Part shown: one piece after another, positions 1 through 64,000 of the stretch
Layout of the letters: each line of letters begins with the position of its first letter
Position numbering within the stretch: the stretch's first letter is position 1
From: Cubamyces lactineus
Taxonomy: Eukaryota; Basidiomycota; Agaricomycetes; Polyporales; Polyporaceae
Direction of reading: 5' to 3'
DNA: 64,000 nt
NCBI GenBank assembly: GCA_022376465.1
Contig: JACDTU010000036.1
Span: 62,001-126,000, forward strand
Made by a program: the position numbers and the translations under genes
Notes under the pieces: model-generated
What the model was told of the DNA's origin: nothing
Database searches by the model: none
The model's input: only the letters and a program-made list of their open reading frames with translations

Positions 1-447
1 GGGCAGGAGGAGGGTGACAATGCATGTGGTCAGAATACCATGTATTTACTACCATTAGATAGCCCTTAAAAACGCGAATCCAACGGTACCAAGGGGAGCA
101 TGAGGGAATGCCTGGTTGCCAAGCAATCAAGGAACCAAAATGGCCATTTTGGGCGAAAATGCGATGGTCCATATCTCTACCAATACTGCATTATTCCTCA
201 TGCAATAATATGCGTTGGAAAGCCCTTTCAAGCACCTTTCCAATGATATATTGTTCATAGAAATTGACCCAGAGGGAGCCATGCTACGCACCCTGCACTG
301 GTCCCCTCCTGATGGCCCCTACCCTAGGGTCGCATTTTTAGGCTACTTTCCCTGCCCAAATGTGTTGCTATAAACAGATATATGTGTTAAAGCAAATACA
401 TATATGTTATATATAGATTTAGCCCAACAGGGTGCCCCAATGTGGCC
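1..447. other. No gene seen
   Basis: AT-rich non-coding sequence up to the minisatellite. I see no coding frame, RNA gene or repeat that I can support here. Confidence 0.5.
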
Positions 448-479
448 CTAGAGAAGGAGTGGCAGGAAGGTGTTGAATA

Positions 480-1290
480 TGCCTGTACGACAATGTACAA
501 TACCCCCACAATGATGTACAATGTCTGTACGACGATGTACAATAACCCCCACGAACATCGACAATCCAGTTATTATCATCCCTACGTGGGCATTTTGTAA
601 ATCATGATCATTGATAATGCCCCCACGATGATGTACAATCCCCCTACGACGATGTACAATACCCCCACGACGATGTACAATACCCCCACGAACATTGACA
701 ATCCAGTTATTATCATCCCTACGTGGGCCAATTGTCATTCAGGACGATGTACAATACCCCCACGACGATGTACAATGCCCCTACGACGATGTACAATACC
801 CCCACGACGATGTACAATACCCCCACGACGATGTACAATATCCCCACGAACATCGACAATCCAGTTATTATCATCCCTACGTGGGCCAATTGTCATTCAG
901 GACGATGTACAATACCCCCACGACGATGTACAATGCCCCTACGACGATGTACAATACCCCCACGAACATCGACAATCCAGTTATTATCATCCCTACGTGG
1001 GCCAATTGTCATTCAGGACGATGTACAATGCCCCTACGACGATGTACAATACCCCCACGAACATTGACAATCCAGTTATTATCATCCCTACGTGGGCCAA
1101 TTGTCATTCAGGACGATGTACAATACCCCCACGAACATCTACAACGCAGCTATTATCATCCCTACGTGGGCCAATTGTAATTCAGAACCATGTACAATAC
1201 CCCCACGATTGTTCATATTGTATTGACAAAGAGCCCACGTCCAATTACAATTCAGTGATTCTTCATTATCAAACCTTGTGGGCATTTTAT
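480..1290. repeat. Composite 21-bp minisatellite
   Basis: A 21-bp unit (core GATGTACAATACCCCCACG) is repeated in runs of two to five copies. The runs are interrupted about six times by a unit of about 56 bp with the core CCAGTTATTATCATCCCT followed by ACGTGGGCCAATTG, giving a higher-order repeat. Because 21 is a multiple of three, several frames stay open on both strands and spell a seven-residue period such as MYNTPTT. These frames are a by-product of the repeat and I do not call them genes. The longer interspersed unit might be a subterminal repeat of an element, but no ends were found. Confidence 0.85.
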
Positions 1291-1364
1291 CATTGTACTT
1301 GATGTGGCCACGTCTTCCACAATGGTTTTGCTACCTAGGTGGGCTATTGTTAACAATGAGTGGT

Positions 1365-1378
1365 GACCACTAGTGGTC
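1365..1378. repeat. 14-bp perfect palindrome at truncation point
   Basis: GACCACTAGTGGTC is its own reverse complement. It contains the stop codon that ends the TET/JBP-like fragment and lies between that fragment and the minisatellite, so it may mark a rearrangement breakpoint. Confidence 0.6.
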
Positions 1379-2017
1379 CTCCATAGCATTGCTGGCCTCT
1401 TGTGCAACAGACTCCCAGCTGTCGTCATCTGGATGACCCGCTAAAATAGCTAGGATCCGTCCCTGTACATCAAGGAGGATGTGTGGCGACCTACGATGTG
1501 TAAGCAGTGAGTCGATGGAATGATCAACGCGACTCACTTTCCATCCCACGCGAAATAGGTAAACCCGTCCCCGAGAAGCTGCTCGACTGTGCGCACTTCG
1601 CGACAGTTCTGTACACGTTTTCCAACGTAACCGCCTCGAGCAATGCGAAGGTAGGAAACATCTTGCGTCGAGGACAGAGTTTGCACATCGAGCACATGTT
1701 TCTCCGGACACGGTCGAGGAGCACGAGTGAGGGCGTCGCTGCGTGCAGCTCTACGAGCATCACAACGGCGTTTTTTCTTACGTTGACGTTCACGATCCTT
1801 GCGCGAGGACACCACAGAGATCTCGGTCTTCTTGACGCTGTACGTGTGCGAACTAGGTGGATGACACTTCTCGCCAGTACGTGCTGGAACGTGTGTCAGG
1901 CCAGTCACGGCGGCAGAGGTTCGACAAATTTTACATACGCAACGAAAGGACGCGTTGATGCTCCGGCTGGGTGTTCATTGTGATGTCGTTACCCGCATCG
2001 ATATCTTCATCTTCCAT
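1370..2017 (-). pseudogene. TET/JBP-like dioxygenase gene, N-terminal fragment
   Basis: Three exons can be read on the minus strand: 2017-1939, 1883-1538 and 1490-1370. They are joined by introns with good borders (GTATGT...TTCCAG and a 47-bp GTGAGT...CGTAG) that keep the frame. The product has an acidic start (MEDEDID), a basic RKDRERQRKKKRR stretch, then VEQLLGDGFTYFAWDGK and RILAILAGHPDDDSWE. From memory of the family, this pattern (basic region, 'EELL..GF..WDG', 'GRI.AVLAG.P.D..W') is the N-terminal part of the TET/JBP-like 2OG-Fe(II) dioxygenases that are expanded in mushroom genomes together with KDZ transposons. The catalytic double-stranded beta-helix with its HxD...H residues is absent: the frame stops in a 14-bp palindrome at 1365-1378, next to the minisatellite. 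I infer a 3'-truncated, non-functional copy. Confidence 0.5.
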
Positions 2018-2830
2018 AGTGTTCAATAGAGCACGAGAGAGTAGTGCCCCCACGTCCGTCGTACAGCATACAAAGCTATGCATGAGCACAAGCAGGTCGC
2101 GTGGGTCTGAGGAGTCGACATCAAACAAGACGAGCGACACATCCATGAGTAAAGAATTTTGGGATCTGCACGCGATACGTACTGATCTCCGTTTGCAGCC
2201 AATACGCAGGAAAAAAGCTGTGTGAAGTAGATGTAATGATCAGAACACATAGTATGCGCTAGCCAAGTAATGCATCGACAGATCGAAGCCCACATCCAGA
2301 CGCGCCTCTGTAAGTCCGCAAGATGAGTGCCTAGGGTGGCCCGGTAGGACCCCACCTTAAGTCCCCAGCAGTGCACTTACGAGGCGCAAGCAGCGTGTAA
2401 CGTTCCCAATCTCCGTGTACAATAACGACACCCGTGGGTAGGGGGGCCAGGTATGACCCCATCTAAACCACACGCGCAACGTAGTCCAGCGGAATTGGTC
2501 GATACATAACCGCATACAGCACACGGTACAAGCGACGAAGAGAAGTAGCAAAGGATAAACAAACTTGCCTTGCTCGATGTGTACGGGGAAGGAGAGGGGG
2601 TGGTGGTGGAGGAAGAAGAGGGGTTTGGACGAGACTCACGGGTTATAAGTCGTCGCAGAGACGGAGAGAATGTGGCTGAATCAGGTTCTGCTGATCGGCC
2701 GTGATGTGGGCACCCACAACTACAGCCTAGACTAACCGATCTACGGGCGGTCTCCTCTCACGCAATTGCATAGGTCATCAACGCTGGAGAAGGGATGGAG
2801 TTCCGCTGCGTGCGCCAGCCACTTGCAGGC
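2018..2830. other. No gene seen
   Basis: Flank between the TET/JBP-like fragment and the 5' LTR of gypsy copy 1. No coding frame with recognisable content was found on either strand. Confidence 0.4.
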
Positions 2831-3372
2831 TGTTACAAATGTACGATAGGCGTCTTACGAACTGTACGATTTGGTATGGTCTCTACTTCCGTCTCTGTAC
2901 TATACGAATATGGCGGACTCTAGGATTCTAGCTACGGTTCTTAAAGACAGGAATGGTCTCGTATTATCTAGGACTCTCTAGGACTTTCTATGCACAGTTA
3001 CTGCTGCACAGTGCACAGTTACTTCCGCGCAGTGCACAGGCGCTTCTGCACAGTCCACAGCAGCACTGCCACAGTGTTACTAGGTTCGACTAGCGCTGAC
3101 TACTACGCACCAGAAAGTCCATGTACACGCTAGAACATTCCGTCTACAGGCCTGCATACATGTATATAAGAGGCGACGCCATAGAGCGACCCTCAGCTTT
3201 CAGTCTCTTCGCGAAATACGACTTTGGTTGCTCGTTAACTCGCTTTCAACTGCAAATACTACTACGCGCTTATCTTCGACAAGCTAGGGCTAGTAGCTGA
3301 ATAGATACAAGCTCTCTATTCATTGACGTCTTAAGGCTTGATAGTTTAAGAGTCACGCTCGAAAGCGTAACA
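2831..3372 (+). repeat. 5' LTR, gypsy copy 1
   Basis: Starts TGTTAC and ends GTAACA. U3 carries several TGCACAGT-type direct repeats (about 2989-3070), probable promoter-enhancer repeats, then TATATAAG at 3163. The first roughly 200 bp differ from the other three LTRs of this family in the window, whereas the sequence from about 3055 onwards matches them closely. Confidence 0.9.
3163..3170 (+). promoter_or_regulatory. TATA box of gypsy LTR
   Basis: TATATAAG lies about 30 bp upstream of AGCTTTCAGTCT (3195-3206), the likely 5' end of the transcript judging from the self-priming match. The same arrangement occurs in copy 2. Confidence 0.65.
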
Positions 3373-3374
3373 TT

Positions 3375-3386
3375 AGACTGAAAGCT
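3375..3386 (+). other. Self-priming primer-binding site, gypsy copy 1
   Basis: AGACTGAAAGCT starts two bases after the LTR end and is the exact reverse complement of AGCTTTCAGTCT at 3195-3206, which is where transcription should start about 30 bp after the TATA box. This is the geometry known from Tf1/sushi elements, in which the mRNA 5' end folds back to prime minus-strand synthesis. No match to a tRNA 3' end was seen. Confidence 0.7.
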
Positions 3387-4274
3387 TTAACCCTCCACTT
3401 GTTAAAAGTGCAGAGGCCTACGTCGGAAGACAACGACTACGAAACGCATCAGAACTCTCTCTTGCTCGTAACGTACAGAGAGACGATAGTCAATACGGAG
3501 GGAACTACACAACCCCCATTGCGACAATCACCCAGGGTACTAGGCGGAAGGAACAAAACACTGCCGAGCTTACCACCACTCGCGATCCCGGAGAATATAG
3601 TTGCTCTCCCAAGATCGCCAGGAGGATCCCCATTCCCCTTGATAAGAGGTTTTAGCTCGACAATCCCTTACGTAGAAAGTACCAGTTCGACATCGTCGGG
3701 TCGGAGCACTCGAGTATCGGAACAAGAACCCGCGTTTCAGAGAACAGACGAGTGGAGAGAATATAGGAATTCTCTGGCCATTCAGGCGGAATCAGGAGTA
3801 GCAATAGGCGTACCCATTCCAACCCGAGCGAGTCCAGGAACGGATAGTTCGGATCGATCGACTCCAGAAACTAGTGTTGAAGAAGCATCCTCAACGGCAG
3901 GGATATTCTATCGGAGAACACAGCTTCCGGTGCACGCGATCGATACACTTCGAGTTATAGCAGATAACTTGGAAGTACTAGGACAGGAAGACTTCACGAG
4001 GAGATATCACGCGACTCTCGAACGAGCCCATCGATACATAACTCAGGTCATCCAGACACTCGAATTTATTCCAAGACAAGCTGTTACGCCTCCAACGAGG
4101 GTACGGAACTTTGCGGGATATCTTCAGAACCAGATTGACTACCTGCGAGCAAAGGTCCTCAATCCGGAGAACTACGCAGATATAGACCTCGAAGAAAATC
4201 TTAGGAAATTTCGTAGTTGCCTCCGAGCTAGGGAACTACATCAGGCTTTCCTACGACAAGCACAACGTGTATGA
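3378..4274 (+). CDS. gypsy copy 1 ORF1, ATG-less, unknown function
   Basis: The frame is open from 3345 (after a TAG at 3342) to a TGA at 4272-4274 and contains no ATG at all, about 300 codons. From the presumed cap site at 3195 to 4270 there is no ATG in any frame. I place the start tentatively at CTG 3378, which lies in the primer-binding site with A at -3; TTG 3399 is another option. The product is Ser/Thr/Pro-rich in its first half. Its C-terminal half is probably helical (NLEVLGQEDFTRRYHATLER and onward). I recognise no domain. The stop overlaps the Gag start as ATGA, so Gag may be made by leaky scanning or by termination-reinitiation. The copy 2 frame differs at only two residues, which fits a real protein. 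The start codon is inferred. Confidence 0.6.
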   Translation: MKALTLHLLKVQRPTSEDNDYETHQNSLLLVTYRETIVNTEGTTQPPLRQSPRVLGGRNKTLPSLPPLAIPENIVALPRSPGGSPFPLIRGFSSTIPYVESTSSTSSGRSTRVSEQEPAFQRTDEWREYRNSLAIQAESGVAIGVPIPTRASPGTDSSDRSTPETSVEEASSTAGIFYRRTQLPVHAIDTLRVIADNLEVLGQEDFTRRYHATLERAHRYITQVIQTLEFIPRQAVTPPTRVRNFAGYLQNQIDYLRAKVLNPENYADIDLEENLRKFRSCLRARELHQAFLRQAQRV

Positions 4275-6145
4275 GTTCAGCTGAACCATATAGTTGTTCA
4301 AGGTTATATCATCTCTACAACTCCGACAAAGCTCGGGACGTATACTATCGAGAAAGCGTAGACAAGTGGAATTTTTGCACCAACGAAAGGTGTCCACTTC
4401 GGTACAACACTAAGGAGGTTCCAAACGTCAAGCACGCATCGGCTTTAATCCTAACACACTCTTCACAAGAGCGGGATATTACTAACACCCACGGACGACA
4501 ACCCGCGTTAGTCAAGAAGCCACTACTTGCTGGAAAAGCTACTGGTCGGATTAATAGTCCGAGAGTTGTGTCAGGATCGTTTCCGACTTCAAGAGTAGGA
4601 ACCCCAAAACCTCAAGAATCCGAATCACCTAAGGAATCAGGTCCATCCTTCAAGGAGAAAGGAAAGGAGACCGAACCGCCTAAGGTAGAGGACTCGGACA
4701 AGGAGGACGAGACTTTTCGGACGACGGTCGAAGCACCTGAACCGAAAATCGAAGAAACTATTCGGATTAAGGTCGTAGTACCTGCACCGAAAACAGAAGA
4801 CACTCGGGTCGAGGCAGAAACACCTGAACCGAGAGAAGAGCATATTCAGACAGAGGTCGAGGAGACTAAATCTGAATTGGAGTATACTGGTCGCAGTGCA
4901 ACCCCAGAATTTGTACGAAAATCAGTACCATCGTACATGTCGGGAACAGCGACAGGAGAGTCCATTTCTGGAGCCCATAGATATGCGTTCACTCCGCAAG
5001 GGCAAGGCTCAGAAGGAGAAAGATACGGGTCTTTATCAAGTGGACCAGCCCCTCGGGCAACGGCAATTTCTGGAGGAGTTATCAATCCTTCTGGAGGTGG
5101 AGGAGGAGGCGGATCAGGTAGGCCCGGAGGTCGGCCTGACCCTGAGCCTTCAGATCCCTACTCCCCAGGAGGAGGACCACCAGGACCAGACCCAGACCCG
5201 GAACCGCAAGAAGCTCCAGGAAATGCGCCGCAAGGACACGGAAAGGGCAAGATCAAGGACCCTGAGGTCTTCAACGGAGACCGAGACAAAACCAGGTCCT
5301 TCCTTAATCAACTGTTCCTGTTGTTCACGGCGCGACCCCACGACTTCGTTAATGATTACACGAAGGTGGCGACGGCCCTATCCTTCATGGAAGGGGACAA
5401 TATAAACTACTGGAAGGACATCACAATTCAGCGAGCTGAAGAGGAAATTAGACCGGGAGTCTATCGAGGATTTGACTCTTGGCCGGTCTTCAAAAGGAAT
5501 TTCCTGCTCGCATTTGCCCCAGTAGACGAGGTGGACGACTCTATGGTTAATCTCACGACAATACAGCTCAAGGACTACTCTTCAGTTGATGAGTTCAATG
5601 CGAGGTTCATGGATCTAGCTCTCAAGGGAAAAATTCTGGACCCAGCAGCGCAACTGGCCCTGTACAGGAATGCGCTTCCAGAATATTTACTTAAGAAGAT
5701 ATCCATGTCGTACCCTCCGCCGACGACCATTGAAGAGTGGATGACTAGGACTAAGGAGATCGACCATAGCTATCACCTTACGGAGAAGATTTTGGCTAAT
5801 CGCAGAGGACGCAAGGCCAAAACCTCGAAGACTAGGAAGAATGTCAAGACGGTTAATATCGAGGACGACTCGCTCGATATTAACAAGCTCTCTGTCAAGG
5901 AGAGACAGGAGCTGCAAGACAAGGGACTATGTTTCCGGTGCAGGAAGCCGGGACATATTTCCAGAGACTGTCCTTCTAAACCTAAGAAGCCCGGCAAACC
6001 CGTCAGTCGGAAGGTACGACAGGTTACCGACGAGGACTTAGAGGACGAGTCTGAGGAGATCTCAGATGAAGAGGACGAAGAGGACGAAGAGGACAATATT
6101 TCTATTAACGCACTCAGGGCTACAGATTTTGAGACGGGTTTTTAG
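4271..6145 (+). CDS. gag: gypsy copy 1 Gag
   Basis: Structural protein of the retrotransposon particle, 624 residues. Its ATG at 4271 is the first ATG of the transcript and overlaps the ORF1 stop (ATGA). Residues 9-45 carry a CSxLxH...YY...C-x4-CPxRY motif that is shared with the copia element. An acidic, Pro-rich middle with imperfect 'VEAPEPKIEET' repeats follows, then a Gly-rich run. The capsid-like region (about residues 330-500) includes FNGDRDKTRSFLNQ and YWKD. A CCHC zinc knuckle CFRCRKPGHISRDC lies near residue 555, before a basic and then acidic tail. The stop TAG directly follows the slippery sequence GGGTTTT, so Pol should be made by -1 frameshifting. The Kozak context of the ATG is weak (T at -3). 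Confidence 0.9.
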   Translation: MSSAEPYSCSRLYHLYNSDKARDVYYRESVDKWNFCTNERCPLRYNTKEVPNVKHASALILTHSSQERDITNTHGRQPALVKKPLLAGKATGRINSPRVVSGSFPTSRVGTPKPQESESPKESGPSFKEKGKETEPPKVEDSDKEDETFRTTVEAPEPKIEETIRIKVVVPAPKTEDTRVEAETPEPREEHIQTEVEETKSELEYTGRSATPEFVRKSVPSYMSGTATGESISGAHRYAFTPQGQGSEGERYGSLSSGPAPRATAISGGVINPSGGGGGGGSGRPGGRPDPEPSDPYSPGGGPPGPDPDPEPQEAPGNAPQGHGKGKIKDPEVFNGDRDKTRSFLNQLFLLFTARPHDFVNDYTKVATALSFMEGDNINYWKDITIQRAEEEIRPGVYRGFDSWPVFKRNFLLAFAPVDEVDDSMVNLTTIQLKDYSSVDEFNARFMDLALKGKILDPAAQLALYRNALPEYLLKKISMSYPPPTTIEEWMTRTKEIDHSYHLTEKILANRRGRKAKTSKTRKNVKTVNIEDDSLDINKLSVKERQELQDKGLCFRCRKPGHISRDCPSKPKKPGKPVSRKVRQVTDEDLEDESEEISDEEDEEDEEDNISINALRATDFETGF

Positions 6146-9100
6146 GCAGGCAAGCAGACACGACGCCTGACTTGCCCAAGGAACTGCATGTAACTATTGT
6201 AACCAATACAGAGCGGAGACGCAGTGCTCTGCTGATACCCGGTTACATGCAGGTTCAGGACAAAGCCGTCGAAATCAAGGGGCTCATCGACACTGGTGCG
6301 GATGCCGTGATCGTCAATAAAAAGATTGTGGACAAGTACAATCTTCCGACAGTCAGACTACCGAAGACTCTGACTTTCCGGAACGCGGACGATAGCGTTA
6401 ATAGCATGGGAACCATTACCCATCGGGTGGAGGGGACATTTAATCTACACGGGAAGAAGCTCCCAACAAATTGGTATGTGGCCGACATTGGGCGGGACGA
6501 TGTCTTATTCGGCATGCCATGGATCCGCAAGTACAATCCTAATATCGACTGGGAAAGTGGACGCATTACTTTCAAGTCGGATATTATCAAGAAGCAGCAG
6601 CAGATCCATAAATACCAATGCGAGCACGACCCACCCGAAGGGATGCTGTGGAATTTCCCAGTAAAACCTCAAAATTAAGATCTGGTCGTATCGTTCGTAC
6701 GTGCTATACCGGACGAGGACGACGCAGACCCAGACTCTGAAAGGCTTACATTTAATCCTTCGAGGGCCATCGAGCTATGGTACCGCAGGAAGAAAATCCG
6801 AAAGATTAATAAGTCTACGGAGATAGCTATAGCAGCAAAGAAAGACCAGAAGGAGAAGACCTTGGACGAAATCCTACCTGATTTTGTAAAGGACTATCGA
6901 CAGGTCTTTGAGAAAAAGGCAGCAAGTAGATTTCCGCCCTCGAGACCATGGGACCATGCTATCGAATTCAAGAAGGATTTCGACCATCATACCAAAGGGT
7001 CTTGGAGGAAAATCTACCCTCTGACCTATACGGAACGTATAGAACTCGATAAATTCATTGCGGAGAACCTCGAGAAGGGCTACATTCGAAAATCCAAGTC
7101 TCCACTAGCCTCGCCATTTTTCTTTGTCACCAAGAAGGATGGGAGTCTTCGACCTGTTCAAGACTACAGGGCTCTTAACGAGGGGACTATCAAAAACGCA
7201 TATCCCTTGCCGCTCATTAGCGACATCATTGACCGGCTGAAGGGGGCCACAATATTCACCAAACTCGACGTGCGAGCAGGGTACAATAATGTTCGCATCA
7301 AGGAGGGCGATGAGTGGAAAGCTGCGTTTATAACACCCAGCGGATTGTTCGAACCAACAGTCATGTTTTTTGGTCTGTGCAATGCACCGGCCACATTCCA
7401 GAACATGATGAACGACCTCTTCCGAGACATGCTCCAGGAAGGATGGATGGTCATTTACATGGACGACATCCTAATATTCTCAGACAATGTCAAGGATCAC
7501 CACGAACGCACGCGAAGAGCTTTAAAGCGACTTCAAGACAGTGATCTATTCCTTAAGGCGGAAAAATGCGAATTCGACAGACAAGAAGTCGAATTCCTAG
7601 GATCAATAATTCGGCCAGGGGTAGTCGCTATGGATCCAGTAAAGCTCAAGGCAATTATCGAGTGGGAACCACCGAAAACAGTCAAGCAGGTTCAGGCATT
7701 CCTAGGGTTTGGTAATTTCTACCGACGGTTCATTCGGGATTATTCAAAGATAGTCCGACCCCTCACGGAATTAACCAAGAAGGACCAGCCTTTTCTGTGG
7801 ACCCCTGATTGTCAGAAAGCATTCGACACACTCAAGAAGCGGTTTACTGAAGAACCGATCCTGCAAATCCCGGATCCGGAGAAACCATTTCAGATTGAGT
7901 GCGATGCTTCTAAAGTCGCAACAGGTGCTGTACTACGACAGCAAGGAGAGGACGGACTATGGCATCCTTGTGCCTATTTGTCCAAGTCCTTTACTCCTGC
8001 AGAACGGAACTATCAGATTTATGATAGGGAATTGTTGGCCATTGTTCGAGCTCTCGAAGCGTGGCGGCATTTTTTGCAGGGCTCCCCACACCCTACAGAA
8101 ATTCTATCAGATCACAAAAATCTGACCTATTTCCGTACGGCGCAGAAGTTAAATCGCAGACAGGCGCGATGGCATTTATTCCTCTCGGAATTCAACATCG
8201 TAATCAAGCACCAACCCGGAAAATCCCTCACTCAAGCAGACGCCCTTTCTCGGAGATCAGGGCATGACGGGGGGGAAAATGACAATAAGGACGTCGTATT
8301 ATTAGGGCCAGAACTTTTTGCCAAAGCTGTCAACGTTGAGCTACAAGAGCGCATCCGTGATAGCAAGCTACGGGACAACTCGGTAGTAGAGTACATTACT
8401 CTAAAAGGAAAGGCTACCAAACGCCCAGAGTTCGGCAAACCAGAAGATTGGTCCGACGACGACGGAATACTCCTGTACAAGAACAGGGTATACGTTCCAC
8501 CAGATAATCAATTGTATCGTGATATAGTCAAGATGCATCACGACGCACCAATTATGGGACACCCAGGAGTCCAGAAAACCTACGATCTGGTTAAACGGGA
8601 ATATATGTGGCCAGGCATGCGGAAATTCATTGTGCAATACGTCAAAGGTTGCGCCGCTTGCCAAACAAGCAAGGTCAATACGCATCCCATTAAATCAGGC
8701 TTAATTCCCATTCAACACAGTGGGGATACTAGGCCTTTTCGGACAATTACCATGGATTATATCACGGATCTACCAGAGTCGGATGGATTTAATGCCATTC
8801 AAGTGGTAGTCGACCATGATGTATCCAAGGCAGCAGTATTTTCCCCTTGCACCAAGAATATTACGGCTGAAGGAGCCATGGATATTCTGCAAAGGGATGT
8901 ATATCGCAGATTCGGACTACCCGCGAAGGTCATCTCGGATCGAGGACCGCAATTCATCTCCAAGGCATTCAAAGAATTACACAACAGCCTCGGAATTGAA
9001 ACGGCACTCAGCACGGCCTACCATCCTCAGACAGATGGGGAAACGGAGCGAGTAAATCAAGAACTCGACTTAGCACTTCGGCTCTACTGTGCTAATAATC

Positions 9101-9795
9101 CGGAGAACTGGGCCAAACTGCTGCCTCAATTCGAATTCGCGCACAATCAGCGGACACACTCTGTCACGGGAAAATCCCCGTTTGAGCTACTCTACGGGTT
9201 TCAGCCAGAGGCCGTTGGGACAGTCCGAACAACCCCAAAGCATCCAAGTACGGAGCAGAGGCTTCAAAGTCTTCAGGAAGCCAGGGAGAATACAATAGCG
9301 GCGCATGCGCAGGCCGCCGCAGCTATGTCAAGAAGGCTCCCCGCTGCGCAAGTTCCGCTGAAGCTCGGAGACAAGGTTCTTCTCGATACAAAGAACCTCA
9401 GGCTTCCATATGTCTCCAGGAAGTTGATTCCAAAACGAGTGGGACCGTTCACCATCGTCAAGGTCTTGGGACCGGTTACATTTAAGTTAAAGCTTCCGGA
9501 GAAATGGAAGATACACCCCGTCTTCCACGCAGCGCTACTTACCCCGTACCACACAACTAAGGAGCACGGACCAGACTATGTCCGACCTCCACCGATTCCC
9601 ACTCCTGAATCAACTGAAGGAGAGGAATGGGAGGTAGAAGCAATTCTGAGCCACCGTACTAGAGGTACCCAAAAGCAGTATCTAGTGGCTTGGAAGGGCT
9701 GGCCCGCATCGGAAAATTCTTGGGAACCAGAAAGACATCTCAAGAACGCGCAGTCGATCTTGCGCAACTATAAGAAGAGGCACAAGTTGTCGTGA
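6133..9795 (+). pseudogene. pol: gypsy copy 1 Pol, interrupted by one nonsense codon
   Basis: Polyprotein read in the -1 frame of Gag. In order it carries an aspartic protease (LIDTGADAVIV), reverse transcriptase (YMDDILIFSD), RNase H (IECDASKVATGAVL) and the integrase zinc-binding segment (HHDAPIMGHPGVQ...CAACQTSK). The integrase core follows (TMDYITDLP, VISDRGPQF, then HPQTDGETERVNQ), then a C-terminal chromodomain (WEVEAILSHR...YLVAWKGWP...SWEPE). A TAA at 6676-6678 replaces the CAA found in copy 2, between protease and RT; the frame is otherwise open on both sides. This copy therefore cannot make a complete Gag-Pol by itself. The chromodomain is known in the family to direct integration to marked chromatin. 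Confidence 0.92.
6136..6176 (+). promoter_or_regulatory. -1 ribosomal frameshift site, gag-pol
   Basis: G GGT TTT (6136-6142) fits the X XXY YYZ slippery rule in the Gag frame and is followed at once by the Gag stop TAG (6143-6145). Pol lies exactly in the -1 frame, open from 6133, and has no usable ATG near its start. Six bases after the heptamer, GGCAAG (6149-6154) can pair with CTTGCC (6171-6176) to give a hairpin at a suitable distance. Copy 2 keeps the heptamer and the stem, with one change in the loop. Confidence 0.7.
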
Positions 9796-9862
9796 AGGAC
9801 TCAACCCACTCCTCACCCAATATCTCTTCGAATTTTCTGAACAAATTTCTCCTCTATTCACT

Positions 9863-11158
9863 ATGGTCTACACCAACACTCGTCTTACTGGTCGTCGTTT
9901 CTCTGAGGCGACTCGTCGCAACATTCCCCGTCCCCCCAACTTCATTAGGGCACGGCGCACTGTTTTCTACAACCATCTTCCCCGACACACCGTCTCGTGC
10001 AACGACGAGGGCACCCTCGCCGATCGTGTCGGCTGGGTCATCGTGCACCCCGACCTCTACAGCCATGTCGAGGCCCGTATTGCCCATCTTCCTGAGGTCA
10101 AGGACCTCATCGACGTCTACCGCGCTCTCGCCAGGGCCGCCCCCTCTTACTCTGTTCTCATCAAACACAACCAGAGAACGTCGGCGCCCAAGTCCGAGAA
10201 GAAGAAGGTAGTTCAAGTTGCGAGCGAGGCCTATCAGGCAGTGGTTCAAGCGGCAGAGAAAGTAATTTCTATGCTCGCTAACCCTCAGGTCGCGGGAGCA
10301 CTCTCGGACCTGATGCCCCTGCGTAACCAACACGGTACGCATAGTTGGGGGCATGTCTTTTGGCCGCAACGCCTCGATGACTACCCGCAAGCTATCGAGG
10401 TCGATTCTTCGGATGAGGAAGAAGACGAGGACGAGGTACGCTCGGATGGTGGATGGTCCATTCCCTCGACTGACCCTTGGAAGGTTTCCACTCCTGATCC
10501 TGAGGAGGAAGCCATCAAATGGGGTCCGACTTCAGTTGAGGGGTCGACCCCGACCCTATCCTCCTCAAGTTCTGACTCCTCCTATTCGGAAGTCGAGTCT
10601 TTCGACTTACTCCCTGAGCTCGAACAACTAGAGCTTAGCACGATCGACGAGCTCTCGGAAGAGGAGTTCCACGAAGCCCTGAAAGTCGCAGTAAGGGCCC
10701 CTTCCCCGCCTCCTCCTCCCCCGACTACGATCACCAAGCACGTCGAGGAACCCCATGGACGATGCGGTTTCTTTCGTGGAACCGGAGAAGATCGGTTCGG
10801 ATACATCAACTCTCGAGGCGACATTTTCATGGTCCCCAACAGTTCCTTCGGCATCTCTGACGTTCGGATCATGGTCGCATACCATCTCCGATGGCCGGAA
10901 GCTTCAGTCAGGACCACCCAAGCCGCCTCCCTACTCATCGACGATGTCATCGCCCGGCGTGGAAATTACCCCGCCTTCAAGGTCGACGCTGAACGCATCG
11001 CGACTACTTATCGCGAGGCTTTAGGCATGTCGGCGGCAGAGACTGCTCAATGGGACTGCATTCGAGCAGTAGGTAGCGATGCGGAGCTCGTCCAGATCTC
11101 CCTGGATGTCTTCCGTCCTGAGGTCGTCGAGAGAAACAATGCTATCGTTCACCTCTAA
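9863..11158 (+). CDS. gypsy copy 1 ORF3, unknown acidic protein
   Basis: 431 residues, starting at the first ATG after the pol stop, with a good context (A at -3, G at +4). It sits where an env gene would lie but shows no signal peptide or membrane segment. The N-terminal part (about 1-170) begins MVYTNTRLTGRRFSEATRR. The middle is highly acidic and Ser-rich (SSDEEEDEDEV; SSSSSDSSYSEVES), followed by a Pro run. The C-terminal block (about 300-431, from HGRCGFFRGTGEDRFGYI) is the best conserved between the two copies. About 29 of 430 residues differ from copy 2, with the frame kept. I recognise no family. It must need reinitiation, splicing or a separate transcript for expression. Confidence 0.75.
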   Translation: MVYTNTRLTGRRFSEATRRNIPRPPNFIRARRTVFYNHLPRHTVSCNDEGTLADRVGWVIVHPDLYSHVEARIAHLPEVKDLIDVYRALARAAPSYSVLIKHNQRTSAPKSEKKKVVQVASEAYQAVVQAAEKVISMLANPQVAGALSDLMPLRNQHGTHSWGHVFWPQRLDDYPQAIEVDSSDEEEDEDEVRSDGGWSIPSTDPWKVSTPDPEEEAIKWGPTSVEGSTPTLSSSSSDSSYSEVESFDLLPELEQLELSTIDELSEEEFHEALKVAVRAPSPPPPPPTTITKHVEEPHGRCGFFRGTGEDRFGYINSRGDIFMVPNSSFGISDVRIMVAYHLRWPEASVRTTQAASLLIDDVIARRGNYPAFKVDAERIATTYREALGMSAAETAQWDCIRAVGSDAELVQISLDVFRPEVVERNNAIVHL

Positions 11159-11176
11159 GGTCGAGGACGACCTTCA

Positions 11177-11192
11177 GCGGAGGGGGAGCTGA
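11177..11192 (+). other. Polypurine tract, gypsy copy 1
   Basis: GCGGAGGGGGAGCTGA directly precedes the 3' LTR and is the expected plus-strand primer site. It is identical in copy 2 at 42922-42937. Confidence 0.7.
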
Positions 11193-11742
11193 TGTTACGA
11201 ATGTACAATAGGTATTGCGACGTCTCGACGAACTGGTAACGGTTTCTAGTACTTACTCTGTACGATACAAGTATGGTAGGCTCTGGGACTCCAGCTACGA
11301 TTGTATATGGCGGATTCTATGGAACAGTCTCGTATTATCTAGGATGCTCTAGGACTTTCCATGCACAGTTACTTCTGCACAGTGCACAGTCGCTGCCGCG
11401 CAGTGCACAGCGCTTCTGCACAGTACACAGCAGCACTGCCACAGTGTTACTAGGTTCGACTAGCGCTGACTACTACGCACCAGAAAGTCCTTGTATACGC
11501 TAGAACGTTCCGTCTACAGGCTGGTATACATGTATATAAGAGGCGACGCCATAGAGCGACCCTCAGCTTTCAGTCTCTTCGCGAAATACGACTTTGGTTG
11601 CTCGTTAACTCGCTTTCGACTGCAAATACTACTACGCGCTTATCTTCGACAAGCTAGGGCTAGTAGCTGAATAGATACAAGCTCTCTATTCATTGACGTC
11701 TTAAGGCTTGATAGTTTAAGAGTCACGCTTGAAAGCGTAACA
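11193..11742 (+). repeat. 3' LTR, gypsy copy 1
   Basis: TGTTACG...CGTAACA, 550 bp, with TATA box and R/U5 as in the 5' LTR. Its U3 is much closer to the copy 2 LTRs than to the 5' LTR of its own element. Confidence 0.9.
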
Positions 11743-12328
11743 TTCGGCTCCTCCTGTACATTCCGAGTCAGCCGTAATTCGCAAACAATTCGACATTGAC
11801 GGACTTACTAAGTCTGCAATGCGGACAGACCTATAGTATGCCATGACGGTTCCGCCCCAACCGGTGCTGCTGTTTGTCATGCGACCAGTATCTGATCCTG
11901 GCTGCACATTCCGGTTGCTGCGACGATAGCATGACTGCATTAACGGAACCGAGTTAGACAAGCGGTAGAGGAGACGAAATGGCACGTACCACAGGCGCGG
12001 GCTGCGTTCGCAACAATGTTCGCATGGTGAGCGGGTTAGGGATGGCATTGGTCAAGCAGAGACGCGCAGGCAGCAACAAGCGATCCGTACCTTGGGCGTC
12101 TGTTTCATCGTTTTCGGTCGGATCTCCAGCCGCCGTAGCAGCCTTCCCGTCTGCGGCGTCCATCAACGATTCGGGCATACAAAGAGACTTGATTACAACG
12201 AATGGGTAGCCCATCATACCCAGCAGCAAGGTCGACACCATCTAGTGACTCGCCTCGCGCGCACGCCGTGGAGGCCCTGTTTGGATGAGTGCCCAATTGA
12301 ACCGCGCGCATGCGAGAAAGACGGGTAC
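11743..12328. other. Helitron 3' flank, no gene seen
   Basis: Lies between gypsy copy 1 and the end of the Helitron RepHel frame. It probably holds the 3' end of the Helitron, but I could not identify the CTRR terminus and hairpin. Confidence 0.35.
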
Positions 12329-15300
12329 CTAGCTCTGGCTGCCGTCTACACAGACATAGACGTAATGGCATGCGCGAGAGCTCCTTGCGTGAGTCAGGTC
12401 CACAGCAGCAATGGAAGAGTATTCTGGCGAACAGAAATGACCCTCTCGTGCACTGTCATGGTACCATACTGCTCCGTCGGGCGCAATGTATCATGCAGTG
12501 AAGTGAGCAAAGCCGTGATAAATAACACCACGCAAGTGCCATTGGTAAGGACGACCATTGACGGAGAGCGTGAGGACAGAAACAGGGTAAACAGATTCCG
12601 TAACGTGGCTAACCTCGAGGCATATCAAAGGCGGCGGTGAGTGTACAGTGGTGCTAATCTCAACAGACGTACGACAGTCGGGGCAGTGTATGTCCGCAGT
12701 TGACGTGAGAAGGTGATCTATAACACTTTGTGACGTAGATACGATTTCCTCTGTCGATGCGGGCATAACAGTTGGACACCATAAGTAAGAAGACATTAAG
12801 TCTGTTTCTCGCTGAACAACAGTGCTGCAAGATGTACAGAATCCTTGGGAACTAGCGAACGCGCGTGGGCATCTGAACAGTTCATGCAATACATCGGATA
12901 CTGCTGCAGTGACAAACCCGCGTCGAGGAAATAACTCAGGATTGAGGATACTCAGGGTATCCCGTATAGAGTCCCGCACAGACTCGAGGTTAGTACAAGG
13001 AACAGGCAAGTTATTCAATCGAGAGACAAGCTGCCGTGCAACAACGTTATCTGTCGGGAGTTGTTCCAGCCATGGTGCGCCCAGATCAACCCGGAGGTTC
13101 CACATAATGGTCAAAATGGCATCATAAGCACAACTCCAGTCTGTAGCATCCCATAGAAGACCCTGCCGTATTGCGCAACGACTAGTAGTGCCAGACTGTG
13201 GGTGAGAGAAAACCGCTTCTGAGGACATGCATACACGCTTACAATCAGGCATTGCAGGTACCCATACCTCATCAAGACGTGTTCGTTTTCGGGATTCTCG
13301 GGGCTTCATTGCATGCCGTTGTAGTGCAGGTGCATCGGCAGAGACTTTGGACATTCTGGAGCGGTAGCTATCATAAAACCGGGACCATTGTAATGCCTTG
13401 TCGGCTCGCGGGGGATGTACCCAGCTGGGAGAATGCATAGGTAGCTCGGAATCAACTCCGAGCGTGAAGTTCCCTGCACAGAGAGAGGTAGGGTCCCCTC
13501 GACACTACGTGAGGAGATATCATCGAGTAACTCCAATTCACAGAATTCATTCAGCAGTGCAGGAAAAGCACCGCAAGTAATTTTCGAAGCATCAAGACCT
13601 TCAATAATCACTGTCTGCAACAGGGAACTGCTCCTAGAAAGAGCAGTATATAATGACTGATGATTCCGACAATACTTAGGATGCACAACATTGCGGGCTC
13701 TAGTAAGACCCTGACAAGCATAATCTGTGAGGGCGAAGTTCTGCAAACAAGGTACTTGTTCGCGAACAACACTGACAGTAATATCACCTACGGGAAGAGT
13801 GCATCGTACGCTACGTTTTTGACGAGTGATGGGAACAACATTTGGCGGAAGGCCAGCTATCTGAACAGGTTCAGAGGGATTCGCTAATCGCACGAAGAGA
13901 ACATCAAGCACTTCCACACCAGATGCAGTACAGTGCGACTCCCAACCAGCAACAAAGCCAGGTGCACCATTTGTTGCAGAGAGCTCCGTGGCTTCGTTTG
14001 CCTTGAGCAATACTGGCATCTCTTCACATAACGCTAGGATTCCCGCATGATGTCCACATAGCGATGGCGTAAGCGACCACAATGCATGTTGAAGACGAGC
14101 ACCAATTTTGTTGCTGGTCTGAACGGGATCAGAAACGGCAGTGTATTCTTTCTGAGCGCGTCATATGGATACGGAGTCTTTCACCCTCCCCCAGGTGTCA
14201 AAGGAATGGAAATAGTGGAGCGGACGATGCTCCACAGCGGCAAAGCGCTCAGCTTGTTCGTCGTTAATGGCATCTCGGTGGGAGTTACGAGCTGTGATAA
14301 TCGAAACATCCTCAAATCCTTGCAAAGACATGACCGGTCCTGCCATGTCCGAAGCAAACACACGGCTACGAAGAACATGCAGGTCCACCGGTGTGCAGGA
14401 AGCATAGCGCATGTTAGCTAACGCAACACGAAATGCATTGTCCTCTTCGGACATGCCGCGCTGCCGCATGTTCTCACGGAGAATAACAACGGTGGTGAAT
14501 GTCTGCCAGATAGCCTTTCCAAGAGCAGCATTCTGCCCGATTTTAGTGACCCCACTTTCCGAAGCTCCCACGGAGCTACTATACAGTGAGTGTCCATTTC
14601 CGGGGGGGGACAGCTGAGCAAAGTCACCGGCTAAAATTATACTTTTCCCGCCAAAAGAAACTGACACCTTTCCGAACGCTTTAGTGAGGGCAATGTATAT
14701 CCGCAACAGTTCTTCGCACGAAATCATAGAGACCTCATCAATAAATATCAAATCAACTCCCTTTAATCGTCCCCGAATTGCCTCCAACGTTGACTGAGAA
14801 AAACTTCCATCGCTCTCAAAGCCAAAGCCAAGAACAGAGTGATATGTACTGCCGCCCAGCTGTGATGCAGATGTACCTGTCGGTCCAAGTACAAGAAACC
14901 GGTAACCTTCTTCTCTTGCAATGAGAAATTCCATGACAGATTGAATGACTCGCGTTTTACCAGTCCCTCCCATCCCCCCCAGGTACATGTGCAGTGGATC
15001 AGGATCATGATGATGAAGGTGTTTGGCAACAAGCACAAACGCACGAGTCTGCTCGACATTCAAAGTGAAGTATTCTATTGTACTATGCAGTAGTTTGAGA
15101 TGCAAATCTTGGATTTCTGCTTGAATGTCAATGCCTCCACGAAACAATCTCTCCAGCTCTGCCTTTGTTACTATAGCGATAAGTGGGATACGAGAGCAGC
15201 ATGGAACCGGATGACTTCCAACAGGCCCAGCATTAGTGTTAGGTGCTGGAGGCTGGACTTTGGCCACCCGCACAACACGTACAAGGTTTTTAGCATCACT

Positions 15301-15811
15301 AACAGCACTTTTCCATGAGGAAGGTGATTGCGAGAGAAAGCCCCCCACGGAGTAAACACTAGAAGCTGTTGGCTGAAACAATGTGACAACAGGTTTAGAT
15401 GGGAGGATACGAGACAGAAGGCTGGTCATATTCTGCATGTCTGCAGCATGTTTAGCTGCAATCTTACCCATTGCTGCATCAGGATCATCGAGGTAGTCCA
15501 CAAGGGTGGAGTCTGCAAAGCTTTCTTCATCAGGATCAGGCACATCGTCAACAGAAGAACTTGCCCCAAACACCAACGGAATGTTATCGATAGCGCCTTG
15601 TCTACGTAAAGAGGAATAATCATCACGTGCATCACGACACTCATACAGAACATTCATATTACACATTATACGTTTATGCTCTGCAGAAAATGAACAGTTG
15701 TCATAGGCCTCAGACCAAGAAACTGCATCACCACGTAGGTCAGCACCTGACCTCCAGCCATGCGGTGAAAACAGAACAAGCATTACACAGCAATATTCTT
15801 CATGGTCCCCA
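12329..15811 (-). pseudogene. Helitron RepHel, helicase and C-terminal peptidase-like part
   Basis: C-terminal block of the rolling-circle transposase. A Pif1-type SF1 helicase is clear: Walker A GGMGGTGKT (14953-14979), Walker B FIDEVSMIS, then QNFALTDYACQGLT and YTALSRSSSL near the end. After it comes a domain with WDATDWSCAYDAILTIMWN and, near the end, YHGFAHFTA followed by a YIAPDGAVWYHDSA segment. This looks like a cysteine-peptidase (ubiquitin hydrolase-like) tail as found in basidiomycete Helitrons, with the Cys of WSCAYD and the His of YHGF as candidate catalytic residues. Breaks: TGA at 14161-14163, a frameshift in a C-run near 13408-13413, and TGA at 12491-12493; the true end is TAG at 12329-12331. 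Both TGA codons stand where Arg (CGA) is plausible. Confidence 0.88.
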
Positions 15812-16351
15812 TGACGAACTTCTGAACCTGGAAGGCTGGGGAGCGACCTGTAAGCGACACAAAGAGAGTCTTCAGTCTGTGAGCGAACGACTCTATTGCA
15901 TAGTACAAGTACCTGTAAGCGACACAAAGAGAGCTACAAGTACTTGGTAAGTAACTGCATATAAAGGCATAGGTAATGAAGGAACTTACTCTTCAGTCTG
16001 TGAGCGAACGACTGAAGAGTAGGGGCGAACAATGTCCTCCTTATATACTGAGAGAGGAGTGCCATGAGTAAGCGAAGAAAGGAGGCATGTGATCGCTATG
16101 TACGATGAGTAAGACCATGGTGCGAGTATCGCAACATATGGTGTCATAGATATAGAACCCTCTGGAAGGATCCGTAGCAGTGTAGAACGCAACGGAAAGA
16201 TGGAGGGAATGAAAGAATGTCTAACTACAGTACGTATGCTGAGCAGTCCGTAAAAGGAAGGAACAAAGTCCATGCTGTGCGCGTTGTAGGCGCCACAGCC
16301 ACAAGGTCCACATTCCTGGTCCGGCACAGCCGATAACCTGGAAGTTCAACA
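15812..16351 (-). repeat. 3' LTR of copia element
   Basis: Read on the minus strand it starts TGTTGAACTTCC and ends AGAAGTTCGTCA (TG...CA). A polypurine tract GAGTGGGAG abuts it at 16352-16360. Confidence 0.93.
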
Positions 16352-16362
16352 CTCCCACTCGT

Positions 16363-19300
16363 TCAAACTGCGGAGGGAGAGACTAGACCAATCGCCTTTC
16401 TGAAGCGCTCCAATATAGAGAAGGAGACATTCTTCGTCAAGGAATCAGCTAGTTGATCCTCTGTCGCTATGTAGAAGATGTCGATCGTCCCTAACTCAGC
16501 TTGTTCGCGAGTGTAGTGGTACTGGACGTCGACGTGCTTCGTGCGACGCTCGGTGACAGGATTAACCGATAAGAAGATGGACCCTTGGTTGTCAAGACAC
16601 AAGGGTGTAGGACGAGAGATGTCGTCCCCCAACTCTTCACCAAACGTGCGAAGCCATACAACTTGACGACAAGCATCTGACGCAGTCTTGTATTCCGCCT
16701 CGGTCGAGGAGAGCGAAACAGTCGGCTGTTTCCTAGACTGCCAGGAAATAGCGCCGCCCGCCATCAAGAAGACGTAAGCTCCAGTGGACCTGCGGTCATC
16801 TCGGTCCTCAGCCCAGTCTGAGTCTGAATAACCCAAAAGACCGTCATTTGAGGAACCGAAGTAACGCAACCGGTAGTCTTTGGTCCCTTGCAGGTACCGC
16901 AGAACATACTTGGCATAGTTCCAGTGTGCGTCACTAGGATTAGAGTTGTACTGAGACAACTTCTGGACCGCGAAGGAGATATCCGGACGTGTACCCAAAG
17001 TCGCGTAGAGCAGACTGCCAATTAGGCTCTGGTACCGTTTCCGGGAGTGATCGGCAGCGGTGTGACTAGATTTCTCCAGTACAGCACCAGCAGGGAGAGG
17101 AGTGCGAGCCGGCTTGCAGTCGGCCATGTCGAAACGTTCGAGAACGGACTGGATGTAGTCTATCTGGTCGATGTCGATCGTTCGAGCTTTACGATCGCGA
17201 ACAATGTTCAGACCAAGAAAACGCGAGACAGGACCCAGATCCGTCATCTTGAACCGCTGCATCAAGGCCTCCTTGGTATCCTTGATATGGCCAGGCTTGT
17301 CACCCATAAGGAGTAGATCGTCGACATACAGAACGATGATCGTGACGGAATCCCCCCTATGTCGCCGATATACGTAGACTCCGGCATCAGAGTATGTCCG
17401 TATAAATCCCAGATCTAGCAAGATTTGGTGTATCTTGGCGTTCCATTGGCGAGACGCCTGCTTCAAGCCGTAGATCGCTTTCAGCAATAGACACATGAAG
17501 TTTTCCTTGCCAGGAACAACCCAGCCCTCAGGCTGTTCCATGTAGATCTCCTCCTCCAAGTCGCCGTTCAAGAACGCAGTTTTGACGTCCATCGACTCGA
17601 TGTCCCAGTCCTCAAGCGCAGCATGCGCGAGGAGGTAACGAATTGACTCAAAACGCGCAACAGGCGAAAAGGTTTCGTTGTAATCCTCCCCCCAGACCTG
17701 AGTAAAACCCTTGGCCACAAGACGAGCCTTATACCGACCATCATGCTTGATGTCATACACCCAACGATTGGCGACGACTTGTCGGTTCTTTGGCCTAGGC
17801 ACAAGAAGCCAGGTCTTGTTCTCAATGAGTGAGTCGTACTCTGCTTTCTCAGCTGCATGCCACTTCTCCACGTCTGGAGATGCCATGGCTTGTCGATGAG
17901 AGTTAGGAATGCCAGGCTTATGGGTTGCGGCAGCGAGCATTGCAATGATAGACTGTACAACTTGTTCATCGCCCTCCAAGTTTCCTTCCGCATCTGTACG
18001 AGCATCAACCTTTGCAGGTGGCTCATCACCGTACATGCTGTCCCTATAGCGCTGAGGTCTAGGAACATTTTCGCGACGAGGGCGATCACGCGCTATGCTA
18101 GGACCTCCCACTGGCTCATGACGATTCCGCTGATGGTTAGGCCGCGGTGGAGGAACAGCAGGTGGTGGATCAGGTTGTTGCGGAGGAGGGGGAGCAGGTT
18201 GCTCTGGAGGTGCAGGAAGCGCAGGAGGTGCGGCCTCCGGGAGAGGAATAGGAAGAGGGATATCGATCTCGAAGTTTTCAGGCTCAGCATTGGAGGCATC
18301 GTCTGAAGGGACTTCTTGATCTGAGAACGGACTATCGTCTGGGGTAACAGGACGATTGCCAGGAATCTTGCGTGCAGGAAAAGACTCTTCGTCGAAGATC
18401 ACATCGCGAGATACGACGATAGAGTGGGTGGCTGGATTCCAGAATTTATACCCCTTGGAACCCTGCTCATACCCGACAAAGATCATCTCGACAGCCTTCT
18501 TGTCGAGTTTCCCTTTGCGCTTGTCCTTTTGCACGTGAACGTAGGCTTTGCAGCCAAACACGCGGAAATAGGACACATCAGGGATGGTCCCATCCCACAG
18601 AGTGATGGGGCATCGCCATTTCAGGCGACGCATAGGCTGACGATTGTAGATATGAACGGCTGCCTCAATAGCGAGTTGCCAGAAACCGTGACTAAGTCCA
18701 GCGTGGTGAAGCATAGACAGAGCCTTCTCAGTGATTGTACGGTTCCAGCGTTCAGCGCGTCCATTTTGCTGAGGCGAATCAGGCATGGTTTTGTGGTGCT
18801 CAATCCCTAGACTGCGGAGAAGCTCAGAGAACTCGTTTGACGTGTACTCCCCACCACGATCAGAGCGGACTCGCTTGATTTTCCTCCCGGTTTGATTCTC
18901 GGCCCAAGCCTTGAAGTCCTTGAACACTTTGAAGGCGTCCGACTTGTACTTCAGGAAATAAGCACGGGCGAGACTGGAGTAGTCATCGATGAAGCTAGCG
19001 AAGTACTTGAATCTGCTGCCAACTGACGCAGTGCACATTGGCCCATCAAGATCAGTGTGGACTAGCTCAAGGGGCTCAGTCGCACGCTTTTCTGACGGCG
19101 GGAAAGGGAGTCTGTGGGATTTGCCAAAGGCACAACCCTCACACGGTTCATCATCCGCGGGATCAAGCTGATCAACACCCTTTACGTTCTTAGGCAGGTG
19201 GCGAAGAGGCTCCTTGCCTGCATGACCAAAGCGACGATGCCAGGTCTTGTAACTGCGAACGTTTAGGTGGACGTGCCTGTTCAGGATAATCTCCAGAGTC

Positions 19301-20628
19301 AAATCATAGAGATTGCTCGCAGGATTGTACGGTGCCTCAAGGATCTTTCGACCCTTGATGCGAATCGTCGAGCCTGAGTTGACAGCGCCTTCCGGCTGCT
19401 TGTCGAAGATCATCATCTTCCTCGCTCCTTGGAAGAGAGAATAACCATTCTTCTCAATGGTACCGGTGGAGAACAGTTGTGCAGAGGCCTGAGGCACATA
19501 GCAGACGTTCGGAAGAGTGATAGTCCACCGTTGTCCATCGACAAGAGTCTCAGCTTTAACAGTGCCTTGACCGAGTCCCTGAATAACCGAACCTTCGCCA
19601 GATGAGGCAGTATTGAAGGTCAGTGGTTTGTCAAAGGGTTCGTACTCGGTGAAGTCGTCAAAGCACCAAGTGACGTGCTGAGATGCGCCAGAGTCCATCA
19701 GCCAACGAGTATACCGCACACCAGCAGCAGCTTTCGCCGCATCATAGAAAGAAGCGTGCATGTTAGAGCCGGATTCAGCTACAAGTACATTGGCCGAGAC
19801 GTGCGCATGGTCATGAGAATTGTCCTTTCCCTTCCCTTTATCCTTGTCCTTGTCCTTGTCCTTCTTCTTGCCACCGTTGCCCTTACCCTTGTTGCCCTTG
19901 GGGCGAAGCTCGGGGTGCTTCTTGTAGCAAGTCGACTCATGATGGGTCTGACTGCCACAGAAGTCGCAGGGGCCGGACGGCTTGGGCTTGGTCTTGGAGA
20001 TCCGAGCAGCGGACTGACCGGTCTTGCGCATGGCTTCCTCAGAAAGAGACTTCTCGAGGATGACGTCGACGGTGATCTTGTCGAGGTCCATAGTGGCCAT
20101 GAGCGCAGAGATCATAGGTCGGTAGGACTCCGGGACCTTGGAGAGAAGGATGAGGGCCTGGATGTTGTCCTCTAACTTCAGGCCGTTGGTCGAGATCTCG
20201 CGGATATGCGTGACGATCCGACTCATCTGATCCTGAAGCGAACGCTGGTCCGACATGCGAGACTCGCTGATGAGCGATTCAAAGAGACCCCAAACGTGCG
20301 CAGAGTTTGGTTTCCCAAACTTGTCTTTCAGCGCATCCCACATTTCTTTGGCAGTGAGATTGGCCGGAGAGGAGGTGCCGTTGGTCGTCTTCGTCTCGAG
20401 GAGATAGTGGAAGCTAGGCCCAGTCCGCATGAAGAGCAGACCGCAAGCCTGAGCATTCTTCTTCTTATACTCCTTGCGCTCTTCAGCGTCGGTAGGTTCA
20501 GTCGTCTCCGAAGAGACTACATCCCAGTAGTTCATGAACATTAGGAGACCCTTCATCTTCGCAGCCCAGTCGGCGTACTGGCTGGCCGAAGAAAGGAGAG
20601 GGACGGATTCAGGTTTGATGTCGCCCAT
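16363..20628 (-). CDS. copia Gag-Pol polyprotein
   Basis: 1421 residues from the first in-frame ATG (20628). The order is a UBN2-type Gag (MWDALKDKFGKPNSAHVWGL), a CCHC knuckle CDFCGSQTHHESTC, a Lys/Asp/Gly-rich linker and an aspartic protease (LMDSGASQHVT). Next come the integrase HHCC segment (HRRFGHAG...CEGCAFGKSH) and the integrase core (HTDLDGP; VRSDRGGEY; SPQQNGRAERWNR). A Pro-rich linker, RT (LYVDDLLLMGD) and RNase H (SLSSTEAEYKTAS...WLR) complete it. No frameshift or stop is visible, so this copy could be active. The frame stays open upstream to 21090 without an ATG (see the separate entry), so the real N terminus may be longer by about 150 residues. Confidence 0.93.
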   Translation of the reverse strand: MGDIKPESVPLLSSASQYADWAAKMKGLLMFMNYWDVVSSETTEPTDAEERKEYKKKNAQACGLLFMRTGPSFHYLLETKTTNGTSSPANLTAKEMWDALKDKFGKPNSAHVWGLFESLISESRMSDQRSLQDQMSRIVTHIREISTNGLKLEDNIQALILLSKVPESYRPMISALMATMDLDKITVDVILEKSLSEEAMRKTGQSAARISKTKPKPSGPCDFCGSQTHHESTCYKKHPELRPKGNKGKGNGGKKKDKDKDKDKGKGKDNSHDHAHVSANVLVAESGSNMHASFYDAAKAAAGVRYTRWLMDSGASQHVTWCFDDFTEYEPFDKPLTFNTASSGEGSVIQGLGQGTVKAETLVDGQRWTITLPNVCYVPQASAQLFSTGTIEKNGYSLFQGARKMMIFDKQPEGAVNSGSTIRIKGRKILEAPYNPASNLYDLTLEIILNRHVHLNVRSYKTWHRRFGHAGKEPLRHLPKNVKGVDQLDPADDEPCEGCAFGKSHRLPFPPSEKRATEPLELVHTDLDGPMCTASVGSRFKYFASFIDDYSSLARAYFLKYKSDAFKVFKDFKAWAENQTGRKIKRVRSDRGGEYTSNEFSELLRSLGIEHHKTMPDSPQQNGRAERWNRTITEKALSMLHHAGLSHGFWQLAIEAAVHIYNRQPMRRLKWRCPITLWDGTIPDVSYFRVFGCKAYVHVQKDKRKGKLDKKAVEMIFVGYEQGSKGYKFWNPATHSIVVSRDVIFDEESFPARKIPGNRPVTPDDSPFSDQEVPSDDASNAEPENFEIDIPLPIPLPEAAPPALPAPPEQPAPPPPQQPDPPPAVPPPRPNHQRNRHEPVGGPSIARDRPRRENVPRPQRYRDSMYGDEPPAKVDARTDAEGNLEGDEQVVQSIIAMLAAATHKPGIPNSHRQAMASPDVEKWHAAEKAEYDSLIENKTWLLVPRPKNRQVVANRWVYDIKHDGRYKARLVAKGFTQVWGEDYNETFSPVARFESIRYLLAHAALEDWDIESMDVKTAFLNGDLEEEIYMEQPEGWVVPGKENFMCLLLKAIYGLKQASRQWNAKIHQILLDLGFIRTYSDAGVYVYRRHRGDSVTIIVLYVDDLLLMGDKPGHIKDTKEALMQRFKMTDLGPVSRFLGLNIVRDRKARTIDIDQIDYIQSVLERFDMADCKPARTPLPAGAVLEKSSHTAADHSRKRYQSLIGSLLYATLGTRPDISFAVQKLSQYNSNPSDAHWNYAKYVLRYLQGTKDYRLRYFGSSNDGLLGYSDSDWAEDRDDRRSTGAYVFLMAGGAISWQSRKQPTVSLSSTEAEYKTASDACRQVVWLRTFGEELGDDISRPTPLCLDNQGSIFLSVNPVTERRTKHVDVQYHYTREQAELGTIDIFYIATEDQLADSLTKNVSFSILERFRKAIGLVSPSAV

Positions 20629-21090
20629 AGTGAGGAGAAAGAATTGGGGCGAATCGATGAGGTTCTCGGTGAGATCGAGTGTAGGAAGTGGAGATTGTGG
20701 AGGCGCGAATTGGAGAGGCGCGTCCGGAGGAAGGAGTGTGGGAGCAAGGAGAGGTGAAAGCTCGTAGACTGATTCTAGGTCTTCTTCTTCTTCTGCCGAA
20801 GAAGGAGGAAGCGGAGTAACTTGCCAAGGTTCTGGGACTACAGCCCAGAGGTTACCGGGTGGAGGCTCTTGAAGGTTCTGGTAGCGATTAGGGCAGGGGA
20901 AGCTATCGCAAGCAAAGTAGCTGTCGTCTTCTGGGTCGTAGTAACGATCGAGGTTCTCGTCGACGTCGAAGAAGTGGATAAGCCCAGAACAATCAAAGGC
21001 AGATGATTCCGAAGGGTTGTCGAGAGTGGCGTCGACTTCCTCCTCAGAATCTATGGCAAGAGGTTCCGCTGTGGTCGGCTCCAAAACGGT
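20629..21090 (-). CDS. ATG-less in-frame N-terminal extension of copia Gag
   Basis: 154 codons continuous with Gag and free of ATG, opening after a TGA at 21091-21093. There is no ATG in any minus-strand frame from 21593 down to 20629. TTG at 21084 with G at -3 and +4 is a plausible near-cognate start. The translation is acidic and Pro-rich. It contains FDCSGLIHFF...YY...ACDSFPCPNRY (20881-20991), which aligns without gaps with residues 9-45 of the gypsy Gag in this window (14 of 37 identical, including C, H, C and C). That shared motif is the best evidence that the extension is translated. Intron-mediated joining to another start cannot be excluded. Confidence 0.5.
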
Positions 21091-21581
21091 TCAGAAAAAA
21101 CGCGATGATTGACTTGCTGTGTGCACCGAGAAGTCCTGGTAGATGGGAACACCTGTTCAGGAGAACCAGAGATCCAGACAGCCGAAATGCCCGAAAATCT
21201 GGGTAGAAGTTGCCAACTGTGCCCAAGAAAAACTATGTACTGCTATCCGACAAAAAGAGTATCGTAAGGAGGGTCCAGACGGTTGTCCTCCGGTCCTAAG
21301 TTCCTAAAGAACCCGGATACAAGGGCTGGCTGTCGCAAGTGCGAGGCCTGACCCAGGGATACTAGAAAGAGCTCGCTACAAAGAGCTGTACAGCCTACTG
21401 AGTACTAGGGCTATAGTAAAAGCACTCAGGGCTGCGTCACGAGCGCAGAAATGTCCCCCTGGTAGCAGTGTCGGCGGGCAACAGTCAAGAGTTTAGGAAT
21501 AATGGAGGGGAGGGTGCACAACAGCGATGTCGACGAAGGGAGGGTGCGCGCAGAGATGTCGACAGAAGCAGCAACAAGTTA
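21091..21581 (-). other. copia untranslated leader
   Basis: Non-coding leader between primer-binding site and the open Gag frame. It is notable for lacking ATG in all three minus-strand frames. Confidence 0.6.
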
Positions 21582-21600
21582 GAGCGCAGGGCTCATAACC
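21582..21600 (-). other. Primer-binding site for half tRNA-iMet (copia)
   Basis: Directly after the 5' LTR the minus strand reads GGTTATGAGCCCTGCGCTC. This is complementary to the anticodon stem-loop of initiator tRNA-Met (...GCGCAGGGCUCAUAACC...), not to a tRNA 3' end. Drosophila copia and yeast Ty5 are known to prime from such an internally cleaved tRNA-iMet. The CAU anticodon puts an ATG into the leader (21596-21594), opening a five-codon uORF that ends in TAA. Confidence 0.75.
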
Positions 21601-22140
21601 TGACGAACTTCTGAACCTGGAAGGCTGGGGAGCGACCTGTAAGCGACACAAAGAGAGTCTTCAGTCTGTGAGCGAACGACTCTATTGCATAGTACAAGTA
21701 CCTGTAAGCGACACAAAGAGAGCTACAAGTACTTGGTAAGTAACTGCATATAAAGGCATAGGTAATGAAGGAACTTACTCTTCAGTCTGTGAGCGAACGA
21801 CTGAAGAGTAGGGGCGAACAATGTCCTCCTTATATACTGAGAGAGGAGTGCCATGAGTAAGCGAAGAAAGGAGGCATGTGATCGCTATGTACGATGAGTA
21901 AGACCATGGTGCGAGTATCGCAACATATGGTGTCATAGATATAGAACCCTCTGGAAGGATCCGTAGCAGTGTAGAACGCAACGGAAAGATGGAGGGAATG
22001 AAAGAATGTCTAACTACAGTACGTATGCTGAGCAGTCCGTAAAAGGAAGGAACAAAGTCCATGCTGTGCGCGTTGTAGGCGCCACAGCCACAAGGTCCAC
22101 ATTCCCGGTCCGGCACAGCCGATAACCTGGAAGTTCAACA
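21601..22140 (-). repeat. 5' LTR of copia element
   Basis: 540 bp, TGTTGAAC...TTCGTCA on the minus strand. A TATATAAGG box is read on the minus strand near 21828-21836. One base differs from the 3' LTR. Confidence 0.93.
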
Positions 22141-23413
22141 CCCCACGATCTAGACGGGGAAGCATACCACCTGTGAAGTTCAGGGTCCAATACATATTAG
22201 TTCTTCTCATACGAACCTCATGCGAATGAGAGAGAGGATGTCCACCCAGAAATGCAAAGGAAGCTCCCGCACGAGGGGATGAATCTGCTGAGTCCTCAAC
22301 ATCATGTTCAGCTGACAGGTCATAATCACTTTCTGACAAAGCTTCTTCATCTATGGAAGATGATTGAAAGGATGACCTTTTTGATTTGGGACGCTGACGA
22401 ACATCAGTACGACATAGAAAATCATAAAGGCACATGTGAGCACACTCCCGTGGGCGGAATACATAATCATTAACCTTTGACAAAGCAATCACAGAACTAC
22501 CCGATGAGCCAAGCACAACACGATCGTCACCGTCATTGCCATTGGTAAACACATTAGGAAAGATAGGCAAGGGACCGGTACTAATGCCTTCCAGAGCACG
22601 CCGCACGTAACCTTTCCAAAAAAAGGTTTTAAATATATGATCAGTGTAATGGTCAGAAAGACCGAGTAGATGCGCACTTGCAGCTGGACCTCCAACTTCA
22701 GATGCAGCAGACAGAGTGTTAATGAATTTAGTGATAAGCGATCGGGCACTGGATATACGAGCCTCTCCAGTTGAATCAAGGAGCTCGGTGTTGCGCTGCA
22801 ACACCGAGCGGACTGTCTGAAAGAACGTATGTGTGGTGAGTGAACCTTTAGTGACATAGTCTGTAACGTACGCAATGATGGCGCGAACTTGGGTACCTGA
22901 CAACAAACACGTGACATCTGTATTGCAACGCAGAGCCGCACTCAAGACAGGATTGTAACTATTGATCCACACGTCCCATTTCTTAAAACGAATTGCACCA
23001 GTATTATTGTCAACCATACTATGCTCGAACGCTTCTCGGGGAAAGCGAGCGCGGCAGTACGATGGTTTACCGCGCAGACAACCAAAGGCATGATTACGAT
23101 CGTGGCGATTAGAGCAAAAAACCACACGATCAACATCAGCACGGTAGGAGTCGTACCACTCCTGCAACGCCTGAGGGGCATCAGCAAAACCGCCGGATGC
23201 ACGTAAGTGCATAGCAGCGCTTGGAAGCGCTGACAAGGGCCACAATCGATCACATGCATCGTGGGTGCCATACAAACAATGTGCGGTATTGGCCATACCA
23301 TAGCATAATTTTTCCTAGCTTGCAATGCTCTGCAGCCCTGCTGTCGCATCCATGTATACCCACACCTTATAACAACATGTAAGTGCACCGGAGCGGTTTC
23401 ATTGAATCCATGC
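22141..23413 (-). pseudogene. Helitron RepHel, middle part with paired tyrosines
   Basis: Continues the Rep domain. The segment CFCSNRHDRNHAF-like, CRARFPREAFE and INSYNPVLSAALRCNTDV leads into AIIAYVTDYVTKGSLTTH, whose two tyrosines match the catalytic Y2 motif of Helitron Rep proteins. An acidic linker (SSSIDEEALSESDYD) follows, and the frame then runs to the copia insertion. At the upstream end the reading frame changes once between about 23200 and 23290 (VVFCSNRHD lies in one frame, HGFNETAPVHLHVVIRCGY in another), which suggests a further indel. The Plavaka element interrupts it at 23413. Confidence 0.82.
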
Positions 23414-23601
23414 TGCACCAGAAAGGCCGGTTCCTAGGACCGATGGGCACACATTTAGGGGATATATAGGAATAGGATGTATTCCGAGTCATGAGGCAAA
23501 CTTGTAGCAGAGGTAGGTAGTAGTAGTACATGACAAATTAGAGAAGAGACGAGGATTATTACCGTGTAGCCAGACTCGGAGGCTTGCATCACCCATGCCG
23601 T

Positions 23602-25696
23602 CTACTCTAAATCGCCACCGCCCATGGGATAGCCGCCCGGTGCCTCGGACGCTGCGAGTTGATCATCGAGGATGTCGAATTGATTAGGTTCCTCAGAGAC
23701 GTCCACAGTGGACGTCGTGATCCCATAGACTTGTCTAACCTGGATGTGAGCTAATGGATGGAAAGATCCTGATATGTCGCTTACCTCTTGAAGATATCCA
23801 AGATGGGCGCAGCGAACACTTCGTGCTTGAACAACTTGACCATTTGAGCGAAAAAGATCGCGCCATCAAAAATGTTCGCATTCTGATCGCACCAGTGGTT
23901 CTCAGAAGAGAGGACATGGCGTATCTGAAAAAGGGTGGATGAGCACACGCTATAAGGTTTAAGGTTGAATGGGCAGCCTACCAGGCATGCGACGTAGCTG
24001 ATACTCTCACCGGTGACCTGGGTGATGCAATTCTTGCGCGAGATTGATGCTCGCCCAGATCCCGCAACACCGGGAGGGTTGGTTGATGATTCCGGGCTTG
24101 TCCAGATACAACGGTAGGCCTAGTATAGCGCGGTCAGTGCAAGGTAGACAAGAAACTGGGGTAATCACGTACAGCGATCAAGACAGGACCTCGAAAGAGG
24201 CCCTTTTGGAAGTCTCTGACGTCCGTGCTAACAGGGGCCGTAGAGTCGTCATACAAGAATGCGGGGAAACCGTTGTGATTCATCTTGATGTGGCCGTTGC
24301 GCAGGCCTTCCAAAGATCTATGAATAGCATTGTCAGTGACCTTTAGCCTGGGAGAGAGAGCCTCATTGCGCATACCCTTCAACGTTCTCATCGAACTGGC
24401 CTCGCGCCGATAGCCAGATGAGCAGGCGAGCAGACCAAGGGCTATTCCAGCCCCAGTTGGCCCGCTGACGATCAAACTTCCCATCTGCTGGGCTGTGCGG
24501 AGTGAAGATGATCGAGTCGCCGCTAGGCAACTCGACTGTGACGGTAGAGATCCACTGCGATATATTCTCCTTAAGCGTTCGGATGTCAGCGGTGCGGCCT
24601 TGGCGGGCATGATAGTCCAGCTAGGAGCATGTGCATGAGCTAACAATATCGCAGAGTGTGGTAGAGCTCACAAATCGGCCGAGGAGCGACATCGCGCAGC
24701 CATCTTCATCAAAATATTTGAGCATGGCTTGAAGGTCGGGGTACTGGGTAAGAAGCCACTTCCCGACGTTTGTATATGCGTCAAGAGTAGCCTTCCTGTA
24801 GCATCGTGAGCATGTCAATAACGAGCTGAGTGGTATCACATACCATTTCTTGGCTTCAGCGCTGCGCTCTTCTGAAGCAGTGTCTGTTTGTGCATGAGAC
24901 GTTCCGGCCGCTGTTCCATACAGCCGTGTCGAAAGGGCCATTCGGTGCTCCTTTACTTCATCTGGGGTGGCAGCGGCGCATATGGTCAGGCCAACGGTCA
25001 CAGCTTGACTCGTTTCAAGATAAGGGCCATGGAAGCGCATCACCAATCTCCCAATGTCGTGGAGATGGTCGAGAGGTGACCCAGACTTTCTGTAAGATTT
25101 GTCAGGACGTGTGCGTAAAGACAGAAAGAACTCTCACCCAAAGCGCCACCGTGAAGTTTCACTCGAGACTTGTAGATCTGCCACGAGAGATTCATACTTG
25201 CTGAGAGCTGGAGTACCCAACACGGAGTGGACACTTGGCGAGGTTGATCCATCCTCCTGATCAGCGCTGGGATCGCCTGTGAGCTCGTCAAGCTCGTCAG
25301 GAGACATGTTGAAGACAGAAGCAGGAGAGCGTGAACGGTTGTCATTTGAGCCGAGCCGGTGACGCTGGCCTTGCGGAGTGCTTCGACCCATCTGGTGCGA
25401 CAGTATACGTGATGTAGTTGCTGAAGAACGAGTGGAATCACCAGCACCTTGGCGGGGCCGGGAGTGAGAACGGCTGCGGGAGAAGGAGTTGGCCCGGATC
25501 CGGGAGCGGGAACGTGCGCGCCGTGTATATTCACGCCCTCTTCCAGCTGAGCGTGCATGCTGAGGAGAACGGGAGCGTGTACTTGGCGTGACTCTGAAAA
25601 TGAATTGGGTTAGAATATCATCAGCATTAACATTGTCAGACATGCTCACCGGAACTCGGTCTGAGTGTGGCGCGTGGGAGAGCGGTGCGAACGCAT
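23602..25696 (-). CDS. Plavaka-associated companion protein, function unknown
   Basis: Multi-exon minus-strand gene. Exon 1 starts at ATG 25696 (MRSHRSPTRHTQTEF); an intron with GTGAGC, a CTAAC branch site and TTTTCAG leads to an Arg/Ser-rich exon (about 25592-25136; SRSRSPQHARSAGRGREY). Further exons hold conserved-looking stretches such as TLKENISQWISTVTVELPSG, FDRQRANWGWNS, and IFFAQMVKLFKHEVFAAPIL near the C terminus. The end is GGGDLE and TAG at 23602-23604. From memory, this kind of protein accompanies Plavaka transposases in basidiomycete genomes, but I know no function. Internal exon borders are approximate and I did not verify the whole frame. Confidence 0.55.
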
Positions 25697-26020
25697 GCTT
25701 CTGTCTGTCGCAAAGTGTGAGGAATCGAAGATGGGAGTAGAGGGAGAGACGCGAGCAGAACTCGAGGACACATTGGCCTGCTATTTCAATGGCATCGGTG
25801 GTGTGTCAATGAAAGCTGAGACAGTGCAGCGAGTTCAATTGTAGTGGCCTATCTGGGGCAGCGAGACAATCACGTGCACCATGCGATTGCCATAATTGGC
25901 AGTGTACCGCCTCAGCGCGATTACCTGGATTCCTCGCCTTCTCCACCCCCCTCATGTCCTCCTCTAATGAAGCTGTGTAATATTCTACTCGTTCTTGCTT
26001 GTTTTCTTGGGCTTATTCTC

Positions 26021-29000
26021 ATGTCTGGGATATGCGCTGGCTGCAAACTACACAAGTCTAGGCTTAATGCACACCAGAGCACCTGCAAGATCTACCAGGA
26101 GCTCTTCTCAGGCGGTCTCAAACGGCGCATCAGCGATGAGCGAGCTCTCCATGAAGCTGAGGCACAGCGGCAGGCTCAAAAGCGCGCTGCAGAGAAGGCC
26201 AGGCTACGTGAGTTAGCGGAGGATCAGGCTCGCAAAGAGGTGAGTACACTCTGACAAGAATCTTGTCGTCCATTGTCGCTTATAATCGCTATGCTCTAGG
26301 CAGAATGCAAGGCTGCGGAGCCCATACAAGTTGCGACCTTCAGCCGTAGTGGCAGGGCAAGGCGCGCTCCGGCTTGGACACGCCTGGGTGACATGATACC
26401 AACGTCCCTAGCTGGCCTCCCAGAGCACATACCACGACCTCCCCCCCCTCCTCCTCCTCCTCCTCCGGTTCTTGCTCCCTTGTCTCCTTCACTGCCACCA
26501 GCTGTTGAGGACGTCTCTCATGCAGAGGACGACTCTATTATGTCTCCCACTATTGATACACAGCCTAATCACTTCGGGCTCTTTCGGCGATATGCCACAC
26601 ACCCGCGGTATGATCCAGAGGAGGATCAACGGTTGGCGTCATTCACGGACATCCCAGCCAACCCTCAGACACCTCCGCGACCGATCAATCCCCTGCGCCC
26701 CTTTGGCAGTGTGGGGTCCCTCGCAGCTACAGCCGGTGAATACTTTGCGCCCTTCCTCAACGCGTCGATCTTTCGTATCATGCAATGGTGGTACTCCGGC
26801 TCAGCCATCAAGTCAGCTCGTGAGATTGATCGCCTTGTGGACGAGGTCATCTTGGCCGACGATTTCAACCCCGAGGACCTGAGAGAATTCAGTACCAAGG
26901 TCGAGCTTCGGCGCATGGACTCCGGAAATGTCAAGGCTACAGAGACATTCCCTTCTTCCGACGGGTGGCGTTCCGGCACCGTCAAAATCTCGCTACCCAA
27001 AACCAAAGTTTGTCACGATTCTGAGGCGGCCGCACCGACTTTCGAGATCAACAACATCTTCTATCATCCTTTCTTGGCGTCTATCCGGGCTGCGTATGAA
27101 GAAAGCTCTGCGGCGAAGTACCATAACATTCCTTTTCAGCTCTTCACCAAGGGAGCGACGCCTGATTCGCCCCCGGAGCGCTTGTACTCTGAGGCGTATA
27201 ACACAGACAGCTTTCTCCGCCTCAATGAGGAAATTCAGGAAAAGGCTCAGAACGATCGCGAGGAAGGCGACTCACTGGACATGGAGTATGCCGCCGCTCC
27301 GGTCATGTTATATTCGGACTCGACAAATCTGGCGAGCTTTGGCACCGCGTCCCTCTGGCCCATCTATTTCTGGTTGGCAGCACTCTCTAAATACGTGCGC
27401 GCGACACCCACCGCCTTTGCCACACACCACCTAGCATACATCCCCTCGGTATGATCCCCTAGAAGATTGTCACGTGTGTTTGGCATTGATATCCCCTCCC
27501 CCAGCTGCCCGACATCATATGTCAAGCATATGAGGCTGAGTACGGCACCTCACCTACAGAAGCTGTCCTCCGGTTTTGCAAAAAGGAGCTATTTCAACAG
27601 CTCTGGCTGCTGCTCCTCGATGAGGAATTCATGCACGCCTACGTGCATGGATTTGTCGTGCAGTGCGGCGATGGAATAGTCCGCCGCCTGTTCCCGCGTA
27701 TCCTCATGTATTCCGCGGATTACCCTGAAAAGTCTGCGTGTCACCATGTCATGCATTATCTTTCTGCTGATTCGTTTCTTAGGTGTCTCGTCGCATGCAT
27801 CAAGTTTCTTGGACGTTGCCCTTGTCCCGATTGCCTCGTTGACAAGTCCAGGATCCATTTGATGGGGACCAAGAATGACCTCGCAGCGCGGACATCAAGA
27901 AGACGGCAGGACACGTCGTGGCTACGCTCTACCATTGCGCGAGTACGCCGATGGATCTTCTGTCGCGGGACAGCCCCTGAAGGCAAGATCGTCAACTCGG
28001 TCCTCGGAGAGACGTCAACATCTCCAAACCAGGTGCACGCAGTGTATGGTTCTCGCTTGCGCGTACTCATATTGACGGCTTCCAGAGTGCGTTCTCGCAG
28101 CGTCTGGCACAATATGGTTTCGACATCTATCGTGCAATGGTGCCCGACTTGATGCATGAGTTTGAGCTGGGGGTTTGGAAGTCCACGCTCACTCATCTAG
28201 TGCGCATCCTCACATGCGTTGGTGCAAGTGCCATCAACGAGCTCAACGCTAGGTAATATACCTTCTTTCATTCCCTTCCTGTTGTCTACTGACATCCCGT
28301 AGATATGCATCGATTCCGGCGTTCGGGCGCGGGACAATACGTCGGTTTGGTCACAACATTGCTACGCTCAAGAAACTCGCCGCGCGTGACTTCGAGGACC
28401 TAGTCCAGGTGCGTACGACACCTACACGACCCTTCCGCCGTATTCTCATGCATTTATAGTGCGCTATCCCATGCTTTGAAGGTCTGCTGCCGATCGCTCA
28501 AGACCGCGTCGTCCATACGATGCTCTTCCGTCTGGCCACCTGGCATGCACTCGCCAAGCTTCGCCTCCACTCTGACTCCACCCTAGCAATTTTCGAGACC
28601 ATCACCCAACAGCTGGGCCAGGCGATGCGCGCGTTCGCCTCTCACGTGTGTCCCCAATACGATACCCAAGAGCTTGATCGAGAGTACACCGCTCGGCAGC
28701 GGCGCAAGGCAAAGCTACACCGTAAGACTTCGACTCGGAAGCGTCTAAACGACAGCGAGCACGCTAAGAAGACCTTCAATCTCAATACGTATAAATTTCA
28801 CCGCCTAGGCGATTACCCGCGGGAGGTGCGCGAGAATGGCACGCTTGACAACACATCAACGCAGACAGTATGAGCCCATCTCTTGTCGGGCGGGTGTTTT
28901 ACCTACACTACTGACTTCATTTGCGTTAAGGGGGAGCTGGAACATCGCCGCATCAAGCGTTTTTACATACGCACGAACAAGACATCGCGATTCCAGTCTC

Positions 29001-30422
29001 AGATCGGTGCTCATGAACGGCGCGAGCGGGTGATCAACACGACACAGATGCAACCTGGTTTTCCCAAGAACGCGCCATGGAAGAAGAAAGCAAGACGGCT
29101 GATGACTAAGAAGGCAAGCACCGGCTTGCGTCTACCTCACGATCAGCCTGAAGAGGCTGGGCAATGCCTCCCGCAAGAGCACCACTACATCTCCGAGGAG
29201 CAACGACATCACGTCGATGTCACCGGCTTCGTGCACGAGCACGAGGGCGACCCCGCTGTCGAGGTAGGTACAGTGCTGTGGTACTAACCCGTAGCGTTGC
29301 TAATCATCTTGTGCAGAACTTCGCACGCGACCTGAGGCGTCATATCTTGCGCTGCTCCCACCAAGCCAGCGGGGATCCCCAGATACCCATCGACGAGTAT
29401 GAGCCTACATACAACGAGTTCGCGTCTCTACGTCTCCGCCACAACCGTGCTTACATCCACAAGCGAATGCTTGTCAACTACACAACTTATGACATGCGCC
29501 GCGAGCAGAGCTCCATCAACCCCAGCTCACAAGCTGACATTCTCCTTCTAGCACCGCCGGGATCTGCGCACCCATACCTATATGCTCGGGTCCTCGGCAT
29601 ATTCCACGTCAACGCTTATATGGCCGGTCATGGCGACGAGACACCAACGCTCATTCAAGTCCTCTGGGTCCGTTGGTACAACCTGGACTCCGATGAGCCA
29701 TGGTGTATCAACACCTGCACACTGCCACGTCTCGTATTTGCCCCGCTGGACGACTCGCCTTTCGGCTTCATATCACCTGACCAAGTCATACGTGCTGTCC
29801 ATATCATTCCGGCCTTTGCTCATGGCCGATCCGACACCGCACTCCCGGGATACAGTATTGCTCGATCCAACGACGGCGAAGACGACGAAGACTGGAACTA
29901 TCTCTACGTTGGCATGTGAGCCCTACAGCTACCTCATGTTTTGTGAACCCCGGTATAATGATTCTCTTATCTAGATTCTCCGACCGAGACCTGTTCATGA
30001 GGTTTTTAGGGAAGGGCATCGGTCACGGCCTACCAGCCAGCGTCACCGAAAGCCTCACTGGTACCAGTTTCGACCATGTGCACGCCGTAGATGCCACAGA
30101 AGAGAACTCGAATCAAGCCCAGAATGAAGCAGAGCAGGACGCGAAGGACGCGGAGGGGGATGAGAGAGAGGAAGAGGATGCGGAGGAAGACGAGGACGAG
30201 GACGAGAACGAGGATGCGGAGGACGAAGAGGCAGAGGACGATGATGCAGAGGACGAGGATGAGGAAGAGAGCGAGAGGAGCGTCCACAACGCAAGCGGCA
30301 ACACCAGTGAGAACGGGGGCGACGACGGCGAGGGCGAAGACGACAACGATGGCGAGGGCGATGACGATGAGGACGGCCGGGACTACTATGATAGAGAATA
30401 TGAGGGCTTTGCGCCCTTCTAG
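26021..30422 (+). CDS. Plavaka transposase, intact 10-exon gene
   Basis: Exons by inspection: 26021-26239, 26300-27448, 27505-27731, 27783-28032, 28086-28252, 28303-28408, 28460-28867, 28931-29263, 29317-29915 and 29975-30422. All have GT/AG borders and phases that fit, giving 1301 residues without a stop. The N terminus has a C2HC finger (CAGCKLHKSRLNAHQSTC), then a Pro/(CCT)n run. The core matches the family as I know it: VKISLPKTK, FHYHPFLASI-like, SADYPEK, GRCPCPDCL, PDLMHEFELGVWK, FGRGTIRRFG, ELEHRRIK. The tail is a long Asp/Glu run ending EGFAPF. The start at 26021 follows from the finger; an upstream hydrophobic stretch in the same frame is probably untranslated. This element may be able to move by itself. 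Confidence 0.85.
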
Positions 30423-30781
30423 GGTTCAGCGGAGAAGGCTTCTCGCGCGACGTCTGTTGTCATTCACCCTGCCTCCATCCGTACACGCTCTCTTCCATTC
30501 AAATTCCTAATTCATATCATTTCGAGTACCCGGATAGCGTAGTGATGAGCAGACTGGTACCGTGCTACTACCAAAACACTCCAAACAGCAAGCGCGCTCA
30601 ATGTAACTAGTGCCCTGATGACTGCTACATGTTCTGTTCCCTCAAGGACGCTACAAGACTGCCCTTGCCAGCTCACAACACTCCAGAGCTCGAGGCTCTT
30701 CGATGTGCATCTATGTAGGCCCGTGCGATGCCCATGACTGGGATGGACTTGCAAGCACTTCCGTCCCTGGGACCCGCGCCT

Positions 30782-33277
30782 AATCCATGCACGTCTTTGC
30801 GGATTTTGCTGATGGGAGTTCAAGTCCGGGGAGGGTCGCTGAAGGGTGCTCATAGCGGCATCGTCAATAAGTAGCTGGGGCTTACCGCAAACCACACGGC
30901 CTCTGACGACACGTTCCACACCTGGGCGTTCCCATTGCTCTTCTAGAGCTTCTGCAGTTGCAGAAAAAAAATCGCCTGTGTGAACAGAATCAAGCCAGCA
31001 CAAGAGAGCGTCCCGAAAGCCTAAATCTGCAAGAACTTTGTCCCGTAGTTCCTGAGGAGATGGACAGCCTTCGATCCAGATAAGCAAATGGAGGTGGAGT
31101 GTCTTGCGTCCCTGTTCTTCCACTGTGCCATAATATGCGGAAGTCTTGCCAAATATACCACAACGATCAGTCGCGGTCCCGAGCAATACTTGAAGAAGAA
31201 GGTCTACCATACGATGAAAAAACCGGGCCGCACCGACTGGATTTGAGGCAACGGCACGTACGCGGTCAGACTTGGATCGAAGAGAGGGATATGCAGCTGA
31301 CAGGTCCACGGTCTCACCACAGAAGTGTAAACAGAGTGGATTCTTCGTGTCGGCGGGTGCGAAGGTCACGAAAAATACTGGGACTCCCCGCGTGTAAATA
31401 AGGGAATGTATTTCGTTCCGCTGGAATTTACGTCGGGCGTTGCTACCCTGTATATTCCCTGACACATGGTCAAGAAGATGCATAAGTTCAAAACAACGTG
31501 TTTCCGCATCGGACTGTGCTTGTATGTGACTACCATCCTCTGAGCGGGCAATAATGGCATCAAGCGCGAGGGGATCGAGAGAGAGAATTTTATCGGCGAC
31601 ATCACGGAAATTACTACATTTTGTAAGTAAGTACCCGCTTGCAGTACCGTTCCGTACCTGAGAATGACTGAAAGCCACATAGGAAAAAGACCGATCAAAC
31701 TGGAACCGACGATCTCCGAAAACGAGGCAAGCTCTAAGGTGAGGAACACGATCTAGCCGACGAACAATGCGTGCATTCTCAAACCCTCCTACACCATAAG
31801 GAAACAGCCAAGGATACATGCCCGGGTACAGGGACTCATTGTGGTACATTGTCTCTGGCCGAGAATGATGCCCGACAGCGAGCGCGCTCCCACCTTCTTT
31901 GAAATAGCGTACCGCGAATGCAAGGCGCTGCGAGTACGTCATGTGTGCGAGGTCAGGCGCACTTAGGCAATGAAGCATAAAAGGACAGGAATCTGTGTCG
32001 TCTGCAGCAAAGGGCTCTTCGATATCATGGACGGCCAGATTAGGTTCTGCATCGAGGTCGGACGTCGTTTCTCGATGTACGACATGTACAGGTGGTAAGT
32101 CATCATCGTACTCGGTCAAGTTAGACCTAGAAATAGTAACATCACGATAATGAGCATGATTCAGTTTCAACCATCGAAGTGCCGACATCACAACGCGGTG
32201 ACGAATAATGAAAGGAGTCCGTTTATAGTCATCATTAGTAGGTTTGACAGGCCCTGAAAAAATGAGTGCGAAGCATTCATCCAGCTCTTGTCGAGGGGGA
32301 GGTAGAACATCATAGGTGCGCAACGTCGGCTGCTCAAACACTATCGCATTGGCTCTCAACTTTCCCTGGCCGCCTTTGACGTGAGCAACACAATAGTTTC
32401 GCCGGAAGCGTGCAATAAGGAGCTCCTCACCGAATGTCAGGTCACGCAGTACAGTAGGCACATCACCAATCCATCGCCCGTTGGCAAGCGACAGAGGAGG
32501 CAGGGCATTCTTGCAGAGCGACGAATGACATCGGTTACATATATACATGACGCACTCACCATCGCGAACAAACACAGATTGCGAATATAAAACAGGGCCA
32601 GGCACCTCAGTGTCGACAGGATCGGTGTCAGAAAAACGTTCAGCACGGGTGACACCATGACCTGAGCGATCTAGAGGTGAGAGGTTGATATCACAAACAG
32701 CTCAAACAAGGACATCGCTACGGGCAGTAAGACAAGCGCAAACAGCGCAGGGAACTTCATAAACGGATTCAGACGACAGGGCATCATGCCAACGCTGAAG
32801 AAATCGAGACTCATCAGCGACAGACAAAGGCAAGGGCGGAAACGTGGGTGTTGTAGAAGGCAGCACGGACGATGAGATGGCAGGTAGCGAGGACGATGGA
32901 ACACCACCAAAGACGACATCAGGCATGAATTCAAACACGGATAGAAAAGAGGGACAATTATTACATGTATGAGCGGCCAGGCACGCGGACAAAGTGGATG
33001 CAGTGCGCGTCGAACGGCCTGTAGGCACGCTGTGAGCGAGAGCGAGAGCACGCAAATCACGCAGCAGAAGATGCGGCGCGAGGACAGACAGAGGGACATG
33101 TGCAGTAACAAGGGATGGACTGCCGACGCACAGAGCATGGGCATCCGACGAAAGACGATGAGCGACAAAACGTACGCTCCCACGGATGGCAGGACTGATG
33201 ACGGCGCCAAAATCGCGCAACACATCGACGCACAGAGGCCGTGAACGAGGACCGGAAGCAGCGCGCATTTCTGACAT
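30782..33277 (-). pseudogene. Helitron RepHel, N-terminal part with HUH motif
   Basis: First part of the Helitron transposase, from ATG 33277 (MSEMRAASGPRSR). An N-terminal segment contains CAVCACLTARSD and, after the break, CNRCHSSLCKNALPPLSLANG, a Cys-rich motif typical of these proteins. The Helitron N-like region follows (ESLYPGMYPWLFPYGVGGFE; RGVPVFFVTFAPAD), then the nuclease HUH motif GRKTLHLHLLIWIEG. Breaks: an in-frame TGA at 32702-32704 near residue 190, and a frame change near 30800-30850 just before the Plavaka insertion. The continuation is at 23413. Confidence 0.85.
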
Positions 33278-33499
33278 GAATGTTTCGGTGAACGAGAAGA
33301 GAGCGCACAACGAAGAGCAGAGATGTAGAACACACCAGGCGAGAGTGTGCGTTCGTCAAAGGAGAGAGGGGACAGTCCAGGGGGAGAGGGACGGAGCGAA
33401 CCGACAGGACAGAGCACAGTCTTGATTGGAAGTATAGGAGAAACGGGCCGCGAGGCCCGAGGCCAAACAGGAGATCTACTGTCGTACAGGGGTCAGAGG
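33278..33499. other. Helitron upstream region
   Basis: Between the RepHel start and the hAT target site GTCAGAGG (33492-33499). No gene. The 5' TC terminus of the Helitron was not recognised and may lie beyond the hAT, right of 46331. Confidence 0.35.
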
Positions 33500-33729
33500 C
33501 AGTGTTGCAAGAGTCAGCGCAGGGTCTGCGATGACTGTCGCTGACTTGCAGACTGTCTGCAAGCAGACTCGCTGCAGACTGTCCGCGAATGACTTTCCCA
33601 GGCCTGGGTGACCTTCAGGCACGGTGTCTGATTGGTTGATTATAAACATGTGACTTTATATGAGCGCCTATGTAGCGAAGAGGATCAAGTGCGCTTCCAC
33701 TTATCGATCTCCCTGGAGCCTCTACCGTC

Positions 33730-34570
33730 ATGTCTATGCTCAACTTATACACTGCAGGACGACAACAGACACTGGTCTCTGAGCGAAGCTGGTACAGACG
33801 TCTGTTCTACGACCACCCGGGTCGCTTGGAACGGAAACCGGAGGCTATGGATAACGACAAGGTTAAGGTTTGGTGCAAGCATTGCTTCGAGAAGCGCGTC
33901 CTCGACGAGCAGCGTGCGGACGCCTTGAGTGGGCTTCCGGTGCGTGAGACAGCTCAGATTGAGCACCAGCGTGAGTCTGCTATACCTCTAGCTGATCACA
34001 CTAATTGAGTTGTCCGCTGTAGTATGGGCACAGCCCAAGACGACTGCCCGGAACTTACGTTGGATCCGGGCCCACACGTCTGAGATGCTGGTCCACATCC
34101 GCGACTGCGAGCTACAGAACCAAGAAGACCGCGAGCACGCACGACAGGAACACGATTCCACCACCCTCTCACCCCGCCGCAAAAAAGCGCACGGGGGCGT
34201 TGTTATGACCCCGACGTCTGTGCCCGGTCCCGCTTTCGCTCCCGGTCCTGGGCCCGCACCTCCCTCAATGCACGCGACCGTCGCAGCGGCTACTGCTGCT
34301 GCCGTTGCGGCTACCAGTAGTTTAGCCAATCCTTCCAATGTACCTGCCACTATCAATGCACCTGTGCTGCCCCCCCTGCTCATCCCTGCCATGCAATTGC
34401 CCACACGCCCTAGTCCGACCGGAAGTTCATCGTCTATCCATTCCATCATGGCGGCGTCGACGCCAGCGTCTCCATCACCAAGCCCGCTACGCCGTGAGAG
34501 TTCCTTCGACTCGTATGCTCCGATACCGGCGAAGCGCGCTCGTACTGCACGGTCCGCCTCACATCAGAGT
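33730..34570 (+). pseudogene. hAT 1 transposase, 5' exons (BED finger)
   Basis: Exon 1 (33730-33969) starts MSMLNLYTAGRQQ. It carries WYRRLFYDHPGR and the first Cys pair WCKHCF of a BED-type finger; an intron of about 50 bp (GTGAGT...TGTAG) follows. Exon 2 supplies RAHTSEMLVHIRDC, the likely His/Cys half of the finger, then a Pro/Ala/Ser-rich linker with the basic patch PAKRART. The frame is cut at 34570 by gypsy copy 2 and resumes at 43483. Confidence 0.75.
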
Positions 34571-35110
34571 TGTTATGAATGTACGATAGGTATTGCGTCG
34601 TCTCAACGAACTAGTGACATTTCTTAGTACTTACTCTGTACGATACGAGTATGGCGAGCTCTGGGATTCTAGCTACGACTGTATATGGCGGATTCTATGG
34701 AACAGTCTTGTGTTGTCTAGGACTTTCTATGCACAGTCACTTCTGCACAGTGCACAGTCGTTCTGCACAGTGCACAGGCGCTTCTGCGCAGCGCACAGCA
34801 GCACTGCCACAGTGTTACTAGGTTCGACTAGCGCTGACTACTACATACCAGAAAGTCCTTGTATACGCTAGAACATTCCGTCTACAGGCTGATGTACATG
34901 TATATAAGAGGCGACGCCATAGAGCGACCCTCAGCTTTCAGTCTCTTCGCGAAATACGACTTTGGTTGCTCGTTAACTCGCTTTCAACTGCAAATACTAC
35001 TACGCGCTTATCTTCGACAAGCTAGGGCTAGTAGCTGAATAGATACAAGCTCTCTATTCATTGACGTCTTAAGGCTTGATAGTTTAAGAGTCACGCTCGA
35101 AAGCGTAACA
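34571..35110 (+). repeat. 5' LTR, gypsy copy 2
   Basis: TGTTATG...CGTAACA, 540 bp, with TGCACAGT repeats in U3 and TATATAAG in the same relative place as copy 1. I saw no difference from the 3' LTR. Confidence 0.95.
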
Positions 35111-35112
35111 TT

Positions 35113-35124
35113 AGACTGAAAGCT
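35113..35124 (+). other. Self-priming site, gypsy copy 2
   Basis: AGACTGAAAGCT two bases after the LTR is complementary to AGCTTTCAGTCT in R, as in copy 1. Confidence 0.7.
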
Positions 35125-36012
35125 TTAACCCTCCACTTGTTAAAAGTGCAGAGGCCTACGTCGGAAGACAACGACTACGAAACGCATCAGAACTCTCTCT
35201 TGCTCGTAACGTACAGAGAGACGATAGTCAATACGGAGGGAACTACACAAACCCCATTGCGACAATCACCCAGGGTACTAGGCGGAAGGAACAAAACACT
35301 GCCGAGCTTACCACCACTCGCGATCCCGGAGAATATAGTTGCTCTCCCAAGATCGCCAGGAGGATCCCCATTCCCCTTGATAAGAGGTTTTAGCTCGACA
35401 ATCCCTTACGTAGAAAGTACCAGTTCGACATCGTCGGGTCGGAGCACTCGAGTATCGGAACAAGAACCCGCGTTTCAGAGAACAGACGAGTGGAGAGAAT
35501 ATAGGAATTCTCTGGCCATTCAGGCGGAATCAGGAGTAGCAATAGGCGTACCCATTCCAACCCGAGCGAGTCCAGGAACGGATAGTTCGGATCGATCGAC
35601 TCCAGAAACTAGTGTTGAAGAAGCATCCTCAACGGCAGGGATATTCTATCGGAGAACACAGCTTCCGGTGCACGCGATCGATACACTTCGAGTTATAGCA
35701 GATAACTTGGAAGTACTAGGACAGGAAGACTTCACGAGGAGATATCACGCGACTCTCGAACGAGCCCATCGATACATAACTCAGGTCATCCAGACACTCG
35801 AATTTATTCCAAGACAAGCTGTTACGCCTCCAACGAGGGTACGGAACTTTGCGGGATATCTTCAGAACCAGATTGACTACCTGCGAGCAAAGGTCCTCAA
35901 TCCGGAGAACTACGCAGATATAGACTTCGAAGAAAATCTTAGGAAATTTCGTAGTTGCCTCCGAGCTAGGGAACTACATCAGGCTTTCCTACGACAAGCA
36001 CAACGTGTATGA
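35116..36012 (+). CDS. gypsy copy 2 ORF1, ATG-less
   Basis: Same ATG-free frame as in copy 1, with two residue differences (Pro to Thr and Leu to Phe), ending TGA in an ATGA overlap with Gag. The start is again inferred as a near-cognate codon; CTG 35116 is at the equivalent place. The very low divergence suggests recent common origin, so it gives limited evidence of selection. The complete lack of ATG in all frames over the leader is the stronger argument. Confidence 0.6.
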   Translation: MKALTLHLLKVQRPTSEDNDYETHQNSLLLVTYRETIVNTEGTTQTPLRQSPRVLGGRNKTLPSLPPLAIPENIVALPRSPGGSPFPLIRGFSSTIPYVESTSSTSSGRSTRVSEQEPAFQRTDEWREYRNSLAIQAESGVAIGVPIPTRASPGTDSSDRSTPETSVEEASSTAGIFYRRTQLPVHAIDTLRVIADNLEVLGQEDFTRRYHATLERAHRYITQVIQTLEFIPRQAVTPPTRVRNFAGYLQNQIDYLRAKVLNPENYADIDFEENLRKFRSCLRARELHQAFLRQAQRV

Positions 36013-37883
36013 GTTCAGCTGAACCATATAGTTGTTCAAGGTTATATCATCTCTACAACTCCGACAAAGCTCGGGACGTATACTATCGAGAAAGCGTAGA
36101 CAAGTGGAATTTTTGCACCAACGAAAGGTGTCCACTTCGGTACAACACTAAGGAGGTTCCAAACGTCAAGCACGCATCGGCTTTAATCCTAACACACTCT
36201 TCACAAGAGCGGGATATTACTAACACCCACGGACGACAACCCGCGTTAGTCAAGAAGCCACTACTTGCTGGAAAAGCTACTGGTCGGATTAATAGTCCGA
36301 GAGTTGTGTCAGGATCGTTTCCGACTTCAAGAGTAGGAACCCCAAAACCTCAAGAATCCGAATCACCTAAGGAATCAGGTCCATCCTTCAAGGAGAAAGG
36401 AAAGGAGACTGAACCGCCTAAGGTAGAGGACTCGGACAAGGAGGACGAGACTTTTCGGACGACGGTCGAAGCACCTGAACCGAAAATCGAAGAAACTATT
36501 CGGATTAAGGTCGCAGTACCTGCACCGAAAACAGAAGACACTCGGGTCGAGGCAGAAACACCTGAACCGAGAGAAGAGCATATTCAGACAGAGGTCGAGG
36601 AGACTAAATCTGAATTGGAGTATACTGGTCGCAGCGCAACCCCAGAATTTGTACGAAAATCAGTACCATCGTACATGTCGGGAACAGCGACAGGAGAGTC
36701 CATTTCTGGAGCCCATAGATATGCGTTCACTCCGCAAGGGCAAGGCTCAGAAGGAGAAAGATACGGGTCTTTATCAAGTGGACCAGCCCCTCGGGCAACG
36801 GCAATTTCTGGAGGAGTTATCAATCCTTCTGGAGGTGGAGGAGGAGGCGGACCAGGTAGGCCCGGAGGTCGGCCTGACCCTGAGCCTTCAGATCCCTACT
36901 CCCCAGGAGGAGGACCACCAGGACCAGACCCAGACCCGGAACCGCAAGAAGCTCCAGGAAATGCGCCGCAAGGACACGGAAAGGGCAAGATCAAGGACCC
37001 TGAGGTCTTCAACGGAGACCGAGACAAAACCAGGTCCTTCCTCAATCAACTGTTCCTGTTGTTCACGGCGCGACCCCACGACTTCGTTAATGATTACACG
37101 AAGGTGGCGACGGCCCTATCCTTCATGGAAGGGGACAATATAAACTACTGGAAGGACATCACAATTCAGCGAGCTGAAGAGGAAATTAGACCGGGAGTCT
37201 ATCGAGGATTTGACTCTTGGCCGGTCTTCAAGAGGAATTTCCTGCTCGCATTTGCCCCAGTAGACGAGGTGGATGACTCTATGGTTAATCTCACGACGAT
37301 ACAGCTCAAGGACTACTCTTCAGTCGATGAGTTCAATGCGAGGTTCATGGATCTAGCTCTTAAGGGAAAAATTCTGGACCCAGCAGCGCAACTGGCCCTG
37401 TACAGGAATGCGCTTCCAGAATATTTACTGAAGAAGATATCCATGTCGTACCCTCCGCCGACGACCATTGAAGAGTGGATGACTAGGACTAAGGAGATCG
37501 ACCATAGCTATCACCTTACGGAGAAGATTTTGGCTAATCGCAGAGGACGCAAGGCCAAAACCTTGAAGACTAAGAAGAATGTCAAGAAGGTTAATATCGA
37601 GGACGACTCGCTCGATATTAACAAGCTCTCTGTCAAGGAGAGACAGGAGCTGCAAGACAAGGGACTATGTTTCCGGTGCAGGAAGCCGGGACATATTTCC
37701 AGAGACTGTCCTTCTAAACCTAAGAAGCCCGGCAAACCTGTTAGTCGGAAGGTACGACAGGTTACCAACGAGGACTTAGAGGACGAGTCTGAGGAAATCT
37801 CAGACGAAGAGGACGACGAGGACGAAGAGGACAATGTTTCTATTAACGCACTCAGGGCTACAGATTTCGAGACGGGTTTTTAG
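36009..37883 (+). CDS. gag: gypsy copy 2 Gag
   Basis: 624 residues, about 99% identical to copy 1. The CSxLxH...CPxRY motif is at residues 9-45 (36033-36143), followed by the acidic Pro-rich middle, Gly run, capsid-like region, CCHC knuckle CFRCRKPGHISRDC and acidic tail. The stop TAG (37881-37883) follows GGGTTTT. Confidence 0.92.
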   Translation: MSSAEPYSCSRLYHLYNSDKARDVYYRESVDKWNFCTNERCPLRYNTKEVPNVKHASALILTHSSQERDITNTHGRQPALVKKPLLAGKATGRINSPRVVSGSFPTSRVGTPKPQESESPKESGPSFKEKGKETEPPKVEDSDKEDETFRTTVEAPEPKIEETIRIKVAVPAPKTEDTRVEAETPEPREEHIQTEVEETKSELEYTGRSATPEFVRKSVPSYMSGTATGESISGAHRYAFTPQGQGSEGERYGSLSSGPAPRATAISGGVINPSGGGGGGGPGRPGGRPDPEPSDPYSPGGGPPGPDPDPEPQEAPGNAPQGHGKGKIKDPEVFNGDRDKTRSFLNQLFLLFTARPHDFVNDYTKVATALSFMEGDNINYWKDITIQRAEEEIRPGVYRGFDSWPVFKRNFLLAFAPVDEVDDSMVNLTTIQLKDYSSVDEFNARFMDLALKGKILDPAAQLALYRNALPEYLLKKISMSYPPPTTIEEWMTRTKEIDHSYHLTEKILANRRGRKAKTLKTKKNVKKVNIEDDSLDINKLSVKERQELQDKGLCFRCRKPGHISRDCPSKPKKPGKPVSRKVRQVTNEDLEDESEEISDEEDDEDEEDNVSINALRATDFETGF

Positions 37884-40800
37884 GCAGGCAAGCAGACTCG
37901 ACGCCTGACTTGCCCAAGGAATTGCATGTAACTATTGTAACCAATACAGAGCGGAGACGCAGTGCTCTGCTGATACCCGGTTACATGCAGGTTCAGGACA
38001 AAGCCGTCGAAATCAAGGGACTCATTGACACTGGTGCGGATGCCGTGATCGTCAATAAAAAGATTGTGGACAAGTACAATCTTCCGACAGTCAGACTACC
38101 AAAGACTCTGACTTTCCGGAACGCGGACGATAGCGTTAATAGCATGGGAACCATTACCCATCGGGTGGAGGGGACATTTAATCTCCACGGGAAGAAGCTC
38201 CCAACAAATTGGTATGTGGCCGACATTGGGCGGGACGATGTCCTATTCGGCATGCCATGGATCCGCAAGTACAATCCTAATATCGACTGGGAAAGTGGTC
38301 GCATCACTTTCAAGTCGGATATTATCAAGAAGCAGCAGCAGATCCATAAATACCAATGCGAGCACGACCCACCTGAAGGGATGCTGTGGAACTTCCCAGT
38401 AAAACCTCTAAATCAAGACCTGGTCGTATCGTTCGTACGTGCTATACCGGACGAGGACGACGCAGACCCAGACTCCGAAAGGCTTACATTTAATCCTTCG
38501 AGGGCCATTGAGCTATGGTATCGCAAGAAGAAAATCCGAAAGATTAATAAGTCTACGGAGATCGCTATAGCAGCGAAGAAAGACCAGAAGGAGAAGACCT
38601 TGGACGAAATCCTACCTGATTTTGTAAAGGACTACCGACAGGTCTTTGAGAAAAAGGCAGCAAGTAGATTTCCGCCCTCGAGACCATGGGACCATGCTAT
38701 CGAATTCAAGAAGGACTTCGACCATCATACCAAGGGGTCTTGGAGGAAAATCTACCCTCTGACCTATACGGAACGTATAGAACTCGACAAATTCATTGCG
38801 GAAAACCTTGAGAAGGGCTACATTCGAAAATCCAAGTCTCCACTAGCCTCGCCATTTTTCTTTGTCACCAAGAAAGATGGGAGTCTTCGACCTGTTCAAG
38901 ACTACAGGGCTCTTAACGAGGGGACTATTAAAAACGCATATCCCTTGCCGCTCATCAGCGACATCATTGACCGGCTGAAGGGGGCCACAATATTCACTAA
39001 ACTCGACGTGCGAGCAGGGTACAATAATGTGCGCATCAAGGAGGGCGATGAGTGGAAAGCTGCGTTTATAACACCCAGTGGATTGTTCGAACCAACAGTC
39101 ATGTTTTTTGGTCTGTGCAATGCACCGGCCACATTCCAAAACATGATGAACGACCTCTTCCGAGACATGCTCCAGGAAGGATGGATGGTCATTTATATGG
39201 ACGACATCCTGATATTCTCAGACAATGTCGAGGATCACCATGAGCGGACGCGAAGAGCTTTACAGCGACTTCAAGACAGTGATCTATTCCTCAAAGCGGA
39301 AAAATGCGAATTCGACAGACAAGAAGTCGAATTCCTAGGATCAATAATCCGACCGGGGGTAGTCGCTATGGATCCAGTAAAACTAAAGGCAATTATCGAG
39401 TGGGAACCACCGAAAACAGTCAAGCAGGTTCAGGCATTCTTGGGGTTCGGTAATTTCTACCGACGGTTCATTCGGGATTATTCAAAGATAGTCCGACCCC
39501 TCACGGAATTAACCAAGAAGGACCAGCCTTTTCTGTGGACCCCTGATTGTCAGAAAGCATTCGACACACTCAAGAAACGGTTTACTGAAGAACCGATCCT
39601 GCAAATCCCGGATCCGGAGAAACCATTTCAGATTGAGTGCGATGCTTCTAAAGTCGCAACAGGTGCTGTACTACGACAGCAAGGAGAGGACGGACTATGG
39701 CATCCTTGTGCTTATTTGTCCAAGTCCTTTACTCCTGCGGAACGGAACTATCAGATTTATGATAGGGAATTGTTGGCCATTGTTCGAGCCCTCGAAGCAT
39801 GGCGGCATTTTTTGCAGGGTTCCCCACACCCTACAGAAATTCTATCAGATCACAAAAATCTGACCTACTTCCGTACGGCGCAGAAGTTAAATCGCAGACA
39901 AGCACGATGGCATTTATTCCTCTCGGAGTTCAACATCGTAATCAAGCACCAACCCGGAAAATCCCTCACTCAAGCAGACGCCCTTTCTCGGAGATCAGGG
40001 CATGACGGGGGGGAAAATGACAACAAGGACGTCGTATTACTAGGACCAGAACTTTTTGCCAAAGCTGTCAACGTTGAGCTACAAGAGCGCATCCGCGATA
40101 GCAAGCTACGGGACAGCTCGGTAGTAGAGTACATTACCCTAAAAGGAAAGGCTACCAAACGCCCAGAGTTCGGCAAACCAGAAGATTGGTCCGACGACGA
40201 CGGAATACTCCTGTACAAGAACAGGGTATATGTGCCACCAGATAATCAATTGTATCGTGATATAGTCAAAATGCATCACGACGCACCGATTATGGGACAC
40301 CCAGGAGTCCAGAAAACCTACGATCTGGTTAAACGGGAATATATGTGGCCAGGCATGCGGAAATTCATTGCGCAATATGTCAAAGGTTGCGCCGCTTGCC
40401 AAACAAGCAAGGTCAATACGCATCCCATTAAACCAGGCTTAATTCCCATTCAACACAGTGGGGACACTAGGCCTTTCCGGACAATTACCATGGATTATAT
40501 CACGGATCTACCAGAGTCGGATGGATTCAATGCCATCCAAGTGGTAGTCGATCATGATGTATCAAAGGCAGCGGTATTTTCCCCTTGCACCAAGAATATT
40601 ACGGCGGAAGGAGCCATGGATATTCTGCAAAGGGACGTATATCGCAGATTCGGACTACCTGCGAAGGTCATCTCGGATCGAGGACCGCAATTCATATCCA
40701 AGGCATTCAAAGAACTACACAACAGCCTTGGAATTGAAACGGCACTCAGCACGGCCTACCATCCGCAGACAGATGGGGAAACGGAACGAGTCAATCAAGA

Positions 40801-41533
40801 ACTCGACTTAGCACTTCGGCTCTACTGTGCTAACAATCCGGAGAACTGGGCCAAATTGCTGCCTCAATTCGAATTCGCGCACAATCAGCGGACACACTCT
40901 GTCACGGGAAAATCCCCGTTTGAGCTCCTCTACGGGTTTCAGCCAGAGGCCGCTGGGACAGTCCGAACCACCCCAAAACATCCAAGTACGGAGCAGAGGC
41001 TTCAAAGTCTTCAGGAAGCCAGGGAGAATACAATAGCTGCGCACGCGCAGGCCGCCGCAGCCATGTCAAAAAGGCTCCCCGCTGCTCAAGTTCCGCTGAA
41101 GCTTGGAGACAAGGTTCTTCTTGATACAAAGAACCTCAGGCTTCCATATGTCTCTAGGAAGTTGATTCCAAAACGAGTGGGACCGTTCGCGATCGTCAAG
41201 GTCTTGGGACCGGTTACATTCAAATTAAAACTCCCGGAGAAATGGAAGATACACCCCGTTTTCCACGCAGCGCTACTTACTCCGTACCACACAACTAAGG
41301 AGCACGGACCAGACTACGTCCGACCTCCACCGATTCCCACTCCAGAATCAACAGAAGGAGAAGAATGGGAGGTAGAAGCAATCCTAAGCCACCGTACCCG
41401 AGGTACCCGAAAACAGTACCTAGTGGCTTGGAAGGGCTGGCCTGCGTCGGAGAATTCTTGGGAACCAGAAAAACATCTCAAGAATGCGCAGTCGATCTTG
41501 CGCAACTATAAGAAGAGGCACAAGTTGTCGTGA
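37871..41533 (+). CDS. pol: gypsy copy 2 Pol, complete
   Basis: About 1220 codons in the -1 frame of Gag, uninterrupted. Protease DTGA, RT YMDDILIFSD, RNase H, integrase HHCC and the D, D and E residues (TMDYITD, VISDRGPQF, DGETERVNQE) are all in place, as is the C-terminal chromodomain (YLVAWKGWP). At the position of the copy 1 nonsense codon this copy has CAA (Gln). There is no suitable ATG at the start, which fits synthesis as a Gag-Pol fusion. Confidence 0.95.
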   Translation, partial: DGFLGRQADSTPDLPKELHVTIVTNTERRRSALLIPGYMQVQDKAVEIKGLIDTGADAVIVNKKIVDKYNLPTVRLPKTLTFRNADDSVNSMGTITHRVEGTFNLHGKKLPTNWYVADIGRDDVLFGMPWIRKYNPNIDWESGRITFKSDIIKKQQQIHKYQCEHDPPEGMLWNFPVKPLNQDLVVSFVRAIPDEDDADPDSERLTFNPSRAIELWYRKKKIRKINKSTEIAIAAKKDQKEKTLDEILPDFVKDYRQVFEKKAASRFPPSRPWDHAIEFKKDFDHHTKGSWRKIYPLTYTERIELDKFIAENLEKGYIRKSKSPLASPFFFVTKKDGSLRPVQDYRALNEGTIKNAYPLPLISDIIDRLKGATIFTKLDVRAGYNNVRIKEGDEWKAAFITPSGLFEPTVMFFGLCNAPATFQNMMNDLFRDMLQEGWMVIYMDDILIFSDNVEDHHERTRRALQRLQDSDLFLKAEKCEFDRQEVEFLGSIIRPGVVAMDPVKLKAIIEWEPPKTVKQVQAFLGFGNFYRRFIRDYSKIVRPLTELTKKDQPFLWTPDCQKAFDTLKKRFTEEPILQIPDPEKPFQIECDASKVATGAVLRQQGEDGLWHPCAYLSKSFTPAERNYQIYDRELLAIVRALEAWRHFLQGSPHPTEILSDHKNLTYFRTAQKLNRRQARWHLFLSEFNIVIKHQPGKSLTQADALSRRSGHDGGENDNKDVVLLGPELFAKAVNVELQERIRDSKLRDSSVVEYITLKGKATKRPEFGKPEDWSDDDGILLYKNRVYVPPDNQLYRDIVKMHHDAPIMGHPGVQKTYDLVKREYMWPGMRKFIAQYVKGCAACQTSKVNTHPIKPGLIPIQHSGDTRPFRTITMDYITDLPESDGFNAIQVVVDHDVSKAAVFSPCTKNITAEGAMDILQRDVYRRFGLPAKVISDRGPQFISKAFKELHNSLGIETALSTAYHPQTDGETERVNQELDLALRLYCANNPENWAKLLPQFEFAHNQRTHSVTGKSPFELLYGFQPEAAGTVRTTPKHPSTEQRLQSLQEARENTIAAHAQAAAAMSKRLPAAQVPLKLGDKVLLDTKNLRLPYVSRKLIPKRVGPFAIVKVLGPVTFKLKLPEKWKIHPVFHAALLTPYHTTKEHGPDYVRPPPIPTPESTEGEEWEVEAILSHRTRGTRKQYLVAWKGWPASENSWEPEKHLKNAQSILRNYKKRHKLS
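37874..37914 (+). promoter_or_regulatory. -1 frameshift site, gypsy copy 2
   Basis: G GGT TTT before the Gag stop, with the GGCAAG/CTTGCC stem six bases downstream, as in copy 1. The one loop change (A to T) does not touch the stem. Confidence 0.7.
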
Positions 41534-41610
41534 AAGACTCAACCCACTGCCCACTCGAACATTTCCTCGAATATTCTCAGATTTTCCAAACAATTTTTCA
41601 TACTCTCACA

Positions 41611-42903
41611 ATGGTTCACACTCAAACTCGTCTTACTGGTCGTCGTTTCTCTGAGGCTACTCGTCGCAACATTCCCCGTCCTCCCAACTTCATTCGGGAA
41701 CGACGGACGGTGTTCTACAACCATCTCCCCCGACACACTGTCTCGTGCAACGACGAAGGCACTCTCGCTGATCGTATTGGTTGGGTCATTGTGCACCCCG
41801 ACCTCTACAGCCATGTCGAGGCCCGGATTGCCCATCTCCCTGAGGTCAAAGACCTCATCGACGTCTATCGCGCCCTCGCTAGGGCCGCTCCCTCGTACTC
41901 GGTTCTCGTCCGATACAACAAGAAGACGTCGGCGCCCAGATCAGAGAAGAAGAAAGTGGATCAAGTTGCGAGCGAGGCTTACCACGCTGTAATCCAAGGA
42001 GCAGAGAAGGTGCTATCTATGCTCGCTAACCCCCAGGTCGCGGGGGCCCTCTCGGACTTAATGCCCCTGCGCAACCAACACGGCACACATAGCTGGGGGC
42101 ATGTCTTTTGGCCGCAGCGTCTTGACGACTACCCTCAGCCTATTGAGGTTGACTCCTCAGATGAGGAAGAGGATGAAGACGAGGTACGCTCCGATAGCGG
42201 ATGGTCTATTCCCTCGACTGACCCCTGGAAGATTTCCACTCCTGACCCCGAGGAGGAAGCTATCAAATGGGGTCTGACAGTTGAAGGGTCGACTCCAACC
42301 CTATCTTCCTCGAGCTCCGACTCTTCTTATGAGGAAGTCGAGTCTTTCGACCCCTTACCTGGGCTTGAACACCTCGAGCTTAGCACGATCGACGAACTCT
42401 CTGAAGATGAGTTCCACGAGGCCCTGAAAGTCGCAGTAAGGGCCCCTTCCCCGCCTCCTCCTCCCCCGACTGCAATCACCAAGCACGTCGAGGAACCCCA
42501 TGGACGGTGCGGTTTCTTTCGAGGAACCGGAGAAGATCGTTTCGGTTACATCAACTCTCGAGGCGACATCTTCATGGTCCCTAACAGTTCTTTCGGTATC
42601 TCTGACGTTCGGATCATGGTCGCATACCATCTCCGATGGCCTGAAGCTTCGGTCAGGACCACCCAAGCCGCCTCCCTACTCATCGACGACGTCATCGCCA
42701 GGCGTGGAAATTACCCCGCCTTCAAGGTCGACGCTGAACGCATCGCGACTACTTATCGCGAGGCTTTAGGCATGTCAGCGGCGGAGACTGCTCAATGGGA
42801 CTGCATTCGAGCAGTAGGTAGCGACGCAGATCTCGTCGAGATCTCCTTGGACGTCTTCCGTCCGGAGGTCGTCGAGAGAACTAACGCTATCGTTCACCTC
42901 TAA
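41611..42903 (+). CDS. gypsy copy 2 ORF3, unknown acidic protein
   Basis: 430 residues from the first ATG after the pol stop (context ACAATGG). The frame reads on from pol's end through 41530, but no ATG occurs before 41611. It is homologous to ORF3 of copy 1 with about 93% identity. The C-terminal block from HGRCGFFRGTGEDRF is nearly invariant, while the acidic Ser-rich middle varies and carries a one-codon gap. No transmembrane segment, so not an envelope protein. Function unknown. Confidence 0.78.
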   Translation: MVHTQTRLTGRRFSEATRRNIPRPPNFIRERRTVFYNHLPRHTVSCNDEGTLADRIGWVIVHPDLYSHVEARIAHLPEVKDLIDVYRALARAAPSYSVLVRYNKKTSAPRSEKKKVDQVASEAYHAVIQGAEKVLSMLANPQVAGALSDLMPLRNQHGTHSWGHVFWPQRLDDYPQPIEVDSSDEEEDEDEVRSDSGWSIPSTDPWKISTPDPEEEAIKWGLTVEGSTPTLSSSSSDSSYEEVESFDPLPGLEHLELSTIDELSEDEFHEALKVAVRAPSPPPPPPTAITKHVEEPHGRCGFFRGTGEDRFGYINSRGDIFMVPNSSFGISDVRIMVAYHLRWPEASVRTTQAASLLIDDVIARRGNYPAFKVDAERIATTYREALGMSAAETAQWDCIRAVGSDADLVEISLDVFRPEVVERTNAIVHL

Positions 42904-42937
42904 GGTCGAGGACGACCTTCAGCGGAGGGGGAGCTGA

Positions 42938-43477
42938 TGTTATGAATGTACGATAGGTATTGCGTCGTCTCAACGAACTAGTGACATTTCTTAGTACTTA
43001 CTCTGTACGATACGAGTATGGCGAGCTCTGGGATTCTAGCTACGACTGTATATGGCGGATTCTATGGAACAGTCTTGTGTTGTCTAGGACTTTCTATGCA
43101 CAGTCACTTCTGCACAGTGCACAGTCGTTCTGCACAGTGCACAGGCGCTTCTGCGCAGCGCACAGCAGCACTGCCACAGTGTTACTAGGTTCGACTAGCG
43201 CTGACTACTACATACCAGAAAGTCCTTGTATACGCTAGAACATTCCGTCTACAGGCTGATGTACATGTATATAAGAGGCGACGCCATAGAGCGACCCTCA
43301 GCTTTCAGTCTCTTCGCGAAATACGACTTTGGTTGCTCGTTAACTCGCTTTCAACTGCAAATACTACTACGCGCTTATCTTCGACAAGCTAGGGCTAGTA
43401 GCTGAATAGATACAAGCTCTCTATTCATTGACGTCTTAAGGCTTGATAGTTTAAGAGTCACGCTCGAAAGCGTAACA
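42938..43477 (+). repeat. 3' LTR, gypsy copy 2
   Basis: 540 bp, apparently identical to the 5' LTR and preceded by the polypurine tract at 42922-42937. Confidence 0.95.
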
Positions 43478-43482
43478 AGAGT

Positions 43483-46100
43483 AACCTCCAACTGCTCGAT
43501 GCTGCCCCTCAATGGGATGATGTCCGTCAAGCAAGTTTCGAGTCTAGGATCGCACGAATCACTGCCCCGTGCGGCTTACCGCTCACCTGGGTGGAGAACG
43601 TTGAGGTAGTCGACTTCTTTGCAGAGTTCATCCCTTGCGCACTAGTTCCTTCACGCACCACACTCGGAAACCGAATCATACCAGCGGAGCTTCACAAGTT
43701 TCGTGACAATGCACAGAATGAATGCAAGGGTAAGCTGGCTACTGTTCAGTGTGACAGCTACACGGCGTCAAACCAGCATCACCTTGTTGCGTTTATGATC
43801 ACCGTGGGCGGGAAGGTTGGTTTATTACGGTACATAATTGTTTATTCATTCTGCTCAATATGAACATAGGTCTATACAATCCGCGCGTATGACACGTCGG
43901 ACGAGCCGAAGACTGCAGCAAACCTGTTCCCTCGTATACTCGAGATCATTGATTTCGTGGAGAAGGAGTGGGCCATTACTGTCGTTGCGGTGACTTCAGA
44001 TGGTAGTGGGGAGTCCCGGGCTGCCCGAGCGGAGGTTGTCAAGGCCCGGCCAAAGCTTGTTGGCCCAGACTGCTACGCACATCAGATATGGTGGATCATG
44101 CTTATCTGCTGTACATTGATGTGATGCGACACATTGTAGCTGGAGCGAGTGGTTCATGACTACTTCGCATGCAAGGCACCCATCTTTGAATGGACAAAAC
44201 AAGCCGATGAAGTCATACGCTGGCTCCGAAGTCGCACATACCTCCTTGCGCTTTTACGTGATATCCAGATGTCAACACCGGGGTTTCAAGGACAACCCAA
44301 GACAGTGATACGTGGAGTTGCGACCCGATGGACTTCACATTACCTTGCGTACCGTCGACTCCTTGAACTTCAGCCTGCACTCCAGTTGCTTGCTCGGGAC
44401 TCGCGGCTCTATCTCTCTGGCAATGCGGAAAGCCACGCCAAGACCCAACATATGCTCCCTATCATCCAGGATGGGTTATTCTGGCACTCAGTCTTGCAGT
44501 ATGTTCTATGCACTCATGAGAACCAGCATACATCTAACCATAGTTGCCCAACAGAGTCAAGAAGCACTTGGAACCTCTTGCTATTGCAACCAATGTTACA
44601 CAGTCTGATAACTGTCGCTTGGATGAAGTTCTCATAACATTTGGAGTCCTTCTGCATGCCTTTGACTCTCTTGATGATACCCAACAGATCATCACAGATG
44701 CAGTCACAGCCAGTTTGGAGAAACGTTGGGATAAATCTGACCAAGATGTCTTCATTGCAGCAGTCATCCTTAACCCCTTCATTCGGACTCAGCCCTTTCG
44801 ACAATTGCCAGAGCTTTTCACCCCTGCTGCAATCTACCTGCTTCTTGAGCGCCTCTGGACACGCTTCTATCCCGAGACCTCTGTTCCGGATGACTTTTAC
44901 ACTTCGGTGAAGTCGTACTTGTCCGAAGACGGCCAATTTGCAACACTATCTAAGACCATGACAGCAGTCACCAATGCAGCCAAAGCACACATCAGGAAAG
45001 CCTGAAATCTCCATTCGTATCATATGGTCGCGCATGGACGGATGGAGGCGCTGGAGGAACCCCCCGAATTATGGAGGCGCTCGTCTCCATCTGGCTCTGG
45101 ATGGATCCTTTCCCACGACCTGGGAAGGCTCGTCCTGTGTTGCCTACGCACAAGGGTCTCAAATTTGTTCAATAAACGGACTCTGTGACTTACGCGTAAA
45201 CGATTTAGGTCGCTTTTATGGTATGCATTTGCTATATGGAAGGGGTCGGTAAACCGCCCTGGAGAATGGGCTGGGCGCCTGGAGCGATGGAGGCCCTGGA
45301 GACGCCCACCTCCATCTGGAGATTTAACACTTTCCTGATGCAGGTATGTGAGCATATATATGGATGTCTCTAATAATCACTTATATGCAAAATTCTATAG
45401 GGTCTCGAGTCACCTAGCCCAGCCATGGTTTGGAGGGACCATACGATTCCCGGAAAACCCATCCCTGCTCTGCATGCACTTGCGATCCATATCTACTCCA
45501 TCTGTCCCAACTCAGCAAATTGCGAACGGCTATTCAGTGCTCTTGGCCTCATTATGACAAAACTCCGAAACAGGATGGGCCACAAGACACTCATGAACAT
45601 CGCTGAACTTCTCATGCATCTACGGGATGAACATGTCCGCAGGGGTGTGAAGGCGCGCCTCCGGCGACAATTTGGAGAACAAGCAAAGCTTCAAAACGAA
45701 CAGGCACAGAGCAGTGGCAGTAAGTCATATATGGATTTATTTGTGAGACAAGTCCAAAGTAATAATCCCGATGTCAGATGAGCCGCTCACCGCCCGCACG
45801 GGCACGCAAGCATCATCAGCCAACAGCGGCTTTGAGGCTCTAGCGTCTGCGCTGTCCAATGATGATGATACTGACTTTTCGGACACACCTGCATTCCCAT
45901 CCGAGATACGGAAGACCTTGCGGATGCTACTCAATTTCGATGCACCATTCTGGCGATCAAAACTTGAACGCACATCAACTGCGAGTCTCGATGATGAGCT
46001 CGCTCTCTGGGAGATCCTTGACATGGATGCAGATGGCGAAGAGGCTGGGGCACAGGGAATCGAGCTGGATGATCTCGCGAATGCACTGATAAACGCCTAG
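43483..46100 (+). pseudogene. hAT 1 transposase, catalytic and dimerisation exons
   Basis: Resumes the transposase after the gypsy insert: QLLDAAPQWDDVRQASFESR, GLPLTWVENVE, then KLATVQCDSYTASNQHHLVA and VVAVTSDGSGESRAAR, which correspond to the hAT RNase H-like core. Later exons give GVATRWTSHYLAYRRLLELQ and VFIAAVILNPFIRTQPF. The C-terminal dimerisation region is HIYSICPNSANCERLFSALG followed by KLRNRMGHKTL. A further exon (about 45779-46100) adds an acidic tail. Introns are short (for example GTTGGT...ACATAG near 43820-43868). The frame is broken by the gypsy element and by an insert of about 330 bp at 45002-45340. Confidence 0.82.
45002..45340. mobile_element. Small insert in hAT 1 exon, MITE-like
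   Basis: Separates IRK... from the last hAT exons. AAATCTCCA-type sequence appears near both ends in inverted orientation and CCTGA stands at both borders. Inside are repeated CTCCATCTGG/GATGGAGGCGCT motifs. It has no coding capacity. Family and exact ends are uncertain. Confidence 0.4.
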
Positions 46101-46331
46101 TTATACGCCTGTATTTCTTTTTTCTCACAACATATCACTTGCATGATGCCAGAGTTTCGAGGAGTGCGAGGACGCGACGTTGCCCACCTGCGGACTGTTA
46201 AGCGCCAACGTACAGGTGCGGGTCATCGGTCGTGGGAAAGTCATTCGCTGACTTTGCGGACGGTGTGCCAAGTCATGCAGACCGGGCAACCGTGCTGACA
46301 GTCCGCAGACTCTTGCAACACTGGTCAGAGG

Positions 46332-47073
46332 CGACCGAGCGAGGACAGGCGAGGACGCGATAGGAGCGGGGCAAGACGGAATGAGAATGGGGAATGACGG
46401 GTACACGGTATACACGTGACGCAAACTGTGCACACAGCTAGATGATAACCGATTCAAAGTCGAATCGGAATCATTCGGGGGGTTCTGCAAGTAACGGTCA
46501 TTTTGCAGAACTCCGAGTTCTCGCCCGCTGCTGCTCCCCTCCCCTTCATATTTCACACATACATCTCTGACACTATTGAGACAACATATCTCAAGTTTGG
46601 CGGTGATATGTTGAGAATCAGTGTCTTGAGAGATCGAAGATGCGCCATACACCCTTGCAAACCACAGGCGCCTAACCAATCTCTCAGATCCCTCGAAGAG
46701 ACGCAGTAATCAGCCCATGAAATTCTATTGAGGGTCTTAGGAAGGCATTTAAATGTATGTATAATTTGCCCGATACACCGAAACGCGGGAGAGGAACAGT
46801 CGAGGAGGGTTTTGCAACCCCTCTGCAACGCTTTGCAGAAGTACGGAAATGGGTGGCTGAAAACTCGGCACCCGCATACGACCCGCAATATCGATCCAGA
46901 GACCACGAAAACTCACCGATACGGAGCTTGTAGTGCCCTTCATAATGCCTGAGGATACCAGAAAGTCCGGCGAGGAACTGCATGAACACATCGAGGCAGG
47001 CTGTCCGGCGTTGCAGAACTCCCTGAATGATAGTAGATGTGTTAGGAATGGCTCACCTCGCAAAATCTATCAG
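46332..47073. other. No gene seen
   Basis: Flank of hAT 1 up to the oxoprolinase-like exons. It may contain the 5' end of the Helitron. The frames here are short and resemble nothing I know. Confidence 0.35.
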
Positions 47074-47802
47074 ATCAAGCCTCACGGAGCCGTTTACGAC
47101 ATGACCGCACGCGACCCTGCGCTCGCTCGTGCAGCCGTGGGTGTCGCAAAGACATTCAACGTGCCTTTCATGGGCCTCCCCGGCACACACCACCAAGCTG
47201 CTGCGAAGGAACTCGGTGTTCCGTTCATCGCTGGTAAGCCATCCTTCTCAACGGCGTGTACCTGAAAAGACCACATATAGGTGCATGATTCCGCTCTTAC
47301 CCTACTACATGCAGAATGGTTCGTCGATATGGAGTATAGCCCCGAGGGGAAGCTGTTGATTACAAAGTACGTGCCCCGGATCTTCCAAGCACGCCTCACT
47401 GCCGAGGGAGCATGTAGATACAGACATGGCATCGAGTTACTATCGCTGACTGTTGAACTGCCCGGACAGGACGCATGAGCCCCTCTCAGCGTCCGTCGTG
47501 CGCGATGGGTTGAACAGATTACTCGAGGAGAACCGCATCACGACCACAACGGGCTCCCTTCCTCTCACCGAGGGCGTCACGGAGGTTTCTATCTGCTGCC
47601 ACTCTGATACGCCGGTACGTGCTCCGCCCTTCTCCCCGTTCTATCCTTCTCCCCAGTCTCGATGCCATCTTTCGTTGCTTCTACGTTTCTGCGCGTGAGA
47701 GTGGGGGTGCTGAATGCGTGTGTGACGGCGTTGCAGGGCGCGGTCGAGATCGCGGAGGCGGTGAAGGCGTTGGTGGACAGGAACAACGCGCAGCTGCAGT
47801 AA
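47074..47802 (+). pseudogene. LamB/YcsF (5-oxoprolinase subunit A-like), 3' part only
   Basis: Exons 47074-47233, 47315-47366, 47470-47614 and 47737-47802 join in frame. They read IKPHGAVYDMTARDPALARA, VPFMGLPGTHHQAAAKELGV, EWFVDMEYSPEGKLL, KTHEPLSASVV and TEGVTEVSICCHSDTPGAVE, ending NNAQLQ. This is the C-terminal half of the LamB/YcsF family (the HxKPHGALY motif and the CxHGD-like end), known in bacteria as 5-oxoprolinase subunit A. The N-terminal half with the NxDxGE motif is missing. An AG acceptor at 47072-47073 precedes the first recognised exon, and upstream is transposon flank. I infer a 5'-truncated remnant. Confidence 0.72.
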
Positions 47803-49647
47803 GCGAGCTGCTTGCAGGCCAGGCAACGAATCGTGGAGAGCCGAGTACCCGTTTGGTCAGTGCAATGGGGGATCATGTACCTACGCCTGCACATGATGCG
47901 CATGGATGGCGCATATACATATTTTCCGAGGAAGTGCGTACCCTGTAGTGCGACATAGTACGTCCTGAGCCGTCCGACGCGCACTTCTCGCCGCGGCTTC
48001 TCCGTCCGCCACCACCCAAAATACGCTCAGGCCCACTCGGCGTGCTCGTCGCCCGCCCTGGTCGGAGGATTGGTTCTTGCGAGGCTATATGAGACCCGTT
48101 CTGAACTTCTCTCGCATGCTGTCGCCTCCCATACGTCTGTAGTACTGAATGCTGTGACGATTTGTCGCGGGGACCGTCCTGCTCGACCGCCGACAAACAT
48201 TCTCGGCGCGCGGTGGTTCACGCCCGACGCACTCTTCGTAGGGCGCTACATGCAACACGGTCACGACCCCGCGTTGCGTGATTGATTACGGCGTTCAGGC
48301 GCCCACTAACGCGTCCACCGTGTCTGATTCGCACTCGACCCCTATGGACCCTTCGTTGGCCCTGGATCCGACGTCCCTGGAGAGACACCTATACAGGTCG
48401 TGCCGTTACTCGCCTCATCAACCCTACGCGTCTGCGCTTTGTTTCTGGTCGTGCGAGGAATTGAGCTTACCGGAACAACGGGCCACCTTCTCACGGTAAT
48501 ATACCAGGTACTAGATTCTTGGTCCGTGTTCGTTCACACCGCGCCCAGCGCTGTGGGATTGAGCTGAATGAATGGACCGCCATTTAATGGTAACGCTGAC
48601 ATTTCCCCGATCAGGCGAGGAGGATGTTTGTTAGTCTAAATCGGCGGTAGATTTACCAATGAGGCGTTTGGGCCCCGCGCACACTGGAGGTGATACGATG
48701 GAGGCCACGAGTGAGACGGTCTACAAGGCAGGGTACATCACACGCACTCGCCTAAAGGTTCGTATGGTACGAATGCCGAAGTATATAGAGTTGAGAAAAC
48801 GGGCGTCCCACTTGGTGCAAGGCCAGGCCGCGTAGAAATACCTTGAGGTAATTTCAGAAGCTAGGTCTGTTCTATGTCTGCGTGCGGTTGCAGTTGAGAG
48901 TATCTACCTCGTGTGTGCACCTGAGCTAAATAGGTCTTAACGCGAGAGAGGAGTGAGAACTTATGGGTACGTACCGGACCAAGTCCAAGTACGATACACC
49001 TGCAAAGTTCAAGCATGAACCTTGAATTAGAGTCCGATGAGCTGAGTTTGGATCGCCGATTTAGTCAGACGCCCAAGCCATGGCTAGGGTAAATGAATGA
49101 GCCGCCGGTTTCCCCGCACCCCGTTCCTTTCCCCGCATCCACCACCTCGACTCGAACGACGACGACCTCCCGCTCGCTGTTGTCGATGCGGTTTTCTGCC
49201 TTTTGCCCGTCGCGCTCTTGTATGCATCACATCGAGCTCCTTGGCGGCAGAGCGGAACATGCCACACTCTCTATGACACATCCCGCTAGTTAAGTCACGA
49301 CCCGCTGGCTCCGACGTCCACGTGAGAACGAGCCCCTCGCCGAGGGGAGAGGCTACCGGCGGGAGGGGGAGCGAGGGCGAGGGAGATCTGCGGGGATTGA
49401 GCTGTGCTCCCCGGCCGCACAAAAGGGAATCGCAGCGTCAATGGCCGGCTGGGGATGGGAACTCGTGGCTGATGCGAGCAGTCGTAGGTCCGGCCTTCTC
49501 TTCTGCATGACGCCCTCCAGTCCTGGCTGACGCTCTAATGGACTATACCATAACACCACCGTCTAATCGTTTACCCTCCTCGTGCGTATATCTACCCCGC
49601 CAGCCGCTAATCTCGCCTCGTCCCCATCTCCTGTCTCATCTCCGACC
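47803..49647. other. No gene seen
   Basis: GC-rich flank with many short unrelated frames. The last roughly 200 bp, with pyrimidine-rich CCTCGTCCCC stretches, probably serve as promoter and leader of the monooxygenase. Confidence 0.4.
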
Positions 49648-50587
49648 ATGGCCACCCACGAACCCGTAGCTGCTCACCGCGCCGCCTCTGCAGAGGGCAT
49701 CTCACTCCACACTCGACTCTACGACGGCCGCAAGGCTTCCCATCGGCTCCATGTCCTCGTCGTTGGCTGTGGTATGGGCGGTCTTGCCGCTGCTCACTGT
49801 CTCGGCCAAGCAGGACACAAGGTTACCTTATTCGAGTCGGCCGCTGCTATCGGTGAGGTCGGCGCTGGCATCCAAGTCACTCCAAACGTCTCCCGTCTGC
49901 TCAGGAGGTGGGGTGTCGGCGACGCTCTCGAGTCCGTCGCCGTCCGCCCAGATGCCATCGTCCTCCGCAAGTACGACACTGGTGAGCGTGTCGCGTATAC
50001 CAGCTGGGCAGATATGGAACGCCGCTACGGCTCGCCCTACTATCATATCCACCGCGCCGACCTCCACAAGCTTCTCTTCGACCTCGCCGTACCGTATATG
50101 GAACTCCGCCTCAAGTCAAGCGTAGTCGCCGTTGACCCTGACGCACCCTCCGTCACGCTCGCCACAGGCGAAGTCGTCCATGGAGACCTGATCGTCGGCG
50201 CGGACGGTATCAAGAGTACGATCAAACGGGTCGTCCTCGGGCACACGAACCCTGCGGAGCCGACAGGGGACGCAGTCTATCGCGCCATTATTCCCTCGCA
50301 TCTACTGCTCAAGGATCCGGAGCTCAAGGGATTTATTGACATTCCCGAAATGACCGGATGGATGGGCCCAGGGCGGCACATCATGGCGTACAACATTGTG
50401 AGTACTAGCGCGAGTTGAACTCCGTGTAAGTCGGTACAGGAGCTGATCACGTTTGTTCACGCGTACAGCGGGCAAAGAAGGAGTTCAACATCGTTTTCGC
50501 ACACCCCGACGACGGCTCCGTCGAATCTTGGACAGCCGAAGGCAGCGCTGACAAAATGCGCGCTGATTTCGCCGACTTTGAGCCCCG
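49648..50587 (+). pseudogene. FAD-dependent monooxygenase (salicylate hydroxylase-like), 5' part
   Basis: ATG 49648 in an ideal context (ACCATGG). Exon 1 (49648-50397) holds the FAD-binding GxGxxG (VLVVGCGMGGLAAAHCLG), GAGIQVTPNVSRLL, YHIHRADLHKLLFDLA and the GD motif DLIVGADGIKSTIK. Exon 2 (50469-50587) continues NIVFAHPDDGSVESWTAEGS and ends FEP plus a split Arg codon at a good GTAAGT donor. The family needs a further C-terminal part with the second FAD motif (GDACHP). That is absent here; instead MFS transporter exons follow. Length about 290 of roughly 430 residues. I infer a gene truncated by rearrangement within an intron. Confidence 0.85.
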
Positions 50588-50625
50588 GTAAGTGCGCCCT
50601 CCCGCGTCTTATGCCTCTTCCGCAG

Positions 50626-51830
50626 GCCGCAGGCTTTTCCACCGTCCATACATTCGGTGCGATGGTATCACCACTTATCTCGACACAATTCGCGCGACTC
50701 CAGCACTGGTCATTTGTGTACCTCACCCACCTCGGCCTCCTTATCGTCACCGTCGTCATGCAAGTGATCACCTTCAAGTTCCAAAACCAAGAACGTACGT
50801 GACCTTATGCCTCTCCCACCCATTCATACGTTAGTACAGAGTCCAACGTTGGTCACACTGACACGACACTACAGAATGTGCGAAGGAGATAGGACAGCCG
50901 CCTCCGGACAACGGCTCGGATTCGCTGCTGCTGCGGTACAAGCGTGTCTTCCGTCTCCGCGTGGTGCATCTCATGGCATTGTTCGCTTTCATATACGTTG
51001 GGATTGAGGTGTCCATTGGGAGTGAGTGCTTCGCCGCACAGATCGTCCAGTACTCACATAACAACTATCTTGGATCGTGCTATCTGTTAGGTTGGATCGT
51101 CACCTATGTGATCAAGCTGCGCAACGGTGGTCCGAACTCTGGGTACATACCATCCGGTCTTTTTGGAGGTAAAGTGGATCTTGTTGACCGTTGCAATAGA
51201 TCTAGGAAGCTCACAGTGACAACGCAGGGCTCATGATAGGACGAGTAGCTCTGCTTCCGTTCAGCAAACTGGTAAGCAGCCCTCCCAAATATACGACCAG
51301 CTAACATATACTCGTCTGACAGGTCGGCGAGCGGCGCGTCATCTTCGTCTACATCCTCCTCGTCATGGCGTACGTCCCATCCTCATCCCTCTTCTCCACT
51401 TACTGACCGCCCAACCCGACCCGTCCCATCCTCTAGCCTCGAATTCGTCGTCTGGTTCGTCCGCTCGCAAGTCGGCGACGCGCTAGCCGTCGCCTTCATC
51501 GGCTTCTTCCTCGGGCCGCTCTTCCCGATCATGACGAACCACGCCGGGGGCATCCTCCCGCCCGACCTCATATCGGGCGGCGTCGGCTGGATCGCGAGCT
51601 GGGGCGCCGCGGGCACGGCGGTGTGGCCGTTCGTCGTCGGCGCGATCGCGTCGCGGTCAGTCTTACGCCCTTGTAAGTGGCTACGCTTTCTCCGGGCGGT
51701 CCGCGCTGTGTGTTGTTGGAACGAGAGACGCTGACTCTGGGTTGGACGTGACAGCGTGGTCTCGTTGACGGCTGTCCTCTTCGTCACTTGGGCGTGCGTG
51801 CCCCGCAGCCGGCAGAAAATTCAGGGTTAG
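50626..51830 (+). pseudogene. MFS transporter, C-terminal half
   Basis: Exons 50626-50794, 50875-51021, 51091-51168, 51228-51271, 51323-51369, 51437-51655 and 51755-51830 join in frame. They read FSTVHTFGAMVSPLISTQFA, then helices such as LGLLIVTVVMQVITF, VHLMALFAFIYVGIEV, WIVTYVIKLRNGGPNSGYIP, FVYILLVMALEFVVWFV, VAFIGFFLGPLFPI and AWGTAVWPFVVGAIASR-like. The last exon ends PRSRQKIQG. This matches the second half of fungal general-substrate MFS proteins (Bsc6/FucP-like). The first six helices are missing. The preceding monooxygenase donor is in phase 2 while the MFS frame at the acceptor needs phase 0, so no in-frame fusion results from the obvious splice. Confidence 0.8.
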
Positions 51831-54531
51831 AGTCGGTGACTCATGGTCGTTCCCACACGTACGTGCGGTCAGTCCTCTTGCGCGAGGACACATACTAATC
51901 CTTGACGTGTGTCTCTGTGGAACGCGTTACCGACGCAGATTCATAGATTTTCACGACATCACGACATAGACGTTCCTCTCGCCATTTTACGATATAGACG
52001 TTTCTCTTACCATCGTCGTCAGAATGACATTCAGTCGTCAGCCCGCAAGTCATACTCTCAAGAGGAATGCGAGATCCCAACTTTCGCTTGGGCGTAGTGA
52101 GCTGGCAGAACAACCAAGCTCGGCCACGCCTTGCACTTTCTGTTCCATCTCGTTCAAGGCAAGAGAACACAAGCTTAAGACAACAGAGAACGCGCTGCCG
52201 ATCGTCATACGGTACTTTCGACGACAGCGCGTGACGGTCCGCGGTGACGGACACACAAACAAGTGCATGAATTACTTGAAAGGAGAGTCGCTGATTGAAC
52301 CCAATCGACTGAAGCTGAGTAAAGTAGGTACGTACACAAAGACTTCAGCTTCTCCCTTACCCCTCATGACCAAACACACACTTATATGTCTGCGACTCAG
52401 ATACATATTCAGATCCGGGGCAGAAGTCAGAGCCCCTCGCGCTACATCCCGCACCGCAGTACTGCTTGTGCTCTTCCCCATCAGCAATAAGTAGCCGGCC
52501 CCAGGAACGCTGGGAAGGCGATCCCATCATCTCATCTCATCGTCCTGCGACATACAGCACACATAACGTCACCCCGCGCCCAGTCTCCAGGAACCTACCA
52601 CTAGCCCCTCCCATCGTGATTTTGATCGCACTGGGCGGCCGCTACGCCACGGTGGCCATATGCATGGGCGTTCTATGCGATCACACATACGCATACGCGT
52701 AACGCGCCGTCCTGAAGGTGAGTGCGAGCAACACCGCCGATGCTGAGGGCGGGACCGTGGGCCTGTGGCGGCGACGCAACACCCGAACCCGCGCCCGAAC
52801 CCGCGCCCTCGAGATAACCCCGTTCGCGCTCATTATGATCGTTCTCGGATGTCGGCATGCAACGCGATGCACTTGCAGCCTCCCGGACGAGGTTCCCGCG
52901 CACCGTCCCATAGTCTATCAAGCCACCAAGCCCCCCCAGCTCAATGATTCCGTCATGCACTCGCACTGCGGCACTTCCAGCCTCCAGGCGAGATCTAAAG
53001 CTTCAAGTTGGCAACTTGAATTGGCGTGAGCGTCGGCTCGCGGGCTGATAGATCGTCTCAGGGATGCGACTTGGATCATGGTGATGCTTGGCACTTCATG
53101 CACATGGGCTCACCTGGGCTGTTCATGGCAGAGACGGCATTTTGCGAGCCCGACAAGACGCCTTTCCTACAGGCTAGGCTGCCAACGGATCTCCAAAATC
53201 ACAACAGTTGCGATCGCCATGGTCATGGCGTCCGTGCGCAGTGGGTGCTAACTTGAAGTGCTTGCAGCTGACCACACCATGTCGCACATGGGTGCATCTT
53301 CGTAGGTCTCATCGTCGTAACGTCGGACCCACTATAGTTCGTCTGAGGGTCGTTGCCAGTGAGAAGCACACCGGCATGTTCCAGGTGCCAGTGATCCACC
53401 CGGCGCGCTCGTCCAGCACCTGGTGGCCCAGGGCCTCAGGGCCCCGACGGCGTTCACCCATCACTCGTCACTCGTCAGACGGCGTGCTGTCGACCTGGAC
53501 AGTGGACACCACTGGTAAGTAAATCGGCCGGACGCTCGTTCGTTGCAATCAGAAAGAATGCCAGTGCGTAACGACGTCTGCGCGCTGCCAGTGGAGCCTG
53601 GCGCGCGGCGGGTAAGTTGTTGCTGGCCAAGTGAGTTGGTGCGAAGTTCTAACTGCTCTCCGACGCGCCAACGCGTCAACAGTGAACCGGTCACCCAGGG
53701 TCCGGGATACACACGCTGCGCGCCGCACGGACGCGTACGGTGTAGCAGGTCAAGCCTTCCATATACGGGTTGAAAGGAGGGCACGGACTGGCGATAGCTC
53801 CGGAGACCTCTGTCTTCTTCGAATTCGAAGCTCAAAGACGTGCGGTCGACGGTGGTTATAGAGCGAGTGCCTAGATGAAAGATGTCGATGCAGGTCTCAA
53901 GAAGCTGGCCAGCCTCAAAGTGATCCGACGCAATCGACAGCACGGAGTTCTGGGGGATCCTTCTCAGGCTCATGCATATGCATATCATAGTCGGGCGCTG
54001 ATTCTGAATTTGCTCAGCCTGGCTCCGGGTCTTCGTGGGCACTACTATCTAGCGAAAGTTAGAATACGCCTACGCGATGGCCGTGGGTGTGCTGAGCCGC
54101 CTCCAGGCTCGCAACCGCCAGGAACGGCAGCGCGGTCGACCCAGACCAGGCCACGCTGTTTCGAATTCTGCTCAAGCGTTGCATGAACAACCTGAATTCG
54201 AAGTTGGCTCAGCTGGCTTCTGCGACGTCTACGGCCGGCGTCCTACGTCAGCGCCGTGTCGCGAGGCACGCGTCGCACGGAGGTCTCCTTTACCAATTGA
54301 CTTCTGTCTCGTCCAAGTAAACACCACCGCATACAGTCACCATCATTGCGTATTCTAGCCAAACTCAATGGATGCTAGCCTACCATAGTTATCATGTATC
54401 TATTGCGAGTGCTAGACACCATGCGGCCACAGCCGACGTCCCACCCACACCGTGACTGCTCGCGGCCAAGAGCTTCCCCGCGGCTGCCCGTGTTCCTAGC
54501 GTAAGCTAAGCCTTCGTTCTTCAAGTTGCCT
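51831..54531. other. No gene seen
   Basis: About 2.7 kb without a frame that I recognise. Short open frames have no family resemblance or consistent splice structure. Confidence 0.4.
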
Positions 54532-54539
54532 GCCTGCCG

Positions 54540-57500
54540 CAGGGCTTGGCTTGGATAGTGCCATCCATGGATATCCGCGGATGGTATCCGTTTCTCACGT
54601 ATCCGTTCGCAGGAGGAAGCCATCCGTTTGGGCAACCTCCTTTCCCACGCCCCCTGAAGTCACACTCCGTCACCGAGCAGTAACAGAGGCGTCACCTGAC
54701 CTTGCAAGCGACACGCGTCCTTGCTCGTACTCGGCGACTAGTACTCGTCGTGCCTCAACCGCGTCGCGCTGTGCCTTCCTCATGCTCCCATTGATGTTCA
54801 CCTGAGAGGCTGAGACCTACTAGGGCTTCAAGATCCGTCCAACCCCAACCCGCAGCTTCAGGACGATGGATGTATATAGGGCTAGGACACTGAATAGACA
54901 AGTTTTCTTTCATCCTACGTGTTTCCGCCTGGAAACAGCAGGCCACGGTCTTTACTCGGTATGAACCCATATAATACTCCTCAGCACACTCCTTACTATT
55001 CCCCTGGATCATCTGCGCTTCCAAGCTCCTCTGGTCTGTCTAGTAGCTCTGGGTACACGGACGTATCCCTCACCTCCGCAACTGCAGCCCAAGTAGCATC
55101 ACGCGTCACCCAACACTTCTCCCCTGCAACAATTGAACCCACCCGGAAGCGTAATCGTACAAGTCTACCTCAGGGCACTGCCGAAGAGCGCGAACTTGTT
55201 GAGCTTTCTCAGCTCAGTGACGAAGAACTTGCACAGAGGGACGATGCCATCGTACTCGGTGAGATTTCCTGGATACTATCAGTGCGTAGAGGAGTCTAAT
55301 CACAGCTACAGCAACCATCGAGTTCCGCCTACAATCTCCATGCTATGGGCACTATAACAAGAGCATTGTTCGCTGCGTAAGTAACGGCAAGCCCGTCCTG
55401 TGCCTACGTTTGGACTGCAAGTACAACAACCCCACACACAAACCGCAGCTACGGCCGAGGCTCAAGCTCAAGGACGGGACGACAAACTTTCTTAATACTG
55501 CCAGGAGCTGCGACCAGCAACGTGGTATAGGGCCGTCGCCGCTGTCACCTCTTCCACCTTATACGGAGGCAAGGCACCGCGCTTTGATTGCAGTCCACTT
55601 GTCAGCACGTAAGCGACCATTCCATTCAGTGGAGGATCCGGAATATGGGAAGGAACTCCGGCTCGTTTCGCAAAATAGGTCGCTCCGGACTCCGTCACAG
55701 GAGACGGTCCGGGACGATGTTGAACGGTTGTATGAGGGATTCGCGCCACGGTTGACAGCCTATTTCGAGGTACGCAGTGAGTCCACTACGTTCACCGTAC
55801 AATGTCTTATGATATACATGCCTACAGCGTCGCAACCGGTGCTTCCACATTCTGCTGGATGGATGGACGTCTCCGATTCATACCTCGAATATTGGTATTG
55901 TCCTTGTCTGGGAGGACGGCGGGCAAATGTTCCACTCGCTGCTAGAGCTCATTAAGTAAGTGCTCTCATCTTACATCCCAACTAATCATCTAACTCATAT
56001 CAGGTTGACTGAGCGCCATACTGGTGCATATCTTGCAGAGCGCGTTGCTGAAACGCTCGCACGGTACAGGATTGCAAAATGGGTATGCCTACGTCGAGTC
56101 TACAGGCTTAAGCTGTGTCTAACTATGTTTAGCTCTTTCTCATCAACGAGGACAATGCAGGCAACTGCGATACGACTGCGAGGAGCCTTTCGAGACATAT
56201 CCCACACTTCCGGGGCCTTGCTGATCGGCTCCGATGCTTTCTCCATTGTGTACAGCTCTCAGCAGATGTATGTCCTCCGCCAAGCTGCGCTATTGACTTA
56301 CTGATGCCTTTTGCAGATGCTTCTATCGTTCTTTAACAAACAGTATAAGCGCAAGCGCGGTACACCATCAGCAATCTCGGCGAGCAGCACATCGGCCCCC
56401 GATGCGGACTCGGACCCAGTCGAGCGCGACCTACAAGAGATACTTGGAGATATTGAGACCGAGGTAGAGGCACTCAGCTGCCTCATTGTCGACAGCGGCC
56501 GCATCGAACATGACGATGCGGCAGTCAAGACGATACGCCAGCAAGCTGTTCTCGAGATGTCTAGGAGAGGTGTGACCTTCACACCAGCTGAAGCTGCGTC
56601 TGCGATCAAAGTATTGCCGAAGGTACGTACATCCAGGTATTGGTATAACTGCAAACTAACTCATGTATACAGCATGCTGCCCTTGCTATCAAGACACGGG
56701 ACAACGGTCATATCCCGGACACCTTTGAACGGTTGGTGTCCCAATACCCAGCTGACCGGCGGCACGGTGAGTACCGCAATCTCTCGCCGCGCAATGCAAC
56801 TCGTTGGGGCTCCGATTATCGACTATTACAGTCATACCATGCATTGCGGGGGGCCGTCGACCGGCTCCTCACTCTTCCTCTTGGTCTCAGCAATCTCAAG
56901 CTGACTCCTGTCGAAGAGACACTATCCCACAACCTACGTGACATGCTCGCGGTACGTATACTGATGTCTCTTATGCATTCCCCCTGTAGGCTGATGTGAT
57001 TCAGCCCATTGAAGAGGTTATGAAAGCCTTCCAGACTGGCGATGTCCCACTCCTTATGGACGTTGTCCCTGCGTACGATCTTTTGCAGCGCGACTTTCAC
57101 ACCATGGCCAATGATGAGACCCTACCTGGTGTCTGCCGTGTCGCTGCTCACGCAGCATACCTTATGACGCGCAAGTATTACAACCGCCTGGACGAATGTG
57201 AAGCATACTTCCTTGCCATAGGTATGTTCCATCTACTACCCTGACAGTCACAAACGTGCTTACGAGACGCCTTGTAGTGATGTGCCCTGATCGAAAGCTG
57301 GAATGGTTTATTGACCATGGCTGGGATCATGAAGACGTCACTCAAATCCGTGATATAGCTATTGAACGCTTCTTTGCACGGTTCAAGGTGGCAGCCTCAC
57401 AAGCTGGGATCGGACTGACTTCGCCGTCGTCAAGTCAATATTCCCATACAGTATGTCTCTAAACCCTCTCAGCTATTGTCATTGCAGCTAAGTCACACCT

Positions 57501-58429
57501 CACTGGCAGGGCGAGGGTGTTAGTCGGTGGTGCACCCATCAGCCACGCCAACTGCCAACATCCTCAGTCAACCAATCCGACTTCGATAACATCAAACACT
57601 ACCTCTCCCTTCCACCGCACCCTCTTCCCCCAGGCTTGACTGTCCTTCAGTTTTGGGATAGCCAGCTGAAGGTAACCCCGAGCCTCGCTGCCATGGGTCT
57701 AGCATACACTTCAGCTCCTGGTGTGTGTATTTGCATGTCCACGCTGCAGTAAACTCACATTCAACGGACTAACAATGATGGACAGCGTCGACGGCCCAGT
57801 GGAGCGTGAGTTCTCTGTGGGCCGAACACAAATCAACTGGAACCAAGAGTCGATGTCCTCGCAAACGTTCCGCGCGAAGATGTGCATTGCTGCATGGTCG
57901 AGTGCACCATGGTACGATGAGGATGTTGCAACACAAATCATTGCAGATCATAGCAGGCCTCTTCAACCTTCCTCCTCAGCTTCTGCCTAGATGCTCTTAT
58001 ACTGTATAGCCTTTGTCCGTTTTAAAAGCTCACACCATACTAACATATACTTGCCAGACCACTTGGGTCGCTACAGTACTTACATCTTCTTTGCATCACA
58101 CGAAAATGGCCTGATGGTACATAATTACGAGCACATTGTACTACCTTCTAATACATACACTCATTTATTAATGCTGACCATTCACCCAACGTGTGCAACA
58201 ATGGTCTCGGAGACAAGTGCCTTGCCCATCGTAACTGGTATACCAACTCTGTCGCACTTGTCGCCACAGCCGCGGCGGTCGCCCAACTGTGACTTTCGAG
58301 CACTGCGCCTGCTGCTTATGTCATGTCACTGCCAGGACCCGTGGGAATGGATCCTAACGGATGCTCTATCCGCGGATGGCGTTACCACGGATGCCCGGAT
58401 TATCCAGGATATATCCAAGCCAAGCCCTG
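54540..58429 (+). mobile_element. hAT transposon 2, complete ends
   Basis: Begins CAGGGCTTGGCTTGGATA and ends with its inverse (TATCCAAGCCAAGCCCTG). The 8-bp duplication GCCTGCCG is at 54532-54539 and 58430-58437. Length 3890 bp. Subterminal GGATATCCGCGGATGG-like motifs (54570-54600 and 58360-58400) are repeated in inverted orientation, as expected for transposase binding sites. It encodes one multi-exon transposase. Confidence 0.94.
54961..57990 (+). CDS. hAT 2 transposase, multi-exon
   Basis: Starts MNPYNTPQHTPYYS with a Ser-rich N terminus and acidic stretch. The second block (55330-55750) has a BED-like Cys pair region (LDCKYNNPTHKP...GTTNFLNTARSC) and PYTEARHRALIAVHLSARKRPF. Next come FHILLDGWTSP, LLELIKLTERHTGAYLAER and DNAGNCDTT, the RNase H-like core. 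AFERLVSQYPADRRHGEY, NATRWGSDYRLLQSYHALRG and LIMTRKYYNRL-like segments follow, and the dimerisation end has VEREFSVGRTQINW. At least seven short introns are needed. At the last junction (about 57720-57790) the simple splice gives a frame one base off from the dimerisation motif, so either another acceptor is used or a single-base indel has damaged it. Confidence 0.75.
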
Positions 58430-58757
58430 GCCTGCCGTCTTCTCACACCCCAGTTGCCCGCTTCCCAACCCACAGCAGTTTTACACCGTGCCAGTGCTTC
58501 CAAGCATCTGATTCAGCACGCGCTGTGTCTTCCACGCCTCAAGCCGCGGTGCAGTGCAGATGTCCAGCCTCAATTTAGGCTTGGGCTGAGCATTGAGCAG
58601 TGAGCATCCCCATCCCCACTTGACAGACCACTTGAACGGGGTACCCCGGTGTACAAACCAACAGCCACCCGACGTCCACACGTCGTCGAAACCTCGCCAT
58701 TCTCGGCGTAGCGTACTACTACAGGACTGGCTTAGCAAGTGCCTGGTGGCACACCGT
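58430..58757. other. No gene seen
   Basis: Short flank between hAT 2 and the MITE. Confidence 0.4.
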
Positions 58758-58765
58758 GGCAACGC

Positions 58766-58946
58766 AGGACCCCTGACAAGCACCCAATATGCCTGATCCC
58801 CATGATCCGGACATTTGGGGCTTTTTTCGACACTCGAGTTACGCCAAATGTCCTGAAACGCACGAATCCGATGTCAGAAAGCGTGGGAAAATTTTGACAA
58901 TGTCCGGATTCGGGATCAGGCATTTGGGTCAATTGTCAGGGGTCCT
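58766..58946. mobile_element. 181-bp MITE with 8-bp TSD
   Basis: Terminal inverted repeats of about 50 bp (AGGACCCCTGACAA... and, further in, ATGCCTGATCCC...TCCGGACATT) make it nearly a foldback. It is flanked by GGCAACGC at 58758-58765 and 58947-58954. The 8-bp duplication fits a hAT-mobilised element, but the termini are unlike those of hAT 1 and hAT 2 here, so its transposase source is not in this window. Confidence 0.88.
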
Positions 58947-58954
58947 GGCAACGC

Positions 58955-60686
58955 TCAGATTTTGAGGCTTAGGCTTGAGTCCCACCGGCAACTGGGCCGG
59001 TCACTCAGTGGCAGCTGGGAGCCTGGGACGAACCGTCCCAACACAGCTACTCCCTTACACACCTCAGGCTTAAGACTTACGCTCGCAGGGTCCCCGCCTC
59101 GGCTCCCGATGGGGCTATATGAGGTACATACTTACGGCGCGCACTTCACTTTCCCGAGTCGAGACGTCTCGATACGTGCCGGGTGCGGTAGGTGCTATCG
59201 TACGCCGTCGTACTACGTACTGCGCCGTGGTTATATGGTTGATCGTGCCGTAACGCAACAGCCGCACCTGCACGCGCGCAGCAAGGGCGGGGGCGATCGG
59301 TGGGAGCGTAGCCACTCATGGGGAGCGCGGGGAGCGGGGTCACCGGGGTGGGACGCGCGAGCCTTTGTGGGTGCATGTGCACGTCCAGTTGACCTACCCG
59401 AGGATAAATGAGGGTAGATGCGGGGTGATACCGCGGCCTGCGCAAGGATGCGGCGGTGGTGGTGGTGGTGGCATCCTAGTAACCGAGTCGGGGAGGCTGA
59501 GGCAACGAAGCCAGCGGCGCGACGCGCGAGTATTACATTGGAGGGGGTATACCGTACGCGTTAGAACACTACGTGGGTGGTGTATATGTGCATTCTTATC
59601 CTATCTTCTACCTCAGCTGACCAGACAACTCCCATTATCCCAACTTCGACTCCAAACCCTGATCCCAAACAATGTCCGTGCAGCAAATGTCAACCCTTGC
59701 GCAGCCATGGCGTGTATGTGCAGGAAAGAAGCGCGGGTAAGGCGCGGAGGAGGGAAGGGGAAGGAGTCGGGGGTATTGATATCGGAGCGGCTCCTCTATG
59801 TACGGTATTAACGAGCGAAAGCGTGTATGCACAGCAGTACGACTTGATGATGGTGTGTATGTTGGTATGATGCGTGGATGCGTGGGTGTTGCCCGGCGAA
59901 GGTTGGGCGGTGTGCGGTGCGAGTGCGGCCGACTGGTGATACATTCGCGCGTGCATATCGGGGAGCACCAAGCCAAGATAACACCAAAGAAGGAAGAGAC
60001 ATCTCAGCACGACCGTTATACACACCAACGAAAAGGACAGAGGCGCACGTTTTGTATTTTGTATTTCGTATTCTGTTAATGGTTGATTGTGATTGTGATT
60101 GATTGCAGGAGCCCCGATGCGAATGCGACTATACACAGCGAACGTACACAGCGAAGAAAAGACAGTGCCCCGCGCGCGCCCGGGGCTGTGGGTGGTCGGA
60201 TGGTGAGTAGTAGAAGTGCGAGCTCGAGAAGCGGAGGGATGAGAGATGACGAGGGGGAGTTGCTCGAGCCTCGGAGCGTGGTGTGGCCTCTTCCTTTTGG
60301 TTCGGATTTGGGATGTCGGATTTGGGGTGGGGGGTTCGCGGGGTCACGGTATGCCCTCCGAGCGACGACAGCGGTGGCGGGCGTTCTCCGGCAGGGATGA
60401 TGATGGTACAGCACGAACGGGCGAGGCTGAAGTGCGAAGTGCAAGGACGGGGAGCAAGATGCGGGTGCGGGAAACGGGTGAAGCGGGTAAGCAATATACG
60501 GCGCACGTTCGGTAAAGTATAAAACGTCCACACAAGTCTTCCAACATCGAACTTGAAAACGGAGCTCCAAGTTTCCGAACGTGCCCAGAACCTAGAACCT
60601 AGAAGCGAGCGCGACACGCGCTGCCCGTTCGCGCGCGGCGAACAAACCGAAAGAGGCCCGCGCGCGCACGACGAGCCTTTGCCCAC
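58955..60686. other. No gene seen; short GGT microsatellite
   Basis: No supported gene. A (GGT)n run lies at about 59453-59471. The GC-rich frames on both strands at 59100-60560 lack recognisable domains. Confidence 0.4.
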
Positions 60687-62332
60687 TCAATACGGCGGCC
60701 GCTTGAACTCGGCGCTGATCTCCGCATCGCCCATCTCGGGGTCGACGACGCGCGTCTTCTGCGTCTCGCCCTCCGAGTTGTAGTCCGACAGCCGGTCCTC
60801 GTCCGCGACGGTGAACGTCTGCATCTGCACGTGCACGCCGTCGCTCAGGTCCGACTTGTGCTTGATCGTCCCCCGCCCGACCGCCGTCGTCGGCGAGATC
60901 CCGATCGTGTTCGCGCTCGTCGCCGGGTTCGCGACACGGAAGCTGTGGCCGGTGCTCGAGCTGCAACGTGGCTGCGGTTAGCATAGGAGTTGGTTGGGGT
61001 GGTGGGAGGAAGGTACGTACAAGACCTCAGGGCCGCGTTGCGAGAATTTCGTCAGGCGGCGTACTGCGCGGCAAGCTACGATCTATAAGAGAAAGTGAGC
61101 AACGAGCTACAAGGGGGAAGAAACAGGGGATGCGACGAACCGTGGAGAAGATCGCCGCAGGCACGTTGAAGATGACGCTCATGATCGCGTTCAAGTTGAG
61201 CATGATGAACACCGTCGCGAGGAGGTTAGAGAGGAACGCGATGATGAAGTACACCAGGCCGTCCTTGAACAGGAGCATCATGAGCTGCGAGCGGCCGCCC
61301 TTGACGCCGAGCACGAGCTTGTACATGCTGAGGAGGAGGATGACGAGGTCGAAGCACATCGAGTAGATGAACGTCGCCGCGAGGATCGTGTTGTTCGAGC
61401 CCGTCACCTGGCACCCCGCGCCGTCCACCCACGACGCCTTCACGAGCACACCTTGGAGGATGAGCGACCAGTGGCCGAGGATGATGACGATGATGGGGAT
61501 GACGATCCACTTGTGGTGCGACCACAGCGCCATCCTGCGCGCGCGCGGGACCGCAGCGTCAGTCTGGGATCTGATACACACGAGGGGATCCGCAGAAGGG
61601 AGGTAGAGACTCACGTCCGGATCGACAGGTTGATGCTGGCCAGACCAGAGGCAGCCTGTCCAGTGATCTGCAATTCCAAGGGGGCGATCCGTCAACCATA
61701 TGCGCGCGCGAAAGCGAGAGTGCCGCAGCATACCTGGTTGAAGGTGTACAGCGCCTGACAGTTAATCTCGCTAGGTTACGGGAAACGTTGCAAGTCAGGG
61801 ATGCGGGATCGACGCGATGTGTTCTTCGCGAACTTACGTCGTCGTATCAAGCGCAATGAGCCTACGGCCACGCGCGAGTCAGCAAAAGGCCGGTGGAGTG
61901 CCAAGTAAGGTACGTACAGTCCTATCATCGTGAACAGCAGGCAATATCTGTTCAGGAAGTAGAAGACCTGCGCGCGACGTCAGTAAAGGCTGCGCGCACA
62001 GCTGCGAGAGAAGCCATTTACCGCAGGGTAATGGAAGCGCTTCTTGCCGGTGATGAAAGCCCACTCAAAGTCGAGCGAAGTGGCGACCTCCCAGCTGCGA
62101 AGGCGCGCGCACGCGTCAGAACGCGTCAACAAACGCCGCGTCGCCCGGGGAACTCACATATAGAGACCGGCGAGGACGTGCATGAACTTGAGGAAGACAG
62201 CTGTAGAAGGCGGCGGGGCGGGCGATCAGCGAACATGTCCGAGAGCGGAGAGGAGCGTGCATGACCGCGATCGAGAAGACGCGACGTACTAGCATCGAGA
62301 ATGAGCTCCGCTTGGGAGTTCCAGTCGACCAT
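60687..62332 (-). CDS. Basidiomycete integral membrane protein, intact, unknown function
   Basis: Ten exons on minus: 62332-62290, 62200-62158, 62094-62022, 61967-61918, 61861-61838, 61770-61734, 61667-61615, 61534-61141, 61082-61021 and 60960-60687. Phases agree at every junction, giving 350 residues. Start MVDWNSQAELILDAS, then IWEVATSLDFEWAFITGKKR, VFYFLNRYCLLFTMIG and ALYTFNQITGQAA. Membrane helices include IVIPIIVIILGHWSLILQGV, TFIYSMCFDLVILLLSMYKL, KDGLVYFIIAFLSNLLATVF and AIMSVIFNVPAAIF; the soluble tail ends AEFKRPPY. The pattern matches a family common in Agaricomycetes, with about seven helices. No function is known to me. It is the only clearly undamaged host gene in the window. 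Confidence 0.88.
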
Positions 62333-63077
62333 GGTGACCTAGGTGGCTGTATGGGGAGGTGGGGGTAGGGTGTGGAGGAAGGCGGGAGGAAGGAAGGGAG
62401 GGGGAGGCAGAGTGAGACGCGAACCCGGAGGAGGGAGCTCTGGGGGAAGGGACGGTAGCTGGACGGGACGGGCGGGTATTTACATGGGTCGAGAACAGGA
62501 CGAGGAGATTGCGAATGTATGAGGGGATCCCGCGGACAAAAAAAATCGAGCAGTCAAAAACTAGTACTAGGTTGAGCACTGGGGCTCCCGTGACTCGAAC
62601 TCATACTCAGCGCTCACTCGCCCTCAGCACTCGCACTCAGTTCAGCGCCTACTCGCACTCGGCACTCGGACTTAACGCTCGCGCACTTGGTACATATCCA
62701 TTCCCTTGTATCCTTGTACTTGTGCTCAGGCGCAATGCTAGCACTGCTCAACACTTCGGGCTGGGTACTTAGCACAAGGTACGTACATTAAGGAATTTTG
62801 TAGCGTAGTTGCATGATCTGTTAATACGTCCACACACGACAGAGGGAGGAGTTGCCATCTGTATATGTCTAGATCTGCGTTGTACCATTGTACCACGCAC
62901 GGACAAAACATTGATAACTACCCAGTAACTGGTCTTCCGCTTAGGGTCCATTCACGACCCTGCTATTCCACTTGAGATAAGAACTCGACAGCGTGATAAG
63001 GTAATCTTCTTGTCGCTCTTTCTCTTCTCACTGCTCTTGTACTTGTCTTGCGGCGGCAAGCTTGAGCGACAACAGCC
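62333..63077. promoter_or_regulatory. Shared upstream region between divergent genes
   Basis: 745 bp between two divergently transcribed genes. It contains purine-rich GGGAGGAAGG runs next to the membrane protein start and a cluster of CACTCG-type repeats at about 62600-62680. No gene. Promoter function is inferred from position only. Confidence 0.4.
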
Positions 63078-64000
63078 ATGTCTATGCCTATGGATACAGA
63101 CACTGTTGACCTGAAGCCCTGCAATGAATGCGGGTGCACAGATTATATGCCTTGGCCGGTTCGTCTCTATTATCATTGTACGCGTGAGCTCCCCTGACTC
63201 AAAGTTGTGCCTTTAGACCCAGCACCAGCCTGGCATGCAAGAGCCTGGCTCTCATGCAGGGCCACTATGTGCATGTAGTCATGGCGCAGATACACATGGT
63301 CTCAATACGCCTGCGCCGAGTCTGCCGCCTCGCGTGTGTCCACGTAACAGACAAAACTTTTTTGTTGCGGTATGTTTCTAGTATCTAGCATGGCCTTGCC
63401 GCAAACAGCTGACCTCTGAATCGCAGGCCGGGGGTGAGGCAGCGAACAACCCCTGTGCCAGATGCACATGCGGGGAGCAATACATTGTGCATTTTCCTGC
63501 ACGGGCAACTACACATGCTGGCGCTTCTGCCCACGGTGACAATAGGGCGCCAGCACTGGCAACAGCACCCGGGCCGTCCACCGCACTGGGGGGAGTACCC
63601 GGCTTCAGGAGCAATGGAGTACGTATGATTCAATAACACTCCAAAATTATACACCCGCTGATTTCAGGAACGGCTGTTCACCAGACGCAAAGAGCGGGGT
63701 CGATGCCTACGACACATCGTCCAGCAGTTGGCATCTGGCACGATGCTCATCACGGAGACTCTGCTTCCACTCCGCAACCTCAGCCACTGCCCCTCTCGTT
63801 GACCCGCCATGATGGCATCTCTCGTATTCAGGTTCCCAATGCGGCATTTGGCGAGGATCGCAGCCCTGCCCTTCCAGCACACGTATCGAGCGTTGGGCAG
63901 GCCCCAGCATCTGGACCTAGTCGTAACCTTAGCACGGCAAGGCCTCAGGCTCATGCTACACGTACATCATTTGCCCCCAGAATAACAGATCCGATACCAG
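63078..64000 (+). CDS. Cysteine-rich protein, 5' part, runs off the window
   Basis: ATG 63078. Exons 63078-63158, 63217-63369 and 63427-about 63633 join in phase; a fourth exon probably starts after GTTCACCAG (about 63685) and stays open to the edge. The N-terminal part has three Cys clusters: PCNECGCTDYM, LCACSHGADTHG and CARCTCGEQYIVHF, resembling small zinc-ribbon units (CxxCxC and CxCxHxxxxH). A low-complexity Pro/Ala/Ser-rich region follows. I do not recognise the family. Confidence 0.55.

Follow-up and report, generated by a model that had tools for sequence, protein, structure and literature searches.

A putative zinc-binding domain at the N-terminus of Gag in one gypsy and one copia lineage of polypore fungi

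The Gag proteins of the two great LTR retrotransposon superfamilies are treated as separate inventions, and a zinc finger in Gag usually binds nucleic acid. One such unit, the CCHC knuckle (PF00098), has the pattern C-x2-C-x4-H-x4-C, spans 18 residues and follows the capsid domain. The module reported here is likewise a small Cys/His unit in Gag, but its pattern is C-x4-H-x21-C-x4-C, it spans 33 residues and it lies at the N-terminus. It also differs from the N-terminal zinc ribbon of RPB9, whose ligand pairs have a spacing of 2; the spacing in the module is 4, and one ligand is a His. The RPB9 ribbon was not among the PDB sequence-search matches of the module.

Open reading frames common to unrelated retroelement classes in bdelloid rotifers have been explained by gene sharing (PMC5408684). 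This is the nearest precedent for the sharing of the module, since in both cases one protein unit occurs in unrelated classes. However, the rotifer units are whole ORF3s, several of them enzymatic, whereas the unit here is a 45-residue N-terminal domain of Ty1/copia and Ty3/gypsy Gags (PMC5408684).

Leader-encoded products are also known. Murine leukemia virus has a leader-encoded, N-terminally extended Gag (PMC5778647), and such gammaretroviral glyco-Gag, which has a CUG start, is well studied (PMC5778647, PMC5120145). The copia element described below also has a leader-encoded extension, in frame and before the Gag AUG. Unlike glyco-Gag (PMC5778647), this extension holds a Cys/His module, has no known membrane role or associated envelope, and is a predicted product. 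In Neurospora, CPC1 acquires N-terminal extensions at near-cognate, non-AUG starts in a long fungal leader (PMC5487733). The resemblance lies in a long leader that is open and in frame with the main protein and contains near-cognate codons able to start translation, although CPC1 is a host transcription factor and not a retroelement (PMC5487733).

Judged by the comparisons below, the Gag module is real, homologous and so far unnamed, and it belongs to a familiar pattern in which retroelements share parts. The open-access literature, outside which most subscription papers lie, yielded no description of the module, nor of any small structural domain shared between the Gags of different superfamilies.

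Elements in the window and position of the module

The window, which is the whole stretch of 64,000 nucleotides analysed, covers C30:62001-126000 in a 36.3-Mb assembly of 43 contigs. It contains two copies of one chromodomain gypsy element, with a copia element between them on the minus strand. Reverse transcriptase (RT), RNase H, integrase and chromodomain occur in that order in the gypsy Pol, as in Ty3/gypsy chromoviruses, and the copia element has Retrotran_gag_2 and places integrase before RVT_2, as in Ty1/copia. The main features are as follows.

Gypsy element 1
3399..4274, plus strand: ORF1, 291 codons, no Met; 3399 is the TTG chosen by the ORF caller and only a putative start
4271..6145, plus strand: Gag ORF, ATG-started
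4295..4405, plus strand: Cys/His module, Gag residues 9-45
9863-11158: 3' ORF, a relative of that in element 2

Gypsy element 2
34569..35114, plus strand: 5' LTR
35137..36012, plus strand: ORF1, ORF-caller start TTG
36009..37883, plus strand: Gag ORF
36033..36143, plus strand: Cys/His module, its protein letters identical to those of element 1
37910..41533, plus strand: Pol, with protease, RT, RNase H, integrase and chromodomain
41530..42903, plus strand: 3' accessory ORF, 457 codons, no Pfam match
42936-43481: 3' LTR, 543/546 identical to the 5' LTR

Copia element
about 15812-16351: 3' LTR, limits set by eye
16363..20628, minus strand: Gag-Pol from the Gag ATG, with Retrotran_gag_2, integrase and RVT_2
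20629..21090, minus strand: open extension lacking AUG, in frame with Gag; it holds the module and an acidic Pro-rich linker
20881..20991, minus strand: Cys/His module, residues 32-68 of the ORF at 16363-21084
21601..22140, minus strand: 5' LTR, limits set by eye and approximate

Gag of gypsy element 1 consists of the module, a Pro/Gly/Glu-rich linker, a Retrotrans_gag-like stretch (residues 391-469, a match below the curated cut-off) and a CCHC knuckle (residues 553-569). Both elements share one order: module, low-complexity linker, the capsid domain typical of the respective superfamily, and a Cys/His knuckle. The initial annotation had pointed to a Cys/His motif common to the gypsy Gag and the copia protein, and its coordinates and residue numbers agree with the translations; a recount by eye from these also gives 14 identities in 37 positions. 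Its placement of the motif in two superfamilies with otherwise unrelated Gags holds as well, given a weak Retrotrans_gag match plus CCHC in one and Retrotran_gag_2 in the other. The copia position was right but given without a strand; the module lies on the minus strand, and the plus-strand translation there is unrelated. The AUG-less copia extension and the AUG-less ORF1 preceding gypsy Gag had been overlooked along with the strand.

Several other features of the window were observed. The Pol of gypsy element 1 (6172-9795) is split into two open frames, and that of element 2 is a single one. A large 3' ORF is present in both copies, and in element 2 it overlaps the Pol stop by 4 bases. The copia element has a PIF1-like helicase (12491-15927) on one side and DUF6570 with Helitron_like_N (30512-32605, minus strand) on the other, and appears to be nested in a Helitron. 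At 604-1302 there is a repeat-like open frame with repeated 'TMYNTPT'-like units and two frames open.

Homology, carriers and selection

Searches of the genome with single modules (E up to 10, places assigned to element families by score and loci fetched in part) connect the two superfamilies in both directions. A 52-aa gypsy piece found 116 places in six frames (phmmer), comprising 61 identical copies, 14 places of gypsy family B (67-81% identity), 4 fragments and 37 copia-A places (E 3.6e-4 to 0.011). The 114 places found with a 56-aa copia piece were the 37 copia-A places, 2 of copia B at 41 and 43% identity, one fragment of copia and 74 gypsy places (E 2.8e-4 to 0.24). A copia-B piece recovered both copia-B places and, at E 3e-6 to 9e-5, the 37 of copia A; it detected no gypsy places in this genome, a result of no help to the gypsy-copia link. 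A profile of six gypsy sequences scored copia A at 21.1 bits and copia B at 15.5, whereas 20,000 shuffled versions of the copia-A extension reached at most 15.0 bits, with 5.6 as the second-best score. Alignment of gypsy and copia profiles with hhalign, a single comparison, covered 45 columns with a probability of 96% and E 2.9e-9. Gypsy A and copia A align without gaps, and copia B with a two-residue gap; copia and gypsy modules share 10 to 15 of 44-46 residues, and gypsy modules 26 to 37 of 46 among themselves. A loose DNA pattern for the module was uninformative (4700 forward matches vs 4318 in the backward control). On this evidence the motif is judged to be one homologous domain of ~45 residues, C-x4-H ... 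D ... C-x4-C-P, at the N-terminus of Gag.

Further members that keep all four ligands were found; a lack of them had been named at the outset as grounds for refutation. Searching with the Gag capsid part returned 14 proteins, with Trametes cubensis among the matches. Twelve of these were examined (P0007 and P0008 were left out), and in six the N-terminus bears the module with all four ligands (P0002, P0003, P0011, P0012, P0013 and P0014). The other six (P0005, P0006, P0009, P0010, P0015 and P0016) are gene models that begin further in or with other sequence, and are uninformative. The N-terminal 110 residues of the copia protein found a single protein, P0004, a Cubamyces lactineus gene model probably from contig C23 of the same genome, so all that is seen here of the copia lineage comes from one genome and this model. 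P0004 is a chitin synthase model that ends in the copia extension with its module, reflecting either an insertion or a falsely joined model.

No module was present in the ~1.2 kb before the Gag domain at six other copia loci, apparently of different families, and two loci of another gypsy family, and a profile search of these loci at E up to 5 did not find it. This is a small sample of eight loci, in which gypsy locus L083 is discounted for what is apparently a copia LTR. Regular-expression matches in L082 and L083 were rejected, as they lie in a non-Gag frame and across a stop codon. Viral contigs scanned with the module alignment and with the Gag capsid part gave nothing that was confirmed. 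The sampled sequences support a domain present in one Ty3/gypsy chromodomain lineage and one Ty1/copia lineage, and missing from the small number of other LTR families that were sampled here. The hosts of both module-bearing lineages are, as far as these matches extend, polypore fungi.

All eight family representatives retain the four proposed ligands, and an eleven-row alignment has C9, H14, D23, C36, C41, P42 and P51 invariant. That alignment and one other leave out L065 and L067, decayed copies with stops further on that a first alignment had included. These two are among ten translated family-B gypsy loci, of which seven keep all four ligands, L065 and L067 each lack one, and L073 breaks off inside the module. 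R44 is also invariant in the eight representatives if copia B is represented by L061, and is lost in L062.

Ratios of dN to dS (Nei-Gojobori) for the module of gypsy A against six B copies are 0.215, 0.253, 0.231, 0.219, 0.361 and 0.215, and those for the linker in the same comparison are 0.315 to 0.407; capsid ratios are meaningless in several rows through decay and frameshifts, two rows having pN above 0.5. Between copia A and B the ratio is 0.381 for the extension, 0.158 for the first 300 Gag codons and 0.343 for the later part, with synonymous sites near saturation (dS above 1); for the 41 module codons alone pS is 0.75 and dS is not computable. Purifying selection and retention of the Cys/His positions are supported.

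Predicted fold, function and origin

The three isolated modules matched no Pfam family at E up to 10, and the earlier remark that no named domain has this pattern agrees with both the Pfam and the PDB sequence searches. The modules had no match to the CCHC knuckle profile PF00098, whose spacing differs, and none to the integrase H2C2 zinc domain (PF17921 / PF09337), which the element matches in Pol. PDB sequence matches to an antibody chain (E 3.4) and an At4g05400 chain (E 0.86) were both taken as chance, and a likeness of 'CT...CP-R' to WRKY or FLYWCH domains was dropped, neither being among the Pfam or PDB matches. Structure models of the module were only modestly confident, with mean pLDDT values of 69.1 and 60.6, and Foldseek searches with them against PDB and BFVD gave no match at E 0.001 or better.

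Zinc binding by the C/H/C/C ligands is putative. The four residues would hold one zinc ion and thereby stabilize a small sheet of three strands that resembles, at most, a zinc ribbon. Against this, if the three strands form a plain meander, the C/H pair ahead of strand 1 and the C/C pair behind strand 3 might end up at opposite ends. Six gypsy modules carry a net charge of +2 to +3, and the two copia modules -9 and -4. Because surface charge is opposite while the core is kept, we think it likelier that a zinc-held core presents a surface for protein binding than that the module binds RNA. The domain, at the end of a long low-complexity linker, might then bind a protein partner, which could be a host factor or another Gag.

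Three other accounts of the module have to be weighed against this one. The module could be an RNA-binding zinc finger that helps package element RNA, like the CCHC knuckles, as was suggested at the outset. Such a role would be the usual one for a Gag zinc finger, and the gypsy modules are weakly basic, but the strongly different charge of the copia modules weakens it, and each Gag already possesses a knuckle downstream of the capsid (PF00098 in gypsy; C-x2-C-x4-H-x4-C in the copia translation); we consider it improbable. That unrelated Cys/His-rich stretches align by accident or convergence is most improbable of all. The module is short, genome-wide E-values for single sequences are mostly ~1e-3, and one shuffle nearly equalled copia B, yet copia A scores well above all 20,000 shuffles, conserved letters extend beyond the ligands (D23, P42, R44 and P51 in 8/8 rows; Y26, W33 and Y45 in 7/8), and both modules lie at the Gag N-terminus ahead of a low-complexity linker. 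A more serious competitor, though one we hold to be rather unlikely, has each lineage acquire the module on its own, from a host gene or some third element, without any direct exchange. The identity between copia and gypsy modules, below that within gypsy, is in keeping with this, as are leaders that share no notable nucleotide similarity (best blastn E 0.099, an inverted 18-base match). However, an old exchange would look the same, and the own-genome searches at E up to 10 (116, 114 and 39 places) brought up no obvious host gene carrying the module.

The best explanation of the whole, to which we give a probability of roughly 0.6, is a homologous Gag domain, held by zinc and binding protein, that was exchanged between retroelements. 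The copia lineage, or both lineages, would have gained the module by exchange between elements in the same nucleus.

ATG-free leaders upstream of Gag

Past an in-frame stop at 21093, the copia frame stays open and free of ATG as far as that of Gag at 20628. The 962-base stretch in which ATGs were counted contains none besides this one, where dinucleotide shuffles have a mean of 6.0 (0.7% with one or none). Between the LTR end and the Gag ATG the sole other ATG, at 21596, is just outside the counted stretch in a primer-binding-site-like sequence, which begins at 21600, right after the 5' LTR, and presumably matches half of the initiator tRNA. In-frame near-cognates in the first 25 codons are TTG at 21084 and ATA at 21054. 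The copia-B extension is likewise open and without ATG (919-1392 of L062); in its leader, legible in part, one ATG further up in the same frame meets a stop before the extension. Like the leader frame of glyco-Gag, the copia frame is open and in frame upstream of the Gag AUG, lacks an AUG and is conserved as protein. Because of its dN/dS of 0.381 we set aside the idea of an untranslated leader; leader DNA upstream of the extension is also well conserved between A and B, and the case for coding is carried entirely by the codon pattern. We infer the translation of this stretch rather than observe it, since no in-frame ATG precedes that of Gag. The copia module would be made only on an N-terminally extended Gag, by a non-AUG start or from a spliced message, next to plain Gag made from the AUG at 20628.

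In gypsy the module would be on every AUG-started Gag, and the AUG-less frame is the one before it. The ATG-free leaders with ORF1 span 3380-4274 in element 1 and 35115-36012 in element 2. The TGA stop of ORF1 in element 1 overlaps the Gag ATG (ATGA), and in element 2 other in-frame near-cognate codons include CTG at 35116 and ACG at 35158. Across the 891 bases from LTR to Gag in element 1, all frames are devoid of ATG (5.4 on average in shuffles; 0/1000 with none), and shuffling ORF1 codons while keeping the protein gives a mean of 4.1 out-of-frame ATGs, with none in 0.2% of 2000 shuffles. In 29 of 30 gypsy-A loci, near-identical copies and hence not independent events, no ATG occurs in the 1107-1109 bases from a TATA-like box to Gag; the search string was missing in the thirtieth. 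Family B, partly decayed, is less clean; in six of its loci the 782 to 1031 bases preceding Gag contain 1, 2, 12, 0, 6 and 1 ATGs, and the locus with 12 has other sequence there. The first ATG of ORF1 in L066 stands where L069 and family A have ACG. ORF1 dN/dS values between gypsy A and three B copies are 0.329, 0.403 and 0.342. A splice-acceptor start for gypsy ORF1 was considered and dropped; families A and B are out of phase with each other past the acceptor-like site, B being one base shorter (n=2), which is weakly against it.

The simplest reading of these features is that translation would start at near-cognate codons and that leaky scanning would take other ribosomes on to the AUG of Gag. 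Alternatively, a spliced message might join an AUG exon in the LTR to the copia extension and dispense with a non-AUG start. The LTR offers a GTAAGT donor-like site at 21778, after a TATA-like box at 21836, with ATGs at 21759, 21749 and 21690; an acceptor-like CACAG, conserved as YACAG, lies where the open frame begins, and the P0004 model joins the extension at a residue that fits this acceptor. P0004 is, however, a gene model fused to chitin synthase and not a transcript, and gypsy ORF1 has its TATA-like box ~1.1 kb before Gag in 29/30 loci. Because no ATG lies between the two, splicing could supply no AUG to ORF1 if transcription starts after the box. We regard the spliced message as possible but doubtful. 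In the 3' part of the copia LTR (21600-21778, minus strand), the GTAAGT donor-like site is accompanied by two copies of CTTTGTGTCGCTTACAG, which is acceptor-like, and an intron running from the donor to the second of these would take out all three ATGs just listed.

Near-cognate initiation and an exchanged domain can be joined in a tentative wider picture, which we offer as speculation. A zinc-stabilized Gag 'cap' would be mobile between the Ty1/copia and Ty3/gypsy elements of polypore fungi, and the AUG-poor leaders, under selection, would encode second products (extended Gag in copia, ORF1 in gypsy) through near-cognate initiation and leaky scanning, making a retrotransposon counterpart of glyco-Gag that could tie both elements to a single host partner. 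That both superfamilies keep the part points to a contact in the fungal cell that they have in common. Leaders free of AUG may also provide a simple test case of retroelement leader coding, of a kind missed by gene finders that seek an ATG.
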